This document shows positions 1-64,000 of a DNA stretch of 64,000 bases, piece by piece. The position numbers and the translations under genes were made by a program. The DNA comes from Muribaculaceae bacterium. Its GTDB lineage: Bacteria > Bacteroidota > Bacteroidia > Bacteroidales > Muribaculaceae. The DNA lies in NCBI GenBank assembly GCA_029068655.1, contig JAIECF010000110.1:1-64000 (forward strand), given 5' to 3'. How positions within the stretch are numbered: the first letter of the stretch is position 1; each line of letters starts with the position of its first letter. The notes under the pieces were generated by a model that saw nothing but the letters and a program-made list of their open reading frames with translations, had not been told where the DNA came from and did no database searches.

Positions 1-48
1 TACTTATGGTATTGAAAAGTGTGATAAATCATATAATATATTGAGATA

Positions 49-1401
49 ATGCTCTTTAGAAAGATAGAAAAGAGGATAGCGGAATATTTTGCTTCATATT
101 CCGACAAGGTCTTGATTGTCACAGGGGCACGACAGATAGGCAAGTCATTTATAATTAGGCATTGCGCAGCTGAATTCTTTCAGAATGTAGTTGAGATAAA
201 CCTTATTGAGGATATAGAAGGAAATGGCATTTTCAAGGATGTCAAAAGTGTGGAGGATTTCTATCTGGCGTTGGCTGCCTTCACTACGTATCCTCTTGGA
301 AATCGCTCGGATACCCTGGTTTTCCTTGATGAGATTCAGGAATATCCCCATCTTCTTACATTACTTAAGTTTTTAAGGGAGGACGGGCGCTACAGATATG
401 TTGCAAGTGGCTCTCTTCTTGGCGTGACACTTAAAAGGTCTAATTCAATTCCACTCGGAAGTATTGACATCATGAAGATGTTCCCTCTCGATTTTGAGGA
501 GTTCATGATCGCCAATAATGTGGGGGAACCGGTGATAGATCTGCTTCGTGACTGCTTCCGCCAATTGCGTACCATTCCGGAAGGTATTCATAATAAAGTA
601 ATGGATCTGTATAAAAGATATCTTCTGGTAGGTGGTCTGCCCGAGGCGGTAAACAAGTATCTCGAAACCCATGATTTAATTCGGGTCAGGGCTATCCAAG
701 AGACAATATACGAACTTTATAGACTCGATTCAGCGAAATATGATAAGGCGCATTCCTTGAAGATAGGAAGACTATACAGTCTTATACCATCTAATATGGA
801 GAATAAGAAGAAGCGTGTGGTGTATAAAGAAATAGAGAATGTTAGGGGTAAAAGGGCATCCGACTATGAGGAGGAAGTAGAATACCTCATAAGTTCGGGT
901 ACTGCTTTGGGGGTATGCGCCATATCCAATCCCAGATTTCCATTGACGGAAACCGAACGGAAGAACCTGATAAAGCTGTATTTCAATGATCCAGGGCTTC
1001 TTACAGCCGCATTATACCGAACGAACCCTGCTCCGGTATTGCTAACGGAGTGCGGCATAAATCTGGGATCGGTCTATGAGTGTGCTGTAGCGTGTCAGTT
1101 GGCTGCGAATGATAACGATCTCTTCTATTATGATAACCGTACGCATGGCGAAGTTGATTTCCTTTATGATGACTACGATTCATTGTCGGTGGTTCCGATC
1201 GAGGTGAAATCGGGAAAGGATTATAAAAGGCATGTTGCTATAAGTCGCTTTGTGTCAAATTCTGAGTATGGAATAAAGCAAGGATATGTGCTTTCCAATA
1301 GCCGGATAGTGGAAAGTAACGGTAGAATCCACTATGTGCCTGTCTACTTCTCGCTCTTCTTCGATAATCGTCTTGATAAAAACGGTCCGATTCTCATATG
1401 A
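49..1401 (+). CDS. AAA-family ATP-binding protein with C-terminal DUF4143-like nuclease-fold region
   Basis: 450-aa ORF; Walker A-like GARQIGKS, Walker B-like LVFLDEIQE, and C-terminal HGEVDFLYDD...PIEVKSGKDY typical of DUF4143 ATPases. Confidence 0.9.
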   Translation: MLFRKIEKRIAEYFASYSDKVLIVTGARQIGKSFIIRHCAAEFFQNVVEINLIEDIEGNGIFKDVKSVEDFYLALAAFTTYPLGNRSDTLVFLDEIQEYPHLLTLLKFLREDGRYRYVASGSLLGVTLKRSNSIPLGSIDIMKMFPLDFEEFMIANNVGEPVIDLLRDCFRQLRTIPEGIHNKVMDLYKRYLLVGGLPEAVNKYLETHDLIRVRAIQETIYELYRLDSAKYDKAHSLKIGRLYSLIPSNMENKKKRVVYKEIENVRGKRASDYEEEVEYLISSGTALGVCAISNPRFPLTETERKNLIKLYFNDPGLLTAALYRTNPAPVLLTECGINLGSVYECAVACQLAANDNDLFYYDNRTHGEVDFLYDDYDSLSVVPIEVKSGKDYKRHVAISRFVSNSEYGIKQGYVLSNSRIVESNGRIHYVPVYFSLFFDNRLDKNGPILI

Positions 1402-1754
1402 GGCTTCCACCCTACCAATTAACCCTTGCGTCCCTACTCCCCTCTGCGGACTTTGCGAGATCCCCCCATCGAGTATTCTGCCAAGTCCATTCCGCTTTAA
1501 GAGTGCGCGCCAGAGCCCGTGGAACTTTGAGAGAGATGCTCCGAGGTGGAAACGAAGTGTTAAATTTGAAAATTTTTGAAAAAATTGGGATTTTTTTTGG
1601 AATTTTTGTGAAGATTCCTTAATTTTGCGTGCTAAACCTATCGAAGTAAGTCTAAGATCAGTAGTTAACCTATTAAAAATCGTAACTTTCTGACAGCTCC
1701 AGCTTAGGATCGACAGAAGCGAAATTATTGAAAATAAACATCATAAAATGTATT

Positions 1755-4700
1755 ATGACCAAAATTAAACTAACATCGAAACGAGAAAAAGGCGGATCCT
1801 TCCTTCGGAAGACATTCCTGACCTTGATCGCCATGTTATTGGCGATTCCCGCGTTCGCGCAGAACATCGACGTATCCGGTACGGTGCTCGACGATCAAGG
1901 CGAACCACTCATCGGCGTTACAGTCATGGTGGAAGGAACTTCCAACGGTACTGCAACCGATTTTGACGGCAATTATGATCTAAAGAACGTGCCCTCCAAA
2001 GGTAAACTCGTCTTCTCCTACATCGGCTACGCCCAGCAGACTATCGAGGTCAAGGGTCGTACTCGCATCGACGTCAAGATGAGTGAGGATTCCAAAGCCC
2101 TCGATGAGCTCGTGGTAGTCGGTTACGGCCAGATGAAGAAATCCGACCTTACAGGTTCTGTTTCGACCGTAAATACAGAACAGCTTAATGCTAAAGGTTC
2201 AGCTTCAATTCTTGAAAGTCTTCAAGGTTCGGTTCCTGGTGTGAGCATTACTAAGCAATCCGGTCGTACTAACGGCGGTATAGAGATTGAAATTCGTGGA
2301 AAGTCATCCATCAATTCAAGTGTGACTCCTCTCTATGTGGTAGATGGTGTTCAGACAAGTGATATATCTTTCCTGAATCCTCAGGATATTGAACGTATCG
2401 ACATTCTTAAGGATGCGTCTTCTACTGCCATATATGGATCTCGTGCTACTGCAGGTGTTGTTATCGTGACAACTAAGAGCGGAGCGAATGTCAATAAAGG
2501 TACCAAGGCTACTATTTCATACGATGGTTACTATGGTATAAGTCATGCGACCCGTATGCCAGATTTCATGAATGGTCAGCAGTGGTATCGTTATCGTTTC
2601 CAGAAATTTACTCAACCTATAGGCGGAGTGGATGCCTATCTGCCTCAGACTCAGTTTGGTATTCTTTCATCTTCAATGGGTTTAGGACAAGCGTTGCTTC
2701 AGGCGACTGAAGGTGATCTTGAGTCTCCGTATGTTATGAAGGAGATGCTTGCTAACGATGCTACTTACTATTGGCCCGGTCTTGTGACTCAAGACGGACA
2801 CCAGCAGAACCACTATGTCTCAGTATCTGGAGCAAGCGAAAGCGTCAACTATCACTTTGGTCTCGGCTATGAGAATGTGCAGGGTCTCTATAAGGGGGAT
2901 AGTAAAGGGACATACTCATTTAAAGGTAGTGTCGATGCTAAGCTAAATAAGGTGATAAGTGCTGGCTTCAACTTCAACATTGCTCAGATAAATAATTCTT
3001 ACGCTGATGATAATGCTATTGCTCAAGCGTACAGAGTTAATCCCTTTATGATTCCTTTTGATGAAGATGGCAATACCAACCATTTCCCCGGGAATAAGAC
3101 AACCTTAGGAACTAACGCCAATCAGTTCTCGGACTTTATCAATCCTTTGGATCGAATGAAGAATTCTACACATAAGCGTAAAACTTATAGGTTACTCGGC
3201 AACATCTATGCACAGTTCAATATAATTCAGGGGCTGACTTTTAAAACAACCATTTCTCCTACTTACACTGCATATCGTGATGGTGAATATGTAGGCTATA
3301 CAAATCCCGCCACAGGTAAGACCTGGGTCGACGATGAAGTTAGAAATGCTACTGTCAAAAATAATACAGGATATGGATGGACTTGGGATAACGTATTGAA
3401 TTTTACCCGGTCTTTCGGTGATCATTCTATTAATGCCACTGCGCTTTATTCTGCAGAGAAGAGTAATTCTGAAAACTATACTCAAACTGCTGTCAATCCT
3501 ATAGAGTCTACTGCTTGGTGGAATATGGCGACTGGTACAAAAGGAGAAGCCACTGTCGCTTCTGGTTTCTCAGAATCTTCAATGCAGTCTGTGGCACTTC
3601 GTGCTAACTATTCTTGGAAGAATCGTTATATGATTACAGGTACTGTACGTTGGGATGGTTCTTCAAAGTTTGGGAAAGGTAATAAATGGGGATGTTTCCC
3701 ATCAGCTGCTGTAGGATGGAATATTGCAGAAGAAGAATTCCTCCAGAAATGGTGGCTCAATAATCTCAAACTTCGTGCCAGCTATGGTGTGACAGGTAAT
3801 AACCGTGGTATTGGGAATTATGCTACAGTCATTGGAGTTAATTCTTCAAGTTTCTATCCTTTTGGAGGTTCTTATGTTGATGGTTTCTATCCTTCAGGTA
3901 TTGTTGATGAGAACATTACGTGGGAAACTTCTCATGAGATTAATATTGGTTTGGACTATGGATTCCTCAACAACAGGATTGTTGGTTCGTTGGAATGGTA
4001 CAACAAGAAGTCAAAGAATCTTCTATATAATGTAGGTCTTCCTTTGGAGACGGGAGGCGCTACGATGACCACAAATGTGGGATCTGTAAGAAATACGGGT
4101 GTTGAATTCTCTATAACCACAACTAATATTGATACTCGTGATTGGACATGGACTACATCGTTGAATCTTGCTCATAATGATAATAAAGTGCTTCAGATTA
4201 ATGGTGTATCAGACCAGATTATCGGAGGAAACGCTTCCGGATGTCTCTTCGTAGGAAGGCCGGTCACTAACGTTTATGCTTATCAATGGGATGGGATAGT
4301 GTCAGATAAGAATATGACTGTTCCTAACCACCAGATAGCTATAGACAAGGGATTCACGCCAGGTCAAACTGTTAGAGAATGCGATTATTATTATGCTTGT
4401 TACGGACAAACGGAAGGACATCCGATTATACGAGATGTAAATGGAGACGGCAAATGGAATGATGAAGATCGTGTGGTTCATAATGGTAATCCCAAAATCA
4501 CAGGAGCGTTTACTTCCAATCTTTCCTATCGCCTTCCTAAGAAAGGCGGCTCTATAGATTTCGGATTCTCAATCTATACAAAACAAGGGTATACTGTTGC
4601 TTCTCCGTTTATGGCAGGAGATGGATTTGATTGGCATGACCGTGGCCGCGGAAAAGTCGCTATGGATAACTATATTCCGGCTGGTATGCTTCTTGATGCT

Positions 4701-5090
4701 GATGGTATAAGGGCAGATGGTACTCTTATTAATCCCGTATACCAGACACAGACACATTATGGAAGCTGGCCTCTCGTAAATGCAGGCGGTAACGATGGCC
4801 TTGGTCCGGCAGGTCCTTATTTTGGACTTAGTACAGATACTAAGTTCTGTGCACGTCAGGTGGTGGACGCTTCCTTCTGGAAAGTTCAGCATGTTTCACT
4901 TGGTTATGAATTCTCTCGCCAGATTATTGAGAAGATTGGTTGCAGCAAACTTCGTCTGTATGTAAATATCTCAAATCCGTTCGTCTGGTCAAAGTATAAG
5001 GGCTTTGACCCTGAATGGGCTGATGCCGCAGGTAAGAATGATGGACCGAGCACTATTACATACGAGTTTGGCGCAAACATCACTTTCTAA
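1755..5090 (+). CDS. SusC/RagA-family TonB-linked outer membrane protein
   Basis: Signal peptide, CarboxypepD_reg-like region (VSGTVLDDQGEPLIGVTVMVEGT), TonB box/plug LDELVVVGYG, SusC signature; ATG at 1755 preferred over the TTG at 1728. Confidence 0.95.
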   Translation: MTKIKLTSKREKGGSFLRKTFLTLIAMLLAIPAFAQNIDVSGTVLDDQGEPLIGVTVMVEGTSNGTATDFDGNYDLKNVPSKGKLVFSYIGYAQQTIEVKGRTRIDVKMSEDSKALDELVVVGYGQMKKSDLTGSVSTVNTEQLNAKGSASILESLQGSVPGVSITKQSGRTNGGIEIEIRGKSSINSSVTPLYVVDGVQTSDISFLNPQDIERIDILKDASSTAIYGSRATAGVVIVTTKSGANVNKGTKATISYDGYYGISHATRMPDFMNGQQWYRYRFQKFTQPIGGVDAYLPQTQFGILSSSMGLGQALLQATEGDLESPYVMKEMLANDATYYWPGLVTQDGHQQNHYVSVSGASESVNYHFGLGYENVQGLYKGDSKGTYSFKGSVDAKLNKVISAGFNFNIAQINNSYADDNAIAQAYRVNPFMIPFDEDGNTNHFPGNKTTLGTNANQFSDFINPLDRMKNSTHKRKTYRLLGNIYAQFNIIQGLTFKTTISPTYTAYRDGEYVGYTNPATGKTWVDDEVRNATVKNNTGYGWTWDNVLNFTRSFGDHSINATALYSAEKSNSENYTQTAVNPIESTAWWNMATGTKGEATVASGFSESSMQSVALRANYSWKNRYMITGTVRWDGSSKFGKGNKWGCFPSAAVGWNIAEEEFLQKWWLNNLKLRASYGVTGNNRGIGNYATVIGVNSSSFYPFGGSYVDGFYPSGIVDENITWETSHEINIGLDYGFLNNRIVGSLEWYNKKSKNLLYNVGLPLETGGATMTTNVGSVRNTGVEFSITTTNIDTRDWTWTTSLNLAHNDNKVLQINGVSDQIIGGNASGCLFVGRPVTNVYAYQWDGIVSDKNMTVPNHQIAIDKGFTPGQTVRECDYYYACYGQTEGHPIIRDVNGDGKWNDEDRVVHNGNPKITGAFTSNLSYRLPKKGGSIDFGFSIYTKQGYTVASPFMAGDGFDWHDRGRGKVAMDNYIPAGMLLDADGIRADGTLINPVYQTQTHYGSWPLVNAGGNDGLGPAGPYFGLSTDTKFCARQVVDASFWKVQHVSLGYEFSRQIIEKIGCSKLRLYVNISNPFVWSKYKGFDPEWADAAGKNDGPSTITYEFGANITF

Positions 5091-5105
5091 TTTCTGAATA
5101 TAGGT

Positions 5106-6950
5106 ATGAAAAATATTAAATATTCTATTTTGGGAGCAGGGATAGCATTGCTGTTGTCAGGATGCTCCGACTTTCTTGATCCTCGCAATCTTTCTAATGG
5201 CGGTGAGTCTTACGAGGAATATTTTGCTCAGCATCCTGATCAAATCCGCCCCGTAGCCTATGATGCTGTTCGCTATATTGCTACACAGATAGAGCTTCTT
5301 GATCAGGCTGCAGACCTCTATATCAATCCAAGAGCTTCTGATGATGGTACATTCTCTATGTTTCAGGTAACACCTGACAACGGTACTGTTAAGAGCTATT
5401 ACAGCAATGTAATGGGTTTGATAAATAAGGCCAATTGTCTTATACGATTTGCTGGAGACAATAAGCATCTCGAGGCAGAGGGCCGATTCCTGCGCGTATT
5501 AGGCTATTATTATATGACTCAGCAGTTTGGTGCAGTACCATATTCTGACGCGTATATAAATACACCAGACCGTGATTACCCAAGAATGCCGCTTCCGGAG
5601 CTTTATGAAATAATGCTGAGTGAATGCAAAGACATTTATGACAATTCAAATCTACCTGATCAGGATCATGCAGGTAGTGCAAGTAAGCAAGCTGTGGCAG
5701 CTATAGCAGCTAAGATTGCTTTGGCCGCAGCTTGGGACCTTGATACTGATCTTGTAGATGCAGCAGCAGGTACATATAAGGTGAACTCGACTGCAAGATT
5801 TAAGGAAGCAGCTGAATGGGCCAAAAAGGCTATCATGGGTATACAGCTCACAATGTCTTTCGCTGAAAAATGGGCATGGAACAATGAAGGAAACATAGAA
5901 GAGATTTTCTCTGCGCAATGGGATCGCAAAGGATATCCAGGTAATAAGAATACCGGTGGAAATTCCATGATGAATAATTACATTGCTTATTATGGTAATT
6001 GTACTCAGTCAGGTCTTAAAGGTACAGGCTCTGGCGGAACAAATGTAATGTCAGCTAAGTCAGCAAGTCTTTTTGAAAGAGGCGATGAGCGTTTTGAAGG
6101 TACTTTTATGACTACGTTCTATAATGCGCCGAGAGCCGCTGGAGGTGGTGACGCTGATTGGAGCAAAGGTTATATGGCATGGTATAATATGACGCCTGAA
6201 CAACAGCTCGAGCTCCCTATTGCGCTAAAGTTTTATGCCCCAGGCACTACTGCTGCAGAGGCAGAGGCTGACATAAAGAAGATCGTTGCAAATGGCCAAG
6301 CGAAAAAATTTGATGAAAATACGTATGGTGTTAATGAACCTTTTGCTGCCATCATTAATGGTTCAGAAGTCACTAAATGGTCATTCAATGAAGATGGTTC
6401 AATGCCGTCGAAGGAAACCATTGCATATGACGATTTCATTAGGGAGTCTGCCAACAACGGAACATGTGTGTCGAAATATGATGATCCCGAATGTGGTGCA
6501 GTGACTGGTAGTCAGTGCTACCGCGATATACCTCTGCTGCATGTAAGCGAGATGTATCTGGTAGCAGCTGAAGCTTATCTCCTTGCTAACGACGAAGCCT
6601 CATCTCTCGCAATGATCAATGCTGTCAGAAAGAGAGCAGGAGTGAAGGAACTTTCTTCTTTCTCTTCCTATAAAGCTCCCTATGAAACCAATGGATCTTT
6701 CGTGTTCGTACCTCTTGATCTCGTCCTAGACGAGAGGGCAAGGGAATGTTATGCAGAACGCACCCGATACTTTGATCTCCGTCGTACCAAACAGCTTGTA
6801 AGGTATAATCTTGAGTTCAGTCGTTTTATGAATACTGTAGCGAAAATGAGTAATGCTCAAGGTGAGATTAAATGGTATCGGCCTATTCCTCAAGATGAAA
6901 TCGATAACAATATCGGTATCTCAAGAGAAGATCAGAATCCTGGTTATTGA
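5106..6950 (+). CDS. SusD/RagB-family nutrient-binding outer membrane lipoprotein
   Basis: Lipobox LLLSGCSDFLD, C-terminal LDERARECYAERTRYFDLRRT motif, immediately downstream of susC. Confidence 0.95.
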   Translation: MKNIKYSILGAGIALLLSGCSDFLDPRNLSNGGESYEEYFAQHPDQIRPVAYDAVRYIATQIELLDQAADLYINPRASDDGTFSMFQVTPDNGTVKSYYSNVMGLINKANCLIRFAGDNKHLEAEGRFLRVLGYYYMTQQFGAVPYSDAYINTPDRDYPRMPLPELYEIMLSECKDIYDNSNLPDQDHAGSASKQAVAAIAAKIALAAAWDLDTDLVDAAAGTYKVNSTARFKEAAEWAKKAIMGIQLTMSFAEKWAWNNEGNIEEIFSAQWDRKGYPGNKNTGGNSMMNNYIAYYGNCTQSGLKGTGSGGTNVMSAKSASLFERGDERFEGTFMTTFYNAPRAAGGGDADWSKGYMAWYNMTPEQQLELPIALKFYAPGTTAAEAEADIKKIVANGQAKKFDENTYGVNEPFAAIINGSEVTKWSFNEDGSMPSKETIAYDDFIRESANNGTCVSKYDDPECGAVTGSQCYRDIPLLHVSEMYLVAAEAYLLANDEASSLAMINAVRKRAGVKELSSFSSYKAPYETNGSFVFVPLDLVLDERARECYAERTRYFDLRRTKQLVRYNLEFSRFMNTVAKMSNAQGEIKWYRPIPQDEIDNNIGISREDQNPGY

Positions 6951-6995
6951 TTATGTTTCTCTTAGTTCATCTAAGTATCTTAAATGCTAAATTAA

Positions 6996-7511
6996 ATGAA
7001 AACAAAACATTTTTCAATATTTCTTTGTCTGGCCATAATGCTCGGCTTAGTCTCCTGCAGTGATGATACTGATATCCCTCCTACAGGAGGTCTTGACGGT
7101 GCCGAAGTAGCTGCTCTGGGTACATATGTGGGCCAATGGGAGAAGATAAATACGAAGTCAGGTAAAGTTGATGCGTTCGAAGGTTCTATTGAAGTCGCTC
7201 CATACATGATTAAAGTCGGAGAAGAAGATGAAGTTGCCGAGCACAACGTCAATGTTATTAATATACTAGAACCGGCTTTTAAATCATTGGAAGTTAAAGC
7301 TCAACAGTCGGCTTGCAACATTGTGTTTAATTCTTCCCGGACTCTCAATTTCTGGAATTATACAAAAGCAAATCCATTTGCAATCACATTTACCGGATCT
7401 ATCTCTCCCGAAGGAGAAATGACACTCAACTACAGCGTAGATGTGCGAGAGGGACGAGGAAACAATAAGATCAAGTATAACGTGATCTTTAAAGGTACCA
7501 GACAGCAATAG
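6996..7511 (+). CDS. Hypothetical lipoprotein of the SusCD locus
   Basis: 171-aa ORF with lipobox GLVSCSDD, co-directional with susCD. Confidence 0.75.
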   Translation: MKTKHFSIFLCLAIMLGLVSCSDDTDIPPTGGLDGAEVAALGTYVGQWEKINTKSGKVDAFEGSIEVAPYMIKVGEEDEVAEHNVNVINILEPAFKSLEVKAQQSACNIVFNSSRTLNFWNYTKANPFAITFTGSISPEGEMTLNYSVDVREGRGNNKIKYNVIFKGTRQQ

Positions 7512-7534
7512 CTAATTTAAAATTGTATTTCTTA

Positions 7535-7556
7535 GGAGGCGGATGAGTCCGCCTCC
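7535..7556 (+). terminator. GC-rich hairpin downstream of the lipoprotein gene
   Basis: Perfect inverted repeat GGAGGCGGA-TGAG-TCCGCCTCC. Confidence 0.55.
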
Positions 7557-7593
7557 ACAGAACTTTCTATTAACTTATAAATAACTTTAACAA

Positions 7594-8694
7594 ATGAAGA
7601 AATCATTACTTCTACTTTCATGTGCTGCCATCGCTTCTGTAGCAAGTGCGCAGGTTGCCGTAATGGCCACAGAGGAGAGCCTCGCAGAGGCTGGTATCGT
7701 AAAGGACAAGACACCTCTTGAAGGTGACTTGGTGTACGCCACTGGTTCTGTCGGTTCAATTGCCACTGCTTATGCTGACAAATGGGGTACTACTCAGGCT
7801 TCCGGTGATTATAAGACTGTGAAGGTTAATGACCTCGAGGTAACTTTAGGTACCGGTGTAGTCGGTGATACTAACCCTGTTTTCGTCAGCTTTGAAGAGG
7901 GAGCCCCTACTGCGGGTGCTGTTTTTAAGATCCATTCAAATGTTAATGGATATATGACTGTATTTACAAAGATGAATCCAAACAAGCAGTTTGTCGTATT
8001 TGAGGATACAGATGGTGCCTTGTCATATACTCTTGGCTATTCCAATGGTACCCAGACGATTCACTATGCGCTTCCTTTCTACACAGACGAAGAGGAAAAT
8101 GCCTCAGAAGGTATATTCCCAGGATATGTGAATACTACCACTGATGAGGCCTCTAAGTATTTCGTTGTTGCTACAAAACAGAGCAAAAATGAAGAAGGTC
8201 TGCTCCTTTGGAAAAACAAAGTGACTGGTGATATTGTGGCTGCTGAAAAGAATCCTACTGTTAAAGATGATGAAAATCAGCAGTATCAGGGCGTTATGGA
8301 AGATATCCCAGGTCAAAGCAAACCTCAATTCCCCTGGATAGTAGAGGGTCTTGAATCGGCACCCAAAGACAATACGGGCTTTTTGACTTTCAATGTGTAT
8401 GAGGATACAGATTACTATTTTTCAGCTCTTGGATCAAAAATTCCTGTTGCTGGTTTCGTGTATACAGAGACTAACCCAACTGTGACTTATGTTGAGGTAC
8501 TTAACGAGGACGGTTCAGTTAAGCTTCCCGAGATTGTTTTCCCCGCTATGGGCTATGGCGCTGATCCTAACGCAGTTGAAGCAGTAGCTGTTGAAAACGC
8601 AAACGCTCCTATCTACAACGCACTGGGTGTACGCGTAAACGCTGATGCAAAGGGTCTTCTCATCCAGAACGGCAAGAAGTTTATCCGTAAGTAA
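7594..8694 (+). CDS. Secreted protein with short C-terminal tail (IYNALGVRVNADAKGLLIQNGKKFIRK) resembling Bacteroidetes C-terminal sorting-type tails
   Basis: 366-aa ORF, signal peptide MKKSLLLLSCAAIASVASAQ; tail pattern similar to Por/T9SS-like C-termini. Confidence 0.75.
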   Translation: MKKSLLLLSCAAIASVASAQVAVMATEESLAEAGIVKDKTPLEGDLVYATGSVGSIATAYADKWGTTQASGDYKTVKVNDLEVTLGTGVVGDTNPVFVSFEEGAPTAGAVFKIHSNVNGYMTVFTKMNPNKQFVVFEDTDGALSYTLGYSNGTQTIHYALPFYTDEEENASEGIFPGYVNTTTDEASKYFVVATKQSKNEEGLLLWKNKVTGDIVAAEKNPTVKDDENQQYQGVMEDIPGQSKPQFPWIVEGLESAPKDNTGFLTFNVYEDTDYYFSALGSKIPVAGFVYTETNPTVTYVEVLNEDGSVKLPEIVFPAMGYGADPNAVEAVAVENANAPIYNALGVRVNADAKGLLIQNGKKFIRK

Positions 8695-8796
8695 AATCTA
8701 ATGATAAATGATGAATTATCAATGATCAATTGATATTTGTCATTGTCAATACTAAGAGGCGACTCCCAACACGGGGGGCGCCTCTGTCATTTTTTG
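8629..8796 (+). repeat. Tail module copy 1: 3' end of the 7594..8694 CDS plus AT-rich linker plus terminator hairpin (8756..8784)
   Basis: Same sequence recurs at 9565, 10655 and 11845; GAGGCGACTCCC...GGGGGGCGCCTC hairpin followed by a T-rich tract. Confidence 0.85.
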
Positions 8797-8880
8797 ATGG
8801 TGCGTGAATTAATTTGGGTTGATTGAATAATTTTAAATTAAATATTTGGAATATTATTACTAATTGATTATATTTGCACC

Positions 8881-9249
8881 ATGAAATCTATAGAAGATCA
8901 GAATGAAGATGAAGTAAGGCAGATAATACTGACTCCGGAGTTTGATGTGTTTTATTTCAGTCAGCCTGAAAGGGTGCAGAAAAAGTTTGATTATGTTATC
9001 AATGTGATGGCAACAGTGTATAATGTATCGACTAAATTTGTGAAGCATCTTAAAAATTCAGATTTATACGAAATGAGGATTTCTATAGGTTCAAATGAAT
9101 ATCGTACCATACTATTTTCAACGGATAATCAGAATTTCATTGAAGCTACTCAAATTGTTCTACTGAATGGGTTTCTTAAGAAGTCAGAGAAAGATTATAA
9201 AAAACAAATAGATATCGCACATAAAATTATTGATAGATTAAAATTATGA
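8881..9249 (+). CDS. RelE/HigB (Gp49-like) type II toxin candidate
   Basis: 122-aa ORF with VQKKFDYVINVM..., VKHLKNSDLYEMRISIGSNEYRTILF pattern; overlaps the start of a downstream XRE antitoxin gene. Confidence 0.8.
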   Translation: MKSIEDQNEDEVRQIILTPEFDVFYFSQPERVQKKFDYVINVMATVYNVSTKFVKHLKNSDLYEMRISIGSNEYRTILFSTDNQNFIEATQIVLLNGFLKKSEKDYKKQIDIAHKIIDRLKL

Positions 9250-9560
9250 TACGATTGGATCCTGAAAAAATTTCGAAATTACCTACATTCAATCAACGAC
9301 TGAATGAGAAATATGGTAAACAAGGGACACCTGAAAGAAATAAATTCAATGAGGAGTCCATAGCTTGGTTCTATGGAAATATGCTGAAAGAACGCAGAAA
9401 GGAACTGAAACTGACTCAAAAGCAACTGGCTGAACGTCTTGGGCGGGAGCAAAGCTATATAGCAAGGGTAGAGAATGGAAAGGCAGATATTCAGCTTTCA
9501 AGCTTTTTCAGAATCGCCTCAATTCTTGGGATTCAATTTGTTCCTACTTTCCTTAACTGA
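9246..9560 (+). CDS. HigA-like XRE-family antitoxin
   Basis: 104-aa ORF with helix-turn-helix LKLTQKQLAERLGREQSYIARVENGKADIQLSSFFRIASILG; 4-nt overlap with the toxin gene. Confidence 0.85.
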   Translation: MIRLDPEKISKLPTFNQRLNEKYGKQGTPERNKFNEESIAWFYGNMLKERRKELKLTQKQLAERLGREQSYIARVENGKADIQLSSFFRIASILGIQFVPTFLN

Positions 9561-9564
9561 TAGT

Positions 9565-9895
9565 GTTCGCGTGAACGCTGACGCCAGGGGACTTCTCATC
9601 CAGAACGGCAAGAAGTTTATCCGTAAGTAAGAAACTAATGATCAATGATGAAATTATCAATGATCAATTGATATTTGTCATTGTCAATCCTAAAGAGGCG
9701 GCTCCATCCTCGGAGTCGTCTCTCTGTTAATATTTGAACAACTAAAAATTTTTAAGTGCCATATTCCCGGTATTGCAGAAATTAAGGGGAAGGTACTCAG
9801 GAGGCAGGGAAGCCTCCTACCCATAGATAGACAGCACAGCTTATTTGTAGAAGGTTTGTAAATGCCGCTCACAGTCACGGTAAATAATCTATGTA
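9565..9895 (+). repeat. Tail module copy 2 (orphan; long form)
   Basis: Encodes VRVNADARGLLIQNGKKFIRK* with no gene body, then the same linker, hairpin (9695..9724) and ~170 bp shared with copy 4. Confidence 0.85.
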
Positions 9896-10000
9896 TGTCT
9901 GCTCGCATGATTGCGGCCTATATCGGCCAAAGCACGCAGAGAAAGCTAAGCATTTGTAGATATTTGAGAATTGAACTACATAAAGTAAACGAAAATTAAA

Positions 10001-10549
10001 TTATTTAAAATCTATGCTAAAACGAATAGTAAATAATGTGTTCATCTTTCTTTCTGATTCATATTCTGGGGAATAAAATACTTTGACATCACGAAGTGTT
10101 ACACCTAAACCGAGATTGAAGTTTATTTTTTTAGCATGTTGGAAACTATAGCCTATAGTGGGAGTGATATATAATCCTCCGTATGAAGTGCCATCAGAAT
10201 AGAAACCGCCACGAAAATCCACAAAAGGAGTAAATTTGCCAAACTTAGCATCATATCTAATATCAGCGAAAACTGGTATTGTAATATCTCCGGTTGGATT
10301 TGCGCATGAAAGCATGCACCCAATTCCTATGTAAAGATGGGGATTGAATTGGAAACCGTGAGAAGTAGATAGTCCTAAAAACCATAAAGTGTCTTTATCA
10401 TAGTCTAATATTTCATCATTCCAGTAATCCGTTTTTCCTATGGCATTGTCCCACTCTACAAAACCTCGGTAGCCACGTACCAGATCTCGTGCTGAACCTG
10501 GGGAACAGCATAAAATGCATAGAAGAGTAATAAGAAATGCATGTTTCAT
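10001..10549 (-). CDS. Secreted outer-membrane beta-barrel-like protein
   Basis: 182-aa ORF, signal peptide, alternating beta-strand pattern with aromatic ends. Confidence 0.65.
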   Translation of the reverse strand: MKHAFLITLLCILCCSPGSARDLVRGYRGFVEWDNAIGKTDYWNDEILDYDKDTLWFLGLSTSHGFQFNPHLYIGIGCMLSCANPTGDITIPVFADIRYDAKFGKFTPFVDFRGGFYSDGTSYGGLYITPTIGYSFQHAKKINFNLGLGVTLRDVKVFYSPEYESERKMNTLFTIRFSIDFK

Positions 10550-10654
10550 GATGAATAAAATTTATTTGCAAAGATAATATAAAATTTGACTCCTAAGAGA
10601 CTATGACAATTAAAAATTCGTTATGACTCTATAATTATTACTTTTCATACGGGA

Positions 10655-10770
10655 GGTAAGAAGTTTATCCGCAAGTAAGAAACTAATGATGAATGATCAA
10701 TTATCAATGATCAATTGATATTTGTCATTGTCAATACATAAAGAGGCGACTCCAGGGATGGAGCTGCCTC
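10655..10770 (+). repeat. Tail module copy 3 (orphan; short form)
   Basis: GGTAAGAAGTTTATCCGCAAGTAA (GKKFIRK*) plus the same linker and hairpin GAGGCGACTCCAGGGATGGAGCTGCCTC. Confidence 0.8.
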
Positions 10771-10798
10771 TGTATTCTATATAAGACAGATAGTTGGT

Positions 10799-11761
10799 TC
10801 AGCTTTTTATCCTTGCGCGAAGGGTCTTGACCACTTCAGGCTTTAGACTGGTAGCCTGAGCTATCATCTCATCGCTCAGGTTATTCATCTTGATGAGATT
10901 CTCTGCTATGGCAATCCGCTCGTCGGCACGTCCTTCGGCACGTCCTTCGGCAAGTCCTTCGGCTCGTCCTTCGGCTCGTCCTTCGGCTCGTCCTTCGGCT
11001 CGTCCAGCATTACGTTCTGTCTTGTAAATGGCATATGCGTCTCGATATGCCTTGAGTGACTGGTTGTAGGCTATCTTGTCAGTCTCGTTGAGTGCACCGT
11101 ATTGTGCCACTTGATCCAGTTTCCGGAATATCGGCTCCTGCATGAATGTCTGAGGTATCGCTTCCATCTTCTCCATATATTTAAGTATGTAAATCCATCT
11201 TTCAAGCGTTGTCCTACATTCCTCCGCGTTTTTATACAACATCGGAATCTTAAGAAACGTCATCGTCATCTTGTCAGAAAAGACCTTTCCTGTCTGCATG
11301 TTGTATAAACAAACATCTTCCCTGAGATGTTGCTCACTGACATCTTTCCATTCGAAATTCATCACGAATACACCGTAGACGGGAGTAAGCTCATAATCCC
11401 AATCTCCCTTTTGGCCCTGCGCATAAAGATCTGCTGCCATATAGTAGACGGCACGGTCATCGAAATGAGCCTGATAACGGTTCTGCATCTCAACGATTAT
11501 CTTACGTCCGTCTTCCAGTTCGCAGTGCAGATCATATATGAGAGCACGGTCATCCTTTGACTCACCTTTATTCTCCTTATCAACGAATGTAATGTTCTTA
11601 ATAGGTTTAGGACCTATCTTAAGAGCATTGAGGAAGGATACGGTGAATTCCTTGTCGGCATTTCTTCCGAAGATGTATTTGAATCCAAAGTCGGTCAGTG
11701 GATTTATGTATATTGAATTTTCCGTGTTCATCGGTAAGTGCTTGTATGTTGATATTTGCAA
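10799..11761 (-). CDS. Rpn-family recombination-promoting nuclease / PD-(D/E)XK putative transposase
   Basis: 320-aa ORF; NPLTDFGFKYIFGR...LLNALKI, YDLHCELEDGRKIIVEMQNRYQAHFDDRAVYYMA signature; AEGRAEGR repeat. Confidence 0.9.
   Translation of the reverse strand: MQISTYKHLPMNTENSIYINPLTDFGFKYIFGRNADKEFTVSFLNALKIGPKPIKNITFVDKENKGESKDDRALIYDLHCELEDGRKIIVEMQNRYQAHFDDRAVYYMAADLYAQGQKGDWDYELTPVYGVFVMNFEWKDVSEQHLREDVCLYNMQTGKVFSDKMTMTFLKIPMLYKNAEECRTTLERWIYILKYMEKMEAIPQTFMQEPIFRKLDQVAQYGALNETDKIAYNQSLKAYRDAYAIYKTERNAGRAEGRAEGRAEGRAEGLAEGRAEGRADERIAIAENLIKMNNLSDEMIAQATSLKPEVVKTLRARIKS
10922..11005 (-). repeat. In-frame 12-bp tandem repeat encoding (AEGR)n in the Rpn nuclease gene
   Basis: ~7 units of ggctcgtccttc / ggcacgtccttc. 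Confidence 0.85.
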
Positions 11762-11844
11762 AATTAATGATAAAAGTTGAATTATGCAAACATATGCATA
11801 ATTGGAAAATATATCTTGTGCATTATTGTATTAAAGTTATTTGT

Positions 11845-12160
11845 GTAAACGCCGACGCAAAGGGTCTTCTAATCCAGAACGGCAAGAAGTTTATCCGTAA
11901 GTAAAATCTAATGATAAATGATGAATTATCAATGATCAATTGATATTTGTCATTGTCAATCTTTAAGAGGCGACTCCATCCTCGGAGTCGTCTCTCTGTT
12001 AATATTTGAACAACTAAAATTTCTAAGTGCCATATTCCCGGTATTGCAGAAATAAGGGAGAGGGTACTCAGGAGGCTGGGAAGCCTCCTACCCATAGATA
12101 GACAGCACATGGTAGAAGGTTTGTAAACGCCGCTCACAGTTCCGGTAAATAAATTCTGTG
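11845..12160 (+). repeat. Tail module copy 4 (orphan; long form)
   Basis: Encodes VNADAKGLLIQNGKKFIRK* with no gene body, then the linker, hairpin (11967..11996) and ~160 bp shared with copy 2. Confidence 0.85.
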
Positions 12161-12397
12161 TAGATCTGCCGGTTCCGGCGCTAAGGATTAGGTCTGCGCA
12201 TATGCTTTATTAGTTCTTGCCGGCGGGAATTTGTAGGCTTAGGCGCTGAACTATCCTTTCAGGATGCTCAGAACAGGCGTATGAGGCGCAGAAAATTTAT
12301 TTTAGGGCCAACTTGAATCAGTGATAGTGACGGTCGCCTATTTCTAATATAAGCGTAAAGATTGATTTGGATGTTTGCACTATATTTCGTAATTTTG

Positions 12398-12495
12398 CAG
12401 ATGCCGGGCCTTAGGCCAGTACATCAAAACAAACTGTGCTTGCGTTTGTGTCAAGGAGTGGTTTGTTTAGGTGTCATAGCCTTTGGCTATGCTCC
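12398..12495. repeat. Left structured repeat flanking the RAYT gene
   Basis: 98-bp sequence nearly identical (about 4 mismatches by eye) to 13554..13651; contains several hairpin-forming palindromes. Confidence 0.9.
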
Positions 12496-12525
12496 GAAGT
12501 ATAATTCCCAATTCATCATCTCTAT

Positions 12526-13539
12526 ATGCAGAACAAACACAATAAGCGAGCATGGTGGCATGATTACTATTCCCGCAGTATTTACATGATCACCGTCAAC
12601 AAGCGCAAGGAAGCGCCATTGTTTGGTGAACTGGTGGGAGACTGGCGTATTCCTATTGGTGAATCGGGATCTCCTGATATACGTCTGTCGCAAATAGGAA
12701 AAACAATCAGGAAATGGATAAAAAATATTCCTTCAATCATCCCTGATACCCGGTTGTTTCAATATAAAGTCATGCCTGATCATGTTCATATTCTGATTTT
12801 CGTGCAAAAGAGGACTCCATATCATCTTGGAAAGTATATTTCAGCTTTCAAGAATGCCATTAGAAAAGAAATCGGATTATCTGCATTTGAGTCAGGTTTC
12901 AATGATAAGATACTGTCAGTGACAAGGAAATTGGACGATATGTTCCTGTATATTCAAGAAAATCCTTATCGCCTGGCGATTAAAAAGGCAAATCCGGAAA
13001 ATTATCGACGATGCGATAAGATAAAGATTCAGGGAAAGTTATATACAGGCTACGGTAATCTTTTTCTTCTCAAGAATCCTTTTCGGGAAGCGGTGATAGT
13101 CCATCGGAAATCTTCGGATGAAGAGAAGGCGAAGCAGTGCGAAAGATGGCTTCATCATTCCTATGGAGGAGGGGTATTGGTTTCTCCTTTCATATCTAAG
13201 GATGAGAAAGATGTCAGGGCTAAAGTTGAGAAATTCGGAGGAAGGGTTATCCTGATTTCAGATAAGCCTTTGCCACCTCCACCATGGAAGCCGGCCTACA
13301 GCGACTTCTATAGATGTGCACGAGGAGAGCTGCTTATACTGGCTCCTATTGCGGAGCTGAATCATGATGAGGGTCCTTCGGAAAGATCGGTAAGGGAAAG
13401 AAGGCAGAATCGCGATGCGATTATCAATGGCAAAGTCAGCCCTGAGAAGAAAAAGAAAATTTCCCGAAGTAAGTGTCTAAGTCTAAATGATCTTGCTGAA
13501 TATATCTGTTCTGATAAGTTTAATTCTAAAAGAAAATAG
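12526..13539 (+). CDS. REP-associated tyrosine transposase (RAYT, Y1/HUH) with long C-terminal extension
   Basis: HUH motif in YKVMPDHVHILIFVQ, Y1-type YIQENPYRLAIKK; flanked by structured repeats; ~150-aa C-terminal domain (GGGVLVSPFISKDEKDVRAKVEKFGGRVILISD...CARGELLILAP). Confidence 0.88.
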   Translation: MQNKHNKRAWWHDYYSRSIYMITVNKRKEAPLFGELVGDWRIPIGESGSPDIRLSQIGKTIRKWIKNIPSIIPDTRLFQYKVMPDHVHILIFVQKRTPYHLGKYISAFKNAIRKEIGLSAFESGFNDKILSVTRKLDDMFLYIQENPYRLAIKKANPENYRRCDKIKIQGKLYTGYGNLFLLKNPFREAVIVHRKSSDEEKAKQCERWLHHSYGGGVLVSPFISKDEKDVRAKVEKFGGRVILISDKPLPPPPWKPAYSDFYRCARGELLILAPIAELNHDEGPSERSVRERRQNRDAIINGKVSPEKKKKISRSKCLSLNDLAEYICSDKFNSKRK

Positions 13540-13553
13540 AATAGCAAAAGCCT

Positions 13554-13651
13554 CAGATGCCGGGCCTTAGGCCCGTACACCAAAACAAACCGTGCTTGCG
13601 TTTGTGTCAAGGAGTGGTTTGTTTAGGTGTCTTAGCCTTTGGCTATGCTCC
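13554..13651. repeat. Right structured repeat flanking the RAYT gene
   Basis: See 12398..12495; ACACCAAAACAAACC pairs with GGTTTGTTTAGGTGT (one mismatch), GGGCCT-T-AGGCCC and AGCC-TTT-GGCT hairpins. Confidence 0.9.
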
Positions 13652-13682
13652 TGAGGAAGCTCAAATAAATGATGAATGAATT

Positions 13683-13862
13683 ATGAAGTCGATAATTTTC
13701 TCAATAATCTCACTCCTCTTTATTTCAATTTCCCTGCATGCCGCGGAGAAGCCCTGGAGTCATGGAGCCCTTAAGGTGTCGGACAACGGACTCTATCTTC
13801 AGCATGAGGACGGAACACCCTTCTTCTGGCTCGGAGATACAGGTTGGCTGCTTCCTCACTGA
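13683..13862 (+). pseudogene. 5' remnant of a DUF4038/apiosidase-like (GH140-like) secreted glycosidase gene
   Basis: 59-aa [74 protein letters not shown] is the N-terminal hallmark of DUF4038, but the ORF stops there. Confidence 0.7.
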
Positions 13863-13992
13863 TATGGAGGAGTTGCCGGAAATGTCCATGATGAATGACA
13901 AAAAAGATATGACGGAATGATTTGGCGAATGGGGGCCGTGGGGCGGTTAGGAAACCGCACTCCCATATTGATATCCTAAACAACAAAAAAAT

Positions 13993-14766
13993 ATGAAAAT
14001 ACTGATACTTGGAGCCGGAAAGATGGGCTCCTTCTTCTGCGACTTGCTCAGCTTCGACCATGAAGTAGCCATTTATGACCCCAATCCGGAGCACTTGAAG
14101 TTTACCTTCAACGTGCAGCGTTTCATGAAGCCGGAAGAGGCAGAGGCCTTCGGGCCGGAGCTCGTGATCAACGCTGCGACGGTGAAATACACCATAGAGG
14201 CGTTTGAGAAGATACTGCCTTATATTCCCAAGACCGCTATACTGAGCGATATCGCGAGCGTGAAGACCGGGTTGCCTGAGTTTTATGCTCAAAAGGGATT
14301 CCGCTTTGTCTCAACGCATCCCATGTTCGGACCTACTTTCGCCTCACTGAGCAACCTGGCCCACGAAAACGCTATCATCATCAAGGAAGGAGACGAGGAG
14401 GGACGAGAGTTCTTCCGGAATATTTATAAGAAACTGCGTCTTCATATTGAAGACTATACATTCGCGGAGCATGACGAGACTATCGCCTATTCCCTTTCCA
14501 TACCTTTTACCTCCACCCTCGTATTCGGCAGCGTCATGAAGCATCAGGATGCGCCGGGCACCACCTTCAAACGCCACATGGCGATAGCTCACGGACTGAT
14601 GGGAGAGGATGATTTCCTACTGACTGAGATCCTTTTCAATCCGCATACATCGTCGCAGCTCGATCGTATTCAGGAGAACCTTACGGAACTGAAAGCCATC
14701 ATAGACTGTCGCGACTCGGACGCCATGAAGGAGTTTCTGGACAGGGTAAGGGAAAATTTGAAATGA
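13993..14766 (+). CDS. tyrA: Prephenate dehydrogenase
   Basis: 257-aa ORF; Rossmann LILGAGKMGSFFCDLL, SDIASVKTGL, STHPMFGPTFASL motifs. Confidence 0.9.
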   Translation: MKILILGAGKMGSFFCDLLSFDHEVAIYDPNPEHLKFTFNVQRFMKPEEAEAFGPELVINAATVKYTIEAFEKILPYIPKTAILSDIASVKTGLPEFYAQKGFRFVSTHPMFGPTFASLSNLAHENAIIIKEGDEEGREFFRNIYKKLRLHIEDYTFAEHDETIAYSLSIPFTSTLVFGSVMKHQDAPGTTFKRHMAIAHGLMGEDDFLLTEILFNPHTSSQLDRIQENLTELKAIIDCRDSDAMKEFLDRVRENLK

Positions 14767-14800
14767 TTAAAGATTAAATATTAATTATTAAAGATGGAGA

Positions 14801-15346
14801 TTAGGGGTTAAGGCTGAATTGCCAGTTGATCTCAAGAGCATTGTCTTCCATTTTCAGGATGAGAGGTAGACGGGGGTTGTCGAGGATCGTCATCCCCGCA
14901 CCTTCTTCCGGGTCTTCAACCTCTATGGCCTGGCCCGAAGGGGTTCCGGTTGTGCCCGTGTGTCGCCACAGCACTCCGTTGTAGGTGAATTCTCCTTTCT
15001 CCTTCAAATCCTGAAGGGCTGCGCGGGATATAATGCCATACGTCTCGCCGGCAGGAAGGGTGACGTGGTTGCCGTCTTCAGGCATCAGCCAGCTCTGGGC
15101 AGTACCTTCCTTGACCGCGCCTGGAGACATGGCGTAGGTGCCGGTCCACAGCTTAAGGTTGCGCACTATGCTCCAATGGAGCGTCATACCTCCGTCGGCG
15201 GCAGGTTGATATACAAACTTAAACCGTCGGGTCTGCCCGTGCAGTTTATAGGCCACCTGCAAAGTGTCGCCTGGCATAGCCTCCGCATAGACATCAAAGC
15301 CCAATATGGAGCTTACAAAGAGTATAAAAATGAATATCCGTCTCAT
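14801..15346 (-). CDS. Hypothetical secreted protein
   Basis: 181-aa ORF with signal peptide. Confidence 0.65.
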   Translation of the reverse strand: MRRIFIFILFVSSILGFDVYAEAMPGDTLQVAYKLHGQTRRFKFVYQPAADGGMTLHWSIVRNLKLWTGTYAMSPGAVKEGTAQSWLMPEDGNHVTLPAGETYGIISRAALQDLKEKGEFTYNGVLWRHTGTTGTPSGQAIEVEDPEEGAGMTILDNPRLPLILKMEDNALEINWQFSLNP

Positions 15347-15372
15347 ATCCTAAATCTTTCAACCCAACGGCA

Positions 15373-16752
15373 TCATGACTCAACGACCTCTTCTCCTCTC
15401 AGCGTAGCGGATGAGGCATCGGTGACTTTCACCCGGACGAAATCGCCCGCCTTGTGTCCGCCACGAGGGAAAACAACCACTTTATTCTGTGACGTACGTC
15501 CGAAAAGCTCGTCGGAACTGCGCTTCGACGTCCCCTCTACGAGCACTTCAAACTCCCTGCCTACATCCCGGCGGTTAGATTCCAGACTGAGCTCGTTCTG
15601 CAGGGCTATCATGCGGTTGAGCCTTTCTATCTTGACTTCTTCCGGCACATTGTCGGGGAGGTGTTTCGAAGCGTATGTGCCCGGGCGCTCTGAATATTTG
15701 AACATGAACGCGCTGTCGAATCCCGCTTCCCTCATCAGCGAAAGGGTGTCCTGAAAATCTTCCTCCGATTCATTGTGGAATCCGGTGAACATATCTGTGG
15801 AGATTCCGGCATCAGGCAGGATACGGCGTATCGCCGCGATGCGGTCCATATACCATTCGCGGGTGTATTTACGGTTCATAGCCTTCAAGACGCTGTCGCT
15901 TCCGCTCTGCACGGGGAGATGTATATGACGCGCTATGTTGGGGTAGGCAGCCATCACTTCGAGAGTCTCGTCGCTCATGTCTTTCGGATGGGAGGTAGTG
16001 AAGCGTATGCGCATGTCGGGCGCGGCTTCGGCCACCATCTTAAGAAGCGCCGGGAAACCGACGCGCGTTCCGTCGAGGGTAGACTCGAAAGAGTAGGAAT
16101 TGACGTTCTGGCCAAGGAGGGTCATTTCCTTGAAGCCGCGTTGACGCAGGTCGGTAAGTTCGCGGAGTATGCTTTCCGGCTCGCGGGAGCGCTCTCGCCC
16201 GCGTGTATACGGGACTATGCAGTATGAACAGAAATTGTTGCATCCCCTCATGATAGATATAAATCCACTTACTCCCGCGCTCCCTATGCGGCGGGGGAGA
16301 ACATCGCGGTAAGTCTCCGTGAGACTCAGCTCGATATCGATCGCTTTCTCACCGGCCTCGGCGGCTGCGAAGAGCTCGGGAAGCTGGAGATAGCTGTCAG
16401 GGCCGGCTACTACATCGACGCCATAGTCTTCGATAAGTGTCTTCTTGAGGCGCTCCGCCATGCACCCGATAACAGCTATTATGATCTTCCTGCCCGTTTT
16501 CCTCCTGTAAGCCTTCCAGTGGCTGATGCGCTGATAGATCTTCTGCTCGGCGTTCTCACGAATGGAGCAGGTATTGAATATGATCGCGGAGGCCTCCGAA
16601 TCCTCTTCGGTGAGCTCATAGCCGGCCATACCCAAGACCGAGGCAACAACCTCGGAATCGGCCACGTTCATCTGGCATCCATAGGTCTCTATGCGCACTT
16701 TAGGGGAAAAAGTGCAATTTTTAATGTCTGTATGTTGAAAAACACTATTCAT
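15373..16752 (-). CDS. miaB: tRNA-2-methylthio-N6-dimethylallyladenosine synthase
   Basis: 459 aa; VRIETYGCQMNVADSEVVASVL, radical SAM RGCNNFCSYCIVPYTRGRERSR, C-terminal TRAM-like region. Confidence 0.97.
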   Translation of the reverse strand: MNSVFQHTDIKNCTFSPKVRIETYGCQMNVADSEVVASVLGMAGYELTEEDSEASAIIFNTCSIRENAEQKIYQRISHWKAYRRKTGRKIIIAVIGCMAERLKKTLIEDYGVDVVAGPDSYLQLPELFAAAEAGEKAIDIELSLTETYRDVLPRRIGSAGVSGFISIMRGCNNFCSYCIVPYTRGRERSREPESILRELTDLRQRGFKEMTLLGQNVNSYSFESTLDGTRVGFPALLKMVAEAAPDMRIRFTTSHPKDMSDETLEVMAAYPNIARHIHLPVQSGSDSVLKAMNRKYTREWYMDRIAAIRRILPDAGISTDMFTGFHNESEEDFQDTLSLMREAGFDSAFMFKYSERPGTYASKHLPDNVPEEVKIERLNRMIALQNELSLESNRRDVGREFEVLVEGTSKRSSDELFGRTSQNKVVVFPRGGHKAGDFVRVKVTDASSATLRGEEVVES

Positions 16753-16820
16753 ACTATTTGAAATTTGAAAGATAATTCCTAATTTTGTACAAAATTACAA
16801 ATAAAATCTGTTTGTTACAA

Positions 16821-18323
16821 ATGAGCATCCCTTTTATTACGGCCGAAGAGGCTGCTTCCTACATCAAAAACGGTGATAATGTGGGTCTCTCGGGCTTTAC
16901 CGCCTCCGGTACCCCAAAAGTTGTAACGGTTGCCTTGGCCAAGCGCGCCAAGGAACTCCATGAAAAAGGACTCCCCTTCAAGATCAATCTCTTCACGGGA
17001 GCTTCCACCAACGACCATGTCGACGGCGAGCTCTCCCGTGCGGACGCCATCGCCATCCGCACGCCCTATCAGGGTCATAGCGACTCCCGCAAGGCGATTA
17101 ACGCCCAGGCCATCAACTATTTCGACGGCCACCTCAGCATGCTGGCGCAGGATCTCCGCTATGGATTCTTCGGCGACATCGATGTGGCAATCATCGAGGT
17201 GACCGAGATGAGCCCCAATGGCGACGTAATCCTGGGCGCCGGTCTCGGTATGACACCGACGCTCGCGAAAATGGCCAAGAAGATCATACTTGAATATTCA
17301 AGCTACTACAAGACCTCTTTCCGTGGCTTCCACGACAACTACGTGCCTCTTGATCCTCCTCACCGCCGCGAGATACCTATCTATAAACCATCCGACCGCA
17401 TCGGCTCTACGGTGCTCCACCTTGATCCGAAGAAGATCATTGGCGTGGTTCCCTCAAATGCATCGGAAGGCGTCAAGCCCTTCACTCCCTCCGATGCGGT
17501 TACTCATCAGATAGGCGAGAACGTCTGCAACTTCCTCGTGCAGCAGCTTCGCAGCGGAATGCTCCCCAAGGAATTCCTTCCCATCCAGTCGGGTGTGGGC
17601 AACGTAGCCAACTCTGTCCTTTACGGTCTGGGCGAGAACCCGGAGATCCCGGCCTTCGAGATGTATACCGAGGTAATCCAGGACGCCGTCATGACTCTCA
17701 TGGAGCAGGGACACTGCAAGTTTGCCTCCACATGCGCCATGACCTTCTCAGACGACGCCATGCTCCACTTCATGGAAAACATCGACTTCTTCCGCGACAA
17801 GATCCTTCTCCGTTCCGGCGAGATCTCTAACAGTCCTGAAGTAGTGCGCCGACTCGGCGTCATCACAATGAATACCGCCCTTGAGGCCGATATCTACGGC
17901 AACGTCAACTCCACCCACGTGCTCGGCACCAAGATGATGAATGGTATAGGCGGCTCAGGCGACTTCACACGCAACGGCTACCTCTCGATCTTCTCATGTC
18001 CCTCTGTCCAGAAGGGGGGCAAGATCTCGGCAATCGTACCGATGTGCTCGCATATCGACCATTCAGAACACTCAGTGAATGTCCTCATCACAGAGCAGGG
18101 TGTTGCCGATCTCCGTGGCAAGGATCCGCGCCAGCGTGCCACTACAATCATCGAAAATTGTGTGCATCCGATGTATAAGGAGATCATGTGGGACTACCTC
18201 AAGCTGGCCAACAAGGGAGTTAAGGCCCATACTCCGCATCACCTCCACGCAGCTTTCGCGCTCCACGAGACATTTATCGACTGCGGCGATATGTCGCAGG
18301 TGGATTTCGCGAAGTACTATTGA
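16821..18323 (+). CDS. Acetyl-CoA hydrolase/transferase family (succinate CoA-transferase-like)
   Basis: ITAEEAASYIKNGDNVGLSGFTASGTPK; IQSGVGNVANSVLYGL; ITEQGVADLRGKDPRQRA; ATG at 16821 preferred. Confidence 0.93.
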   Translation: MSIPFITAEEAASYIKNGDNVGLSGFTASGTPKVVTVALAKRAKELHEKGLPFKINLFTGASTNDHVDGELSRADAIAIRTPYQGHSDSRKAINAQAINYFDGHLSMLAQDLRYGFFGDIDVAIIEVTEMSPNGDVILGAGLGMTPTLAKMAKKIILEYSSYYKTSFRGFHDNYVPLDPPHRREIPIYKPSDRIGSTVLHLDPKKIIGVVPSNASEGVKPFTPSDAVTHQIGENVCNFLVQQLRSGMLPKEFLPIQSGVGNVANSVLYGLGENPEIPAFEMYTEVIQDAVMTLMEQGHCKFASTCAMTFSDDAMLHFMENIDFFRDKILLRSGEISNSPEVVRRLGVITMNTALEADIYGNVNSTHVLGTKMMNGIGGSGDFTRNGYLSIFSCPSVQKGGKISAIVPMCSHIDHSEHSVNVLITEQGVADLRGKDPRQRATTIIENCVHPMYKEIMWDYLKLANKGVKAHTPHHLHAAFALHETFIDCGDMSQVDFAKYY

Positions 18324-18327
18324 TTAA

Positions 18328-18362
18328 GTCTTGAGTCTTGAGTCTTAAGTCTTGAGTCTTGA
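18328..18362. repeat. Heptanucleotide tandem repeat (GTCTTGA/GTCTTAA, 5 units)
   Basis: Direct reading. Confidence 0.85.
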
Positions 18363-18425
18363 GATTGAGATTGAATAATTGAATTGGATTTTTATAAGGC
18401 GATTGCCCGGAAGGGGGAATCGCCT

Positions 18426-19889
18426 TTATCTTTTGCCTGCTAATATGGCTTTGATTTCGGAAAGTTCAGGTACCCGGAGGAGGGCAAGGATGAGGACGAC
18501 GACGCCCACTCCGGTGATGCCCTGGATAGCAAGGGCGGCGAGCGAGGCAGGATTAAGCCAGCGGGAGATGTCGCCGGCGGGCAAGGGCATAAGGCAGATG
18601 GCGATGGCGGCGATCAGGGCTGCGAAAGCGAAGGGGATAATGTCTCTGATAAGCTCTGTGACGGCGTAGCCTGTGGAGCGAGCCGCGATTATGCCGGCGG
18701 CTATCCATGTGACTACCGTAGCCGCCAGCTGTCCCCATACGAGGGCCTCCAGACTCATTGTGAAGACTGTAGCGAGAAGAGCTATGGCAGTGGTGATGTC
18801 TTTTAGGATCTCTACCGTCACTATCTTCCGTCCATGGCCGAGAGCCATCATGAAATTGCTGTAGAGAGAGATGAAGACAGTTCCAATGCCACGGATGCAG
18901 AGTATGCGGAACAAAGGTATGGCAACGTCCCATTTCGTGCCGAAAAGGAAGTGGAAGATACTCCCTCCGCATGCAGCCACTATTGTCAGCGCAGGAAACG
19001 CAAGGAGCGCGGAAAACCGGTCGATCCGCCGCATGTAGCGATGGAATGTCTGAATGTCGTCCTGCACCTTCGCAAGCAGGGGAACGAACGAGGATGTAAG
19101 TATCTGCGACAGGGATGCGCTTCCCATCTTGCTCCACTTGTCGGCCTGGCTGTAGCTTCCGAGCTGTGTAAGCGAATACCATTTGCCTATGACAAACTGG
19201 TAGATGTTGAGGAATAAAGTATTGAAAAGCTGAGAGATGAAGACGCTGAGGCCGATGTGCCGGATATCGCGGAGAGAGTGGCGGGAGAATACGGCCTTGG
19301 GCATCCAGTCGCCTGAGGCCCACAGCCAGCCGCTTTTCAGCGCTGCGAGCGCCACCGACTGCCACACTATGGCCCACGCGCCGAAACCGGCTATGGCGAG
19401 CGCTATTCCCAGGCATGCCGACACAGACAGCGCGAAGAGGTCGGCGAGCGCGATATGCTTCACATCCATGCGCTTCATCAGACGGTTGGTCTGAACTATG
19501 CCGAGTCCCGTCAGCACGAACGTGAGAAACATGACCCGGCTCAGCGATGTGAGTACCGGCGCTCCGAAGAATCGGGCTATGAGGGGCGCACAGAAGTAGA
19601 GCACGGCATAGACAGCCACGCTTATACCCAGGTTAAACCAGAAGACGGTGCTGTAATCATCTTCATCAGGCTCTTTTTTCTGGAGGAGCGCGGCCCCGAA
19701 GCCGGAGTCGACGAAAAGGATCGCGAAGGCCTGAAATACACCAAGGACTCCTACAAGGCCGAAGTCTTCCTTGCTCAGCAGGTTGGCGAGAACGATGCCG
19801 CTGAGTCCGTAGAGCACCTGGGTGGCCACACGGTCGATCGTGTTCCACTTCAGGGTTCCCGCAGTCCTATCTTTCAATCCGGAATTCAT
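18426..19889 (-). CDS. Polysaccharide/lipopolysaccharide flippase (Wzx/MATE-like)
   Basis: 487 aa, ~12 TM, N-terminal TLKWNTIDRVATQVLYGLSGIVLANLLSKEDFGLVG. Confidence 0.88.
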   Translation of the reverse strand: MNSGLKDRTAGTLKWNTIDRVATQVLYGLSGIVLANLLSKEDFGLVGVLGVFQAFAILFVDSGFGAALLQKKEPDEDDYSTVFWFNLGISVAVYAVLYFCAPLIARFFGAPVLTSLSRVMFLTFVLTGLGIVQTNRLMKRMDVKHIALADLFALSVSACLGIALAIAGFGAWAIVWQSVALAALKSGWLWASGDWMPKAVFSRHSLRDIRHIGLSVFISQLFNTLFLNIYQFVIGKWYSLTQLGSYSQADKWSKMGSASLSQILTSSFVPLLAKVQDDIQTFHRYMRRIDRFSALLAFPALTIVAACGGSIFHFLFGTKWDVAIPLFRILCIRGIGTVFISLYSNFMMALGHGRKIVTVEILKDITTAIALLATVFTMSLEALVWGQLAATVVTWIAAGIIAARSTGYAVTELIRDIIPFAFAALIAAIAICLMPLPAGDISRWLNPASLAALAIQGITGVGVVVLILALLRVPELSEIKAILAGKR

Positions 19890-19962
19890 AATGCATTATC
19901 CACGATTAGGCGGGGGCTTGACACGTGTTGCGACGGTTGGGTAATAGTCGTCCCATATGGGA

Positions 19963-20661
19963 TCAGTCGGATTCGAGGGGGAAAAGCTTTCCTCCTCCTT
20001 TCTTATCGATCTTTGGCGACCCTTTATAGTAGATCTTGGTATTGCCTATACCGCGTACCTTAAGTTCTTCGGTGGGCCAGCATCCTATGGAGCCCTGACC
20101 GAGCATCTTGCAGTTTACGGTGACAGCCTCCAGACGGTCGGCCTGTATGGTGCCGTTGCCGAGCATAGTGAAGCTTGCAGCCTGGCAGTGGCCCGATACT
20201 GATATGGTGCCGTTGCCTGACTTGATGGAGGCCCCGACTTTGGTAGCCCTGATATTCTCGGCCACTATAGAGCCGTTGCCCATCACCGACAGATCGAGGT
20301 TGCTGCCCGGAGCCACGGCCTTGAGCGTCAGTGTCGATTCCGCTGAGAGCGAAGCGTTTTCGAGGAAATCGGAATAGACGTAGAGTGTAGGCAGTTCCGG
20401 ATCATCCACATACATAGTCTCCACCTGGATGCGGAGCTTATTGCCCTTATGGGTGATGATGAATGCGTTGGCATATTTCTGCTCTCCCTCATATGTCACG
20501 CGGCTCGGAGTGCCGTCAGCTCCGACATAGACCACGTTGACGTTGTCGTCGACGGAGACCTTGCTGAACTGCCCGACAGGCAGCGTAAACTCTCTCGCGC
20601 ATATATTGAGTGCTCCGAGTAGCACTGCGGCGAGGAGGAGGATGTGATGTTTCGTTGTCAT
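19963..20661 (-). CDS. Secreted GIN domain (DUF2807) protein
   Basis: 232 aa; FSKVSVDDNVNVVYV, repeated GNGTISV/GNGSIVAENI beta-helix-like pattern. Confidence 0.85.
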   Translation of the reverse strand: MTTKHHILLLAAVLLGALNICAREFTLPVGQFSKVSVDDNVNVVYVGADGTPSRVTYEGEQKYANAFIITHKGNKLRIQVETMYVDDPELPTLYVYSDFLENASLSAESTLTLKAVAPGSNLDLSVMGNGSIVAENIRATKVGASIKSGNGTISVSGHCQAASFTMLGNGTIQADRLEAVTVNCKMLGQGSIGCWPTEELKVRGIGNTKIYYKGSPKIDKKGGGKLFPLESD

Positions 20662-20734
20662 TGTTATCGTTTTGAGATTTATCGGGATTAATCGAGAATT
20701 ATCATGATTTATCTGGATTCAGCGTGGCTGTCCT

Positions 20735-21724
20735 TCATTTTTCGATCTTGAAGAAACGCTCTTCTATCTCCTGTAGAAGATTCTCCAGATCATCTTCCGT
20801 CTCCGCCCTAAGAAGGCGTATGCGGGTCTCTCGGAAGTCGGGTATGCCCTTCAGGAGAGGAGTGGAGGCGAGGTGGCGCCTTACGTGCAGGATTCCGCGG
20901 TATTCGTCGATACGCTCGATCGATTCCCTGATCTGCCTGCGCAGGAGAGCGAACTTCTCGGCGTCTGTTATCTCCGGGATCCGGCCTGACTCGAGATACT
21001 CCTTCACCTCGCGGAAAATCCAGGGGGCACCGAAACTGGCTCTCCCTATCATCACACCGTCGACGCCATATGTGTCGAAGGCGTTTTTCGCCTGTTGCGC
21101 CGTCTTTATGTCGCCGTTGCCGATGATGGGAATCTCCATCCTCGGATCGGCCTTCACCTCTCCGATGAGTGTCCAGTCGGCGTCGCCGGTATACATCTGC
21201 GAGCGGGTGCGGCCATGGATGGTCAACGCTTTTATGCCGCAGTCCTGCAGACGCGGGGCAAGCTCGGTGATGATCTTGCTACCGCAGTCCCATCCGAGAC
21301 GGGTCTTGACAGTGACCGGGATATCTACGGCCTCCACTACAGCCTTCGTGATGGCGAGCATCTTCCCGGGATCGCGCAGCATTCCCGCTCCGGCCCCCTT
21401 CGCGGCCACTTTCTTTACCGGGCATCCGAAGTTTATATCGAGAATGTCGGGGCGCGCCTGCTCCACCATCCTTGCGGCTTCTACCATAGCTTCCGGCTCG
21501 CGACCGTAGATCTGTATGGCTACCGGGCGCTCGCGGTCGTCGATGGTAAGTTTACGGGTGGTAGAATTTATATTGCGTACCAGAGCCTCGGCCGACACGA
21601 ATTCCGTGTAGACCATGGCCGCCCCCTGCTCGCGGCAGATGAGGCGGAACGAAGGGTCGGTGACGTCTTCCATGGGAGCGAGCATCACAGGGCGCTCCCC
21701 GAGTTCTATACTGTCGATCTTCAT
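20735..21724 (-). CDS. dusB: tRNA-dihydrouridine synthase
   Basis: MLAPMEDVTDPSFRLICREQGA, DINFGCPVKKVAAKGAGAGML, GNGDIKTAQQA; start trimmed to ATG at 21724; ATGA overlap with the upstream gene. Confidence 0.94.
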   Translation of the reverse strand: MKIDSIELGERPVMLAPMEDVTDPSFRLICREQGAAMVYTEFVSAEALVRNINSTTRKLTIDDRERPVAIQIYGREPEAMVEAARMVEQARPDILDINFGCPVKKVAAKGAGAGMLRDPGKMLAITKAVVEAVDIPVTVKTRLGWDCGSKIITELAPRLQDCGIKALTIHGRTRSQMYTGDADWTLIGEVKADPRMEIPIIGNGDIKTAQQAKNAFDTYGVDGVMIGRASFGAPWIFREVKEYLESGRIPEITDAEKFALLRRQIRESIERIDEYRGILHVRRHLASTPLLKGIPDFRETRIRLLRAETEDDLENLLQEIEERFFKIEK

Positions 21725-22938
21725 AGCAGTGTCAGTCTGGAACAACGGGAGGGGGCGAGCAGTTCGGCTACCTCGCGCAGCTGCGTGGATGTCACTTCCC
21801 GGATGCGTTCGGCCGTGTGCTCCGTGTCGTAGATGGCGCCGCGGAAGAGAAAGCTCTTCCCCATGTTGATGGCCATGTTCTCGCGGTTGTCGGTGCTTAC
21901 GAGGAGCTGGCCGCAATACTGGGTCTTTATCTTTTCGAGCATGCGTTCGGTCATAGTGGTCTGAGCCAGCCTGTCGAGTTCGCGTCGTACTATCGACAGG
22001 CATTTCCTGACGTTGCTCTTGTCGCATCCTATATAGACGTTCCAGAGGCCTGTGTCGCTGAACATAGAGTTGAAGCTGTCTACTGAATAGACCAGACCCC
22101 GTTTCTCGCGAAGCTCGCTGTTGAGCCGGCTGCTCATACAGGGCCCCCCGATGTAGTTGTTGAGGAGATATAGCGCAAACCGGCGAGGATCGTCGCGGCT
22201 GAAGACGCGGGTTCCGTAGATGGTATGGGCCTGGAAGCCGTCGTTGTCGATCACTTCGTCGAAGGGAGGAAGCTCGGCCGGCACGATACGCGGCGGACGG
22301 CGGAAAGGAAAATTGAGGAGTCCGAAATGCTTCTCGACACGCCTGATAAGCTTGTCGGGATCGTCGGGGCCCGAGATGTAGACCACCATATTGCCTGGTG
22401 TATAGTTCAGGTCGAGAAACTGACGGCACTCCCTGCCTGTCAGCGAGCGGACACTCTCCGGAGTGCCGAGTATATTGTGGGCGAGGGCATTCCCCTTGAA
22501 GATGCGTTCCTCGTATTCATCGTAGACATTTTCGGACGGCGAGTCGAGATATGACTTAATCTCCTCAACCACAACCTCATGCTCCGTCTCTATCTCATGC
22601 TGGGGGAAAAGCGAGTTGGCGATGATGTCGGCGAGCAGTTCTATTGCCCTGTCGGCGTAGCCCGCAGGAGCGCTCGTGTATATGATGGTGCTCTCTTTCG
22701 AGGTGCTTGCGTTCAGTTCGCCTCCGATGCTCTCCATGCGGGCCGAGATAGCGGCGGATTTCCGTTTCCATGTACCCTTGAAGATGGTATGCTCGACGAA
22801 GTGGGCAAGTCCGTAGCGATCGGGCGATTCATCGCGGCTTCCGCTGCCCACCACCACTCCGATGTAGGCCACTTTGGCATCCGTGCGGCATACCGCTACC
22901 CGAAGGCCGTTGTGTAATGTATGCGTTGTATAATTCAT
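21721..22938 (-). CDS. M16-family zinc protease
   Basis: HFVEHTIFKGT (HxxEH) and conserved M16 architecture, 405 aa. Confidence 0.93.
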   Translation of the reverse strand: MNYTTHTLHNGLRVAVCRTDAKVAYIGVVVGSGSRDESPDRYGLAHFVEHTIFKGTWKRKSAAISARMESIGGELNASTSKESTIIYTSAPAGYADRAIELLADIIANSLFPQHEIETEHEVVVEEIKSYLDSPSENVYDEYEERIFKGNALAHNILGTPESVRSLTGRECRQFLDLNYTPGNMVVYISGPDDPDKLIRRVEKHFGLLNFPFRRPPRIVPAELPPFDEVIDNDGFQAHTIYGTRVFSRDDPRRFALYLLNNYIGGPCMSSRLNSELREKRGLVYSVDSFNSMFSDTGLWNVYIGCDKSNVRKCLSIVRRELDRLAQTTMTERMLEKIKTQYCGQLLVSTDNRENMAINMGKSFLFRGAIYDTEHTAERIREVTSTQLREVAELLAPSRCSRLTLL

Positions 22939-23027
22939 CCTGCAAATTTACTCAAAAATCCCCATATCTCAAAATTTTACTTATAGCGGCGGCGCTTTCT
23001 CAAGACTTAAGGCTTAAAACCTATAGC

Positions 23028-24929
23028 CTATTCCATCAGAAAACCGTAAGAGGCGCATATGGCGTTGAAGCGTTCCATCTTATGTGTCTTCACGAATGCA
23101 AGCGTAGCGCCGGCCAGAATGGTCATCGCGCGCAGCTCCCTGTCGGTCAGAATCACTTCCCTGAGGCCTGGCAGATCGGAGCGGAGCTTGAGAAGAGTGT
23201 ATCCTCCGTCGCGCACGGCGCAGGCGGTCTGGCGCTGTGCATCATCGATTATCTTCTGCAGGGCTGGCTCCTTATCGGGGTCGACTATCACCTTGAGGTT
23301 TTTGATCCTCTTCTCTAAATCCTCCCTTTTCGTGCAACCCTTGACAAGGGTCTCTGCCGAGATGTGGAAACGAGTAGGACTTATCCTTCGGGCTACGTTG
23401 GCAAGAAACATCTGGAAGGGTGATTTAGGATCCAACGTAAAGATGCAGTTTCTCGAATCGAATTCCAGACTGCAATCGCTCGCCGCGGCCTTCGGAGTGT
23501 AGGTCGAGTCGATGCGTAGAGCATATCTTCCAAGAGGCGTGAGTCTCGCGAATCGCATTCCTTCCATCGGATCGCTTTCCGGACTCCGGGGGGCTGTGTC
23601 CATAGCTATCTCCACCATGCCGAGGGCGCATAGATATTTCAACCAGTGCAGAGCGAACTTCAGTCCGACCTCGTCAAACCATTCTATTGGCATAACTATC
23701 TGTCTGGTATTACTTTCATGCTCTTTGTCGGACCTTCTGACAATCCTTGCCTTGTCACGTCCGGCAGCGCTGAAAAGGTTGAGATAGGTGTAGTTGGCGT
23801 TGCCTTCAATGTCTGAGCACAGCAACCGCATACGGAAATTGTCAAGACTCATCCACTGCCCGGCAGCCTCTCTCAGCAGATGCTGCGCGGCCCCCGCCAC
23901 CCTGGGAGCATAGGAGCCGGACGTCCATGTCTTCGTAAAACCCTGCAGGGCCGGAATGAAGGTGTTGAACATAGGACCGGTTATCATTCCCGGCATTGTA
24001 TCTACCGCGAATCTCGTGAGGCGGAGTATGTCGATATCCGTCTTCGACGCTTTGTCGGAAAGCATTGTAAAGTAGGTCAGGCACAGCATTTCCACGCGGT
24101 CGGGAAGCCATTGTCCGGATGTTATGTTGAAATCCCTTATGTTGGTCTGCCCTTTTACCTTCCTGACGGCAGTAGCGGATATCGATCCGTTGTCGCTCAA
24201 TATCGATCCGTTGAGCGAAATCCCCTTGAGGGCTATGAGGTCGGTGGGTGTATCCTGTTCGAAATCCTCCACTTTAAGACTCATTTCATCGGGGAGCTTC
24301 CCGATGAGGTGAGGGATCCGGGATTCTTTCCCGAAGAAAAGGTCGGAAAGCCTGACACGTGTGAGTGCATCCATACTGAGATTGCCGTGTATGGAATAGC
24401 TTCTGAAGTCTCGTGAATAAGTCTCCCATGTCTTCGTCACAGTAAGATGAGAGAATAGAAGCTCAGGGAAGATGACGCACCCCCAATTATGTCCGTATTC
24501 TATCCTTACCTCACGCCCCAGCTGCTCCCTAAGCTCGAAAGTGCCTACCTCGAGACTGGTTATCAGCCGCTTCCACGCTTTATCGTATCTTCTGTCGGCC
24601 TTCGCTACGGCGAGAACATTTTTCAGATTTCCATAGAAGGAATTATACAGCTGTGTCTGCAGGGGCTCTGTCAGATTCGCTGCCCCGTTTGGCTGCCTCA
24701 GTTCACGCACAGTGCTCTGCATCTTTGCCGTGGAGGAAGAGGAAGCCTTAAGCAAACCTTGCCTCACCATGTCGGCAAATGGCTCGATAACGCGTTTCCT
24801 CTTATCATGATACAATGAAAAGAGACTCCTTCCTGTCTCCTGCACGGAGACATTACCGAGTGTAAGCATTCCTGCCTTGACTACGTTTGAATCCGTTTCG
24901 CTCTTTAGTTCTTTTTCCTTGTTTTTCAT
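23028..24929 (-). CDS. Uncharacterised protein encoded with SNF2 helicase
   Basis: 633-aa ORF whose start overlaps the helicase stop (ATGA-type coupling). Confidence 0.8.
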   Translation of the reverse strand: MKNKEKELKSETDSNVVKAGMLTLGNVSVQETGRSLFSLYHDKRKRVIEPFADMVRQGLLKASSSSTAKMQSTVRELRQPNGAANLTEPLQTQLYNSFYGNLKNVLAVAKADRRYDKAWKRLITSLEVGTFELREQLGREVRIEYGHNWGCVIFPELLFSHLTVTKTWETYSRDFRSYSIHGNLSMDALTRVRLSDLFFGKESRIPHLIGKLPDEMSLKVEDFEQDTPTDLIALKGISLNGSILSDNGSISATAVRKVKGQTNIRDFNITSGQWLPDRVEMLCLTYFTMLSDKASKTDIDILRLTRFAVDTMPGMITGPMFNTFIPALQGFTKTWTSGSYAPRVAGAAQHLLREAAGQWMSLDNFRMRLLCSDIEGNANYTYLNLFSAAGRDKARIVRRSDKEHESNTRQIVMPIEWFDEVGLKFALHWLKYLCALGMVEIAMDTAPRSPESDPMEGMRFARLTPLGRYALRIDSTYTPKAAASDCSLEFDSRNCIFTLDPKSPFQMFLANVARRISPTRFHISAETLVKGCTKREDLEKRIKNLKVIVDPDKEPALQKIIDDAQRQTACAVRDGGYTLLKLRSDLPGLREVILTDRELRAMTILAGATLAFVKTHKMERFNAICASYGFLME

Positions 24930-27712
24930 GATAAAATGAAATCAATGTCCTGTTCGGATAGATGTTTGCTTGAGGCCGTGTCGGCGCTGATAAGCTCATC
25001 GAAGAGCTCGCTCTTCTGCTCCTGCAGCTGGCGCATCTTCTCTTCGATTGTCCCGACAGCTATGAGGGAATAGGATGTGACCGTCATCTTCTGTCCTATG
25101 CGGTGGAGACGGTTGATGGCCTGCAGCTCGGCCGCCTTGTTCCACCATGGCTCGAATATGTAGACGGTATCGGCCGCAGTCAGGTTAAGCCCGACACCTC
25201 CCACCTTAAGGGTGAGCAGCATCACCATGCAGTCGGGATTTCCCTGAAAACGCTCTACGCTCTTTTTCCGGGCTGTGGCTGACGAGGAGCCGTTCATGGT
25301 TTCGAACAGAATGCCGGTTCGTTCAAGCCTGTCGGCCACTATCTCCATGCCTGCGAGGAAGTTGAAGAATACCACAGCCTTGTGTCCGTTGCTGACGGAT
25401 GATGTCAGGGAGTCGATGAGTTCGTCGATCTTAGGCGAAGAAACCCTTCCCTCTGACGCGCTTTCCGGCACAGAGGCTATCCTGCGCAGCTCGCTTAGCG
25501 CCTGAAACAAGAGGAACTGTGACTTATGCACTCCGTCGCGCGCGATGGCTTCATCGATCTGCTTCCTGTAGCTGAGCCGACGCTGTTCGTAGAGCCTTTT
25601 CTGAGTTTCCGACATCTCCACATACAAGGTCTGGTCGATGCGGTCTGGAAGATCGTCGAGGACGTCTTTCTTGAGCCTTCTCAGAATGAAGGGGAATATC
25701 TTGCGTCGGAGGCTTTGGGAAGCCTCCTTGTCGCCGTATTTCAGTATCGGTGTAGTATAGGAGGCGTTGAAGTCGTCGAGTGATCCGAACATTGTGGGAT
25801 TTAGGAACCGGAAGAGTGAGTATAGTTCTGTGAGGTTGTTTTCCATAGGAGTTCCGCTGAGAGCGAAGCGATGGGGGGCCTCAAGCAGCATTACGGCAGC
25901 TGTGATCTGAGCGGCTGTATTCTTGATGTTTTGCGATTCATCGAGCACCACGCATTCCCATTTATATTTGCGGAAGACATCGATGTCGTTGCGTATTATG
26001 TTATAAGTAGTGAGCACTACATTGCACCCTATAGCCTCGTCAAGATCGCGGTGATGGCCGTAGTAGGTGTAGTAGGTGAGCTGTGGAGCGAACCGGGAGA
26101 ACTCCTTTTCCCAGTTGAAGAGAAGGCTTCGGGGCATTATTATGAGTGTCGAAGCCTCCGTATCGGGATATATGGATGAGAGCAGGGAGAGAGTCTGCAG
26201 TGTCTTGCCGAGACCCATATCGTCGGCAAGGCATCCTCCAAGGCCGTTTCTGTAAAGATATTCCATCCATTTCAGTCCCTCTTTCTGGTAGGGGCGGAGA
26301 GTGGCTTTGACCTTATAGGCAGGAGCTTTTCCCTTCTTAAGAGAATTGAATCCTTCGAGGATCTTACGGCTTCGGGCCGCGAACGGCCCCTTTACTTTCT
26401 TCTGGATGAGCTCTTCCACATCGGGAAGGTCGAATATGGTCATCTGTATCCGGCCGTTCCTGTCGCGGCGGCGGAAGAGCCGCTGCAGACGTTGGATATA
26501 GTTCTCGTCGATTATTCCGCGGTTGCCGTCGCTCAGCTGTACGTAGCGCTTTGCTGAGTATTGCTTCAGGATATCGCCTATGGAGAATGACTCTCCGGCT
26601 ATCTCTACATCTCCCTCTCCCTCGAGAAAATCTATGCCTGAAGAGAACTTGAAGTCGACCTTCGGCATTACGGCTACTACCTTGTATTCCTTAAGTTTCT
26701 CGCTCCCTACGAGACGAAAGTCCTCGAGAATCTGTGGAAGCTGCCTGAGCAGGAAGGGCCCTGCGGTCTCTTCCGGCACGATAAAGAAGTATCCGTCGCG
26801 GTATATCTCCTTTTTAGCGTTTCTGTCAGGGGCGCTCTGCATGATGAGTTGCTCTAGGCGGTCGGCTCTATTGTCGATGTCGCAGTCTTCGACTTTCCTG
26901 ATGCTGATCCGTCTTTCCGGGCCAATGCTTACGGTCACGGCAGGTGTAACTCCGGCCGGAAGGGTAGATGACAGTGATTCGACCGTAGATCCTACCCTCA
27001 TGTATAGAGCCTTATCGGCTGCCACCTTCTCAAGGAAGAGGGTAGGCTGTGCCTGCTCGGTATGGGTGGAATAGTGCGGACGAATTCCGTTGATTTCAGG
27101 AGTCACATTGCTCACATATGTCAGGAAAAGCGTAAGATAAGACTCGAGCAGCTCCTTCTCGACAGGCGTCACGAGTTGGGCCACGCTTCGGTAGTTGTCG
27201 CCCACGCTTTTCAACGTGTATACCCGTTCGCCACACATCACGTGCGTATCGTCGAGAAATACATAGTCTTTCTGATCCTCATCGGAGGCGAGTATTGCAA
27301 ACTCTATGGCGGCAATTCTTGACTCTTCGCTCTCCGAGATGCGTAGAACTGCGAAAGTAGGGTCGTCGCTGAAAGAGAGGCGCGTGCCGCCAGGTGCAGT
27401 AATACGGCAGTCTGCGGTCATGAAGCTGATGAGGTGCGGATTATCCCATAGAGAGGCGTAGATGCCTTCCTTGTCGCCGGCATCGAAAAGTCCGGTTGAC
27501 GAGAATTCCGCTATACGCACAAGCTCTTTCTTCAGGCGGCTTTCAGCTGGCGAGAGGTGGATGCCGTCGGTCTCCGCCAGCAGGAAAGGCTCACCGTCGC
27601 GCAACGCTATGCGGAAGGCGTTTTTCCCTTTACCGTCATGTGTCAAACGTTGCTCGCTCCTCAGCGGCTTCAGCGACGTGAATATCCTCTCGAAAGCCTC
27701 TCTCTCCTGCAT
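24926..27712 (-). CDS. SNF2-family DEAD/DEAH helicase
   Basis: CLADDMGLGKTLQTLSLLSS, VVLDESQNIKN, LSGTPMENNL, VGGVGLNLTAADTVYIFEPWWNKAAELQAINRLHRIGQ; start trimmed to MQEREAFERIF. Confidence 0.95.
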   Translation of the reverse strand: MQEREAFERIFTSLKPLRSEQRLTHDGKGKNAFRIALRDGEPFLLAETDGIHLSPAESRLKKELVRIAEFSSTGLFDAGDKEGIYASLWDNPHLISFMTADCRITAPGGTRLSFSDDPTFAVLRISESEESRIAAIEFAILASDEDQKDYVFLDDTHVMCGERVYTLKSVGDNYRSVAQLVTPVEKELLESYLTLFLTYVSNVTPEINGIRPHYSTHTEQAQPTLFLEKVAADKALYMRVGSTVESLSSTLPAGVTPAVTVSIGPERRISIRKVEDCDIDNRADRLEQLIMQSAPDRNAKKEIYRDGYFFIVPEETAGPFLLRQLPQILEDFRLVGSEKLKEYKVVAVMPKVDFKFSSGIDFLEGEGDVEIAGESFSIGDILKQYSAKRYVQLSDGNRGIIDENYIQRLQRLFRRRDRNGRIQMTIFDLPDVEELIQKKVKGPFAARSRKILEGFNSLKKGKAPAYKVKATLRPYQKEGLKWMEYLYRNGLGGCLADDMGLGKTLQTLSLLSSIYPDTEASTLIIMPRSLLFNWEKEFSRFAPQLTYYTYYGHHRDLDEAIGCNVVLTTYNIIRNDIDVFRKYKWECVVLDESQNIKNTAAQITAAVMLLEAPHRFALSGTPMENNLTELYSLFRFLNPTMFGSLDDFNASYTTPILKYGDKEASQSLRRKIFPFILRRLKKDVLDDLPDRIDQTLYVEMSETQKRLYEQRRLSYRKQIDEAIARDGVHKSQFLLFQALSELRRIASVPESASEGRVSSPKIDELIDSLTSSVSNGHKAVVFFNFLAGMEIVADRLERTGILFETMNGSSSATARKKSVERFQGNPDCMVMLLTLKVGGVGLNLTAADTVYIFEPWWNKAAELQAINRLHRIGQKMTVTSYSLIAVGTIEEKMRQLQEQKSELFDELISADTASSKHLSEQDIDFILS

Positions 27713-27854
27713 TCCTGTTAGTTTTATACTGATGAAATTTCCGCAAATATAGCGAAAATCCTCCACATACGCAATAAAAAATCACCCTGTGGTTTGTACG
27801 TTGACTTGATGGTATCCACACTCTGAGGGGCGTAATGGCAGAGAGCGCTGCGGG

Positions 27855-30800
27855 TTAGAGTTTCTGCAATCGCTCCCTTGAGTCGATGGCTTCCGGATGA
27901 TCTTCCGGGAGAAGGCTGATGGCTTCCTCGAACTTCGCTTTGGCAGTCTCCATATCTCCCATCAGGGCATAGACTCTTCCTAAGCGGTTAAGATGTACAG
28001 CTTCATATTCAGTCCTTCCGGTCTCTTTGGAGATGCTGTAAGCTTTGCCTATATACTCCAATGCCTTGTCATATTCTCCCAAGTCGCGGTATTGAGCACC
28101 GACATTATTATAGGCAGTAGCAGTAGCCTTGCCTTTTTTGCTTGAGTTCCTAAGATACCATTCCAATATCTTGATTCTATATTCCAATGCCTTTTGATAT
28201 TCCTCAATCTCTCTATAAATATCACTTATATTACTGTAAGAAGTTGCAATATCAGGATACTCCTCTCCATAAATATTCAATTCTATGTCAACAGCTTTCT
28301 GTATGTATTTCAATGCTTTTCTATGGTCTCCTAGCTTATAGTAGATCAGACCTATATTATTTAAGGATGTTGCTGTATTAGGATGCTCTATCCCAAAAAA
28401 TTTTATGATAATATCAAGTGCCTTATGGTTGTATTCCAAAGCTTTGGGATAATTTTTAAGTTTTCCATAGGTATAACCGACATTATTGAAGGATATAGCA
28501 GTATCCGGATGATCTTCACCGAAGACATTCATCCGGATATCAAGAGCCTTCAGCTGATATTCCAATGCTTTCTGATTGTCTCCAATCTCACCGTAAGTCG
28601 AGCCGACATTATTGAAGGAGTTGGCTGTATCCGGATGCTCGTTTCCAAAAACTTTCAGGTAGATATCAAGAGCTTTCAGCTGATATTCCAACGCTTTCTG
28701 ATGGTCGCCAGTTCGCCCGTATGTTAGACCTACATTGTTGAATGAAGTAGCAGTGTACAGATGCTTCTCTCCGAAAACATTCATGTTGATCTCCAGCGCC
28801 TTCTGGTTGTATTCCAATGCCTTCTGATACTCTCCAAGATCACTGTAAGTAGAACCGACATCATTGAATGATGTGGCGGTATCAGGATGCTCACCTCCTA
28901 AGCGTTCTATACGGATATCAAGAGCCCTCAACTGGTACTCTAATGCTTTCTTATGGTTTCCAAGGTTATTGTAATTTTTACCTACATTGTTGAGTGAAGT
29001 TGCTGTGTAAGGATGTTTCTCTCCGAAAATAGTCATGTATATGTTAAGTGCCCTAAGATTGTATTCTAATGCCTTCTGATGCTCTCCAAGCTCACTGTAA
29101 GTCGAACCTGTATTGTTGAAGGATGTAGCCGTATCTAGATGCTCAGCCCCAAAGATTTTCATACGAATATTAAGTGCCCTTAGGTTGTATACCAATGCCT
29201 TCCGGTGGTCTCCAAGCCGACCGAAGGTATAACCGACATTATTAAAGGATGTACCCGTAGACGGATGTTCATCCCCTAAAACTTTCATTCGGATTTTTAA
29301 AGCTTTGTATTCGTATTCTAAAGATTTACGGTGGTCTCCAAGATCTCCATATGTCGACCCGACATTATTGAAAGAACTTGCTGTATCCGGGTGCTTTTCC
29401 CCAAAGACTTTCATACGGATATCAAGAGCCTTCAGCTGGTATTTCAGTGCTTTCTGATAGTCTCCGAGCTCTCCGTAAGTGCAGCCCACATTGTTGAAGG
29501 ATATAGCTGTATCCGGATGCTCGACCCCGAAGACTTTTAAATATATATTAAGTGCCCTCTGAAGGTATTCAAGCTCTTTCTGATGGTTCCCAAGATTTCC
29601 GTACGATGTTCCGACATTATTGAAAGAATTTGCGGTATCTGGATTCTCGGTCCCTAAGACCTTCATGCGGATATCAAGAGCCCTCAGCTGGTATTCCAAC
29701 GCTTCCTGATTGTCACCGAGCTCTCCGTAGGTACAGCCGATATTATTGAAGAATGTAGCAGTATCCGGGTGCTCCGTCCCGAATACTTTCATAAGGATTT
29801 CAAGAGCCTTCAGCTGGTATTCCAACGCTTTCTGATGGTTGCCAGTTCGCCCGTATGTTAGACCTACATTGTTGAAGGATATGGCTGTATCCTTATGTTC
29901 CGCCCCTAACACTTCCATGCGGATATCAAGAGCACTCTTATGGTATTTTAAAGCTATTTGATAATCTCCAAGTTTTCCATAAGTCGCTCCCAGATCATCC
30001 AAAGACTCAGCCGTCAATTCATTCTCTTCATCAAAAATCTTTTGGGAGAGCTTGAGAGCCTTTTCCTGCAGGGGAAGTGCCTTGTTGAATTGTCCTAACA
30101 GAGAATACAGTGCTCCACCTTTAAGAAGAGCATTGATATATTCTCTTGAATTTTCTCCGAATGCTTCTTTGGTGTATTCAATCACCTTTTCCTGGAGTTT
30201 TAGGATCTCCTCTCGCCAGCCCTCTGACATCTCGTTTTCGAGGGTTTTGATCTTGAGATTCAGTTCCTCGATGTTGGTCCGGAGTCCCTCTTCGTGTAGC
30301 CGCTTCATCTGCAGGTTATGCTCGGCATCCTTGAGAATATCCTCAGTGTCAAGGATGGCGGCTGCGCCCTTGTTGTCGCCGGCATTGAAGAGCTCGATGG
30401 CCTTACGGAGTCTGTCCGAGCATTTCTTGTTGCTCAGGCGGGCGATGTCGATGGCGGTGCTCCAGATGCTCTTCTCCATCTTGTCGCGCTTCTCCTCCTT
30501 CTCGCGCAGCTTTTCGGCCTTCTCGGCGTATTTCCTATGGTCCGGCTCATGGTCTTCCAGCCATTCCTTAAGGTCATCGATGTCGTCGAGCAGGTCGGTA
30601 TATGTCTCGTTGTTTCCGAGGAAAGGAATCTTCATGAGGTCGATAAAGAGATCCTTGCCGAAGACGGTGATCTTGGAATCGTTAACCTCCACCGGGCAGG
30701 AGTTCTGCAGGTGCTGGTTCTGGAAGAGCTGGAACTGGAGCAGGAAATCGTTCTTCAGCATGTTTACGTCGGAGAAGTGTCCCGTGAAGTGTCCGTACGC

Positions 30801-31178
30801 CTCCGGGAATGAGTCGCGGAAACGTGTGAGATCCTCCGATAGGCCGACAACGCTTTTGAAGTATACATAGAGTTTAGCCGGATTTACTCCTTCCTGGCAT
30901 ACCCTCTCATAGGCTTTGTTCAGTTCATTTACCGTGAAGCTTCCGAAATCTTTGCCGAACACTACCATGCAGATCTCGCAATCCGCAAGAGTAGAGTCAA
31001 GACTCTCCGATGAGGAGTATAGGGGGGAATCAGCAAGATAATCCCACTTGGTGAGGTATATATGGATGTCCTGGGGCTCCAGGATAAGATTCAGGTGCTC
31101 CACGAGGTCAGACAGCTCCAGGCTTTCTTCATCCAGTCCTGTGCCCAAAGCAAGGAATATCTTCACTCTCTTTTTCAT
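27855..31178 (-). CDS. DUF4062-like N-terminal domain plus coiled coil plus ~16-18 kinesin-light-chain-type TPR repeats
   Basis: N-terminus MKKRVKIFLALGTGLDEESLELSDLVEHLNLILEPQDIHIYLTKWDYL; repeated 42-aa DTATSFNNVGSTYGELGDHQKALEYQLKALDIRMKVFGEKHP units. Confidence 0.85.
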   Translation of the reverse strand: MKKRVKIFLALGTGLDEESLELSDLVEHLNLILEPQDIHIYLTKWDYLADSPLYSSSESLDSTLADCEICMVVFGKDFGSFTVNELNKAYERVCQEGVNPAKLYVYFKSVVGLSEDLTRFRDSFPEAYGHFTGHFSDVNMLKNDFLLQFQLFQNQHLQNSCPVEVNDSKITVFGKDLFIDLMKIPFLGNNETYTDLLDDIDDLKEWLEDHEPDHRKYAEKAEKLREKEEKRDKMEKSIWSTAIDIARLSNKKCSDRLRKAIELFNAGDNKGAAAILDTEDILKDAEHNLQMKRLHEEGLRTNIEELNLKIKTLENEMSEGWREEILKLQEKVIEYTKEAFGENSREYINALLKGGALYSLLGQFNKALPLQEKALKLSQKIFDEENELTAESLDDLGATYGKLGDYQIALKYHKSALDIRMEVLGAEHKDTAISFNNVGLTYGRTGNHQKALEYQLKALEILMKVFGTEHPDTATFFNNIGCTYGELGDNQEALEYQLRALDIRMKVLGTENPDTANSFNNVGTSYGNLGNHQKELEYLQRALNIYLKVFGVEHPDTAISFNNVGCTYGELGDYQKALKYQLKALDIRMKVFGEKHPDTASSFNNVGSTYGDLGDHRKSLEYEYKALKIRMKVLGDEHPSTGTSFNNVGYTFGRLGDHRKALVYNLRALNIRMKIFGAEHLDTATSFNNTGSTYSELGEHQKALEYNLRALNIYMTIFGEKHPYTATSLNNVGKNYNNLGNHKKALEYQLRALDIRIERLGGEHPDTATSFNDVGSTYSDLGEYQKALEYNQKALEINMNVFGEKHLYTATSFNNVGLTYGRTGDHQKALEYQLKALDIYLKVFGNEHPDTANSFNNVGSTYGEIGDNQKALEYQLKALDIRMNVFGEDHPDTAISFNNVGYTYGKLKNYPKALEYNHKALDIIIKFFGIEHPNTATSLNNIGLIYYKLGDHRKALKYIQKAVDIELNIYGEEYPDIATSYSNISDIYREIEEYQKALEYRIKILEWYLRNSSKKGKATATAYNNVGAQYRDLGEYDKALEYIGKAYSISKETGRTEYEAVHLNRLGRVYALMGDMETAKAKFEEAISLLPEDHPEAIDSRERLQKL
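28080..30080 (-). repeat. Tandem ~126-bp repeat block encoding 42-aa TPR units
   Basis: At least 15 consecutive units of exactly 42 aa, counted in the ORF translation. Confidence 0.85.
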
Positions 31179-31424
31179 TATGATAATTGTTTCGAAGTAT
31201 ATTGGGGGAACAGTTATATGTACCAATGATAAGACAATAACATGAAATGCCTTTCCTGCACAACAGCAAATAATGGGTGTTTTATAAAACGTATGTTACC
31301 TTTTGCCATCGCGGGACGCGCCCGGAGGTCGCTAACTACACTGGGGACACTCGAATTCTTGAGTAAAGCGTTATTTGAACCGCATTGCACGGGCCGTGCA
31401 TCCCTACAAGAGCGTAATATGAAT

Positions 31425-31970
31425 CTAATAGTGTAGTAGCTTTTCGCCGTTCAGGGTCGCGTGGCTTTCGGTGAAGATGACGGGATATTTGTCTTCCAGG
31501 TTATCACGCTGGTAGCGGTCCCATACCTTCAGGAAATCTTGCTTCAGGGAAATGATAGAATCAAAATTCTCGGTCGGTATTTCCGGATATGTGTCTCTGA
31601 ACGTCGATTTAAATTCCTTAAGTTCGTCGGTCTCGGTGCCGCCATTCTTAAAGAAGACAGTCAGTTTGCCGTTGTCATTGTCGCCGTCGCATAGTTTGTC
31701 GTAGGCCGTCTTGAGTTCAGACTCGGTGTATTTACCGAATCTTGTAGCGAACAAGACGAAGCATAGGTTGCATTGCTCAAGAGTCTTATTGTATTCCTCC
31801 TGTTTGTGTCGTTCGCTCATGGAGGCGTCGAGATACTCCCACTTCACGAGGTAGATCCTGACATCCTCGTTTTCCAATGCGAGGTTCATGTGTCCGATAA
31901 GATCTGCAATTTCCAACCGTTCTCTTTTCAGTTCCTCGCTCGATGCCAGGAATATCTTGAGTTTTTTCAT
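31425..31970 (-). CDS. Stand-alone DUF4062-like protein, paralogous to the N-terminus of the TPR protein
   Basis: MKKLKIFLASSEELKRERLEIADLIGHMNLALENEDVRIYLVKWEYL aligns with the N-terminus of 27855..31178; TAATG overlap with the TIR gene. Confidence 0.8.
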   Translation of the reverse strand: MKKLKIFLASSEELKRERLEIADLIGHMNLALENEDVRIYLVKWEYLDASMSERHKQEEYNKTLEQCNLCFVLFATRFGKYTESELKTAYDKLCDGDNDNGKLTVFFKNGGTETDELKEFKSTFRDTYPEIPTENFDSIISLKQDFLKVWDRYQRDNLEDKYPVIFTESHATLNGEKLLHY

Positions 31971-33346
31971 TATTTTACATGATTACTTTTTATCGGGAAG
32001 AGTGGAATATCGTGTCCTGAAGCTTTCTCGTAAATCCTATCTGCTATTTGATCTATTGAGACGAATTTTTCTGTGGCTGGGCTAAAGAACTGCAAATTCT
32101 TTATACTTACCTCATAAGTTTCATTAATATATCTAATCAGAGCATCCGATCTTATATCGGTCTCTCGGATTCTCGACCAATTAATATTTCGGTTAGTAGA
32201 GAATTTAGGAATATCGTTCCTAAATTGATATTTACTTAAAACTCTTTTAAGAGCCCATTTAATCTTCCATTTAGGTTGGAAATCGAAATTCCAAAACTCT
32301 ACGATATTTTGTTTGATGAAAGTTCTGGATATGTCATACCTAAGAGTATTCCTTATGAAATCATACAATCCATCCCAGTATACCTGTATGAATGTTTCGT
32401 CTACTGTGGAATATTGGGCTTTTTGCATCCTGCTCTGGATGATGAATTTTTCTAGAATCTGTTCGGCTGTAAAGGATACTAATTCCTTTTCTGAAGAGGC
32501 CTCAGAAGCCGCCGTTTCTTTTATCGGTTTCTCCGATTCGTCAGCATTAGCAGCTCTCTTCTCGCCATGAAGGGCTGCATAAAGCTTTTTATGAAGTTCT
32601 ATCTGTTTGGGATTGTTTTTGATAAGGTATTCAACCCCTTCAATACCATCCAACGGATGAAACTTCCATCCGCACACGCTGCAAAACTCTTCTTCTAAAT
32701 CGAACTTTGTATTGCAAATCCGGCAGTATTTCTTATCAACGCCTATAGACTTAGAGAGATTTCTTAACTTTGTAATCTCTAATTCTATCTCATACTGTTT
32801 TTTTACGAAAGTCTCCGCATCCTCCTTAATCTGATTAAGAAGGTTGTTTCTTTCTTCCTCCTTTTCCTTTTTTTTCAGCCTTTCTTGTTCTTCCTGTCTG
32901 GATTTCTCTTGGATTTTTTTGATCCGGTCTTTATGCTCCTCGGTTTCTACATAATCGAGTAGTCGATCCTGATAGTTCTCGAACTGAAAGGATTCATATC
33001 TCCTTAAAGCAATTGGCAACTCACGCGGAGTCATGTCTTTTAGGATTGTCAATATGTTGCCGTTTTTCTGTTCATCGAGTTTTAGATCGACAAACAATCC
33101 CCATTCATATTTTACATATTTCGACTTCGGATATTCCGGGTCGGAAGAAAACACAATAATATGCTCTGCTGTATCCAGAGCCTCCTCAATACTTTCTCTG
33201 TATTGAGAATCTCCTAATTTACGTAGTTCTTTGGATGCGAGGAATGTATTAAAGTGATTTTTGGTAAGAAAATCATATACTTCCTCCGCATACTTATAAT
33301 CCTCGCTCTTACACGAGATAAACACATCGTATTTAGTTGAGTCCAT
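31970..33346 (-). CDS. TIR-domain protein with coiled coil and zinc ribbon
   Basis: YDVFISCKSEDYKYAEEVYDFLTKNHFNTFLASKEL, AEHIIVFSSDPEYPKSKYVKYEWGLFVDL (candidate catalytic Glu), CRICNTKFDLEEEFCSVCGW. Confidence 0.88.
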   Translation of the reverse strand: MDSTKYDVFISCKSEDYKYAEEVYDFLTKNHFNTFLASKELRKLGDSQYRESIEEALDTAEHIIVFSSDPEYPKSKYVKYEWGLFVDLKLDEQKNGNILTILKDMTPRELPIALRRYESFQFENYQDRLLDYVETEEHKDRIKKIQEKSRQEEQERLKKKEKEEERNNLLNQIKEDAETFVKKQYEIELEITKLRNLSKSIGVDKKYCRICNTKFDLEEEFCSVCGWKFHPLDGIEGVEYLIKNNPKQIELHKKLYAALHGEKRAANADESEKPIKETAASEASSEKELVSFTAEQILEKFIIQSRMQKAQYSTVDETFIQVYWDGLYDFIRNTLRYDISRTFIKQNIVEFWNFDFQPKWKIKWALKRVLSKYQFRNDIPKFSTNRNINWSRIRETDIRSDALIRYINETYEVSIKNLQFFSPATEKFVSIDQIADRIYEKASGHDIPLFPIKSNHVK

Positions 33347-33360
33347 AATTATTTCTCTAA

Positions 33361-33687
33361 TTATTTTTTTAATGAAACATGAGATATGATATTTTTATTT
33401 TTAGGGCGGATTTCGAAGCCGAGCTTGATGATGTGCTTCAGGGTATTGATGGCCGTGTTCCGGTCGTAATCCTTTTCGATTTCCGGAAGCTCTTCATAGG
33501 GGATGAGGCATGGTGTCTGTTTCAGAAGGTCATCTCTCTTATCTCCGTATGACCATCCTTCAGCCATGCGGTTCTGTGCCCATACCTCATGCACATTCTT
33601 GGCTATCGTCTCGCTTAGACATGCCAATTCCGCGGGTAGCTCTATATCGGCAAGGTCTGCCGGTTTTGGTATATATCGGTCTTTCAT
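33361..33687 (-). CDS. Stand-alone RyR (ryanodine receptor repeat) domain protein
   Basis: 108 aa; VHEVWAQNRMAEGWSYGDKRDDLLKQTPCLIPYEELPEIEKDYDRNTAINTLKHIIKLGFEI matches the RyR repeat pattern. Confidence 0.9.
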   Translation of the reverse strand: MKDRYIPKPADLADIELPAELACLSETIAKNVHEVWAQNRMAEGWSYGDKRDDLLKQTPCLIPYEELPEIEKDYDRNTAINTLKHIIKLGFEIRPKNKNIISHVSLKK

Positions 33688-33701
33688 GGAATATAACTTC
33701 T

Positions 33702-35804
33702 TTATATTGACGAAATCCTTTCGTTTTCTTTGATTTTTGAGTACAATTCTCCGAGATTACTGTTTATATCTGTATCGTAATCCCTTACTTTTGGATTGGG
33801 ATCATATCTGGTCAAATCATAATTACTGCAGATATCCACATGTGCCTGTCTGGCTTTATATTTATCCTTTAATTCCTTGAATTCAATTTTGATATCTTCA
33901 AAATTGGTTGATTTTTTTCTGATGATGTCAAATTCCTTTTGTTCATCTTCATTTAAAGGTCTGAATCCTAACAGTATCCTTTCGGTATTCCATCGATTGT
34001 GTTCTACCATCTGCAATTGATTTCTTGTCTCTCCATCTTCAAATTTTTTGTTGAATGAAGTCTCCGGATCTTTAGAAAATTCAGATTCCTTGAATCCCAA
34101 AGACCTAAGCTTAACAAACAACATATTAGCAGAATAGTTGCTTGACCATTTATTCAATATGTCATTGTTATCCCAATGGGGAATCCACCCGTTTGACGTA
34201 TTGTAGAGGTAATCTATAATTGTTCCATACGTATCATTAAGGAGATTCTCAGAATAGCATTCATTCAGCATGCCGAAAGCTCGGAATCTGTTTCCTCTGC
34301 CAGGCAGTTCCCGCATGAGTTGAACAGCGATATCGCTTTCCTTCTGCCTCACCAACACCATGTTGAGGGAGGGCCCATCGATCACCTCCGAAGGCAATCC
34401 CATGCTTATGGCAAGATTCCTTTCCGAGTCTTCTCCGCATAATGCAATGGTCACGATGCGATTGGACTCCGAGCAGCTTTCCTTCAGATATTTCCTGATC
34501 TCAGGCTCAGCTACATCTCCCTTGATGAATTCCCACTCTATGTCCATGAAGTTTTTCGGACCAAGATATCTGTAAGGAGATGTGGAATCTGCATCCGCCA
34601 GAGGATCTTGCCATTCCCCGTCAGCTTTCCATCGTGCTAAGTCAAACAGCACGGAATGACGGTTTCTGAACCTTTCACCCAATTTGCCGGCGTCAGGATC
34701 TATGAACGATATTCTGGAATATGTCTGATAGTTCCCTTCCTTGAAGTTGGGAAAGTGGAGCACCTGCGCGGCATTAGTAGCCAAGGCTTTGGCCAGTCCT
34801 GTCATCCCGATCAGTATAAGATGCACGCTTCTGTCGCTCTCCTTTCCGATTCCGGAGCCATCTAATGGAAGGTATCCGTTACCGTCGAAGCTTGTCAATG
34901 AAAGTACTTTCTGCCCCCATATTTCATTGAAGTTAAAAGGATGGAAATCCAGGTTGTCGATAGCGCGCTCTTTGGGTTTTCCGCAGAAGTCAACCTGCTG
35001 CAAAAGGGAGAACATTGTGTCGGAATTGATCTGGACATAGCAAGGCACTTTTTCATGGGCCTCGGTGGTGGCGGAGGCAGAAAGACTCCTTCCCACGGTA
35101 CTGTGGCACGCTGTTTCCTTCAGAATAATGGCCGATATCTTCTTTACGCATTCAAGACATACATCATCGTGATCCTCTCGGCCTTCTTCACCCACAATAT
35201 AGATCTCCTTGGGATTACAGCCCAAAGAAAGACGCTCAAGATCATCATTGGCATTGATTGCACCACTCATTATTATGAGATTTCTTTCTATACTATCGTC
35301 AATGTTGGCATGAAGCCAATCCCGTATCTCTGTACTGTCTCTTTCACACATCAGCAGGATGTGGCTCTTAGGGTATTTTTTCTGAATTTTGTCAAACAAT
35401 GAGGGAACACTGCGGTTGAACCCCAATATTATGACATGGTGAGATACCTTATAAGTTGTTTCACCATGTTGATAGTTCTCTACCCTCAGCGACAGAATGT
35501 TGCTGATAACGGATATAAGCATACCGCTGAAAATAACCAAGCCCACCAAGGCTATTATCAGCGCGAAAGGAGCGAATAGATATTCTGGCGGCTTACCGGG
35601 GTCCATCAGAAAGAACAGCACATCATACCACCGGCCATTACTTTCCGCGCCATTGGAGTCATAGAAGTCTCCGCTATAGCTCAGAACGATAAGGACCAGA
35701 TAGACGGCCAGCATTATCAGGAACAGCCACATTATCTGCAGCCCGAATCCCTTGGAGAATGATCTGTCGAAAAACAGTAAGAAACTCTTTCTTTTATGTC
35801 TCAA
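33702..35804 (-). CDS. CASTOR/POLLUX-like ion channel with RCK/TrkA-N-like region and C-terminal RyR-like region
   Basis: Two TM helices, DPG motif after pore loop (LFFLMDPGKPPEYL), VSHHVIILGFNRSVPSLFDKI Rossmann start, C-terminal VEHNRWNTERILLGFRPLNEDEQ...HVDICSNYDLTRYDPNPKVRDYDTD. Confidence 0.82.
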   Translation of the reverse strand: MRHKRKSFLLFFDRSFSKGFGLQIMWLFLIMLAVYLVLIVLSYSGDFYDSNGAESNGRWYDVLFFLMDPGKPPEYLFAPFALIIALVGLVIFSGMLISVISNILSLRVENYQHGETTYKVSHHVIILGFNRSVPSLFDKIQKKYPKSHILLMCERDSTEIRDWLHANIDDSIERNLIIMSGAINANDDLERLSLGCNPKEIYIVGEEGREDHDDVCLECVKKISAIILKETACHSTVGRSLSASATTEAHEKVPCYVQINSDTMFSLLQQVDFCGKPKERAIDNLDFHPFNFNEIWGQKVLSLTSFDGNGYLPLDGSGIGKESDRSVHLILIGMTGLAKALATNAAQVLHFPNFKEGNYQTYSRISFIDPDAGKLGERFRNRHSVLFDLARWKADGEWQDPLADADSTSPYRYLGPKNFMDIEWEFIKGDVAEPEIRKYLKESCSESNRIVTIALCGEDSERNLAISMGLPSEVIDGPSLNMVLVRQKESDIAVQLMRELPGRGNRFRAFGMLNECYSENLLNDTYGTIIDYLYNTSNGWIPHWDNNDILNKWSSNYSANMLFVKLRSLGFKESEFSKDPETSFNKKFEDGETRNQLQMVEHNRWNTERILLGFRPLNEDEQKEFDIIRKKSTNFEDIKIEFKELKDKYKARQAHVDICSNYDLTRYDPNPKVRDYDTDINSNLGELYSKIKENERISSI

Positions 35805-35832
35805 AACCTGAGTGTATAAGGTTAGCGGTTAT

Positions 35833-36309
35833 TCAATCGTCTTTATTACCATCCAAATCCAGTTCCTCATTAATCCTTTCAAGTTCCTGATTCAGGTGAT
35901 TCCCATATTTCTCCAACTCATCCAGACCATAGTCTTCCATGCTTTCTGTCCCTTCCTTATATCCCTTCATGAAGGCTCCTGCTCCTTCAAGAAATGGAAT
36001 AAGCTCGTTGCCGAGTTTTTTCGCTCCTTCGGTCATGATGATCACGGTGAGTTTCCCTTCTACACGGCCAAGGGCTCTGAGCTGTTCAGAAGAGAATTCG
36101 CAGTCCTCCATGTCATAGTGGATGTCTTCAAGTTCCTCGAGGGCATCGGCCCATTCGTTGACACCCCACTTCTCGCCGTTTTTTTGGATTTTCTCCGAAA
36201 GACGATCGAGGCGGTCCATAACTCTCTCTTCGTGAGGTCTGCAGCCTGTAAAAAGAACTGCCATGCATGCCATCAGCACGCTGCCTGCAATGAGTCTTAT
36301 CATCTTCAT
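35833..36309 (-). CDS. Hypothetical lipoprotein, mostly helical
   Basis: Lipobox AVLFTGCRPH; overlaps the upstream gene by 4 nt. Confidence 0.75.
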   Translation of the reverse strand: MKMIRLIAGSVLMACMAVLFTGCRPHEERVMDRLDRLSEKIQKNGEKWGVNEWADALEELEDIHYDMEDCEFSSEQLRALGRVEGKLTVIIMTEGAKKLGNELIPFLEGAGAFMKGYKEGTESMEDYGLDELEKYGNHLNQELERINEELDLDGNKDD

Positions 36310-38930
36310 GCAATTTCCAATACTTGTTCAAAATCCTGAATGGTGTCGCCCTCTTTGATTTCGCCGAGACGGAAACCATCGCCAGTTGTCTCGCAATAGA
36401 GATATTCTATCCCATTGTGTTCCTTCACGACGTTGTCGGCTGTGATGCCGAGAATGTCTTTTATGACAGGCTTATACTCCACTCCTACGGCTGCGTGTCC
36501 GTATTTCTCCGACATCATGAAGAGGGTCTTGTAGCCAAGTTCGCGGAAGAGCGCGATGGTCAGTGAAGACTTGCAGTCGCAGTCTCCCTCCTTGTCGTAG
36601 AGCACCTCGTCGGGAAATCTCATATATTCCTTGGAGACATCGTTGTAGTTGATTCCTGAAGAGAACTCATCTACCTTATAGTTGATGTTGGGCATCTGGC
36701 AGAAATCGAGGGCGAACTGCAGCATCTCGGCCTCATCCAGGCCTGCTTCCGCGACACTTCTTTTGATGTATGCGGCGATTTCCCTTACCTTTCTCTTGCG
36801 CTCGGGTTCGCGGTCTATGTAGTCGAAAATGAAGGAGACATTATCAAGATAGTGGTGACCATCCATACCATAGCTGACAAACGGATTCTTCTCGCGAAGG
36901 TCTTTCATTTCGTCTGCATCGAATTCGAGAGTGTAGGAACCGTGAAGTTTATTGCCTCTGCGCTCGTCGAGGTCCCAGTTGTAGATGCTCGTCTTACGCT
37001 CAGCGTTGCTGTTGTCCCCCTCCATAGAGATAAGTGGAATCTCCACTTTCGTCTCGAAATCACTTGGCCTCATGCCGTCGAGTGATCCACCGATGCGGAA
37101 GCCGTCGGAAGATGTTTCGCAGAAGATATATGTCTTCCCGTTGTATTCAAACGTCGCGTCTTCCATCTTCTGGCCGAAGATAGTGCCATCTTTGATCCAG
37201 TTCCGCTTCGCCTCGATACCGATTGCGCCGTATTTCTGCATTCTCGAGTAGAGGAACACCACGTTGTAGCCGGAATAATGAGCAAGCACTGCAGCCAAGA
37301 ACGCCTTGCTATTGCTGTCTCCCTCCTTGTCATAGAGCACTTCATCCGGGAAGCGGATGTAGTCCTCGAATTTAAGAATAGCATCGCTCTCGCGGTTGAG
37401 CACATAGCGGATATTGGGTTCCTGCACGAAATCAAGCATGAACTGCAGGGAGTCATTTTCGGTATCGATTGAGTTCTTGGCGGCGATTTCCTTGATACGC
37501 TTTGCCACAAAACGGCTTCTTGCCGAGACGCCTGCGTGAGAGTCTACATAGCCGAACATCTCCTTGATCATGGTTGGCAGTGGCTTATCGTTGCGCTGGT
37601 TGAAGAACGGATTTGCAAACCTCAGATCGCGTATATACTGGGAATCGAAATATAATTCCATTCTGCCCTTTTTATCCGGGTCTGTCTCAAGCGCCCATTC
37701 ATACTGCCTCTCTATGTCGCCTGTAGGATTCTCTGCTATTTCATCGATTTCTTCCTCCTCGTCGGGAGCGTATGGATTGATGATCTTCCAAGGGCGGCTG
37801 TTTGGCTTGAGAGCCATGTTTATCCCGACTGCGGAACTTATCGCCATGGCAAGCGGTAAGAAGTCAAACCTGTAATATCGGAAGAAGAGCATGGTCACAG
37901 TGCAGCAGCCGAGTATCAGCATGTCGTAGCCCCGCTGGCTCAGCATTTTGTTGAATAGGTCGATACGCGGCTGTATGGTATCGGAGCGTTCGATGCACTC
38001 GATCTTTATAGCCCTTACGATGACCCACACAGCGTAATATGCCAGATAGAGAGGAGCATCCATCCAGAACTTATAGCCGATGAACCGAAGTCCCAATATC
38101 TTGACCTGTATGATATACCATATGACATAGATGACTGCATATATGAAAGCCGCAGGAAGCGCAGTGTCTTTCCATCCGTAAGCCGGGCTGTTGTAATGCT
38201 CTCGGTAATCGTTTTTATTGTATAGGTCATAGAATACGCCGAAAGCGGCTGCGCGAGCCTCGGGAGGCATTGCATCCTTAGCTGAAGAATGTATGCCGAT
38301 GTAGCTGGCCACTGCCACCGGTATACGCATAGGTTTCAACTTATTCCTGTCCTTTTTCTCCTTCTTGACTTTCTTCTTTAAATTCTTCTCCTCCTCCTCA
38401 ACTGTGGACTCAGCATTCACGAAAGCTGGTCCGGCCTCGGACTTATCCTTCGGCAGCCCCATGTAGGCGTTCAGGCTACACTTCAGCCAAAACGTCTTCC
38501 ATGTGCGTTCGCCTACGGCAGTCGGGGCCTCCGGATCGGAAGGACGGGCCGTATAGCCTATCTTCTCCGGTTTGCTCCCATCGGTCTTCTTATAGATATA
38601 TCCATCCTGGGAGATATAGCCGTAGGTACGGTATTTCGGTTTCACGGTGTCGTCTTCGGGATCAGTGACGAGTACCTCCACGTATGCGTTGTCGTCTCTG
38701 CCTTCTCCCATCTTGATGCGTCCTATGGCCACACCTTTGGCCTTGTCCAGCAGATGCACTTCGGGCACTTCGTAGGCGTCAGACGGCGTAAGGCAGCCGA
38801 TGCTCTGCATCTTCTTTGTGCGCTTTTCTGCTACAGCAATCCAGACCTTGATCTTAAACAGCTGCACGACCAATACAAGCAGCGCCAATGCACCGCTACC
38901 AATAAGCGCGTATGTTAGCATATTTGACAT
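36306..38930 (-). CDS. Multi-TM protein with two tandem transglutaminase-like domains
   Basis: Repeated RFPDEVLYDKEGD(CDCKS|SNSKA)...KYG(HAAVGVE|AIGIE)...(CETTGDGFRLGE|CETSSDGFRIGG) blocks; N-terminal and central TM helices. Confidence 0.82.
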   Translation of the reverse strand: MSNMLTYALIGSGALALLVLVVQLFKIKVWIAVAEKRTKKMQSIGCLTPSDAYEVPEVHLLDKAKGVAIGRIKMGEGRDDNAYVEVLVTDPEDDTVKPKYRTYGYISQDGYIYKKTDGSKPEKIGYTARPSDPEAPTAVGERTWKTFWLKCSLNAYMGLPKDKSEAGPAFVNAESTVEEEEKNLKKKVKKEKKDRNKLKPMRIPVAVASYIGIHSSAKDAMPPEARAAAFGVFYDLYNKNDYREHYNSPAYGWKDTALPAAFIYAVIYVIWYIIQVKILGLRFIGYKFWMDAPLYLAYYAVWVIVRAIKIECIERSDTIQPRIDLFNKMLSQRGYDMLILGCCTVTMLFFRYYRFDFLPLAMAISSAVGINMALKPNSRPWKIINPYAPDEEEEIDEIAENPTGDIERQYEWALETDPDKKGRMELYFDSQYIRDLRFANPFFNQRNDKPLPTMIKEMFGYVDSHAGVSARSRFVAKRIKEIAAKNSIDTENDSLQFMLDFVQEPNIRYVLNRESDAILKFEDYIRFPDEVLYDKEGDSNSKAFLAAVLAHYSGYNVVFLYSRMQKYGAIGIEAKRNWIKDGTIFGQKMEDATFEYNGKTYIFCETSSDGFRIGGSLDGMRPSDFETKVEIPLISMEGDNSNAERKTSIYNWDLDERRGNKLHGSYTLEFDADEMKDLREKNPFVSYGMDGHHYLDNVSFIFDYIDREPERKRKVREIAAYIKRSVAEAGLDEAEMLQFALDFCQMPNINYKVDEFSSGINYNDVSKEYMRFPDEVLYDKEGDCDCKSSLTIALFRELGYKTLFMMSEKYGHAAVGVEYKPVIKDILGITADNVVKEHNGIEYLYCETTGDGFRLGEIKEGDTIQDFEQVLEIA

Positions 38931-38936
38931 ATATAA

Positions 38937-41900
38937 TCAATCGTCGGGATTTAGTACTTCTTTGTAGATTTCCTTGTCTCCGTATGACTCAGCGAAAAAG
39001 TCGGAATCGAGCAGTCTGAACCATTCCGTAGAGGAGTCATCATCGGCCAGTGCCCATAGCAGCAGGGTAGAGGGATAGGGGAAATAAACTTTTCCCTGAT
39101 CGCCGGTGGGTTCTGCTTCGGATGATTCCTCATTCTCGACAGTCTCGGCTTCAGCCTCTTCCTGACTGGCAACCCCGCCGAATTTCTTTTTCAACCAATC
39201 CTTGCCCTCGGCATAGACCCTCTGACGACGTACATTCTCATCGAAATCCTCCATTGGTAGGATGCGGTTGAGGGAATATTCCTCGAAGCTTCTCCATCGC
39301 GTAAGGAAAATATATTTCCTATAAAGATGATTGTGCTTCGCCACCTGCTCGTATTTGAAGGGAGTGGAGATATAATCGAATGCGTAAGGCACTGCGCGCG
39401 GGTCGTTGACCTTTATATCGGCCATCTCCAGATCTGCCGACGAGGTGACCTCCCCATTGTTGGCTGCATACTCCACCATAGGCTCAAGCACATCCTTGGG
39501 GACCACATGCCCTGTGACGTTCGCTACCAGGAATTCCCCAACGGTGTCGTTGATACGCGGCACCAGACTATCTTTGATGGTCTTGCTCAGATGCGTCTGG
39601 AAATAGGCGAGATGTTCCTTCCAACGAAGTTTCTGCTCGTTTTCCTGCTGTTCTTTGGTGACCAGCTCTTCCTCTCCGGTCTCGCTTACCCTGCGGATAA
39701 GGCTTTCACAGAGATCGACATCTTTATAGAGTTCCATCATCAGGTTGCGATGCTGATGGAGGAATAGATAATATTCCCTATCGCTGACCTCACTGGTCTT
39801 ATAAGGGATGTAGTTGATCCTTATCTCAGTATCGACTGCCTGAGGATACGGTAGGAGGTTATTCCGGCCGAAGCCCCCTCCGAGCAGGGGCTGATTGAAC
39901 ATAGTGAAAGGAATCAACGGGCGGATGAGGATGAGGTCTTCGTAGCCTTTTTCCACTTCATTGCGGATGGCTTCCGTACGCTTTATGTATGCGTCGCCAA
40001 GAGCGATCATCTTGTCGTAGAATCTCTTGATTTCCGATTCGATGCGGTTGGCAACGCGGGCGTATGCGTCGTGAAGGAAGAGTGCCTTGAGGTCGTTTAC
40101 GGCCTTACGTTTCCTGCGTTCAAATCTGAACCAGGAAATAGCCTGCAGGATTACGGGCACAAAGAAAATACCGATCGACCACCATTCCGAATAGCGACGC
40201 ACCTTTCCAAGGTTGATGTAATGTGGCGATATCATGACAAGTATCGGCACCACGGCAAGAGAGAGCATGATGCCTAAGAGTATAGCGCGGTTGAAGCGGC
40301 TCATTATAGTCGCTTCTTGGCTAAGAAGGTCGTTGAGGTCGGTCACTACCTCCTTTTTCATCTCCGTCTGACGCGTACCGCCGTTCTTATCGCGGATGTC
40401 CTGCTCGTATGCATCGTGGTAGTCCATAAAGGCATCCTGCATGTCGCGGGGCACATCCTTCTCCACCTCATCCCAGAAAGCTCCGCGGATAGCCCCTGCG
40501 ATTTCCTTTTTCTTCTTCGAGAAGCTGTCTTGCATCTGCTTGAAGAGATCTATGACCGTAGGAAGTCCTCCGTCGTTGGCCTCAAGTTCGGAGAATATCT
40601 CTTTAAGTCGATTGAAGATGTTGAGCTTAGCAGTGTTGAATTTCTTCTTGGTTTCCGATGCGAGGATCTCGAGGGCTCCACGTGTGCTGTCATCGATGGT
40701 CGACATTATCTGATGCATCATGTTGCGCGTGAAGTCCCGCAGATATTTGTTGTAGTAGTTCCTTTTAAGGTATTTATGGAAGAAGTCCTTTACCGGATGG
40801 GGACGCGGCTCTTCCAGCTTCACTTCCTCTCTGTCCAGGTGATTGATGGTATTCCAGTCAAAGAATGACGCCGGACTATACTCATCGTCTTTAAATATCG
40901 CCAGGCTGAGGTTTGCCTTCTCATCCGTACCCTTTTTCTTAAGGCTGCGCATAAAGTCGATACCGAACTGATGGCGAGCCTTCAGGTCTTCGTTCTCTAC
41001 ATCATACACTACCGAGGTCGCTCCCATCGAGAAGTAGAAGTCTTCGGCCGAGGGTGTACCGCTGAGCAGCGGATGAGTGGAGTTGGTGGCGTAATATAGA
41101 TGTATGATGCATTGGAATAGATATTCCTGAAGATGATTGTCTGAAAGGGCTGAGTAATGGCAATCGGTACGAGTCTGCACATCCTGATAGATCATGACAT
41201 GGTCGTAGCCCCTCATGTCTGAGACTTTATGCTGCACGTCTATTTCCTGCAGAGTGCGCTTCATGCTCACCCGCTTATCTATCTGCAACGCATTAAGGTT
41301 GCTCGGGATATAAATCGCCCCGATGATTTCCATACCCTGATGGATGTGGTGGGCTAGAATGCGCCCTCTCTCCTTCTGCAGCAGACCTGCCACTGAAGGA
41401 AAGATAAGGCGTGTGAAGTCCTCATTGAGGTCTCCCAGCACCACTACGTTGAATTTTACATCCGGAGGAGCATTGCTTTCGCGCAACCCCCTGATGAACT
41501 TCTGACCTTCAGCCACGAGGTCAGACTGAAACTCATATAGTTTTCTGGCAGTTGTCCAGGCGGCTTCCTTTCGTGGGGTTGTCTGAGAGATATCTACCTT
41601 ATAATCCTTGTCGGCCATGGGAGAATAGCGCCACCAGTCACCCTCAATCACCGATTCTTTTTTGGCTTTTCTCTCTTCGTCGTTTTCAATGAGTTCTTCC
41701 ACTGAAATTTCGGATACCGCCCTGGAGTCGGCGCCGGAGTCGCCTTCTGTTTCGTTGTCGGTCGCGGATGCGGGTGCGTGCACTGGGTGTTGTACATCAT
41801 GATCTTCCCCTGCCACATTGGCTGTGGTTTGTGTCTCAGCATCGCTACGGGTCTCTTCCCCGGGGTCGGAAGTCCGCTTTATATAGACATTGTCAATCTG

Positions 41901-41972
41901 ACCGAGGAGAGCCTCGAAGTGCTCTCTCCGGTCAGATTGTTTCCTTAAGTCTATGATCCAAAGTGGAAGCAT
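38937..41972 (-). CDS. Large uncharacterised protein with central TM pair
   Basis: 1011-aa ORF; TM helices AILLGIMLSLAVVPILVMI and WSIGIFFVPVILQAISWF; 6-nt gap to the next gene. Confidence 0.78.
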   Translation of the reverse strand: MLPLWIIDLRKQSDRREHFEALLGQIDNVYIKRTSDPGEETRSDAETQTTANVAGEDHDVQHPVHAPASATDNETEGDSGADSRAVSEISVEELIENDEERKAKKESVIEGDWWRYSPMADKDYKVDISQTTPRKEAAWTTARKLYEFQSDLVAEGQKFIRGLRESNAPPDVKFNVVVLGDLNEDFTRLIFPSVAGLLQKERGRILAHHIHQGMEIIGAIYIPSNLNALQIDKRVSMKRTLQEIDVQHKVSDMRGYDHVMIYQDVQTRTDCHYSALSDNHLQEYLFQCIIHLYYATNSTHPLLSGTPSAEDFYFSMGATSVVYDVENEDLKARHQFGIDFMRSLKKKGTDEKANLSLAIFKDDEYSPASFFDWNTINHLDREEVKLEEPRPHPVKDFFHKYLKRNYYNKYLRDFTRNMMHQIMSTIDDSTRGALEILASETKKKFNTAKLNIFNRLKEIFSELEANDGGLPTVIDLFKQMQDSFSKKKKEIAGAIRGAFWDEVEKDVPRDMQDAFMDYHDAYEQDIRDKNGGTRQTEMKKEVVTDLNDLLSQEATIMSRFNRAILLGIMLSLAVVPILVMISPHYINLGKVRRYSEWWSIGIFFVPVILQAISWFRFERRKRKAVNDLKALFLHDAYARVANRIESEIKRFYDKMIALGDAYIKRTEAIRNEVEKGYEDLILIRPLIPFTMFNQPLLGGGFGRNNLLPYPQAVDTEIRINYIPYKTSEVSDREYYLFLHQHRNLMMELYKDVDLCESLIRRVSETGEEELVTKEQQENEQKLRWKEHLAYFQTHLSKTIKDSLVPRINDTVGEFLVANVTGHVVPKDVLEPMVEYAANNGEVTSSADLEMADIKVNDPRAVPYAFDYISTPFKYEQVAKHNHLYRKYIFLTRWRSFEEYSLNRILPMEDFDENVRRQRVYAEGKDWLKKKFGGVASQEEAEAETVENEESSEAEPTGDQGKVYFPYPSTLLLWALADDDSSTEWFRLLDSDFFAESYGDKEIYKEVLNPDD

Positions 41973-41991
41973 GCGCTATTGTCTTAGAGTC

Positions 41992-44900
41992 TTATTTCTT
42001 GAAATCGTTGACTGAAGCGTAGTCGTTTCTCAACAGATTGAAGAAGATGCTGTAGATGCGGCGTTCTTCGAGAGTCGGGGCATCGCTCTTCTTCTTGTTG
42101 AGGGTGTCGAGCAGATTCTTACGCTTTGCGGCATAGTTCTGCTTCAGGATCTCCTCTCCTCTTATCGGGGTCTCACCGGGCACGCGGCTACGGATGATAG
42201 CCTGGATCAGTCTGTCGGTAGTCTCGCCGAAACGGTCGTTGTGATAGAGGTCGATGTATGTCTCGAATCTCTCCACGAAGGTGTTCCCCTCGATTGTATG
42301 GAAGAGGGCGCGTCCGTCGGCCTCGGTGCAGATGGCAAGCTTGCCGTCGGTCTTTGCGCCGTCAGTGATCAGAGCCTTGGGAAGGGCGATCTTCTCTGAC
42401 ACCTCAGAATCCTGAATATACATCGTATCGATATAGAGTTCCTTATCGTACTCATCCTGATAGAACAAGGGTGAGAGTTCCTCGCGAAGCTCGTTGAGCA
42501 TCAGCATCTTCACGTATGAGTGGTGCTGGGGAAGCACTTCGAGCGGGAGATGGTCGATGGTGAGCTTGTCGAGGTGCTGCGCGAAGTCGCCATGGAAATG
42601 ATATTTCTGGCGGAAGGTGGCATGGTCGTAGACATTCTTGATCGCATCGTAGATGCGGTAGTCTCTGAGTGCCAAGCCAAACTTTGACTTGAGTACCATA
42701 GCGGAGTTTTCATCCTCTCCTTTCTCGAAGCGGTGTTTGTTGTTGCCTTTCTGATAGCCGAGCATCTCCTCAGCGAGGTCTTCGCTGGCAGTCACGAAGA
42801 TGATGTGCTCCTCTTTCTTTGTCACTGCTATGCGGTTGTTGTTGTAGCTGAAGAAGAGCGCGGGATTGAGGGAACGCCTTACGTCATCCTTTTCATCGTT
42901 GGTAAGCTCGGAGAAGAATGAGTATATCTTCTTATTGTACCAGCCTTCCTGAATCGATTTGTCTTGCTGGAGTATTTTTTCAAAAGAGATTTCGGCAAGC
43001 TGAAGGAAGTCGTTGATTACCTTTTCAGCCTTAACGTTGCCTTGGTCTGCAATGTTTTGGTTTGCGAAGAATCTGATCTCGACGGTCTTCTTGTCGTCAT
43101 CCGCGTTGGCTACAGTCAGCTTATACTGATTGATGAGATCGACCTGCCTCTTAGAAAGATTCTCCTCATTATATGAATAAAGGGAATTGTTGACCAGTTT
43201 TTTCAGGTCATCGCGTTCCGGAGTTTCGTCTTCACTGGAAGATATGACTTTTGTATACTGCTTGCTGAAGAAATTGCCGGCCTTCCAGCCATTGCCATCG
43301 CAGATATTCTTCAGCATCGGAAGGTAGACAGTAGTGACGTCAAGGGCGGCTTCACCAAATTTAGTGGCGAGCTTATTGTATTCCTTGACAGCATCCGCAT
43401 TCATCTCCTGGGCTTTGCTCATGATGCCCTGGATATAGCGGGCGAGTTTTGACAGCTCGTCATTATGCTCGTCCATTACGAAATCCCTCTTGATTTCGTC
43501 TGCCCACTTTTTCACTTCTGCAGTTATCACCTCATCGGCATACTGAGACACTAAATTTTTATATTCCCTTATGTCATCGGCATTGTTTTTAAGGCCGATT
43601 TTTTCTTTAAAGTCGATAGTCTCTGCATCTGTGCTTGCTTCACGAACCTTTTGATCCGATACACCTTCGTCTTGTGCCGCGGAGTTCCCTTTTGGCTGGA
43701 GCTCCTTGTTGAGTTTTTCTCTTACGGCTTTGATGGCCGCATGGGCATATGCAAGTCCATGGTTGCGGATCAGTTCTTCTGCATCCTGCCAGATCTGGTT
43801 GACAATGACCTTCTTTGTCTCATTCTTCTTTTCATCCTTACTGGCATTAGCCATCGCGGTTTTAAGGCTGTCCAGGTCATTGTTGATGTTGTCGAATTTA
43901 TATCGGTCATCCATGACTTTGGATTCGACATCTATTCCATCGATGAGTTCTGTGATCGCAGCAGATTGGTCGGCGACCAGTTTGTGGGCAATTGTATGCG
44001 GCTCCTTTTCATTCAGTTCCTTGAATAATTTTGCGGCGATCTTATCCACATCCTCCTTGCTGACTGTGGCTTGCTTTTTGTCGCTGCAAAGGAGCCAAGA
44101 GCGAAGGATATCTCTTTTGAAGCGCGCACGCATATACTTGTTGTATTGCTCGATAGGCTTCTGCAGAGAAACGTATCCCATCGGCACGAGGAACTCCTCA
44201 TGGTTCTTCTCCATGATATCGTTCATGTAGTTGTCGATATCGCTTCGGAATGTGGCGCCTGCCTGGCCGTTGTGCAGATGATAAAGCATCTCGGCGGTAT
44301 TCTGGATCATCGTGCCGGGAGAGCCGAGGCTTGTACCCTTGTCGGTCTGGATGTCTACGGGGATGACATAATAGAAGGGGCAATAGCGTTTCTTGGAGTC
44401 GACGAGGTTATAGTCGTTGTTGAAGGCCAGTCGATGCATCACTGTGTTCTGCTTCTCGTCGTAGCTCATCTTCTTGAAGGCCTCGAGCTCGGAGAACACA
44501 CCATAGGCGTTGAGCGAATACTTCTCCTCAGTGGAGTTGGCGTCGATAAACACCTTGGGCATATAAAGAGTATACACGAGCTGAGGATCGCCGTTTCCTA
44601 CGATCTGATGGTGAAGCTGATTGATATGATAGAGCACATCGTTGAAGATGCCTGAACCGGTGCCTCCGAGCGAGCTGCTGACGAGCCAGTAGTAGATCAC
44701 GCAGTCCTCTCCACCGATAGTCTTGACATCATTGAGTGAAGAGATGGCAGACTGCAGTTTGGATTGGAAATCGGCCAGAGAGTGGGCGAAGGCGATACGC
44801 GACTTGATACGGAATGCGCCTGCACCGAACGAGAGCGGCTGATCAGGAATCTTAGTTGCCAGCTCAGGAGAGCAAGCCTCAAGAATACGCTTATTGATTA

Positions 44901-45219
44901 GAGAGGAAGATTCTCTCTTGGCCTCATAATATATGGCCGATGGATTGGCTTTCCCTAAATTGATGAGGTCGGTCTGCGGATTGATGAAGGGTACGTTGCC
45001 GTTCTCGAAAGAAGACCGGTTGTCGCGGTTTGCGTTGTCAATGTCGCGCTGGTCGGTGTCGATGAAGATGAAGCGATAGTTATCGTTCATCGCCTGCAGG
45101 CGAGTTTTCGATGCAGTCGCAGTCGGGAAGCGCTTCTCATAAACTTTTGACTTGATCTTAGCCACAGTCTTGACGCCCTGGCCGCCAATGCCGATAAAGA
45201 TATGTTTCTCGTTGGCCAT
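41992..45219 (-). CDS. Tubulin/FtsZ-like GTPase family protein (Tubulin_2-like)
   Basis: N-terminal FIGIGGQGVKTVAKIKSKV, tubulin signature SSSLGGTGSGIFNDVLYHI, 1075 aa. Confidence 0.87.
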   Translation of the reverse strand: MANEKHIFIGIGGQGVKTVAKIKSKVYEKRFPTATASKTRLQAMNDNYRFIFIDTDQRDIDNANRDNRSSFENGNVPFINPQTDLINLGKANPSAIYYEAKRESSSLINKRILEACSPELATKIPDQPLSFGAGAFRIKSRIAFAHSLADFQSKLQSAISSLNDVKTIGGEDCVIYYWLVSSSLGGTGSGIFNDVLYHINQLHHQIVGNGDPQLVYTLYMPKVFIDANSTEEKYSLNAYGVFSELEAFKKMSYDEKQNTVMHRLAFNNDYNLVDSKKRYCPFYYVIPVDIQTDKGTSLGSPGTMIQNTAEMLYHLHNGQAGATFRSDIDNYMNDIMEKNHEEFLVPMGYVSLQKPIEQYNKYMRARFKRDILRSWLLCSDKKQATVSKEDVDKIAAKLFKELNEKEPHTIAHKLVADQSAAITELIDGIDVESKVMDDRYKFDNINNDLDSLKTAMANASKDEKKNETKKVIVNQIWQDAEELIRNHGLAYAHAAIKAVREKLNKELQPKGNSAAQDEGVSDQKVREASTDAETIDFKEKIGLKNNADDIREYKNLVSQYADEVITAEVKKWADEIKRDFVMDEHNDELSKLARYIQGIMSKAQEMNADAVKEYNKLATKFGEAALDVTTVYLPMLKNICDGNGWKAGNFFSKQYTKVISSSEDETPERDDLKKLVNNSLYSYNEENLSKRQVDLINQYKLTVANADDDKKTVEIRFFANQNIADQGNVKAEKVINDFLQLAEISFEKILQQDKSIQEGWYNKKIYSFFSELTNDEKDDVRRSLNPALFFSYNNNRIAVTKKEEHIIFVTASEDLAEEMLGYQKGNNKHRFEKGEDENSAMVLKSKFGLALRDYRIYDAIKNVYDHATFRQKYHFHGDFAQHLDKLTIDHLPLEVLPQHHSYVKMLMLNELREELSPLFYQDEYDKELYIDTMYIQDSEVSEKIALPKALITDGAKTDGKLAICTEADGRALFHTIEGNTFVERFETYIDLYHNDRFGETTDRLIQAIIRSRVPGETPIRGEEILKQNYAAKRKNLLDTLNKKKSDAPTLEERRIYSIFFNLLRNDYASVNDFKK

Positions 45220-45241
45220 GAGTATTATGGTATTTTTATTG

Positions 45242-46882
45242 TTATTTTTTCTTTTTAATATTGATTGTCACTCGGTGGGTGATGTTCTGCCGGTTTTCAC
45301 CGCATTTCAGCGATACGGAAGTCGGCGAACCGTATCTGCTCAGCTTACCCTGCATTTTATCGCCGTTTCTCACGTATCCTTTACTCGGCTTCCATATGAA
45401 GACGGGTTTCTTTAGACTGAAAGGACTGAATGTCTTCTTGACTACATCAATCGACCATGGAGCATCGGAAAGATTACATTTGTTGTTGCCTCCCGCTCCG
45501 ATTTTCAATGAGGCCTGTGGGGAAATATAGATACGCGGGGATGGCCCTACGATATTTCCTGTAGCATCCCTGAGTGAAACCTCACCTTCGAATTTCTCGG
45601 ATCTGTTTCTGCCTGCGGCTTTGATCACGAGGAAGATATATATGATGAGCAGCACGAGCAGTGTGACGCAGAGCCAGAAGGGGAGCCAGAAAGTCCAGAG
45701 CCATCCGCTACGTTCGGTCGAAGTGTCGGGTATCGGCTTGTCGATGCTGAGACGTTTAAGCTCGCTGTCGTAGTCCGTAGGTAGCATGAGCCCTATATTG
45801 AGTGCCTCGTTGTCATATCTATGCAGACCGATACTCTTGTTTTTGAGTCTACCCAGCTTGATGTCCTTGATGACGGTGTCGGTCGTAATCTGCCATACTC
45901 CTTTATTGTTTTTAAAGTAAAAATCTGATCCTGAGTCTGTGTAGGTGGAGTCAATCTGAAGCTTCGTGTACAGCTTATTGGGCTTCCAGTGGATCTCTGC
46001 TATGGTATTGCCGTCAATGTCAATATTTGTGCTGAAACGGGGATTCAGGTTTCTTGCATTGTCGATCTCGATCACGGCCTTGAGTTTTTCGGTCATGATC
46101 TCGCGTGCGAGCTGGTCAAACCAGTGGGAGATTGCAGCCTGGTCGGAGATGGCATCAACAACATCAAACTTGCGGGTGACGCCGGTGTTGTTGAATACCT
46201 CCTCCTTGAGCTGATCAAGGCAAAATCCCTTCATGGTCCCCATTGGAGGGAGCTTCATCGCCACCACGCGAGTATGCTTGCCATCTGTGACATTTTCGAA
46301 ATTCTTATTCAGATCCACCAACAAGCCGGAATGGATGGGAGTCTCTCCTTGGCCGGGAAGATCGTTGAGGAAGTCGGTGATGATCACCACCACATTCATG
46401 TCTATATCCTGATTATTTCGCATTGAACCGTTGACGGCCTCAACTGCTTTGGCAACATCCGTATTGGCGCGAAATGTGCGGTCATAACCTGCATTATTAT
46501 ATAGCGTTGACAAAGCGTTCTCAAGAGTCTGCTTTGTACCTTCGTTATCGATCTTCACCTCAAGACCGGGGACGTTTGACTTGGCTTCGGTGCCGAACGG
46601 TATTACTGTCACCTGCTCCCCGTTTGGAAGAGAGCGGCTGAAAGCCTTCAACGCCGGTGTTACTATCGAATCGTATTTTACCATTGAGCCGGATACATCT
46701 ATGGCAAAGATATAATGCGTATGCATGTTCTCCAGTTCCGGATGATAGAGTCTCGTAAGTTTCGGGAACTGCTGCTCCAGATATGTCATGGAAGATGTAT
46801 TTCCTTGCGTAGATGTCTGAGCAAGACTTAATCCACACGTCAGGCATAGTAAAAGAAAAAATAACGTTGATGTCTTTTTCAT
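45242..46882 (-). CDS. vWA-domain protein with signal peptide and C-terminal TM/FHA-like tail
   Basis: MIDAS HYIFAIDVSGSMVKYDS; TM FWLPFWLCVTLLVLLIIYIFLVI; start trimmed to MKKTSTLFFLLL. Confidence 0.85.
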   Translation of the reverse strand: MKKTSTLFFLLLCLTCGLSLAQTSTQGNTSSMTYLEQQFPKLTRLYHPELENMHTHYIFAIDVSGSMVKYDSIVTPALKAFSRSLPNGEQVTVIPFGTEAKSNVPGLEVKIDNEGTKQTLENALSTLYNNAGYDRTFRANTDVAKAVEAVNGSMRNNQDIDMNVVVIITDFLNDLPGQGETPIHSGLLVDLNKNFENVTDGKHTRVVAMKLPPMGTMKGFCLDQLKEEVFNNTGVTRKFDVVDAISDQAAISHWFDQLAREIMTEKLKAVIEIDNARNLNPRFSTNIDIDGNTIAEIHWKPNKLYTKLQIDSTYTDSGSDFYFKNNKGVWQITTDTVIKDIKLGRLKNKSIGLHRYDNEALNIGLMLPTDYDSELKRLSIDKPIPDTSTERSGWLWTFWLPFWLCVTLLVLLIIYIFLVIKAAGRNRSEKFEGEVSLRDATGNIVGPSPRIYISPQASLKIGAGGNNKCNLSDAPWSIDVVKKTFSPFSLKKPVFIWKPSKGYVRNGDKMQGKLSRYGSPTSVSLKCGENRQNITHRVTINIKKKK

Positions 46883-47206
46883 GATGCGATGTCTATTTAA
46901 TGCTTTTATCAATGTCCGGAAACGACCATTTCTTTGAAGTTAGGGTCTTTATTGCAAAATTAGCAATTTTTTTGATTCATTCAAAATATTTTTGAAAATA
47001 TATAATATATAAGGTCCAATTGTTCGTTCCTTTAAAAGGAATTTCTTTGAGAGACTCCATATTGCCTATATACAAGAACGATGACATTTCCTCGACTCAA
47101 TGTATATTTATGTAGTCCACGAGGGAACTCGGATCGAACCGGGCAAGGCTTTTGCTTACGCTTGTTATAAATGTTTTGGGAATGGGCGATGCGGACTGTC
47201 TTTGAG

Positions 47207-47258
47207 TCGAATAATAGCCAAAAGTGGATGTTTTTACCCACTTTTGGCTATTATTCGA
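47207..47258 (-). terminator. Perfect 21-bp-stem hairpin between the Sel1 gene and the vWA operon
   Basis: TCGAATAATAGCCAAAAGTGG - 10 nt loop - CCACTTTTGGCTATTATTCGA. Confidence 0.6.
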
Positions 47259-47282
47259 TTAAGGGATTTGTCTGGGAAGGAA

Positions 47283-48167
47283 TCAGTCTTCCTCTATGGA
47301 GGGATCGTAGTCTTCGGTGTCGGATTCGGCTTTCAGGGCTTCGGCCCGCCTTCGCCATTTTTGTATGTCGGTGCGAAATTCTGTCTTTTCTTCCGGGGTC
47401 AGGTTGTGGTCTTCGTCAAGCTGCTCCTCAAGGAGATTGGCGATTGATTCGGCCCCGCGCCAGTCGCCTGCGAAGTAAGCCTCGCCAAAGTATTTCAGGG
47501 CGAGCCAGAATGATTTGCCGCATCCTATGCCGTCGGCATAAAGCCATCCGAGGCGGTAGAGGTATTCCTCGTCTTCTTCATCGAGCCTTGCCGCTGTCTT
47601 AGTCCATCTGAAAAGAGCTTCTGTGCGCTCCGTGTCGTCAATATAGTCGGGCATCACTATATCCCAGTAATAGTCGCTGAGCTTTTCGGCCGCTTCCGCG
47701 TCTTCCTCCGCTATCTGCTCGAGATATTCTATTCCCACCTCTGGATCGCCCCCTCTTGCCATATTCAGGAAGTAGTCGCCGAGCCAGTTGCACGCATATT
47801 TCTTCCAATGACTATCTTTTTCAGCACATTTCTCATAGAATCTCTCCGCATCGTAATGGTCATATTTCTGGCGGGGGCCTCCTTCCGCCTGATCGGGAGT
47901 CTCGGCGTTGTCGCACATATAGCCCAGTATGTAGTAGCCTAAAGCTTCCCCTCCTTCGAAAGCGGCTTTTTCCGCGTATCCGAAACTTTTGTCAAGATCG
48001 ACAGGAACGCCTATCCCTTCGTGCAGCAGCAAAGCTATGAGGCCGTCTCGCTCGCTGCTGTCGGGAGCGTCATTGATTATCTTGAATATCTGTTGCGGGA
48101 TTGCGGGATTGCTGTCTCTATTTTCCAACATGCGAAGAAACGTGTCGGTAAGCGATTCCTTTGTCAT
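47283..48167 (-). CDS. Sel1-like repeat protein
   Basis: ALLLHEGIGVPVDLDKSFGYAEKAAFEGGEALGYYILGYMC, LYRLGWLYADGIGCGKSFWLALKYFGEAYFAGD. Confidence 0.8.
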   Translation of the reverse strand: MTKESLTDTFLRMLENRDSNPAIPQQIFKIINDAPDSSERDGLIALLLHEGIGVPVDLDKSFGYAEKAAFEGGEALGYYILGYMCDNAETPDQAEGGPRQKYDHYDAERFYEKCAEKDSHWKKYACNWLGDYFLNMARGGDPEVGIEYLEQIAEEDAEAAEKLSDYYWDIVMPDYIDDTERTEALFRWTKTAARLDEEDEEYLYRLGWLYADGIGCGKSFWLALKYFGEAYFAGDWRGAESIANLLEEQLDEDHNLTPEEKTEFRTDIQKWRRRAEALKAESDTEDYDPSIEED

Positions 48168-48193
48168 TGCTTTCTTGTATTGTATTTAGTCAT

Positions 48194-49018
48194 TCAGTCA
48201 AATCTCACCCGGGGGTTCATCTGCGAAGGTGATTTCCAGTCGATGCCGTATTCCTCTTTCAGAAGTTCACGCTTCGCGTTCCAGTATTTGAAGCAGAATC
48301 CCATGTGGCGCGGAGCGTTGGCAAAGCGCTCATCAAGACGGCGTTTTACATCGTAGTAGATATCTTCCCACCGGAAGGTGTATTCCACAGGGTCACATCT
48401 GAGATGTCCGATGCCCGGTTCCATTATTATCTTCATGAGTTCCTGAGAGGTGAACAGTCCTGCTATTGCATCCTGAAGCTCCTTACTGAAGAAACTGTCG
48501 TAGTATCTGGCATCTTCAAGAAGTATCCTGAGTTTCAGGAGGCGACGTGCGCGCCCCTTGAGGTCTTCGTTGAGTTTCCCCATCTGGAAAGCCTTGCGCA
48601 GGAACATGAGGGTGAGATCGTAGGAGGCGTGATTGTAGACTGTATCGTTGACGGCGTCGATGATTCTCGGCACAGTCTCCTCGAGGGCGTCCCATGGCGC
48701 TTCCTCACAGCGTATGATTTCCCGCACCGTGTAGGCGATATCCTTGACTGGAGGGAAATCGTTAAGTTCCACATATGTTTCCGCGAGAAGCGCGTATAGC
48801 TCAAGAAGGTCGGAGGCGTTGCTTTTTGTAGCGTATTCCTTTTCAAGCATCTCGATAAGAGAAGAGAAGCACATGGCGTCTGCCTCAAGCATCTCGTCCT
48901 TCTCCATCTCCTCCATCTCCTCTCTCATGGTGATGACACGGTCGATTCTGTTCTCTATCGAATCGGAGGAATCCGAAACGATTGCTTCTATTTTCGCTTT
49001 AAGGTCTTTTTTGTGCAT
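48194..49018 (-). CDS. Hypothetical helical protein
   Basis: ~274-aa ORF co-directional with the Sel1 gene; start trimmed to MHKKDLKAKIEAI. Confidence 0.7.
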   Translation of the reverse strand: MHKKDLKAKIEAIVSDSSDSIENRIDRVITMREEMEEMEKDEMLEADAMCFSSLIEMLEKEYATKSNASDLLELYALLAETYVELNDFPPVKDIAYTVREIIRCEEAPWDALEETVPRIIDAVNDTVYNHASYDLTLMFLRKAFQMGKLNEDLKGRARRLLKLRILLEDARYYDSFFSKELQDAIAGLFTSQELMKIIMEPGIGHLRCDPVEYTFRWEDIYYDVKRRLDERFANAPRHMGFCFKYWNAKRELLKEEYGIDWKSPSQMNPRVRFD

Positions 49019-49308
49019 AGCATAATGATTGATATTAACATAGCGCTTTTTCGGCGGCCAGATCACCGTGAGGGGACCATTCCCTTTGCAAATATAGCGA
49101 TTTCTATTCTAATATCCAAATTCTTTTTCAAGTGTCGGCACTCCCGCAAACGTCAGCTTCCTTTTTATGCTGAAAAAATACGGAGTATCAAAACTTTTTA
49201 TTATCTTTGCAGGTTGAAAGACTTGGCGGTTGTTTTTTCGGGCCGCCGAGTCATAAGTTTCAGACAGTCTTGATGATTTAAACAAAAAAATATAACCCGG
49301 ACACGGAT

Positions 49309-50226
49309 ATGAACAAGCAGCAGAAAACCATACTTTATACTGCCATCGGAGTTGCGGCGGCACTTGTAGCCCTCGTGATCGTATTGATCTTCAGCAACAA
49401 CAGCCGCACCGCGAGCCTCAACGAGGCTGAAGCGCGCGCCGACTCGCTCGCCCTCGCCAACGACCGGCTGGTGCTTACCAATGAATTCAATGAGCTCAAC
49501 GCCAACTTCAACATGTACGAGGACCAGCAGATGTATCTCACCAACGATTCGCTGGTGCAGCAGTACAATCAGGCCAAAATGAAGGTGGAGGGTCTGCTGC
49601 AGGAACTCAACCAGGAGAAAAAAAGCAACGCAGCCAACCGTGCCCGCATCAAGGCGCTTGAGAATGAGATAGCTACCCTCAAGGGAATCCTGAAGCATTA
49701 TCTCGAGGAGATCGATCGTCTTTCGAAAGAGAACGAAGGCCTGCGCAAGGACCTTCAGGAAGTGCGCACCCGCAACGAGCAGCTGACATCGGCAGTGACC
49801 GTAGCTACAAAGAGCAACGAGGAGCTCACACAGACAGTGAAGCAGGCCAAGAAACTCAATATCACAGGCCTCTATATGAATGCACTCAACAAGAAGGGCA
49901 AGACAGAGAAAAAGATAGGTAAGGCCCAGCAGCTTGCGGTAGGCTTCACCGTGAGCCCGAACACGACGGCAGCTCCTGGCATGAAAGATTTCTATGTGAG
50001 GATAGTGACGCCGGAAGGATCTCTGCTCGGCGGCAACGTGACCTTCCCGATGGACGGGGCGAACGTGCCGGCCACTACCCACAGGCAGGTGGAATATGCA
50101 AACGATGAGCTGTCGGTGACTATATACTGGGATGTGAATACTACTCTGACGGCGGGCGACTATACGGTGGAGGTCTTCTGCGACGGTAACCGACTCGCTT
50201 CGCGTCATTTCCAGATGGGGAAGTAG
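49309..50226 (+). CDS. Membrane-anchored coiled-coil protein
   Basis: N-terminal TM ILYTAIGVAAALVALVIVLIF followed by long heptad coiled coil. Confidence 0.8.
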   Translation: MNKQQKTILYTAIGVAAALVALVIVLIFSNNSRTASLNEAEARADSLALANDRLVLTNEFNELNANFNMYEDQQMYLTNDSLVQQYNQAKMKVEGLLQELNQEKKSNAANRARIKALENEIATLKGILKHYLEEIDRLSKENEGLRKDLQEVRTRNEQLTSAVTVATKSNEELTQTVKQAKKLNITGLYMNALNKKGKTEKKIGKAQQLAVGFTVSPNTTAAPGMKDFYVRIVTPEGSLLGGNVTFPMDGANVPATTHRQVEYANDELSVTIYWDVNTTLTAGDYTVEVFCDGNRLASRHFQMGK

Positions 50227-50418
50227 TGCGGCTATAGGCCGAGAAGTATGGAGTAGCGGCACTTCGCGCAATATGAAGCATAAAGTATAGAAATACAGCT
50301 TCGGAGGATGAACCTTCGGAGCTTTTCGTGCGTTTTATAGATGAAACCTTGATAATGATTGATACTATTGAAAACGCATTGATTTTGATTTATTAACTAT
50401 AGAAAACACACAAAGAAA

Positions 50419-50571
50419 ATGGCACACGAAGAAAAAACAGACAATACACTGCGTCTTGCATTCGACATAGCGAAACTGGCACTTAAGGTGGCTACCGTAG
50501 CTGCGGCTTTCTGCGCAGTGAAGGAAATCCACAATGTGCACAAGGCTATCGAACGCCGTCGCGAGAAATGA
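50419..50571 (+). CDS. Small membrane-associated helical protein (50 aa)
   Basis: MAHEEKTDNTLRLAFDIAKLALKVATVAAAFCAVKEIHNVHKAIERRREK*; below the ORF-track length cut-off. Confidence 0.55.
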   Translation: MAHEEKTDNTLRLAFDIAKLALKVATVAAAFCAVKEIHNVHKAIERRREK

Positions 50572-50572
50572 G

Positions 50573-50600
50573 TCTTGAGTCTTAAGTCTTGAGTCTTAAG
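50573..50600. repeat. Heptanucleotide repeat (GTCTTGA/GTCTTAA, 4 units)
   Basis: Direct reading. Confidence 0.8.
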
Positions 50601-50689
50601 ATGTAAGGCTTTATGAAGATATTATAGAAATAACTAATTTAGATAACCCAATGGTGAAGGGATCTGTCAACGAGACGGATCCCTTTATT

Positions 50690-51313
50690 TTAAGCAACGC
50701 TCTTTTTCCTGGCGCCGATCATAAGGTTGCGTATGTAGGCTACAAGCCCGAACGACTGCCCTATGATGAGGACGGGATCATGGCGGATGATGCCATAAGT
50801 CACTATGCTTAGCGATCCGATCAGGGAGAGGATCCAGAAGATCGGCGGGAGTTCAGACTCCCCGCGACGTGAGGAATACCAGTATTGGTAGATGAAGCGG
50901 AGGGTAAATATTATCTGGCCGGTCGATCCGAAGATCAGCAGCCACATGGGAACGTCGGCATTGTGGAAGAAATTCCTGATGAATATATCGGCATGTGAGG
51001 CCGCCAGAGCGAGAGCTGCAAGCGGAGTGGCGGCCAGCAATATCTTCAGCAGGAGATTCATGCGGCCCCAGATCCCCTTCGCCTTGAGGTTCCAGAGATA
51101 GACGTAGTATGAGATGAACTGGCCGAGGACAATCGCGAAGTCCTGACGCAGGACGCCATAGAGACACAGCAGATAAGATCCTATGATGCTTAGGATCCAG
51201 AAGACCGATGGGGAGAGCACCTTGCGGGCGCGTTCCGACATGATCCACTGCACCAGTATGCGGGCCGAGAAAAATCCCTGGGCGAGGAATCCTATCAGGA
51301 ATTCATAATGCAT
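50690..51313 (-). CDS. Lipid A biosynthesis N-terminal-domain (LABN) protein
   Basis: FLAQGFFSARILVQWIMSERARKVLSPSVFWILSIIGSYLLCLYG. Confidence 0.85.
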   Translation of the reverse strand: MHYEFLIGFLAQGFFSARILVQWIMSERARKVLSPSVFWILSIIGSYLLCLYGVLRQDFAIVLGQFISYYVYLWNLKAKGIWGRMNLLLKILLAATPLAALALAASHADIFIRNFFHNADVPMWLLIFGSTGQIIFTLRFIYQYWYSSRRGESELPPIFWILSLIGSLSIVTYGIIRHDPVLIIGQSFGLVAYIRNLMIGARKKSVA

Positions 51314-51329
51314 AATCTGTGGTCAATTC

Positions 51330-51364
51330 ATAATGCATAATGCATAATTCATAATTCATAATTA
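51330..51364. repeat. Heptanucleotide repeat (ATAATGC/ATAATTC, 5 units)
   Basis: Direct reading. Confidence 0.8.
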
Positions 51365-51541
51365 AAGACTCAGCCATCTCAACTCCACCACGAATCGCCT
51401 CTCCGAGGCTACTGAGTATCGGCTGTTTCCCCAGGCTGAAGCCTGGGGTTTCGGCACGATGCCAGCTCTCCGAGCTGAGTCTTACCGCTACGTTGCTTTT
51501 TTTTGAGTCTTATCGTTGCGTAGCATCTTGAGATGTAAGAG

Positions 51542-52267
51542 TCAGGACTTTTCAGCTATTTCGTAGTTGAACCATCTTGAGCGCATCCAGCGGAATGCGA
51601 AGCAGTCCTGCAGAGGGCCGATGAGACGGTTGCTCATACTGAACTTCGACGTTCCTGCCACACGTGGATAGTGGCGCACGGGCATCTCCTTGACGGAGCA
51701 TCCCTGGAGCCCGAAGAGAGCCGGGAGGAAGCGGTGCATCCCTTTTACGAATGGAACGCGGCGGGCATTGGCTGTACGCATCACCTTCAACGGGCACCCC
51801 GTATCGGTTGCCGTATCGCCCGTCATCATACGGCGAAATCTGTTGGCGAACTTAGACTGGAAGCGTTTCCAGCCGGTATCCTTTCGGTTGGCGCGTATGC
51901 CCATTACGAGTTCATGATCCTTGAGGTAGGGGAGGAGCAGGTTGAAGTCATCAGGATCTGTCTGGAGGTCAGCATCTATGTAGCCCACGTATTCAGATTC
52001 TGTAGCGTCGATTCCTGCCTTGATGGCTGCGCTTAGTCCGCAGTTGCGGGCGAAAGAGAGATATAGCATGTCGTCATGGCGCCCACAGATTTCCTTGATG
52101 CGGCCAAGACTCGAGTCGGTAGATCCATCGTCGACGAAAAGCACGCAGGCCTTGACCGGCGAGGTCGGAAGCCACGCTCCGAGGCGCTCCTCGAGAGCCT
52201 TCATATTGTCTTCCTCGTTGTAGACGGGCACTATCACCGTCAGATCGTATGATGCGGTCTTATTCAT
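51542..52267 (-). CDS. Family 2 glycosyltransferase (polyprenyl-phosphate glycosyltransferase/ArnC-like)
   Basis: LTVIVPVYNEEDNMKALEERL, VDDGSTDSS, DADLQTDPDD; start trimmed to MNKTASYD. Confidence 0.9.
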   Translation of the reverse strand: MNKTASYDLTVIVPVYNEEDNMKALEERLGAWLPTSPVKACVLFVDDGSTDSSLGRIKEICGRHDDMLYLSFARNCGLSAAIKAGIDATESEYVGYIDADLQTDPDDFNLLLPYLKDHELVMGIRANRKDTGWKRFQSKFANRFRRMMTGDTATDTGCPLKVMRTANARRVPFVKGMHRFLPALFGLQGCSVKEMPVRHYPRVAGTSKFSMSNRLIGPLQDCFAFRWMRSRWFNYEIAEKS

Positions 52268-53915
52268 TGGATGCAGTTTGTTTAATCGGTTTTTCAGTGG
52301 TGTCACAATACAGCACGACATACTTGCTGCCAAGGCTGTGGCTTTCCATAACTCCGGGCACTTCTCTGCGGCAATCCTGCCGGGTCATGACGATGGCCGG
52401 ATAGCCGGGTATAGGCATAACCTTCATTGAGTCAGTGGCCTCCACAATGCGGAAGGGTGTCATTTTAAGATAGGCGTCGATGTTCTCCGGACGGTCGATC
52501 CTCCAGGTCATGATTTCAGCCTCGGGATTATCTTTTTTCATGCTAAGGGCTTCTTCGGAAATGGCTCTGTAACCCAGATCTGAATTTAAGCTACGGATAG
52601 CGAGTCCGGCTACAAACACAAGGGCGAGCACTGTCAGCGAAAGCGTCTCAATAGCCCAGGGAGTGTTTTTCCGTTTGTAAAGATACCATAGGGTCAGGAA
52701 ACTTCCCGACATAAGGGCGTATCCGGCATAGCGTATGGCCGTAATCCGGTCGATATGAAAGCCAAAAGAGGCCGACCATTCGGGATCGGTAATGAAGGGT
52801 TCGGCGAAACCGACAATTCCGAGGATCACAGCCGGTATGGCTATTCCCGCCGCCAGAAGCCTTGAATCCTTATGCCGTGCGCACACCATCGCGGCCAGAT
52901 ACACCATGAAAGGATAGGCCGGAAGCATATACACCTGCAGCTTTGAGCTGATGACGGAGAGAAGCACGAATGTGACGAGCACTATGACGAGAAAATAGTT
53001 GAATAGGCAACTGTCGCTGCGACGGTATTTCCGAATCCCGTAGATTATGGATCCGAAGATGACGAAGGTCCAGGGGAGGAGTGTATAGGTGAGCGAGACG
53101 AGATAGTACCAGAAAGGGCGTTTGTGATGGAAGGAGTTGACGGCGCGTCCTACTGTCTGGTGCACGAGGAGGTTGTCGAGATACTCGGTGCCACCCTCCG
53201 CATAGACGGCTCCGAACCATCCGGCGCAGAGCACGATAAGCAATGTCCATGTGGGCCATCCCCAGGCGCGTGTCCATAGCCTCATGCGCCGGGTCAGCAG
53301 GAGCCATACTGTAGTGGCCAGCAAGGGTATGAGGATGCCCATCGGCCCTTTCGAGAAGACAGCGAGGAATATCCAGAGTGCGAAGAGCAGACGACTGCCG
53401 AGTGCAGGCTTCTCCTCCGATCTCTCCAGAAGTCGGAAACTGCGGAGCGCCAGGAGGATGAACATGGTCATCAGCATGTCCATGCGCAGTGTGAAGACCA
53501 TGCCTGCGAAAAGGCCGCAGGTAAAGAGCATCAGCAGGGCAGCCGTATTGAACTCCGGAGCGAGTTCCTCTTGAGTCCATCGATACATGATCCCTGCGAT
53601 GACGAATGCCGGAATAATCGAGAAGAGAGAGTAAAACCACATCTGATGGCTACCTAACAGCCACTTGCCGCATATGATGCACCATAGATAGAGTGGAGGC
53701 TTGTCGGCATAGGGAACGCCATGATTGGTAAAAGCCCACCAGCGCCCCGTGGCGAGAGACTCGTCGGCAATGCTCAGGTAGCGCAGCTCATTGGATGGAG
53801 TGAAGTCCCGGAATATGATGATGGGAAGTATGGCTATCAGCACCATTAGAAGCACCATGAGCAGCGGTTGCCATCCCTGCCCTACGTAGCTGTTATGTCT
53901 GTCGATAGATGTCAT
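52260..53915 (-). CDS. ArnT-like glycosyltransferase family 39 protein
   Basis: Multi-TM; DESLATGRWWAFTNHGVPYADKPPLYLW motif. Confidence 0.88.
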   Translation of the reverse strand: MTSIDRHNSYVGQGWQPLLMVLLMVLIAILPIIIFRDFTPSNELRYLSIADESLATGRWWAFTNHGVPYADKPPLYLWCIICGKWLLGSHQMWFYSLFSIIPAFVIAGIMYRWTQEELAPEFNTAALLMLFTCGLFAGMVFTLRMDMLMTMFILLALRSFRLLERSEEKPALGSRLLFALWIFLAVFSKGPMGILIPLLATTVWLLLTRRMRLWTRAWGWPTWTLLIVLCAGWFGAVYAEGGTEYLDNLLVHQTVGRAVNSFHHKRPFWYYLVSLTYTLLPWTFVIFGSIIYGIRKYRRSDSCLFNYFLVIVLVTFVLLSVISSKLQVYMLPAYPFMVYLAAMVCARHKDSRLLAAGIAIPAVILGIVGFAEPFITDPEWSASFGFHIDRITAIRYAGYALMSGSFLTLWYLYKRKNTPWAIETLSLTVLALVFVAGLAIRSLNSDLGYRAISEEALSMKKDNPEAEIMTWRIDRPENIDAYLKMTPFRIVEATDSMKVMPIPGYPAIVMTRQDCRREVPGVMESHSLGSKYVVLYCDTTEKPIKQTASNE

Positions 53916-53974
53916 GCTGATGCGCCTGAATGTTGGTGAGCGCAAAATTAACAAAAATCTTAAAGATGTGCAAG

Positions 53975-54107
53975 TTTTAAGTTGTAAGTTTTAAGTTGTA
54001 AGTTTTAAGTTGTAAGTTTTAAGTTTTAAGTCTTAAGTCTTAAGTTTTAAGTCTTAAGTTTTAAGTCTTAAGTTTTAAGTCTTAAGTTTTAAGTCTTAAG
54101 TTTTAAG
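53975..54107. repeat. 19-unit heptanucleotide tandem array (TTTTAAG/TTGTAAG/TCTTAAG)
   Basis: Counted unit by unit; 19 x 7 = 133 bp. Confidence 0.9.
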
Positions 54108-54221
54108 GGGCAAGCTATAAGACTATGCAGTTATGGCCTGACACGTCGATAGAGGTGTCAGACCATAATGCGTAAAAGGACTGCGCTGTCTCTCAAGACT
54201 CAAGACTTAAGTCTCGGGAGA

Positions 54222-55142
54222 TTATTTCATGTCGAGATATTCGATCTGGTCCTTGTCGTTGTAGTTGAGGTTTTCGCCTCCCATTCCCCAGATGAACATG
54301 TAGTTGGATGTTCCGGCAGCGGCGTGGATGCTCCATTCGGGACTCATGATAGCCTGCTCGTTGTGGAGCCATACCACGCGGTTTTCCTGCGGTTCGCCCA
54401 TCAAGTGGCAGATGGCGTTGCCTTCGGGCAGGTTGAAGTAGAAATAAGCTTCCACGCGGCGGTCGTGTGTATGGGCAGGCATCGTGTTCCAGACACTGCC
54501 CGGCATCAGCTCGGTGAGGCCCATCTGGAGCTGACATGGACCTTCCTGAAGCACATTGTTGGTAATGAGCTGATTGATGATGCGGTCGTTGCTCTCCTCG
54601 AGCGAGCCGAGATGCATGCGGTTGGCGGGAATGGTGCCCTTGCGGCCGTCGATGGTGATGAGCTGGGTCTTATACTGCTTGTAGGCCGGAGTCGAGTTGA
54701 TATAGAAGCGGGCCGGGTTGGCGTTGTCCTTGCTGCGGAAGGTCACGTTCTTGTTGCCGCAACCTACGTAAAGGGCATCCTTGAAGTGGAGCTCGTAGTC
54801 CTTGCCGTCGACACTCACGATGCCGTCTCCGCCTACGTTGATAACTCCCAGCTCACGGCGCTCGAGGAAGTATTCGGCCTTGAGCGGATCGATCGTCTCG
54901 AGAGTAATGGTCTTTCCTACGGGCACGACGCCGCCGAAGATCACTCGGTCATACATAGAGTAGGTCAGGTTGATCTTATTTTCCTCCATCACTTTCTCCA
55001 TGCAGAAGCGTTCGCGGAGCTGCTTGGTGTCGTATTCCTTTACGTCGTCGGGATGGCAGGCGCGCTGGATGGTATAGGATGTCTGTGCCGACATCGTGAA
55101 TGCTGCGGCTACGGCAGCGAGTGAGAAAAGTATCTTTTTCAT
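54222..55142 (-). CDS. kduI: 4-deoxy-L-threo-5-hexosulose-uronate ketol-isomerase (KduI) with N-terminal signal peptide
   Basis: [43 protein letters not shown]-terminus [20 protein letters not shown]. Confidence 0.92.
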
Positions 55143-55211
55143 ATTTTGAGTTTATGAGTTTGTTAGTTTCTAAGCCGTAATGATCAGTTCTTAAGACTCA
55201 AGACTCAAGAC

Positions 55212-56633
55212 TTAAATGTTTTCCTGCAGTCTGTCGGAGTCATTGCGCTCCATGTCGCGCTGGTTGCGGATGATGTGCACGCGGTTCCACCACATCATGG
55301 CGCACGCTATTATGACGAGGATGCCGGCGCCGATCCATTTGAGGTTGACGCAACCCTGATATAGGGCCCAGCAGAGAGGTGATGACGCGAAGTCGAGCGC
55401 TCCGCCTTCGAATCCGGCCGGAATGGCCACTGCGGCATCGCCTGTGACTTCAAACACATCGTGGGCAGCCAGTGTGAAGGCCGGAGCGATGTTGGTCACC
55501 ATATAGAGGCCGGCGATTATGATCACGAGGCCAACGATGAAAGTCTTGAGCACGTTGCCCTTGGTGAAAGGAAGCACGAGTGGGAAGAGATAGAACATTC
55601 CGGCGAGCGATGCGAGCGGAAGAAACTGGTTGCCGGGCAGTATCACGGCGAGCAGGAGGGTCACCGGGATGAGCAGCAGCGACACTACGAGGGTAGTGGG
55701 ATCTCCGATGACGAGCGCCGGCGACATACCGATATTGAGGCCGTCGGCACCCTTGAACTTACGTGCGATGAGGCTGCGGGTAGCGTCTGAGATCGGTTTG
55801 AGGCCCTCGATGAAGAGGACTGTCACGCGCGGGATGAGCTCCATGACCGCACCCATCTTGATGCCGAGTGTGAGAATCTGGGGTATGTTGTCTACTATTT
55901 CATTCCAGGAGGTGCATGTGAGGCATCCGATGCCGATTCCCACTACTACTCCGAGAAACAGAGGCTCACCCATCACGCCGAATTTCTTCTTCATGCCCTC
56001 GGCGTCGATCTCTATCTTGTTGAGGCCCGGTATCTTGTCGAGTCCCTTGTTGATTATCCAGGCGAATGGAGCAAACCCGGCGCAGAACGGCTGCGGGATC
56101 GAGATGCCGTCCATGTCCTTGTAGTAGTTCTGAAACTTGAAGGCTGTCATGTCGGCGAGCACCAGTGTCACGATGTAGCAGATGATGGCTCCGAAGAAGC
56201 CCCATGCCAGCGATCCCGTGGCGAAATATATCACGGCTCCGATGAAAGCGAAATGCCAGTAGTTCCAGAGGTCGATGTTTACTGTGCGTGTGGTCTTGGT
56301 AAAGAGCATCAGGAGGTTTACTCCGAGGCAGACGGGAATGATGAAGGCTCCCACGGCGGTGTTGTAGGCTACCGAGGCGGCCGCCGGCCATCCCATGTCG
56401 AACACTTTAAGCTGAAGTCCATAAATTTCCACGACTTTCTGAAGGGCGGGACCGAGCGCTGACGTAAGAAGGGCAGTCACGATAGAGAGGCCGATGAAGC
56501 CGACGCCCACCTTAAGGCCGCTCTTGAGGGCGTTGCCGGGCTTGATGCCGATGCAGACGCCGAGCACGGTGAAGATGACAGGCATCATCACTGCGGCGCC
56601 GAGGCCGATGATGTAAGCGAATACCTGTTCCAT
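55212..56633 (-). CDS. PTS galactitol-type IIC (GatC-like) permease
   Basis: IIGLGAAVMMPVIFTVLGVCIGIKPGNALKSGLKVGVGFIGLSIV, 473 aa multi-TM. Confidence 0.85.
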   Translation of the reverse strand: MEQVFAYIIGLGAAVMMPVIFTVLGVCIGIKPGNALKSGLKVGVGFIGLSIVTALLTSALGPALQKVVEIYGLQLKVFDMGWPAAASVAYNTAVGAFIIPVCLGVNLLMLFTKTTRTVNIDLWNYWHFAFIGAVIYFATGSLAWGFFGAIICYIVTLVLADMTAFKFQNYYKDMDGISIPQPFCAGFAPFAWIINKGLDKIPGLNKIEIDAEGMKKKFGVMGEPLFLGVVVGIGIGCLTCTSWNEIVDNIPQILTLGIKMGAVMELIPRVTVLFIEGLKPISDATRSLIARKFKGADGLNIGMSPALVIGDPTTLVVSLLLIPVTLLLAVILPGNQFLPLASLAGMFYLFPLVLPFTKGNVLKTFIVGLVIIIAGLYMVTNIAPAFTLAAHDVFEVTGDAAVAIPAGFEGGALDFASSPLCWALYQGCVNLKWIGAGILVIIACAMMWWNRVHIIRNQRDMERNDSDRLQENI

Positions 56634-56711
56634 TAGATTGAATAGTTTAGCATGATTATATTATAGTTAGTTCTTTCCTTATTCGGTCGCGGCCGGTAGT
56701 ATACTTAAAAA

Positions 56712-56749
56712 GGCCTTAAGGTCCTTAAAGTTTTTAAGGTCCTTAAGGC
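56712..56749 (-). terminator. Nested palindromic hairpin downstream of pfkA
   Basis: GCCTTAAGGTCCTTAAA...TTTAAGGTCCTTAAGGC near-perfect inverted repeat. Confidence 0.5.
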
Positions 56750-56815
56750 ACTTTCATCTGCAAAGTTAATAAAAACATTTGAGATTTAGGCCGAATGTCG
56801 GGAAAAAAAGCGAAA

Positions 56816-57796
56816 TCAGATGGAGAGGCGGCGGAGGGTGTTGAGTTTTTCCTTGTTTACGGTCTTCTCATTCTGTATCGCCTTCACGAACGGAACATAG
56901 ACGAGCTCGTCGTTGCGTATGCCTATCATAACGTTGCGCTGGTCGTCGAGCAGGGCGTCTACGGCTGCCGCGCCCATACGCGACGCGAGGATACGGTCGA
57001 GTGCCGTGGGGCTTCCGCCGCGCTGCAGGTGGCCCAGGATAGACACGCGCACGTCATAGTTGGGATATTCGTCCTTTACGCGCTGGGCGAGCCCCATGGC
57101 TCCGCCGGTGACGGGCGACTCGGCCACGAGCACGATTGAAGAGTTCTTGGATTTACGGAAACCGTTCTGGATGAGCTCTGCGAGCTGGTCAACGTCGGTA
57201 GATATCTCCGGGATGATGGCGGCCTCGGCTCCGGATGCTATCGCGCTGTTGAGGGCCAGGAAGCCTGCGTTGCGCCCCATAACCTCAATAAAGAAAAGGC
57301 GTTCGTGGCTTGTCGCGGTGTCGCGGATTTTGTCGACGCACTCCATGATTGTATTGAGTGCCGTGTCATATCCGATGGTCCAGTCGGTGCCGTAGAGGTC
57401 GTTGTCGATCGTTCCGGGAAGACCTACGATGGGAAACTGGAACTCGTTGGCGAAGATGCGTGCTCCGGTCAGCGATCCGTCGCCGCCGATCACGCAGAGG
57501 CTGTCGATGCCGTGGCGCTTCAGCACGTCGTAGGCGCACTGGCGTCCTTCCGGAGTCTCGAATTCCTTGCAGCGGGCTGTCTTGAGGATAGTGCCACCGC
57601 GCTGTATGATGTTTGACACGTTCTGGGTTGAGAATTCCTCTATCTCGTCGGAGATGAGGCCCTTGTAGCCGCGATATATGCCGAATACCTTGAAGCCGGA
57701 GGAGATGCCGGCGCGTGTGACGGCGCGTATCGCCGCGTTCATGCCGGGGGCGTCGCCTCCCGACGTGAGGATACCGATGCTTTTGATGTTGCTCAT
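56816..57796 (-). CDS. pfkA: ATP-dependent 6-phosphofructokinase
   Basis: [49 protein letters not shown]. Confidence 0.97.
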
Positions 57797-57877
57797 AATC
57801 TTATCAATTCATAATGCATGATTCACAATGCATAATTAATAATTAATATTCTACATTCTCAATTCTCAATTATGGGA

Positions 57878-60616
57878 TCAGTGGGCTTCCAGCCAGTTGG
57901 CGCCGACGCCTGCCGATGCGGTGAGAGGTACCGCGCCGTCATAGGCTGCCTGCATGCGGCGCTCCACTATCTCCTGCAGCTGCCCTTCCTCTCCGGGCAC
58001 TACATCGAAGTTGAGTTCGTCGTGCACCTGCATGATCATCTTCGATTTCAGGCCCTTTTCCTGCATCTCCTGCCATATGCCTGCCATAGCGAGCTTCATG
58101 ACGTCGGCCGCGGTGCCCTGCACCGGAGCGTTGATTGCGTTGCGCTCTGCGTAGCCGCGCACCACGGGGTTCTTGCTGTTGATGTCAGGCAGCCGGCGCT
58201 TGCGTCCCAGGCGGGTGATGGCGTAGCCATGTTCGCGCGCTTCCTCCACACTGTCGCTCATATATTTATGGATAGATGGGAAGGTGGCGAAATAGCCCTC
58301 GATGAGTTCCTTGGCCTCCTGCCGCGGTATCTGGAGACGCGAGGCGAGTCCGAAGGCAGTGATGCCGTAGAGTATGCCGAAATTGGCTGTCTTGGCCTTT
58401 CGGCGCTCGTCGGGTGTCACGTCCTCAAGAGCCACATGGTTGATCTTGGCGGCCGTGATGGCATGGATATCGTCTCCCTTGCGGAAAGCCTCTATCATGG
58501 TCTCGTCGTGGGCGAAATCGGCTACGAGCCGCAGTTCTATCTGGCTGTAGTCGGCCGAAAGGAACAGATGTCCCTGATCCGGGATAAAGGCCCTGCGGAT
58601 GTCGCGCCCCATCTCGTCGCGCACAGGTATGTTCTGGAGGTTGGGCGAGGAGGATGATAGGCGCCCTGTCGAGGTTACGGTCTGGTTGTAATTGGTATGT
58701 ATCTTTCCCGTGGCCTTGTTGATGGTCTCGGGCAGTGCGTTGAGGTAGGTGTTGAGGAGTTTCTTTATCTGGCGGTACTCCAGTATCTTCCCTATTATGG
58801 GACTCTTCCACGCGATTTTCTCGAGGATTTCCTCCGATGTGGAGTACTGCCCGGTCTTCGTCTTCTTGGCCTTGGGATCGAGCTGCATCTTGCCGAAGAG
58901 TATCTCGCCTACCTGGGCGGGGCTTCCAACGTTGAATTCCTCCCCGGCTATCTCATATATTTCTTCGCAGAGCTGCCGCGACCGTTCTTCCATGCCTTCG
59001 GCAGCCGCTGCGAGAGCCGCCGTATCGATGCGCACCCCAGTATATTCCATATCGGCGAGCACAGGCACGAGCGGCAGTTCTATCCCTGTCATTATCCCGG
59101 TGAGACTCTCGGCTTCGAGAGCGGGGGTGAAGACATCCTTCAGTCGGAGCGCCAGCGCGGCGAGTTCGGCTGCGTGAGGCTTGGCCCCCGGCGTATAGCC
59201 GAGATATTTCTCGGCGAGAAGTTCGGGATTATGGCGCATTTCCGGCTCGAGGATATAGTGGGCGATGGTGGTGTCGTAGAAATTCACCATGCTCATAGGG
59301 TTGGATTCCCGGTCATCGCGGTGGCGGCGCGCTGTCACCATGTCGCGTTTGGCAGCCCACGACACTTTCATCACTTTCGGATCCGCCAGTATGGCGAGTA
59401 CTGTCTCTGTGCCTCCCGGGAATGTCCGGTCTATATGCCACGACCTTCCGTCGGCAAGTGCGAATGCCGTCCCTTTCCATTTGGCTTCCATGTCGTTTTC
59501 TCCGGAGGTCTCCATATGCACTCCGACGCTTTCCGCGGCCGCGATGGCTTCCGCCATTCCCTTCAGGCTCTCTTCGCTGTCCACTTCCACGCAACCCTCG
59601 CCCAACGATCCGGCTGCCGGAGCTTCCACTTCGGGAACGATGACTTCTGCCTCCTCTGCGTCGAAATCGAAGAGGGACGGGGTGGAATGGGAAGCATGTG
59701 TGGAATTGGTAGACCGCATGGCCGGAGATTCCTCCTCCTTAAGGCGGCGTCCGATACGCTCGGCGAGGCTTTTGAACTCAAGCTCCTTGAAGATGGCGAA
59801 AAGCCGGTCTTTGTCTACCTTCCCGAGGGCGAGTCCGTCAGGAGTTGCGTCAACCGGCACGTCTGTCCGGATAGTGGCGAGATCCTTGGATAGCATGATA
59901 GTGGCGGCGTTCTCCTCTATCTTCTTCTTCAGTGCCCCCTTGAGTTCCGACGATCGGGCTATGACGTCTTCCGCCGATCCGAAATCGGCTATAAGCTTCT
60001 GGGCCGTCTTCTCCCCTACGCCTGGACATCCGGGTATGTTGTCGATCTTGTCGCCCATGAGTGCCAGCAGGTCGATCACCTGGCTTGTGCGCTCTATACC
60101 GTAGCGTTCGCATACTTCCTTCTCGCCACGAAGCTCGAAGTCCTGGCCGCGGTAGGCCGGCTTGTACTGCAGCACGTTGGGACCGACAAGCTGTCCGAAA
60201 TCCTTGTCTGGTGTCATCATGTAGGTGGTGAAGCCCTCCTTGGAGGCTCGCATCGCCATTGTGCCTATCACATCGTCGGCCTCGTAGCCCGGCGACTCGA
60301 GCACCGGGATGCCGTAGCATTTTATTATCTCCTTGATTATGGGGATCGAGCGTTTTATATCTTCGGGAGTGTCCGGACGCTCCCCTTTGTATGATTCCAG
60401 AAGTTCGGACCTGAAAGTCGGGCCCTTGGGGTCGAAGCATACCGCTATATGGGTTGGTTTCTCCTTCCGTAGCACCTCCTCGAGTGTGTTGACGAATCCG
60501 AAAATGGCGGAGGTGTTGAATCCGTCGCTCGTCATGCGCGGCATTTTGATCAGCGCGTAGTAGGCCCGGAAGATGAGGGCGTATGCGTCGAGGAGGAACA
60601 GTCTCTTTTCTGACAT
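57878..60616 (-). CDS. polA: DNA polymerase I
   Basis: 5' nuclease, 3'-5' exonuclease-like and polymerase motifs (SADYSQIELRLVADFAHD, RRKAKTANFGILYGI, MIMQVHDELNFDV); start trimmed to MSEKRLFLLDAYALIFRAYYAL. Confidence 0.97.
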   Translation of the reverse strand: MSEKRLFLLDAYALIFRAYYALIKMPRMTSDGFNTSAIFGFVNTLEEVLRKEKPTHIAVCFDPKGPTFRSELLESYKGERPDTPEDIKRSIPIIKEIIKCYGIPVLESPGYEADDVIGTMAMRASKEGFTTYMMTPDKDFGQLVGPNVLQYKPAYRGQDFELRGEKEVCERYGIERTSQVIDLLALMGDKIDNIPGCPGVGEKTAQKLIADFGSAEDVIARSSELKGALKKKIEENAATIMLSKDLATIRTDVPVDATPDGLALGKVDKDRLFAIFKELEFKSLAERIGRRLKEEESPAMRSTNSTHASHSTPSLFDFDAEEAEVIVPEVEAPAAGSLGEGCVEVDSEESLKGMAEAIAAAESVGVHMETSGENDMEAKWKGTAFALADGRSWHIDRTFPGGTETVLAILADPKVMKVSWAAKRDMVTARRHRDDRESNPMSMVNFYDTTIAHYILEPEMRHNPELLAEKYLGYTPGAKPHAAELAALALRLKDVFTPALEAESLTGIMTGIELPLVPVLADMEYTGVRIDTAALAAAAEGMEERSRQLCEEIYEIAGEEFNVGSPAQVGEILFGKMQLDPKAKKTKTGQYSTSEEILEKIAWKSPIIGKILEYRQIKKLLNTYLNALPETINKATGKIHTNYNQTVTSTGRLSSSSPNLQNIPVRDEMGRDIRRAFIPDQGHLFLSADYSQIELRLVADFAHDETMIEAFRKGDDIHAITAAKINHVALEDVTPDERRKAKTANFGILYGITAFGLASRLQIPRQEAKELIEGYFATFPSIHKYMSDSVEEAREHGYAITRLGRKRRLPDINSKNPVVRGYAERNAINAPVQGTAADVMKLAMAGIWQEMQEKGLKSKMIMQVHDELNFDVVPGEEGQLQEIVERRMQAAYDGAVPLTASAGVGANWLEAH

Positions 60617-60793
60617 GGCGGTGTTCTGTAGGGTTGAAAACAGTTTTTTTAGGGTTCGGAAGGCCAAAAAAGCACTTCTTCACTATAAAAATAACAAATA
60701 TAGTGGGCAGTAGTACTGAAATTGAAAAAATATTTTGTAATTTTGTAGTGGAAAACGCTTATCCCGATGTCAGGGATATTTCTGATCAGAAAG

Positions 60794-61774
60794 ATGTCGA
60801 AGACAACTATAGAGAAAATACGGCATCGCCTGGGTGCCGAACTCGATGCGATGAACTCCCTCATCCGCACGAGCCTTGCCACGTCCGACCCGCTGATGGG
60901 CCGGGTCGTGGAGCAGTATCTTCGCACCAAGGGAAAGCAGATACGCCCCCTTCTGGTGCTCCTGAGCGCCCGACTCTTCGGTGACATCAACGATTCGACG
61001 CTTCATGCGGCAGCCTCGCTTGAGATGCTTCACAACGCTACCCTTATCCACGACGATGTGGTGGACAACGCCGACTACCGGCGGCGCACCCCGACCCTCA
61101 ACAAGGATTTCGACAACCGCATAGCGGTGCTCGTGGGTGATTTCTTCGTCAGCACCGCCCTCCAGGAGGCTATCAAGACGAAAGATATGAAGGCTGTTGT
61201 ATCTGTGGCGGAGCTCGGTAAGGAGCTTTCGCTCGGAGAGATAGACCAGATCTCAAACGCACGCGAACGTTCCATCGACGAGGCGCGCTATTTCGATGTG
61301 ATAGGCAAGAAGACGGCCTCGCTTTTCATGAAATGCGTAAAGATGGGAGCCGAGACCACCGACGCCACTCCAGCCGAGATAGATTCCCTTGTGGAGTATG
61401 CGCGTCTGCTCGGACTCTGCTTCCAGATAAAGGACGACATATTCGACTATTATGAGGACGTGGAGGTTGGCAAGCCTACAGGCAACGACCTGCGTGAGAA
61501 TAAGATCAGCCTTCCGCTGATACATGCGGTCAATTCCTCTGCAGGGCCTGCAAGCGACTCCATGCGCTCTCTCCTCATGCGTGGCGATCTCTCGGATGCG
61601 GAGATAGCCGTTCTCATCGACTTCGCTAAGACCCACGGCGGCATCGACTATGCCTACCGGGTGATGGAGGATATGCGTGTCAAGGCCGCCCGCCTTCTCG
61701 AGTCGCTCCCGGCCAATGAATGGCGCGATGACTTCGCTGAGCTTTTCGCCTTCACCATACGTCGCCATTCGTAA
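60794..61774 (+). CDS. Polyprenyl diphosphate synthase
   Basis: LIHDDVVDNADYRRRTPT (first Asp-rich motif) and LCFQIKDDIFDYYED (second). Confidence 0.93.
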   Translation: MSKTTIEKIRHRLGAELDAMNSLIRTSLATSDPLMGRVVEQYLRTKGKQIRPLLVLLSARLFGDINDSTLHAAASLEMLHNATLIHDDVVDNADYRRRTPTLNKDFDNRIAVLVGDFFVSTALQEAIKTKDMKAVVSVAELGKELSLGEIDQISNARERSIDEARYFDVIGKKTASLFMKCVKMGAETTDATPAEIDSLVEYARLLGLCFQIKDDIFDYYEDVEVGKPTGNDLRENKISLPLIHAVNSSAGPASDSMRSLLMRGDLSDAEIAVLIDFAKTHGGIDYAYRVMEDMRVKAARLLESLPANEWRDDFAELFAFTIRRHS

Positions 61775-61858
61775 AAAAAATCCCTTGTATATATGACTGT
61801 CGGCTTATACTGCGTCCATTCGCTGTATAAGCCGATTCAGTTTGTGGCAGGTCCGTTA

Positions 61859-62884
61859 TCAGAAGAGCCCGGCGATCGAGAGGGGTATGTAGAGGGTGTT
61901 GGTGATAACTCCGAGCACGAACGATATTATTATCCATATCTCGGCGTTGCGCGATGCGCGGCGTGCTCCCTCCATGTCTCCTTCGTAGAACCGGGAGCTT
62001 ACCTTCGCCGAGTATATGATGGCGACTATGCCGGGTATGGTGCAGCACAGTATCGTCATGATCACCGACCATACGAGGAATGTCGGTGGCATCGGTTCTG
62101 TCGTGGTTGCGGCGGTATTAGCTTGCCGGCTTGCCGTTTTATAGGGTTGATATGCCGTGGCGTTGAGAGGATGCGAATCCGTAGGGTTGTGGGGTCCGTC
62201 GGTTGTGGAATTGTCGGGTTGCCGGTCCTTCTGAGGCACCGGGGGGACGTTGTTTGGCACTCCCAGGGCTTCCGCCCATGCATCGTCTACGCTTTTGGGC
62301 ACGGCCGGTGGAGTCATCGAGGCTACCGTCTTCATTACCGCCTCGGGGAATATCAGGTATTCCACCTCATGTACCTTTGCCTCCAGCGACTCGGGGGTAT
62401 CGTCGGGGAGCACGGCCACTTCCCTCTGCACCACTATGGGTCCGGCGTCGATCTCGTTGGTCACTACGTGCACCGTAGCTCCGCTCTTGGTCTCGCCGGC
62501 TTCGATCACCGCCTTATGCACGTTGGCTCCGTGCATCCCCTTTCCTCCGAAAGCCGGCAGGAGCGAGGGATGGATGTTGAGTATTCGCCCTTCATAGGCA
62601 TTGACTATGTCCTCGCTGAGGAAGCAAAGGAATCCGGCCAGCGCGATCACCTTGATGTCTCGCTGTCTGAGGGTGTCGAGTATGGCCTGCGGATCCTCCT
62701 TCCACACGTTGCGGGGAAAGTAGATGGTCTCTACGCCGAGCTCGTTCATCTTTTCGATTACCGGTGCGTTCTCACGGTCGGTCAGGCAGAGGGCTACGTG
62801 GATGCGGTTGCCCGAATTGAAGGTTTTTACGAGATTGACGGCGTTGGAGCCGTTGCCGGAGGCGAAGACTGCTATGTTGGTCAT
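61859..62884 (-). CDS. purN: Phosphoribosylglycinamide formyltransferase fused to C-terminal CD225/dispanin-like membrane domain
   Basis: PurN: FASGNGSNAVNLV, LNIHPSLLPAFGGKGMHG, GATVHVVTNEIDAGPIV; C-terminus: LVWSVIMTILCCTIPGIVAIIYSAKVSSRFYEGDMEGARRASRNAEIWIIISFVLGVI. Confidence 0.9.
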   Translation of the reverse strand: MTNIAVFASGNGSNAVNLVKTFNSGNRIHVALCLTDRENAPVIEKMNELGVETIYFPRNVWKEDPQAILDTLRQRDIKVIALAGFLCFLSEDIVNAYEGRILNIHPSLLPAFGGKGMHGANVHKAVIEAGETKSGATVHVVTNEIDAGPIVVQREVAVLPDDTPESLEAKVHEVEYLIFPEAVMKTVASMTPPAVPKSVDDAWAEALGVPNNVPPVPQKDRQPDNSTTDGPHNPTDSHPLNATAYQPYKTASRQANTAATTTEPMPPTFLVWSVIMTILCCTIPGIVAIIYSAKVSSRFYEGDMEGARRASRNAEIWIIISFVLGVITNTLYIPLSIAGLF

Positions 62885-62892
62885 GGTGAAGT

Positions 62893-62927
62893 TATCAGTT
62901 TTCAGTTGTCAGTTTTCAGTTATCAGT
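62893..62927. repeat. Heptanucleotide repeat (TATCAGT/TTTCAGT/TGTCAGT, 5 units)
   Basis: Direct reading. Confidence 0.85.
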
Positions 62928-62929
62928 AG

Positions 62930-64000
62930 TCAGCTGCTCAGGGCGTGCAGGCGAGCGTAGTGGCCGTCGAGGGCAAGGAGCTCGGAGTGTGTGCCGGTCT
63001 CCACTATCCTGCCGTCTTTCATCACGCATATTACGTCGGCGTTGACGATAGTCGACAGCCGGTGGGCTATCACTATTGTGGTGCGGTCGGTCATGAGACG
63101 GTCGAGTGCCTCCTGTACGAGGCGTTCGCTCTCATTGTCGAGTGCCGATGTTGCTTCGTCGAGTATGAGTATGTCGGGATTCTTGAGGATCGACCTTGCT
63201 ATGCTTATACGCTGCCGCTCGCCTCCCGAAAGGCGGCATCCGCGGTCGCCGAGCATGGTGTCGTAGCCATCGGGAGTAGCCATGATGAAGTCGTGGGCAT
63301 TGGCTATCCTGGCCGCGCGTTCCACTTCCTCCTGCGTGGCGCTTTCGTTGCCGAAGGCTATGTTGTTGCGGAAAGTGTCGTTGAAGAGTATCGCTTCCTG
63401 GTTTACGTTGCCCATCAGGCCCCTTAGGTCGGCGACCTTCACTTCGCGAACGTCGCGCCCCTTCACCTTTACGGAGCCTTCCGTGACGTCGTAGAATCGG
63501 GGTATGAGGTCTACGAGTGTCGACTTGCCTGAGCCCGACTGCCCGACAATGGCCACCGTATGTCCTTTGGCCACCTTGAGGTTGATGCGGTCGAGCACCG
63601 TGCGGTCGTCGCCGTCATATCTGAACGATACGTCTTTGAACTCGATTGCCGGAGTGTCGGCGGGATCCTTCGGCAGTTCCGCGGGATCCACGGGGTCCTT
63701 GATCGGATTCTCGGCGTCGAGTATCTTGTCGATCCTGGCGAGGGCCGCCATGCCTTTCGATACTGCGTAGCCCGTCTTCGAGAGGTCTTTCGCAGGATTT
63801 ATGATGCTGTAGAAGATGGTCATGTAGAAGATGAATGTGGCAGCGTCAATGCTCGATGAGCCGCTCAGGATGAGCGTACCCCCGAACCATAGCACCACCA
63901 TTACGGCGATCGTGCCGAGAAACTCGCTCATGGGGTGTGCGAGCGCCTGACGGCGTAGCATGGCATTGGCCGACTTCACGTAGCTCTGCGTCTCGGAGCG
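62930..64000 (-). CDS. ABC transporter permease/ATP-binding protein (MsbA-like exporter), 5' end beyond window
   Basis: Walker A GQSGSGKST, signature LSGGERQRISIARSI, Walker B ILILDEATSALD; ORF open to the window edge. Confidence 0.92.
   Translation of the reverse strand, partial: RSETQSYVKSANAMLRRQALAHPMSEFLGTIAVMVVLWFGGTLILSGSSSIDAATFIFYMTIFYSIINPAKDLSKTGYAVSKGMAALARIDKILDAENPIKDPVDPAELPKDPADTPAIEFKDVSFRYDGDDRTVLDRINLKVAKGHTVAIVGQSGSGKSTLVDLIPRFYDVTEGSVKVKGRDVREVKVADLRGLMGNVNQEAILFNDTFRNNIAFGNESATQEEVERAARIANAHDFIMATPDGYDTMLGDRGCRLSGGERQRISIARSILKNPDILILDEATSALDNESERLVQEALDRLMTDRTTIVIAHRLSTIVNADVICVMKDGRIVETGTHSELLALDGHYARLHALSS

Follow-up and report, generated by a model that had tools for sequence, protein, structure and literature searches.

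Behind a sugar-uptake operon in the 64,000-nucleotide stretch of Muribaculaceae DNA analysed here (the window), the gene for a secreted protein is followed by an array in which orphan copies of the 3′ end of that gene are separated by unrelated cargo. The orphan tails are the ends of once-functional genes, cargo and its order vary by species, and modules move between species. The array probably records successive rounds in which a new module arrived and ousted the last gene of the operon, the breakpoint each time falling within that gene's conserved tail. The C-terminal ~30 residues of the operon's last, secreted product are common to otherwise different proteins, also at the DNA level. Under this account incoming DNA with a new terminal gene and/or cargo would recombine into the locus, on one side by homologous recombination via the upstream backbone or a resident tail and on the other through a breakpoint within the final ~25-90 bp of the gene already there. 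That gene would lose its body, but its last codons, linker and terminator would persist as an orphan tail, along with the cargo downstream of it, and repeated rounds would generate the order gene-tail-cargo-tail-cargo-tail in a single direction, the youngest element adjoining the operon.

The contig belongs to a Muribaculaceae-like assembly of 264 contigs that is 86% complete. The left backbone of the locus, compared with relatives by tblastn, comprises SusC-like, SusD-like and small lipoprotein genes (1728-7511, + strand), SusC being 75-97% identical between species, and leads into the operon-terminal gene (7594-8694, + strand), which encodes a secreted protein of 366 residues whose body is turned over between species. 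For this protein we found no Pfam match, no relevant NCBIfam match to curated T9SS sorting-domain models, no credible relative in a fold search with its predicted structure (pLDDT 68) and no relative in a sequence search of the PDB. The first cargo (8782-9560, + strand) consists of a HigB-like (Gp49) gene (8881-9249) and an HTH antitoxin gene (9246-9560) with an upstream segment; the second (10001-10549, - strand) encodes a secreted barrel-like protein of 182 residues, with relatives encoded immediately after tail 1 in three species; and the third (10799-11761, - strand) encodes an Rpn family recombination-promoting nuclease/putative transposase (PF12784, E 1.4e-52; TIGR01784, E 1.3e-26). An earlier reading of the sequence alone had named a toxin-antitoxin pair, a beta-barrel gene and an Rpn nuclease gene as cargo; its 'beta-barrel' assignment for 10001-10549 finds only a weak, sub-threshold family match. 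The right border of the array (12333-12416) is the first sequence collinear with two related species, G067 and G064, behind their last tails, and the conserved right backbone carries a TyrA-like (prephenate dehydrogenase) gene (13993-14766, + strand). Between these two features an HUH-like ORF (12526-13539), flanked by 98-bp repeats, adjoins the array. Along the locus the SusC, SusD and small lipoprotein genes precede the secreted-protein gene and the array; in relatives an apiosidase-like glycoside hydrolase (PF13204) comes next, and then TyrA. G080 and G036 have the simplest arrangement: the hydrolase comes directly after the secreted-protein gene, with TyrA next in G080; the array therefore occupies the interval between the secreted-protein gene and the hydrolase.

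Sequence inspection and repeat search bore out the four tail copies that the sequence-only reading had placed at 8629, 9565, 10655 and 11845, all on the + strand, of which copy 1 alone is part of a gene. Copy 1 (8629-8793) comprises the last 22 codons of the 366-residue ORF (8629-8694), the linker and a hairpin, and the orphan copy 2 (9565-9725) likewise has 22 codons (9565-9630), linker and hairpin. The orphan copy 4 (11845-11998) retains ~20 codons (11845-11904) with linker and hairpin and is a mosaic of copies 1 and 2. One point of the earlier description needs correction, since the orphan copy 3 (10655-10775) is much shorter than the other three: ahead of its linker and hairpin only the last 8 codons are clear (10655-10678), or up to ~39 nt if a 1-nt deletion is allowed. 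The stop codon, the AT-rich linker and a stable hairpin are kept in all four copies, each hairpin having 12 pairs (RNA folding z scores of -5.0, -5.6, -4.1 and -6.1 for copies 1-4), and the U-tracts that follow are weak in copies 2-4. The further ~170 bp reported as common to copies 2 and 4 (9738-9895 and 12009-12160, + strand; 94%/88%) is also there; it is a dispersed intergenic repeat, present on contig C147 as well. Rfam gave no match at the locus and no gene-body remnants occur in the window; over all genomes compared, orphan tails start between ~24 and ~89 bp upstream of the stop codon.

The comparison of the locus that had been suggested for strains was made here between species, with one genome per species; the array genomes, as far as they are named, are metagenome assemblies. 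The backbone is constant and the cargo different in at least seven species. Behind the same operon, related species have 0-2 further tails and other cargo, which across species includes toxin-antitoxin (TA) pairs, barrel-like genes, a serpin, RhuM, leucine-rich-repeat (LRR) proteins and paralogues, the LRR label on the proteins of 984-1014 residues being a reading of their repeats made without a family match. For example, the order is gene-tail-barrel-serpin-tail-HigBA-tail in G067, gene-tail-second gene-tail-RhuM-tail in G064, gene-tail-barrel-barrel-LRR-tail-RhuM and more in G065, gene-tail-LRR-TA-tail-LRR-TA-tail in G091 and gene-tail-barrel-LRR in G063, and a short contig of G061 reads tail-LRR-tail-HTH gene. 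G068 and G084 have two intact paralogues each, and intact tandem paralogues are found in G064 too. G065 and G067 are 97% identical in SusC and 99% in SusD, and their contents diverge past the first barrel-like gene. Since content and order differ between species, the outcome of the same cargo everywhere did not occur; nor are the tails randomly dispersed, the other result that the sequence-only reading had held against itself.

The origin of an orphan tail is most readily seen in G067. An alignment of 333 bp that covers its second tail, the linker, the hairpin and the flank on the RhuM side matches, at 86% identity, the 3′ end and flank of a second gene of 408 residues that is intact in the sister species G064. 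Homology ends abruptly 88 bp upstream of the stop codon, the sequence further upstream being unrelated, and the rest of the G064 gene body was found in neither G067 nor G065. On its left the junction is sharp and non-homologous, on its right the flank is collinear, and this tail clearly has the appearance of a relic of a displaced gene; that change went in this direction is an assumption, since G064 may instead have gained the gene through an insertion into a tail. None of copies 2-4 of the window could be matched to an intact parent gene. Outside the junction codons, these orphans differ from copy 1 by 10 synonymous changes and 1 non-synonymous change, whereas an orphan drifting freely, compared with a gene copy under constraint, should have a synonymous share of 0.41 (P ~9e-4); inclusion of the decayed codons 10-14 of copy 3 changes the ratio to ~11 to 4 and weakens P to ~0.01. 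Pooled over all orphans of all species, 25 of 32 changes are synonymous (P ~2e-5); all these P values are approximate because the changes are treated as independent. The bias upholds the earlier claims that the differences are almost all synonymous and that the tails derive from functional paralogous genes; the tails therefore belonged to working genes when they diverged. Some orphans (G091 and the third tails of G067 and G064) carry non-synonymous changes or frameshifts, so displacement was not recent for all of them.

Turnover is concentrated at the position next to the operon. G068 and G084 are 69.5% identical in their second genes and 48% in their first, which places the change at the first position. 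Between-species identities of SusC correlate with those of SusD at 0.82 and with those of the first gene at 0.42; the window and G084 are 87% identical in SusC and 42% in the first gene, and G063 and G065, both with a barrel-like gene behind tail 1, are 79% identical in SusC and 82% in the first gene. The cargo provides a case of transfer. The window and G067 share 91% DNA identity in HigBA as against 80% in TyrA and 75% in SusC, the common stretch extends from a terminator arm to inside the next tail, and other HigBA relatives in the genus are less similar. These identities indicate that the HigBA unit moved horizontally between species.

A single event with both its ancestral and derived states was not seen among the close relatives, each represented by one genome. 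Recombination may have followed a linear route, by homology-facilitated illegitimate recombination, or passed through a circular intermediate; tail homology may itself guide it, and the models published for Rhs and type VI secretion system (T6SS) loci offer a plausible route. The nearest rival to displacement, to which we give a distinctly lower probability, is that circular cassettes made of a tail fragment and cargo integrate into a resident tail by homologous recombination, each event adding cargo plus a tail and costing no gene body. The single orientation, the variable start of the tail fragments and the absence of body remnants would suit such cassettes, as would the recurrence of HigBA-tail and LRR-tail units, and a circular route has been proposed for Rhs loci (Jackson et al., 2009, PMC2935791). 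However, neither a circle nor an excision site was seen, and the 60-150 bp of interspecies homology is short for RecA. An exact 4365-bp tandem duplication of the LRR-TA-tail unit in G091 would also favour cassettes, but may be an assembly loop. We consider it rather improbable that the locus is instead a graveyard formed by tandem duplication, ordinary deletion of gene bodies and unrelated arrival of cargo, with no recombinational role for the tail. The intact tandem paralogues of G064, G068 and G084 and the common linkers of tails within one genome would accord with this, yet every orphan starts in the last ~90 bp with no 5′ or mid-body remnant, near sisters differ in order and cargo, and a cargo-tail unit has been transferred between species.

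Searches and sampling served as genome-wide controls. In a search of the host genome, as proposed in the sequence-only reading, the tail had strong matches at the four sites only (E 7e-83 to 5e-32), which confines the coding tail to this locus; ~30 other matches cover the linker core alone (query ~70-112), a dispersed short repeat. A degenerate 24-base pattern of the last 8 codons hit exactly the four tails of the window in this genome and had 28 matches in 111 genomes of the genus, with none for the reversed pattern used as control; of these 28 matches, 23 fall within this SusC-SusD locus or its close homologue and 5 elsewhere or on short contigs. The exact pattern was absent from viral contigs, and the array had no match among plasmid and phage records. 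The genome and genus searches lead us to reject a dispersed-repeat nature of the tail; what is dispersed is its linker, together with the ~170-bp segment of copies 2 and 4. The linker is rejected as the main mover because away from this locus it occurs without tails. It is very unlikely that the tails are copied around by a mobile element, whether the HUH/RAYT-like gene with its repeats, the Rpn protein or the linker repeat: the HUH-like ORF with its 98-bp repeats does lie beside the array, Rpn lies within it and the linker core occurs genome-wide, but the tail coding sequence stays at this locus in this genome and Rpn is missing from most arrays. The HUH/RAYT-like gene in particular is rejected as driver in view of the arrays of G067 and G064, which have no HUH gene. 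That the tails are retained mainly as transcription terminators insulating each cargo gene, as four intact hairpins of four might suggest, is scarcely credible, since this explains neither in-frame codons with synonymous differences nor the change of cargo between species, and the U-tracts behind copies 2-4 are weak.

Displacement has precedents in other loci. In Rhs loci, arrays of displaced C-terminal tips have been attributed to homologous recombination (Jackson et al., 2009, PMC2935791), and in the T6SS of Vibrio cholerae effector-immunity modules are sequentially displaced, as proposed by homology-facilitated illegitimate recombination: new modules come in beside the conserved backbone, taking the place of the old gene and shifting its downstream companions further back, and the 3′ end of the displaced effector gene can persist (Kirchberger et al., 2017, PMC5361080). 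The anatomy of such arrays is present here, with the backbone on one side, an intact gene first and same-orientation fragments of homologues behind it, one of which, the second tail of G067, matches a gene that is intact in G064. As in Rhs loci, these direct repeats of a conserved gene segment vary in length and have unrelated segments between them, and conserved and variable parts evolve separately. Unlike Rhs, the gene is not an Rhs gene, the repeated block is the 3′ end encoding the C-terminal tail and not the core preceding the toxin tip, and most cargo lacks evident toxin-immunity character. The array differs from that of V. cholerae in retaining mixed cargo (TA, Rpn, barrel-like, serpin, RhuM and LRR genes), not immunity genes or toxin tips, and in having the shared C-terminal tail as its breakpoint zone; no array protein matched Rhs repeats or T6SS genes in Pfam or NCBIfam. 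In Porphyromonas gingivalis, a member of the same order, surface proteins with a conserved C-terminal domain (CTD) likewise diversify through recombination, the secreted CTD proteins undergoing allelic exchange and domain rearrangement, but there intact genes recombine, and the passages considered here mention neither orphan 3′ tails nor cargo arrays (PMC5266723). Chromosomal integrons also have same-direction arrays with a repeated element between cargo that includes toxin-antitoxin pairs. However, the repeat here is a coding gene end and junctions vary by tens of bases; no IntI-type tyrosine recombinase was found among the array ORFs and their Pfam/NCBIfam matches, and the array contains no attC-like site or fixed recombination point, the orphan tails starting at varying distances before the stop codon. 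The integron analogy drawn earlier is therefore one of anatomy only, and of the proposal that the tail acts as a homology or target block the part that stands is that replacements end in that zone, not that the system is integron-like in the strict sense. Displacement of an operon-terminal gene of the Rhs/T6SS type fits the anatomy better than insertion of cassettes at a dedicated site.

Several observations concern exchange within the tail itself. Copy 4 equals copy 1 across 91 aligned columns, from codon 12 to the linker end, and then matches copy 2. At conserved amino-acid columns, cross-species codon agreement is 0.743 in the tail as against 0.485 (sd 0.033) in amino-acid-matched SusC/SusD codons, a value reached in 0 of 20000 samples. 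G071 has a relative of the second gene of G064 that carries the same tail and lies at the end of another SusC-SusD operon, and neighbouring paralogues of the Prevotella group with 33-37% protein identity are 92-98% identical over their last 79-110 bp. The copy 4 mosaic, codon agreement, Prevotella-group gene ends and G071 point to recombination in the tails, and codon selection may contribute to their conservation at the DNA level. We suggest, tentatively, that secreted proteins encoded at operon ends in Bacteroidales have shared C-terminal tails that form a DNA-level exchange block, through which genes and cargo with the same tail at their end pass between alleles, different SusCD operons and species, orphan tails recording past content. 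If so, this would be a general, integrase-free way of loading cargo behind polysaccharide-use operons. Displacement arrays have so far been known mainly from toxin loci; one behind a nutrient-uptake operon in a common mouse-gut family, with a C-terminal tail as breakpoint zone, would extend displacement to the turnover of surface proteins, allow the succession of earlier gene content at a locus to be read and suggest a testable role besides export for the shared tails of Bacteroidales secreted proteins. A base-rate control covered 94 Bacteroidales loci, those of interest included, with 849 ORFs in 1.48 Mb. Local orphan copies of long 3′ ends were almost confined to this array family, the other long cases being a 402-bp repeat (L113) and, in G065, an LRR tail; a further candidate, L117, was rejected on being found attached. 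The tail motif itself recurs on many Prevotella-group proteins.

Behaviour of the same kind is seen for a second tail family in the related genome G065, in which an orphan 3' end of the adjoining leucine-rich-repeat-like (LRR-like) gene (locus L045, 8353-8560, minus strand; 93% over 208 bp) is located in front of the intact LRR-like gene. In two Prevotella loci (L138 and L147) adjacent paralogues encode proteins that are 33-37% identical, yet the last 79-110 bp of these genes are nearly identical, a pattern which suggests that their C-terminal tails have undergone gene conversion. In G071, a protein of the type encoded by the second gene of G064, and bearing the same tail as that gene, lies at the end of a different SusC-SusD operon (L057, 5733-6380).

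The linker core TTATCAATGATCAATTGATATTTGTCATTG (window 8714-8750) is a short dispersed repeat present at approximately 30 places genome-wide, forming local arrays such as that on contig C113, and is common to related genomes too. After tail copies 2 and 4 (window 9738-9895 and 12009-12160) lies an intergenic dispersed repeat that carries an AGGAGGC...GCCTCCT hairpin and is found again on contig C147 of the same genome (~17800-18380).

Beside the array, an ORF of the REP-associated-transposase-like (HUH) class (window 12526-13539; family match under the curated cut-off) is bordered on both sides by 98-bp direct repeats that are 96% identical and have palindromic cores, the whole spanning window 12398-13651. 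A remnant of an apiosidase-like hydrolase gene occupies window ~13667-13858, the bulk of the gene being absent; in relatives this gene is intact and placed between the array and TyrA. The G091 locus L043 contains an exact tandem duplication of 4365 bp (7414-16180, reverse-complement coordinates), either real or an assembly loop, the unit of which comprises an LRR-like gene, a toxin-antitoxin pair and an orphan tail.

Follow-up and report, generated by a model that had tools for sequence, protein, structure and literature searches.

A conserved four-gene operon of Bacteroidales encoding a Tubulin_2 protein, a periplasmic vWA protein and two further membrane proteins

Introduction

FtsZl1, a family of FtsZ-like proteins named in 2010, spans bacteria and archaea, and its genes occur in operons with vWA genes whose products are secreted or transmembrane (TM) and carry an intact MIDAS (Makarova and Koonin 2010; PMC2875224). 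The published FtsZl1 alignment, which includes Bacteroides caccae, was not reliable beyond helix H5; no C-terminal similarity was seen, and only the first domain was recognised (PMC2875224). A P-loop GTPase, a protein kinase and an OmpA-type protein were described as frequent, non-universal partners, and membrane remodelling or vesicle formation was proposed for FtsZl1 in general; a reviewer of that paper objected, as a main point, that a filament in the cytosol can have no direct contact with partners in the periplasm (PMC2875224). Tubulin and vWA proteins were also placed among the GTPase-centric conflict systems described in firmicutes and actinobacteria (Kaur et al. 2020; PMC7159879). In a limited literature search, no experimental work on FtsZl1/Tubulin_2 proteins was found.

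A pair of this kind is present in the 64-kb stretch of DNA analysed here, which as a whole is called the window. The pairing itself is not new. What is new is that the vWA and tubulin genes form one half of a fixed four-gene operon, and that a complete tubulin fold is predicted for the Tubulin_2 protein.

Gene order and distribution

Both open reading frames of the pair were confirmed on the minus strand, at 45242..46882 (vWA) and 41992..45219 (tubulin). The vWA gene is transcribed first (46882 to 45242) and is followed after 22 bp by the tubulin gene (45219 to 41992), an arrangement that bears out the operonic pairing proposed in the first-pass annotation. The conserved unit extends beyond these two genes, through position 36306, and has the fixed order vWA, tubulin, a third gene for a 1011-aa protein ('TMcc') and a fourth gene ('TGase'). 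When one genome per species was scanned with the tubulin alignment (84,980 genomes in all), 34 further loci were obtained, among which L127 and L124 appear to be the same contigs as L058 and L059, and L106 and L107 are two loci from one MAG. Wherever the contig reaches, the core order and strand are kept in the window and in all 34 loci, and the intergenic gaps are mostly shorter than 40 bp. A complete vWA gene is absent from L102, L105 and L129, the contigs of which start at or near it. The window, L058 and L059 are close cassettes, with five genes in common in the same order.

The MAGs that carry the operon belong to Bacteroidales and come for the most part from rumen and gut. A divergent copy (L117) occurs in a MAG binned as Fibrobacter, and transfer or a binning error are both possible there. 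In a sample drawn evenly from the phylum, the third gene was found in one of 395 genomes, the window's own, so that the four-gene set must be regarded as rare. It has no match in plasmid, phage or viral collections, and the idea that it belongs to a mobile element was rejected on this ground. Pairwise distances of the four core proteins correlate at 0.87–0.97 (host common descent is not controlled for in these values), as expected from co-inheritance.

An exact match to a Bacteroidales-type promoter, TTTG-N19-TAATTTTG, lies 5' of the vWA gene on the minus strand (46955..46985). The motif TTTG-N19-TAnnTTTG occurs 9 times in the window (0.41 expected), and is found 5' of the vWA gene in 9 of the 34 loci, compared with 11 of 740 random stretches. 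Further upstream, between a Sel1-type gene and the operon, the sequence reads as a perfect 20-bp inverted repeat with a loop of 10 nt (47208..47257, no strand assigned), probably a terminator or insulator; its core has no other match within the window.

The Tubulin_2 protein

The tubulin gene (41992..45219, minus strand) encodes 1075 aa, divided into an N-domain (∼1–340), a helical insertion (∼356–660), a predicted second tubulin domain (∼669–886) and a C-terminal extension. The signatures reported earlier are in place, FIGIGGQG at residues 8–15 and GGTGSG at 185–190, and at the DNA level the pattern GGTG[ST]G occurs once in the 64 kb, against 0.01 expected by chance. The Tubulin_2-type assignment is likewise secure: the match to PF13809 scores 119.6 bits (cut-off 27; E 2.3e-34) and covers positions 1–355 of the 356 in the profile, and all 34 relatives match the same family. 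Together with the T1 and GGTG[ST]G loops, the helical middle and C-terminus, and the linked gene for a MIDAS-containing vWA protein, this score places the protein in Tubulin_2/FtsZl1. The nucleotide loops T1 and T4 (GGTGSG) are nearly invariant in the 34 proteins, as is the T7-like segment FRSDIDNYMNDIM (324–336), which may correspond to T7 itself. No TM segment is predicted. Among the Tubulin_2 proteins of Bacteroidales, those of the window type branch off on a long stem as a group of their own.

Sequence profiles of the window tubulin found no tubulin in the PDB, and with hhalign the window family alone gave an insignificant score against FtsZ. With a wider Tubulin_2 profile the N-domain did match FtsZ (95.2%, E 2.9e-8). 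An AF2 model built from 34 sequences has a mean pLDDT of 72.6 and a pTM of 0.52, with several loops below pLDDT 50. When candidates from Foldseek were aligned to it with VIA-align, the list was filled by tubulins (Z 18.9–20.8, 312–343 residues aligned), with 328 aligned residues in the best match (Z 20.8) and a Z of 19.7 for BtubA; identity over the aligned residues is 9–15%. Foldseek alone gave no match below E 0.001, and phage TubZ was second by E-value (0.032). The structural match to the tubulin fold, which had been set as a test of the first reading, was thus obtained for a predicted model. It spans model residues 3–886 and tubulin residues 1 to ∼424, and the model resembles a whole two-domain tubulin that is split by a large helical insertion, with long helices at ∼410–625 and a mixed but largely helical C-terminus. 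Since the N-domain is estimated to cover only about two-thirds of the aligned residues, the second domain would lie at ∼669–886; the sequence profiles against the PDB and FtsZ gave no support for it, so this claim rests on the model. As a negative control, an AF2 model of this protein built from three sequences, poor at pLDDT 36.8, was passed through the fold search and gave no tubulin match, which indicates that such a match is not general to models of this length.

The vWA protein

The first gene (45242..46882, minus strand) starts with ATG at 46882, a TTG at 46912 being possible as well, and its product matches VWA_2 (E 6e-8). Its features agree with those first described: a signal peptide (1–23), a vWA domain with MIDAS residues D62-x-S64-x-S66, T141 and D170, a single TM segment (402–420) and a ∼120-aa basic tail. 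Four of the MIDAS residues (D62, S64, T141, D170) do not vary among the 31 family members, with Ser or Thr at position 66. The vWA domain of TssR is also matched by three members of the family. A positively charged flank follows the TM segment, and the last 120 residues should therefore be cytosolic. With the vWA domain in the periplasm, the tubulin could be reached by this tail only.

The third and fourth core proteins

The third gene (38937..41972, minus strand) encodes a protein of 1011 aa (starting MLPLWIIDL) that matched no Pfam family. A TM hairpin is predicted at ∼558–619, with the parts N- and C-terminal to it in the cytosol, and the protein is expected to be mostly cytosolic because the outside loop of the hairpin is short. 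The annotation that preceded this analysis proposed the vWA protein as a membrane adaptor that would anchor or regulate the tubulin. The genetic link between the two is conserved. That proposal left out the third gene, the product of which is, given its size, its hairpin and its mostly cytosolic location, the more obvious candidate for a membrane anchor.

By eye, the third protein is collinear with the tubulin N-domain over an 'FQS' helix, strand 4, a strand 5 that ends in Y-[IM]-P, strand 6/helix 7 and 'MGxxSV'. In hhalign comparisons with wider tubulin profiles it gave P 0.003–0.03 (P 0.003 with one tubulin group and 0.0032 with a merged profile). About 3 in 100 block-shuffled control profiles scored as high, and for this reason the likeness is treated only as a lead. 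The third gene might conceivably encode a degenerate tubulin that no longer has a nucleotide site and is provided with a membrane hairpin of its own; the operon would then specify a membrane-bound tubulin system of two subunits, a GTPase and a pseudo-GTPase, with a transmembrane link to a vWA sensor in the periplasm. We consider this improbable. If true, one operon would combine a tubulin that is a GTPase with a pseudo-tubulin bound to the membrane.

The fourth gene (36306..38930, minus strand) encodes a membrane protein with two transglutaminase-like domains, the first without Cys and His, the second with Cys786-His812-Asp851. Members of its family have at least three TM segments, one of them N-terminal, and transglutaminase-like domains (DUF553/Transglut_core) that number one or two. 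Where there are two, the first has nearly always lost Cys or His and the second has Cys-His-Asp/Glu; every two-domain protein except that of L103 has this set in at least one domain, and most single-domain versions retain Cys-His-Asp. This pattern suggests that one active site is required. In L105 the gene is in two pieces (6721-8844 and the next ORF, 707 and 181 aa), either by a frameshift or as a real split.

Genes downstream of the core

The genes 3' of the core vary among the loci and encode metallopeptidase-like proteins, nucleases, lipoproteins, ion channels and TIR proteins; because of this variability, their link to the core is one of neighbourhood only. The commonest fifth gene is that for a membrane-anchored metallopeptidase-like protein. 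An N-terminally anchored downstream protein of 331–361 aa has HExxH in many members and lacks it in others. A DNA/RNA non-specific endonuclease (PF01223) lies directly 3' of the operon in two loci (L099:17821-18726 and L119:15882-16670), an Ion_trans channel follows the core in L124, and a TIR-Sel1 protein and an RCK-like channel do so in L127.

In the window, the downstream genes lie on the same (minus) strand as the core. The first encodes a small lipoprotein (35833..36309) that is found in part of the relatives, the second a two-TM, RCK-like protein of ion-channel type (33702..35804) with homologues next to the core in L058/L127 and on its upstream side in L117. The latter protein has no Pfam match and a search of solved structures found nothing; the RCK assignment is drawn from the L117 homologue (a weak Slo-like RCK match, E 0.015) and from the layout. 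After a 108-aa ORF (33361..33687), there follows a gene for an accessory TIR-domain protein with a zinc-ribbon-like segment (31970..33346), in a place similar to that of the TIR-Sel1 gene of L127. Its G+C content is 0.369, compared with 0.487 for the window. The last two accessory genes may be bystanders: one encodes a DUF4062 protein (31425..31970), the other (27855..31226) a protein with a DUF4062-like N-terminus, assigned by eye, and ∼17 TPRs, of which a homologue is found directly 5' of the vWA gene in L058.

Possible function

The protein families and domain contents, the operon order, the signal peptide and TM segments, the conserved MIDAS and nucleotide loops and the predicted two-domain fold were all obtained by computation. 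The reading that we prefer, tentatively and as somewhat short of an even bet, is a membrane-anchored scaffold of the tubulin family that is controlled from the periplasm through the vWA protein and acts on a membrane peptidase and on strain-specific effectors. Under it, we infer GTP binding by the tubulin, the contacts between the parts, the order of events and the outcome. The periplasmic vWA domain would use its Mg-dependent MIDAS to bind a ligand or an extended peptide, and the single TM helix would relay its state to the basic cytosolic tail, which could then recruit or regulate the Tubulin_2 protein. The 1011-aa hairpin protein would anchor the latter, as monomer, oligomer or filament, to the inner membrane. 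Assembly may then switch or position the transglutaminase-like membrane peptidase and, according to the strain, other effectors of the envelope as well (a metallopeptidase, a nuclease, a lipoprotein or an ion channel).

The best of the other readings, by analogy with the systems of Kaur et al. 2020, is an immune or inter-bacterial conflict system, in which the tubulin/vWA core would sense and set a threshold and the effectors would be the variable genes next to it (TIR, nuclease, metallopeptidase, channels). It has this precedent in print (PMC7159879), and the patchy distribution and the toxin-like, variable genes beside a fixed core would fit it, as would the TIR, DUF4062 and channel genes 3' of the core in the window and the TIR and channel genes of L127. 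Against these stand the core proteins, which match no PADLOC family (an already known defence system was rejected for this reason), and the commonest fifth gene, since a membrane-anchored metallopeptidase-like protein is not a typical effector. Moreover, no match to GAP1, GASH or DO-GTPase was obtained at E≤1 when the operon and the genes around it were scanned with Pfam, and the operon has no P-loop motif. On balance, a conflict system seems doubtful.

Slightly less favoured still, and in our opinion unlikely, is the role that Makarova and Koonin suggested for FtsZl1 (PMC2875224), in which a filament bound to the membrane would remodel it or drive the formation of vesicles. The complete tubulin fold predicted here and the membrane location of the partners agree with such a role, but the filament would be cytosolic and out of direct contact with periplasmic partners, as the 2010 reviewer noted (PMC2875224). 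A cytoskeleton for cell division or DNA segregation, FtsZ- or TubZ-like, has the tubulin fold alone in its favour and is very improbable, given a separate FtsZ-family match in the window's genome, the lack of copies in plasmid, phage or viral collections, and the absence of the operon from most Bacteroidales genomes, which means that it is dispensable.

Replacement of FtsZ was rejected because of the same separate match, and TubZ/RepX plasmid segregation was set aside, no plasmid or phage location having been found. The FtsZ-family match itself (L163, C231:27545-27991) is short, within an ORF of 210 aa that has no FtsZ_C match, and this probably reflects assembly breaks in an 86% complete MAG.

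With a predicted tubulin fold in a compact set of four genes, the operon offers a minimal set with which to test whether Tubulin_2 proteins polymerise. It is equally suited to the question behind the reviewer's objection, namely how a cytosolic tubulin could couple to periplasmic partners.

Comparison with known systems

A second layout in Bacteroidales (L073:8411-16252, also L074, L079 and L080) consists of genes for a secreted vWA protein (DCTGSM), a Tubulin_2 protein of ∼930 aa and a third protein of ∼1100 aa (929 and 1085 aa in L073 itself). It resembles the window in gene order and in the tubulins, which are homologous (hhalign 99.8%), but the third proteins have no detectable homology (hhalign 5%). 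The third protein of the L073 type has a weak match to tubulins of its own (P 0.0008).

The systems of Kaur et al. 2020 likewise combine a tubulin, a TM vWA protein and variable neighbours. The FtsZl1/PF13809 vWA operons share with the window an N-terminal FtsZ-like domain, a long helical middle and an operonic secreted or TM vWA protein in which the MIDAS is intact. Neither the operon nor its neighbours contained a P-loop GTPase, protein kinase or OmpA in Pfam scans; since the 2010 description calls these partners frequent, membership in FtsZl1 does not depend on them. Unlike the operons described in 2010, that of the window has two other conserved membrane proteins in their place, and its tubulin is predicted to contain the second domain that was unrecognised then. 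With BtubAB, TubZ and eukaryotic tubulin the window protein has the predicted fold in common, to which it adds a helical insertion of ∼300 residues and a long C-terminal extension.

Follow-up and report, generated by a model that had tools for sequence, protein, structure and literature searches.

PurN, the GAR transformylase, catalyzes an early step of purine synthesis, for which PurT is the formate-dependent alternative; PurH acts further down the pathway. The enzymes of de novo purine synthesis are considered soluble, and PurN is known as a soluble enzyme of one domain or as a component of purine multi-enzymes. CD225/dispanin proteins have an effect on membrane fusion and virus entry that is known mainly from the animal members, and the bacterial dispanins are the proposed ancestors of the antiviral IFITM proteins. 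A G-D pair, an A-x6-A motif and a Cys-Cys pair are hallmarks of the dispanins (PMC3282796), and the function of bacterial dispanins had not been studied at the time of PMC4488726. In vertebrate TrifGART (GARS-AIRS-GART), the partners of the PurN domain are other purine enzymes (PMC10912719). No description of a PurN-CD225 fusion was found in the literature searched, with most subscription journals falling outside its coverage.

The window (the whole stretch of DNA analyzed, 64,000 nucleotides) encodes such a fusion on the minus strand at 61859..62884. It is a single open frame of 341 amino acids, with an ATG start and without internal stops. The N-terminal PurN domain (Formyl_trans_N, PF00551; residues 3-183, 62336..62878, minus strand) was detected by Pfam at 3e-41, with 141.6 bits against a cut-off of 26.1, and is a full-length domain as the match covers profile positions 2-181 of 181. 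Comparison with PDB sequences gave the GAR transformylase 3tqr as the best solved-structure match (5e-33). The catalytic Asn103-x-His105 in LNIHPSLLP (62570..62578, minus strand) and the catalytic Asp146 (62447..62449, minus strand) correspond to N106, H108 and D144 of E. coli PurN; all three are present, and none of them varies among the 42 full fusions. The TIGR00639 score was 148.8 and 150.5 in two runs, around the cut-off of 150.1, and sister fusions fall on either side of it.

The PurN domain is followed by a Pro/Thr-rich linker (residues 189-264; 62093..62320, minus strand), with 13 Pro and 10 Thr among the 74 residues counted over 191-264. The linker is fast-evolving apart from a short WAxxL motif, here WAEAL at residues 203-207 (62264..62278, minus strand) and followed by a PPxP stretch. 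This motif is kept even where PurN is gone: its W-A pair occurs in 90 of 91 orthologues, whatever domain precedes it. The C-terminal CD225/dispanin domain (PF04505; residues 265-331, 61892..62092, minus strand) matched at 1.4e-24, with 86.4 bits against a gathering cut-off of 27.1. The top two hydropathy peaks of the protein are a first hydrophobic helix at residues 268-292 (62009..62083, minus strand) and a second one at residues 315-337 (61874..61942, minus strand), and the loop between the helices is basic (5 K/R versus 4 D/E). The dispanin motifs are found as C280-C281 in the first helix and as G302-D303 and A307...A314 (A-x6-A) in the loop, and are present in most orthologues. The open frame, the Pfam matches, the hydropathy and the linker composition thus bear out the initial annotation, which had described a full PurN, a Pro/Thr-rich linker and a CD225 domain with two helices. 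An AlphaFold2 model built on an alignment of 10 near relatives was poor (mean pLDDT 49). The protein has no GYF_2 match in Pfam and did not match any of the PADLOC anti-phage defense models.

Directly upstream lies an msbA-type ABC transporter gene (62930..64000, minus strand, continuing beyond the end of the window), which locus comparison identified as a conserved neighbor. Short repeats of the type TTATCAGTTTTCAGT lie in the gap that separates the transporter gene from the fusion (62885-62932). The side away from the transporter is flanked by polA and by a convergent polyprenyl synthetase gene (60767..61774, plus strand), which occupies this position mainly in close relatives.

We sampled 111 genomes of one Muribaculaceae genus of gut bacteria, many of which are incomplete draft assemblies, and typed 91 orthologous CD225 loci from DNA with profiles built in the analysis. 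A search for the fusion in relatives had been proposed in the initial annotation; 42 of the 111 genomes carry it in full, the window's own and 41 further assemblies, representing at least two MAG projects. The other typed loci comprise 31 with a decayed PurN and 18 with linker and CD225 only, and an additional decayed locus (in G051) lies beyond the 31. Full, decayed and CD225-only forms occupy one msbA-adjacent site, with most of the 91 loci adjoining the same msbA-type gene. Among the matches listed, no PurN-CD225 fusion was present in 313 genomes of other Muribaculaceae genera (down to E ~1e-41) or in 146 genomes of other Bacteroidales families (down to E ~1e-18), limits at which a diverged fusion could escape. 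PurN is free in other genera, in frames of mostly 190-250 amino acids, and an unfused purN stands directly behind an msbA-type gene in 8 checked genomes of other genera. The PurN of the fusion is of the ordinary Bacteroidales type, with mostly 38-47% identity to Bacteroidales PurN. CD225 proteins occur in nearly all sampled Muribaculaceae genomes; in the other genera they are proteins distinct from PurN, and those inspected there have a GYF_2-like head, which Pfam confirmed in one protein of another genus and in one paralogue of the window's own genome. A 194-amino-acid paralogue with GYF_2 and a weak CD225 match (L002/L190, contig C34) is encoded in that genome. In the tree, free PurN proteins of two other genera (L162 in G121 and L166 in G144) branch from within the fused ones, which reflects either domain transfer out of the fusion or tree error. 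Separately, a 305-amino-acid frame in G057 (L098, 5033-5947) has a weak PurN match (118 bits, TIGR00639) and ~110 additional N-terminal residues.

Several lines of evidence bear on whether the fused enzyme works. In the window's clade, PurN and CD225 had median dN/dS values of ~0.06 and ~0.08, and the linker one of ~0.26; as dS is high, these values are rough. None of the 42 full-fusion genomes contains a second PurN, including the 19 that are at least 90% complete. This perfect association between the full fusion and the absence of another PurN is given as raw counts; a phylogeny-corrected test had 5 independent pairs on the best tree and 1 on the starred branches, which is too few. PurT is absent in 12 of these 19 near-complete genomes, and since neither another PurN nor PurT was found there, the fusion is the sole recognizable GAR transformylase in those 12 species. 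The window's own genome has PurT and the fusion therefore need not be essential there. Of 20 fusion genomes examined for PurH, 19 have it. The absence of another PurN or PurT while PurH is present indirectly supports that the fusion acts on GAR with 10-formyl-THF.

In ~30 species the orthologue holds PurN residues 1 to ~104 only and has lost the HPS motif and all catalytic parts; half-PurN-CD225 loci of this kind include L109, L115, L120, L123, L127 and L133. When two half forms were compared with Pfam, one still matched Formyl_trans_N at positions 1-106 (1e-4). The remnants do not look like plain pseudogenes, because most have LFNEGNR and APREVV motifs in common and dN/dS was ~0.08-0.15 in three of four sets; it was 0.40 in one very close pair, and dS was near saturation in most sets. 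The N-terminal ~100 residues thus appear to be under constraint. A second PurN was found in 26 of the 31 decayed-fusion genomes and in all 15 of the near-complete ones. In most of these species the other PurN is of a different type, and at the loci examined for operon context (L044, L045, L066, L071, L103 and L105) the second PurN lies in a purL-purM-purN-purH cluster, in which PurL, PurM and PurH were named by eye from their sequences. This operon PurN has a strong TIGR00639 match, differs from the ordinary Bacteroidales PurN and looks acquired. We had first labeled it the 'canonical' type, a label that was dropped when the PurN of the fusion turned out to be the ordinary Bacteroidales one. 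A different form of loss was seen in G018, where a full-length PurN-CD225 has the catalytic NxHPS changed to AIFPS and so lacks the catalytic His; this pseudoenzyme is present in two seemingly identical copies (L099 and L100, on contigs C19 and C38).

When the MsbA tree is rooted on other genera, full fusions make up its deepest branches within the genus, an order that fits one fusion with decay afterwards. The decayed heads cluster together in the PurN tree on long branches (support 89), which would give the decayed form a single origin. The MsbA tree rejected this grouping (p-AU 1.6e-9) but did not reject decayed and CD225-only loci as one clade (p-AU 0.054), and decay may have occurred once or several times.

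The fusion is real, conserved and under selection. We consider it a genuine, working GAR transformylase anchored at the inner membrane, in which linker and CD225 have a membrane role of their own, and assign this reading a probability of roughly 0.8. The initial annotation had predicted a membrane-tethered GAR transformylase, and the invariant catalytic residues, the purifying selection, the position as sole PurN of the genome and the intact dispanin hallmarks are in favor of this. Its further suggestions, a localized purine synthesis or a regulatory assembly, are speculative. The N-terminal domain would be cytosolic and would formylate GAR with 10-formyl-THF, and the flexible linker would connect it to the two-helix CD225/dispanin domain sitting in the membrane; activity, membrane insertion, topology and the separate role of CD225 are inferred from the sequences. 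As to its origin, an ordinary Bacteroidales purN behind msbA may have been joined to a CD225 gene in the genus or its ancestor, and the fusion may then have taken over from the free PurN. The linker-CD225 unit probably outlives the PurN part, which would decay or disappear when the cell has a second PurN, or PurT, to rely on. Its own membrane role is proposed because the unit is still there when PurN has decayed or vanished, and the retention of linker and CD225 in sister species with a decayed PurN suggests that CD225 does more than anchor PurN.

Two other readings deserve attention, both of which we regard as unlikely. The first sees the PurN domain primarily as a sensing or structural head of the dispanin and only secondarily as an enzyme; it would report the GAR, folate or purine status to a membrane process, perhaps together with the neighboring ABC transporter, and species with another PurN would keep only the required non-catalytic half. 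The half-PurN heads of ~100 residues, which have lost the catalytic half but share motifs and show low dN/dS in three of four sets, would agree with this, as would the GYF_2 domain that takes the place of PurN in CD225 proteins of other genera and the retention of linker and CD225 in every state. In full fusions, however, all catalytic residues are retained although a sensor as such could do without them, 18 orthologues have no recognizable PurN remnant, and the constraint estimates suffer from the near-saturated dS and from the value in the very close pair. A variant that would unite both functions is slightly less probable still. In it, PurN was recruited as a ligand-sensing dispanin head; the full form makes FGAR and also couples a membrane process to the purine and folate status, and a housekeeping enzyme has given rise, in the truncated forms, to new sensors or scaffolds that lack catalytic activity. 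According to the second reading, the two genes were joined by accident and with a nearly neutral effect, and PurN works alike free or tethered and decays whenever it is redundant. The second PurN that accompanies the decayed one in all near-complete genomes, the fast-evolving linker and the unfused PurN of the same type that serves other Bacteroidales sampled are all in line with such passive behavior, but 42 species across a diverse genus have kept the fusion whole and the half-PurN head is still constrained. Lastly, an assembly chimera or a frameshift joining two genes is practically impossible even though the window's assembly is fragmented (264 contigs), because the uninterrupted frame is intact in the 41 further assemblies from at least two MAG projects, next to the same flanking gene, and the close relatives, in which two separate genes would have pointed to an artefact according to the initial annotation, are all fused.

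If the preferred reading of a membrane-anchored working enzyme holds, many species of one genus seem to run one step of purine synthesis at the membrane. As a natural enzyme-dispanin fusion with full, truncated and absent heads at one locus, it provides a handle on the function of the dispanin membrane part. It also illustrates clearly how a housekeeping enzyme becomes a conserved domain that has lost its catalytic function.

Compared with the described systems, the fusion shares the whole domain and the catalytic Asn, His and Asp with bacterial PurN (PF00551, TIGR00639), but adds a linker and two membrane helices. With the CD225/dispanins (IFITM1-3, PRRT2 and bacterial dispanins) it has the PF04505 match, the two hydrophobic helices and the G-D, A-x6-A and Cys-Cys motifs in common, whereas it has an entire enzyme at its N-terminus. 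The GYF_2-CD225 proteins of Bacteroidales have the same layout of a soluble N-terminal domain, a linker and CD225; they carry GYF_2 where the fusion has PurN, and at the loci examined they were not located beside an msbA-type gene. In vertebrate TrifGART the PurN domain is likewise part of a larger polypeptide, but its partner in the fusion is a membrane domain.
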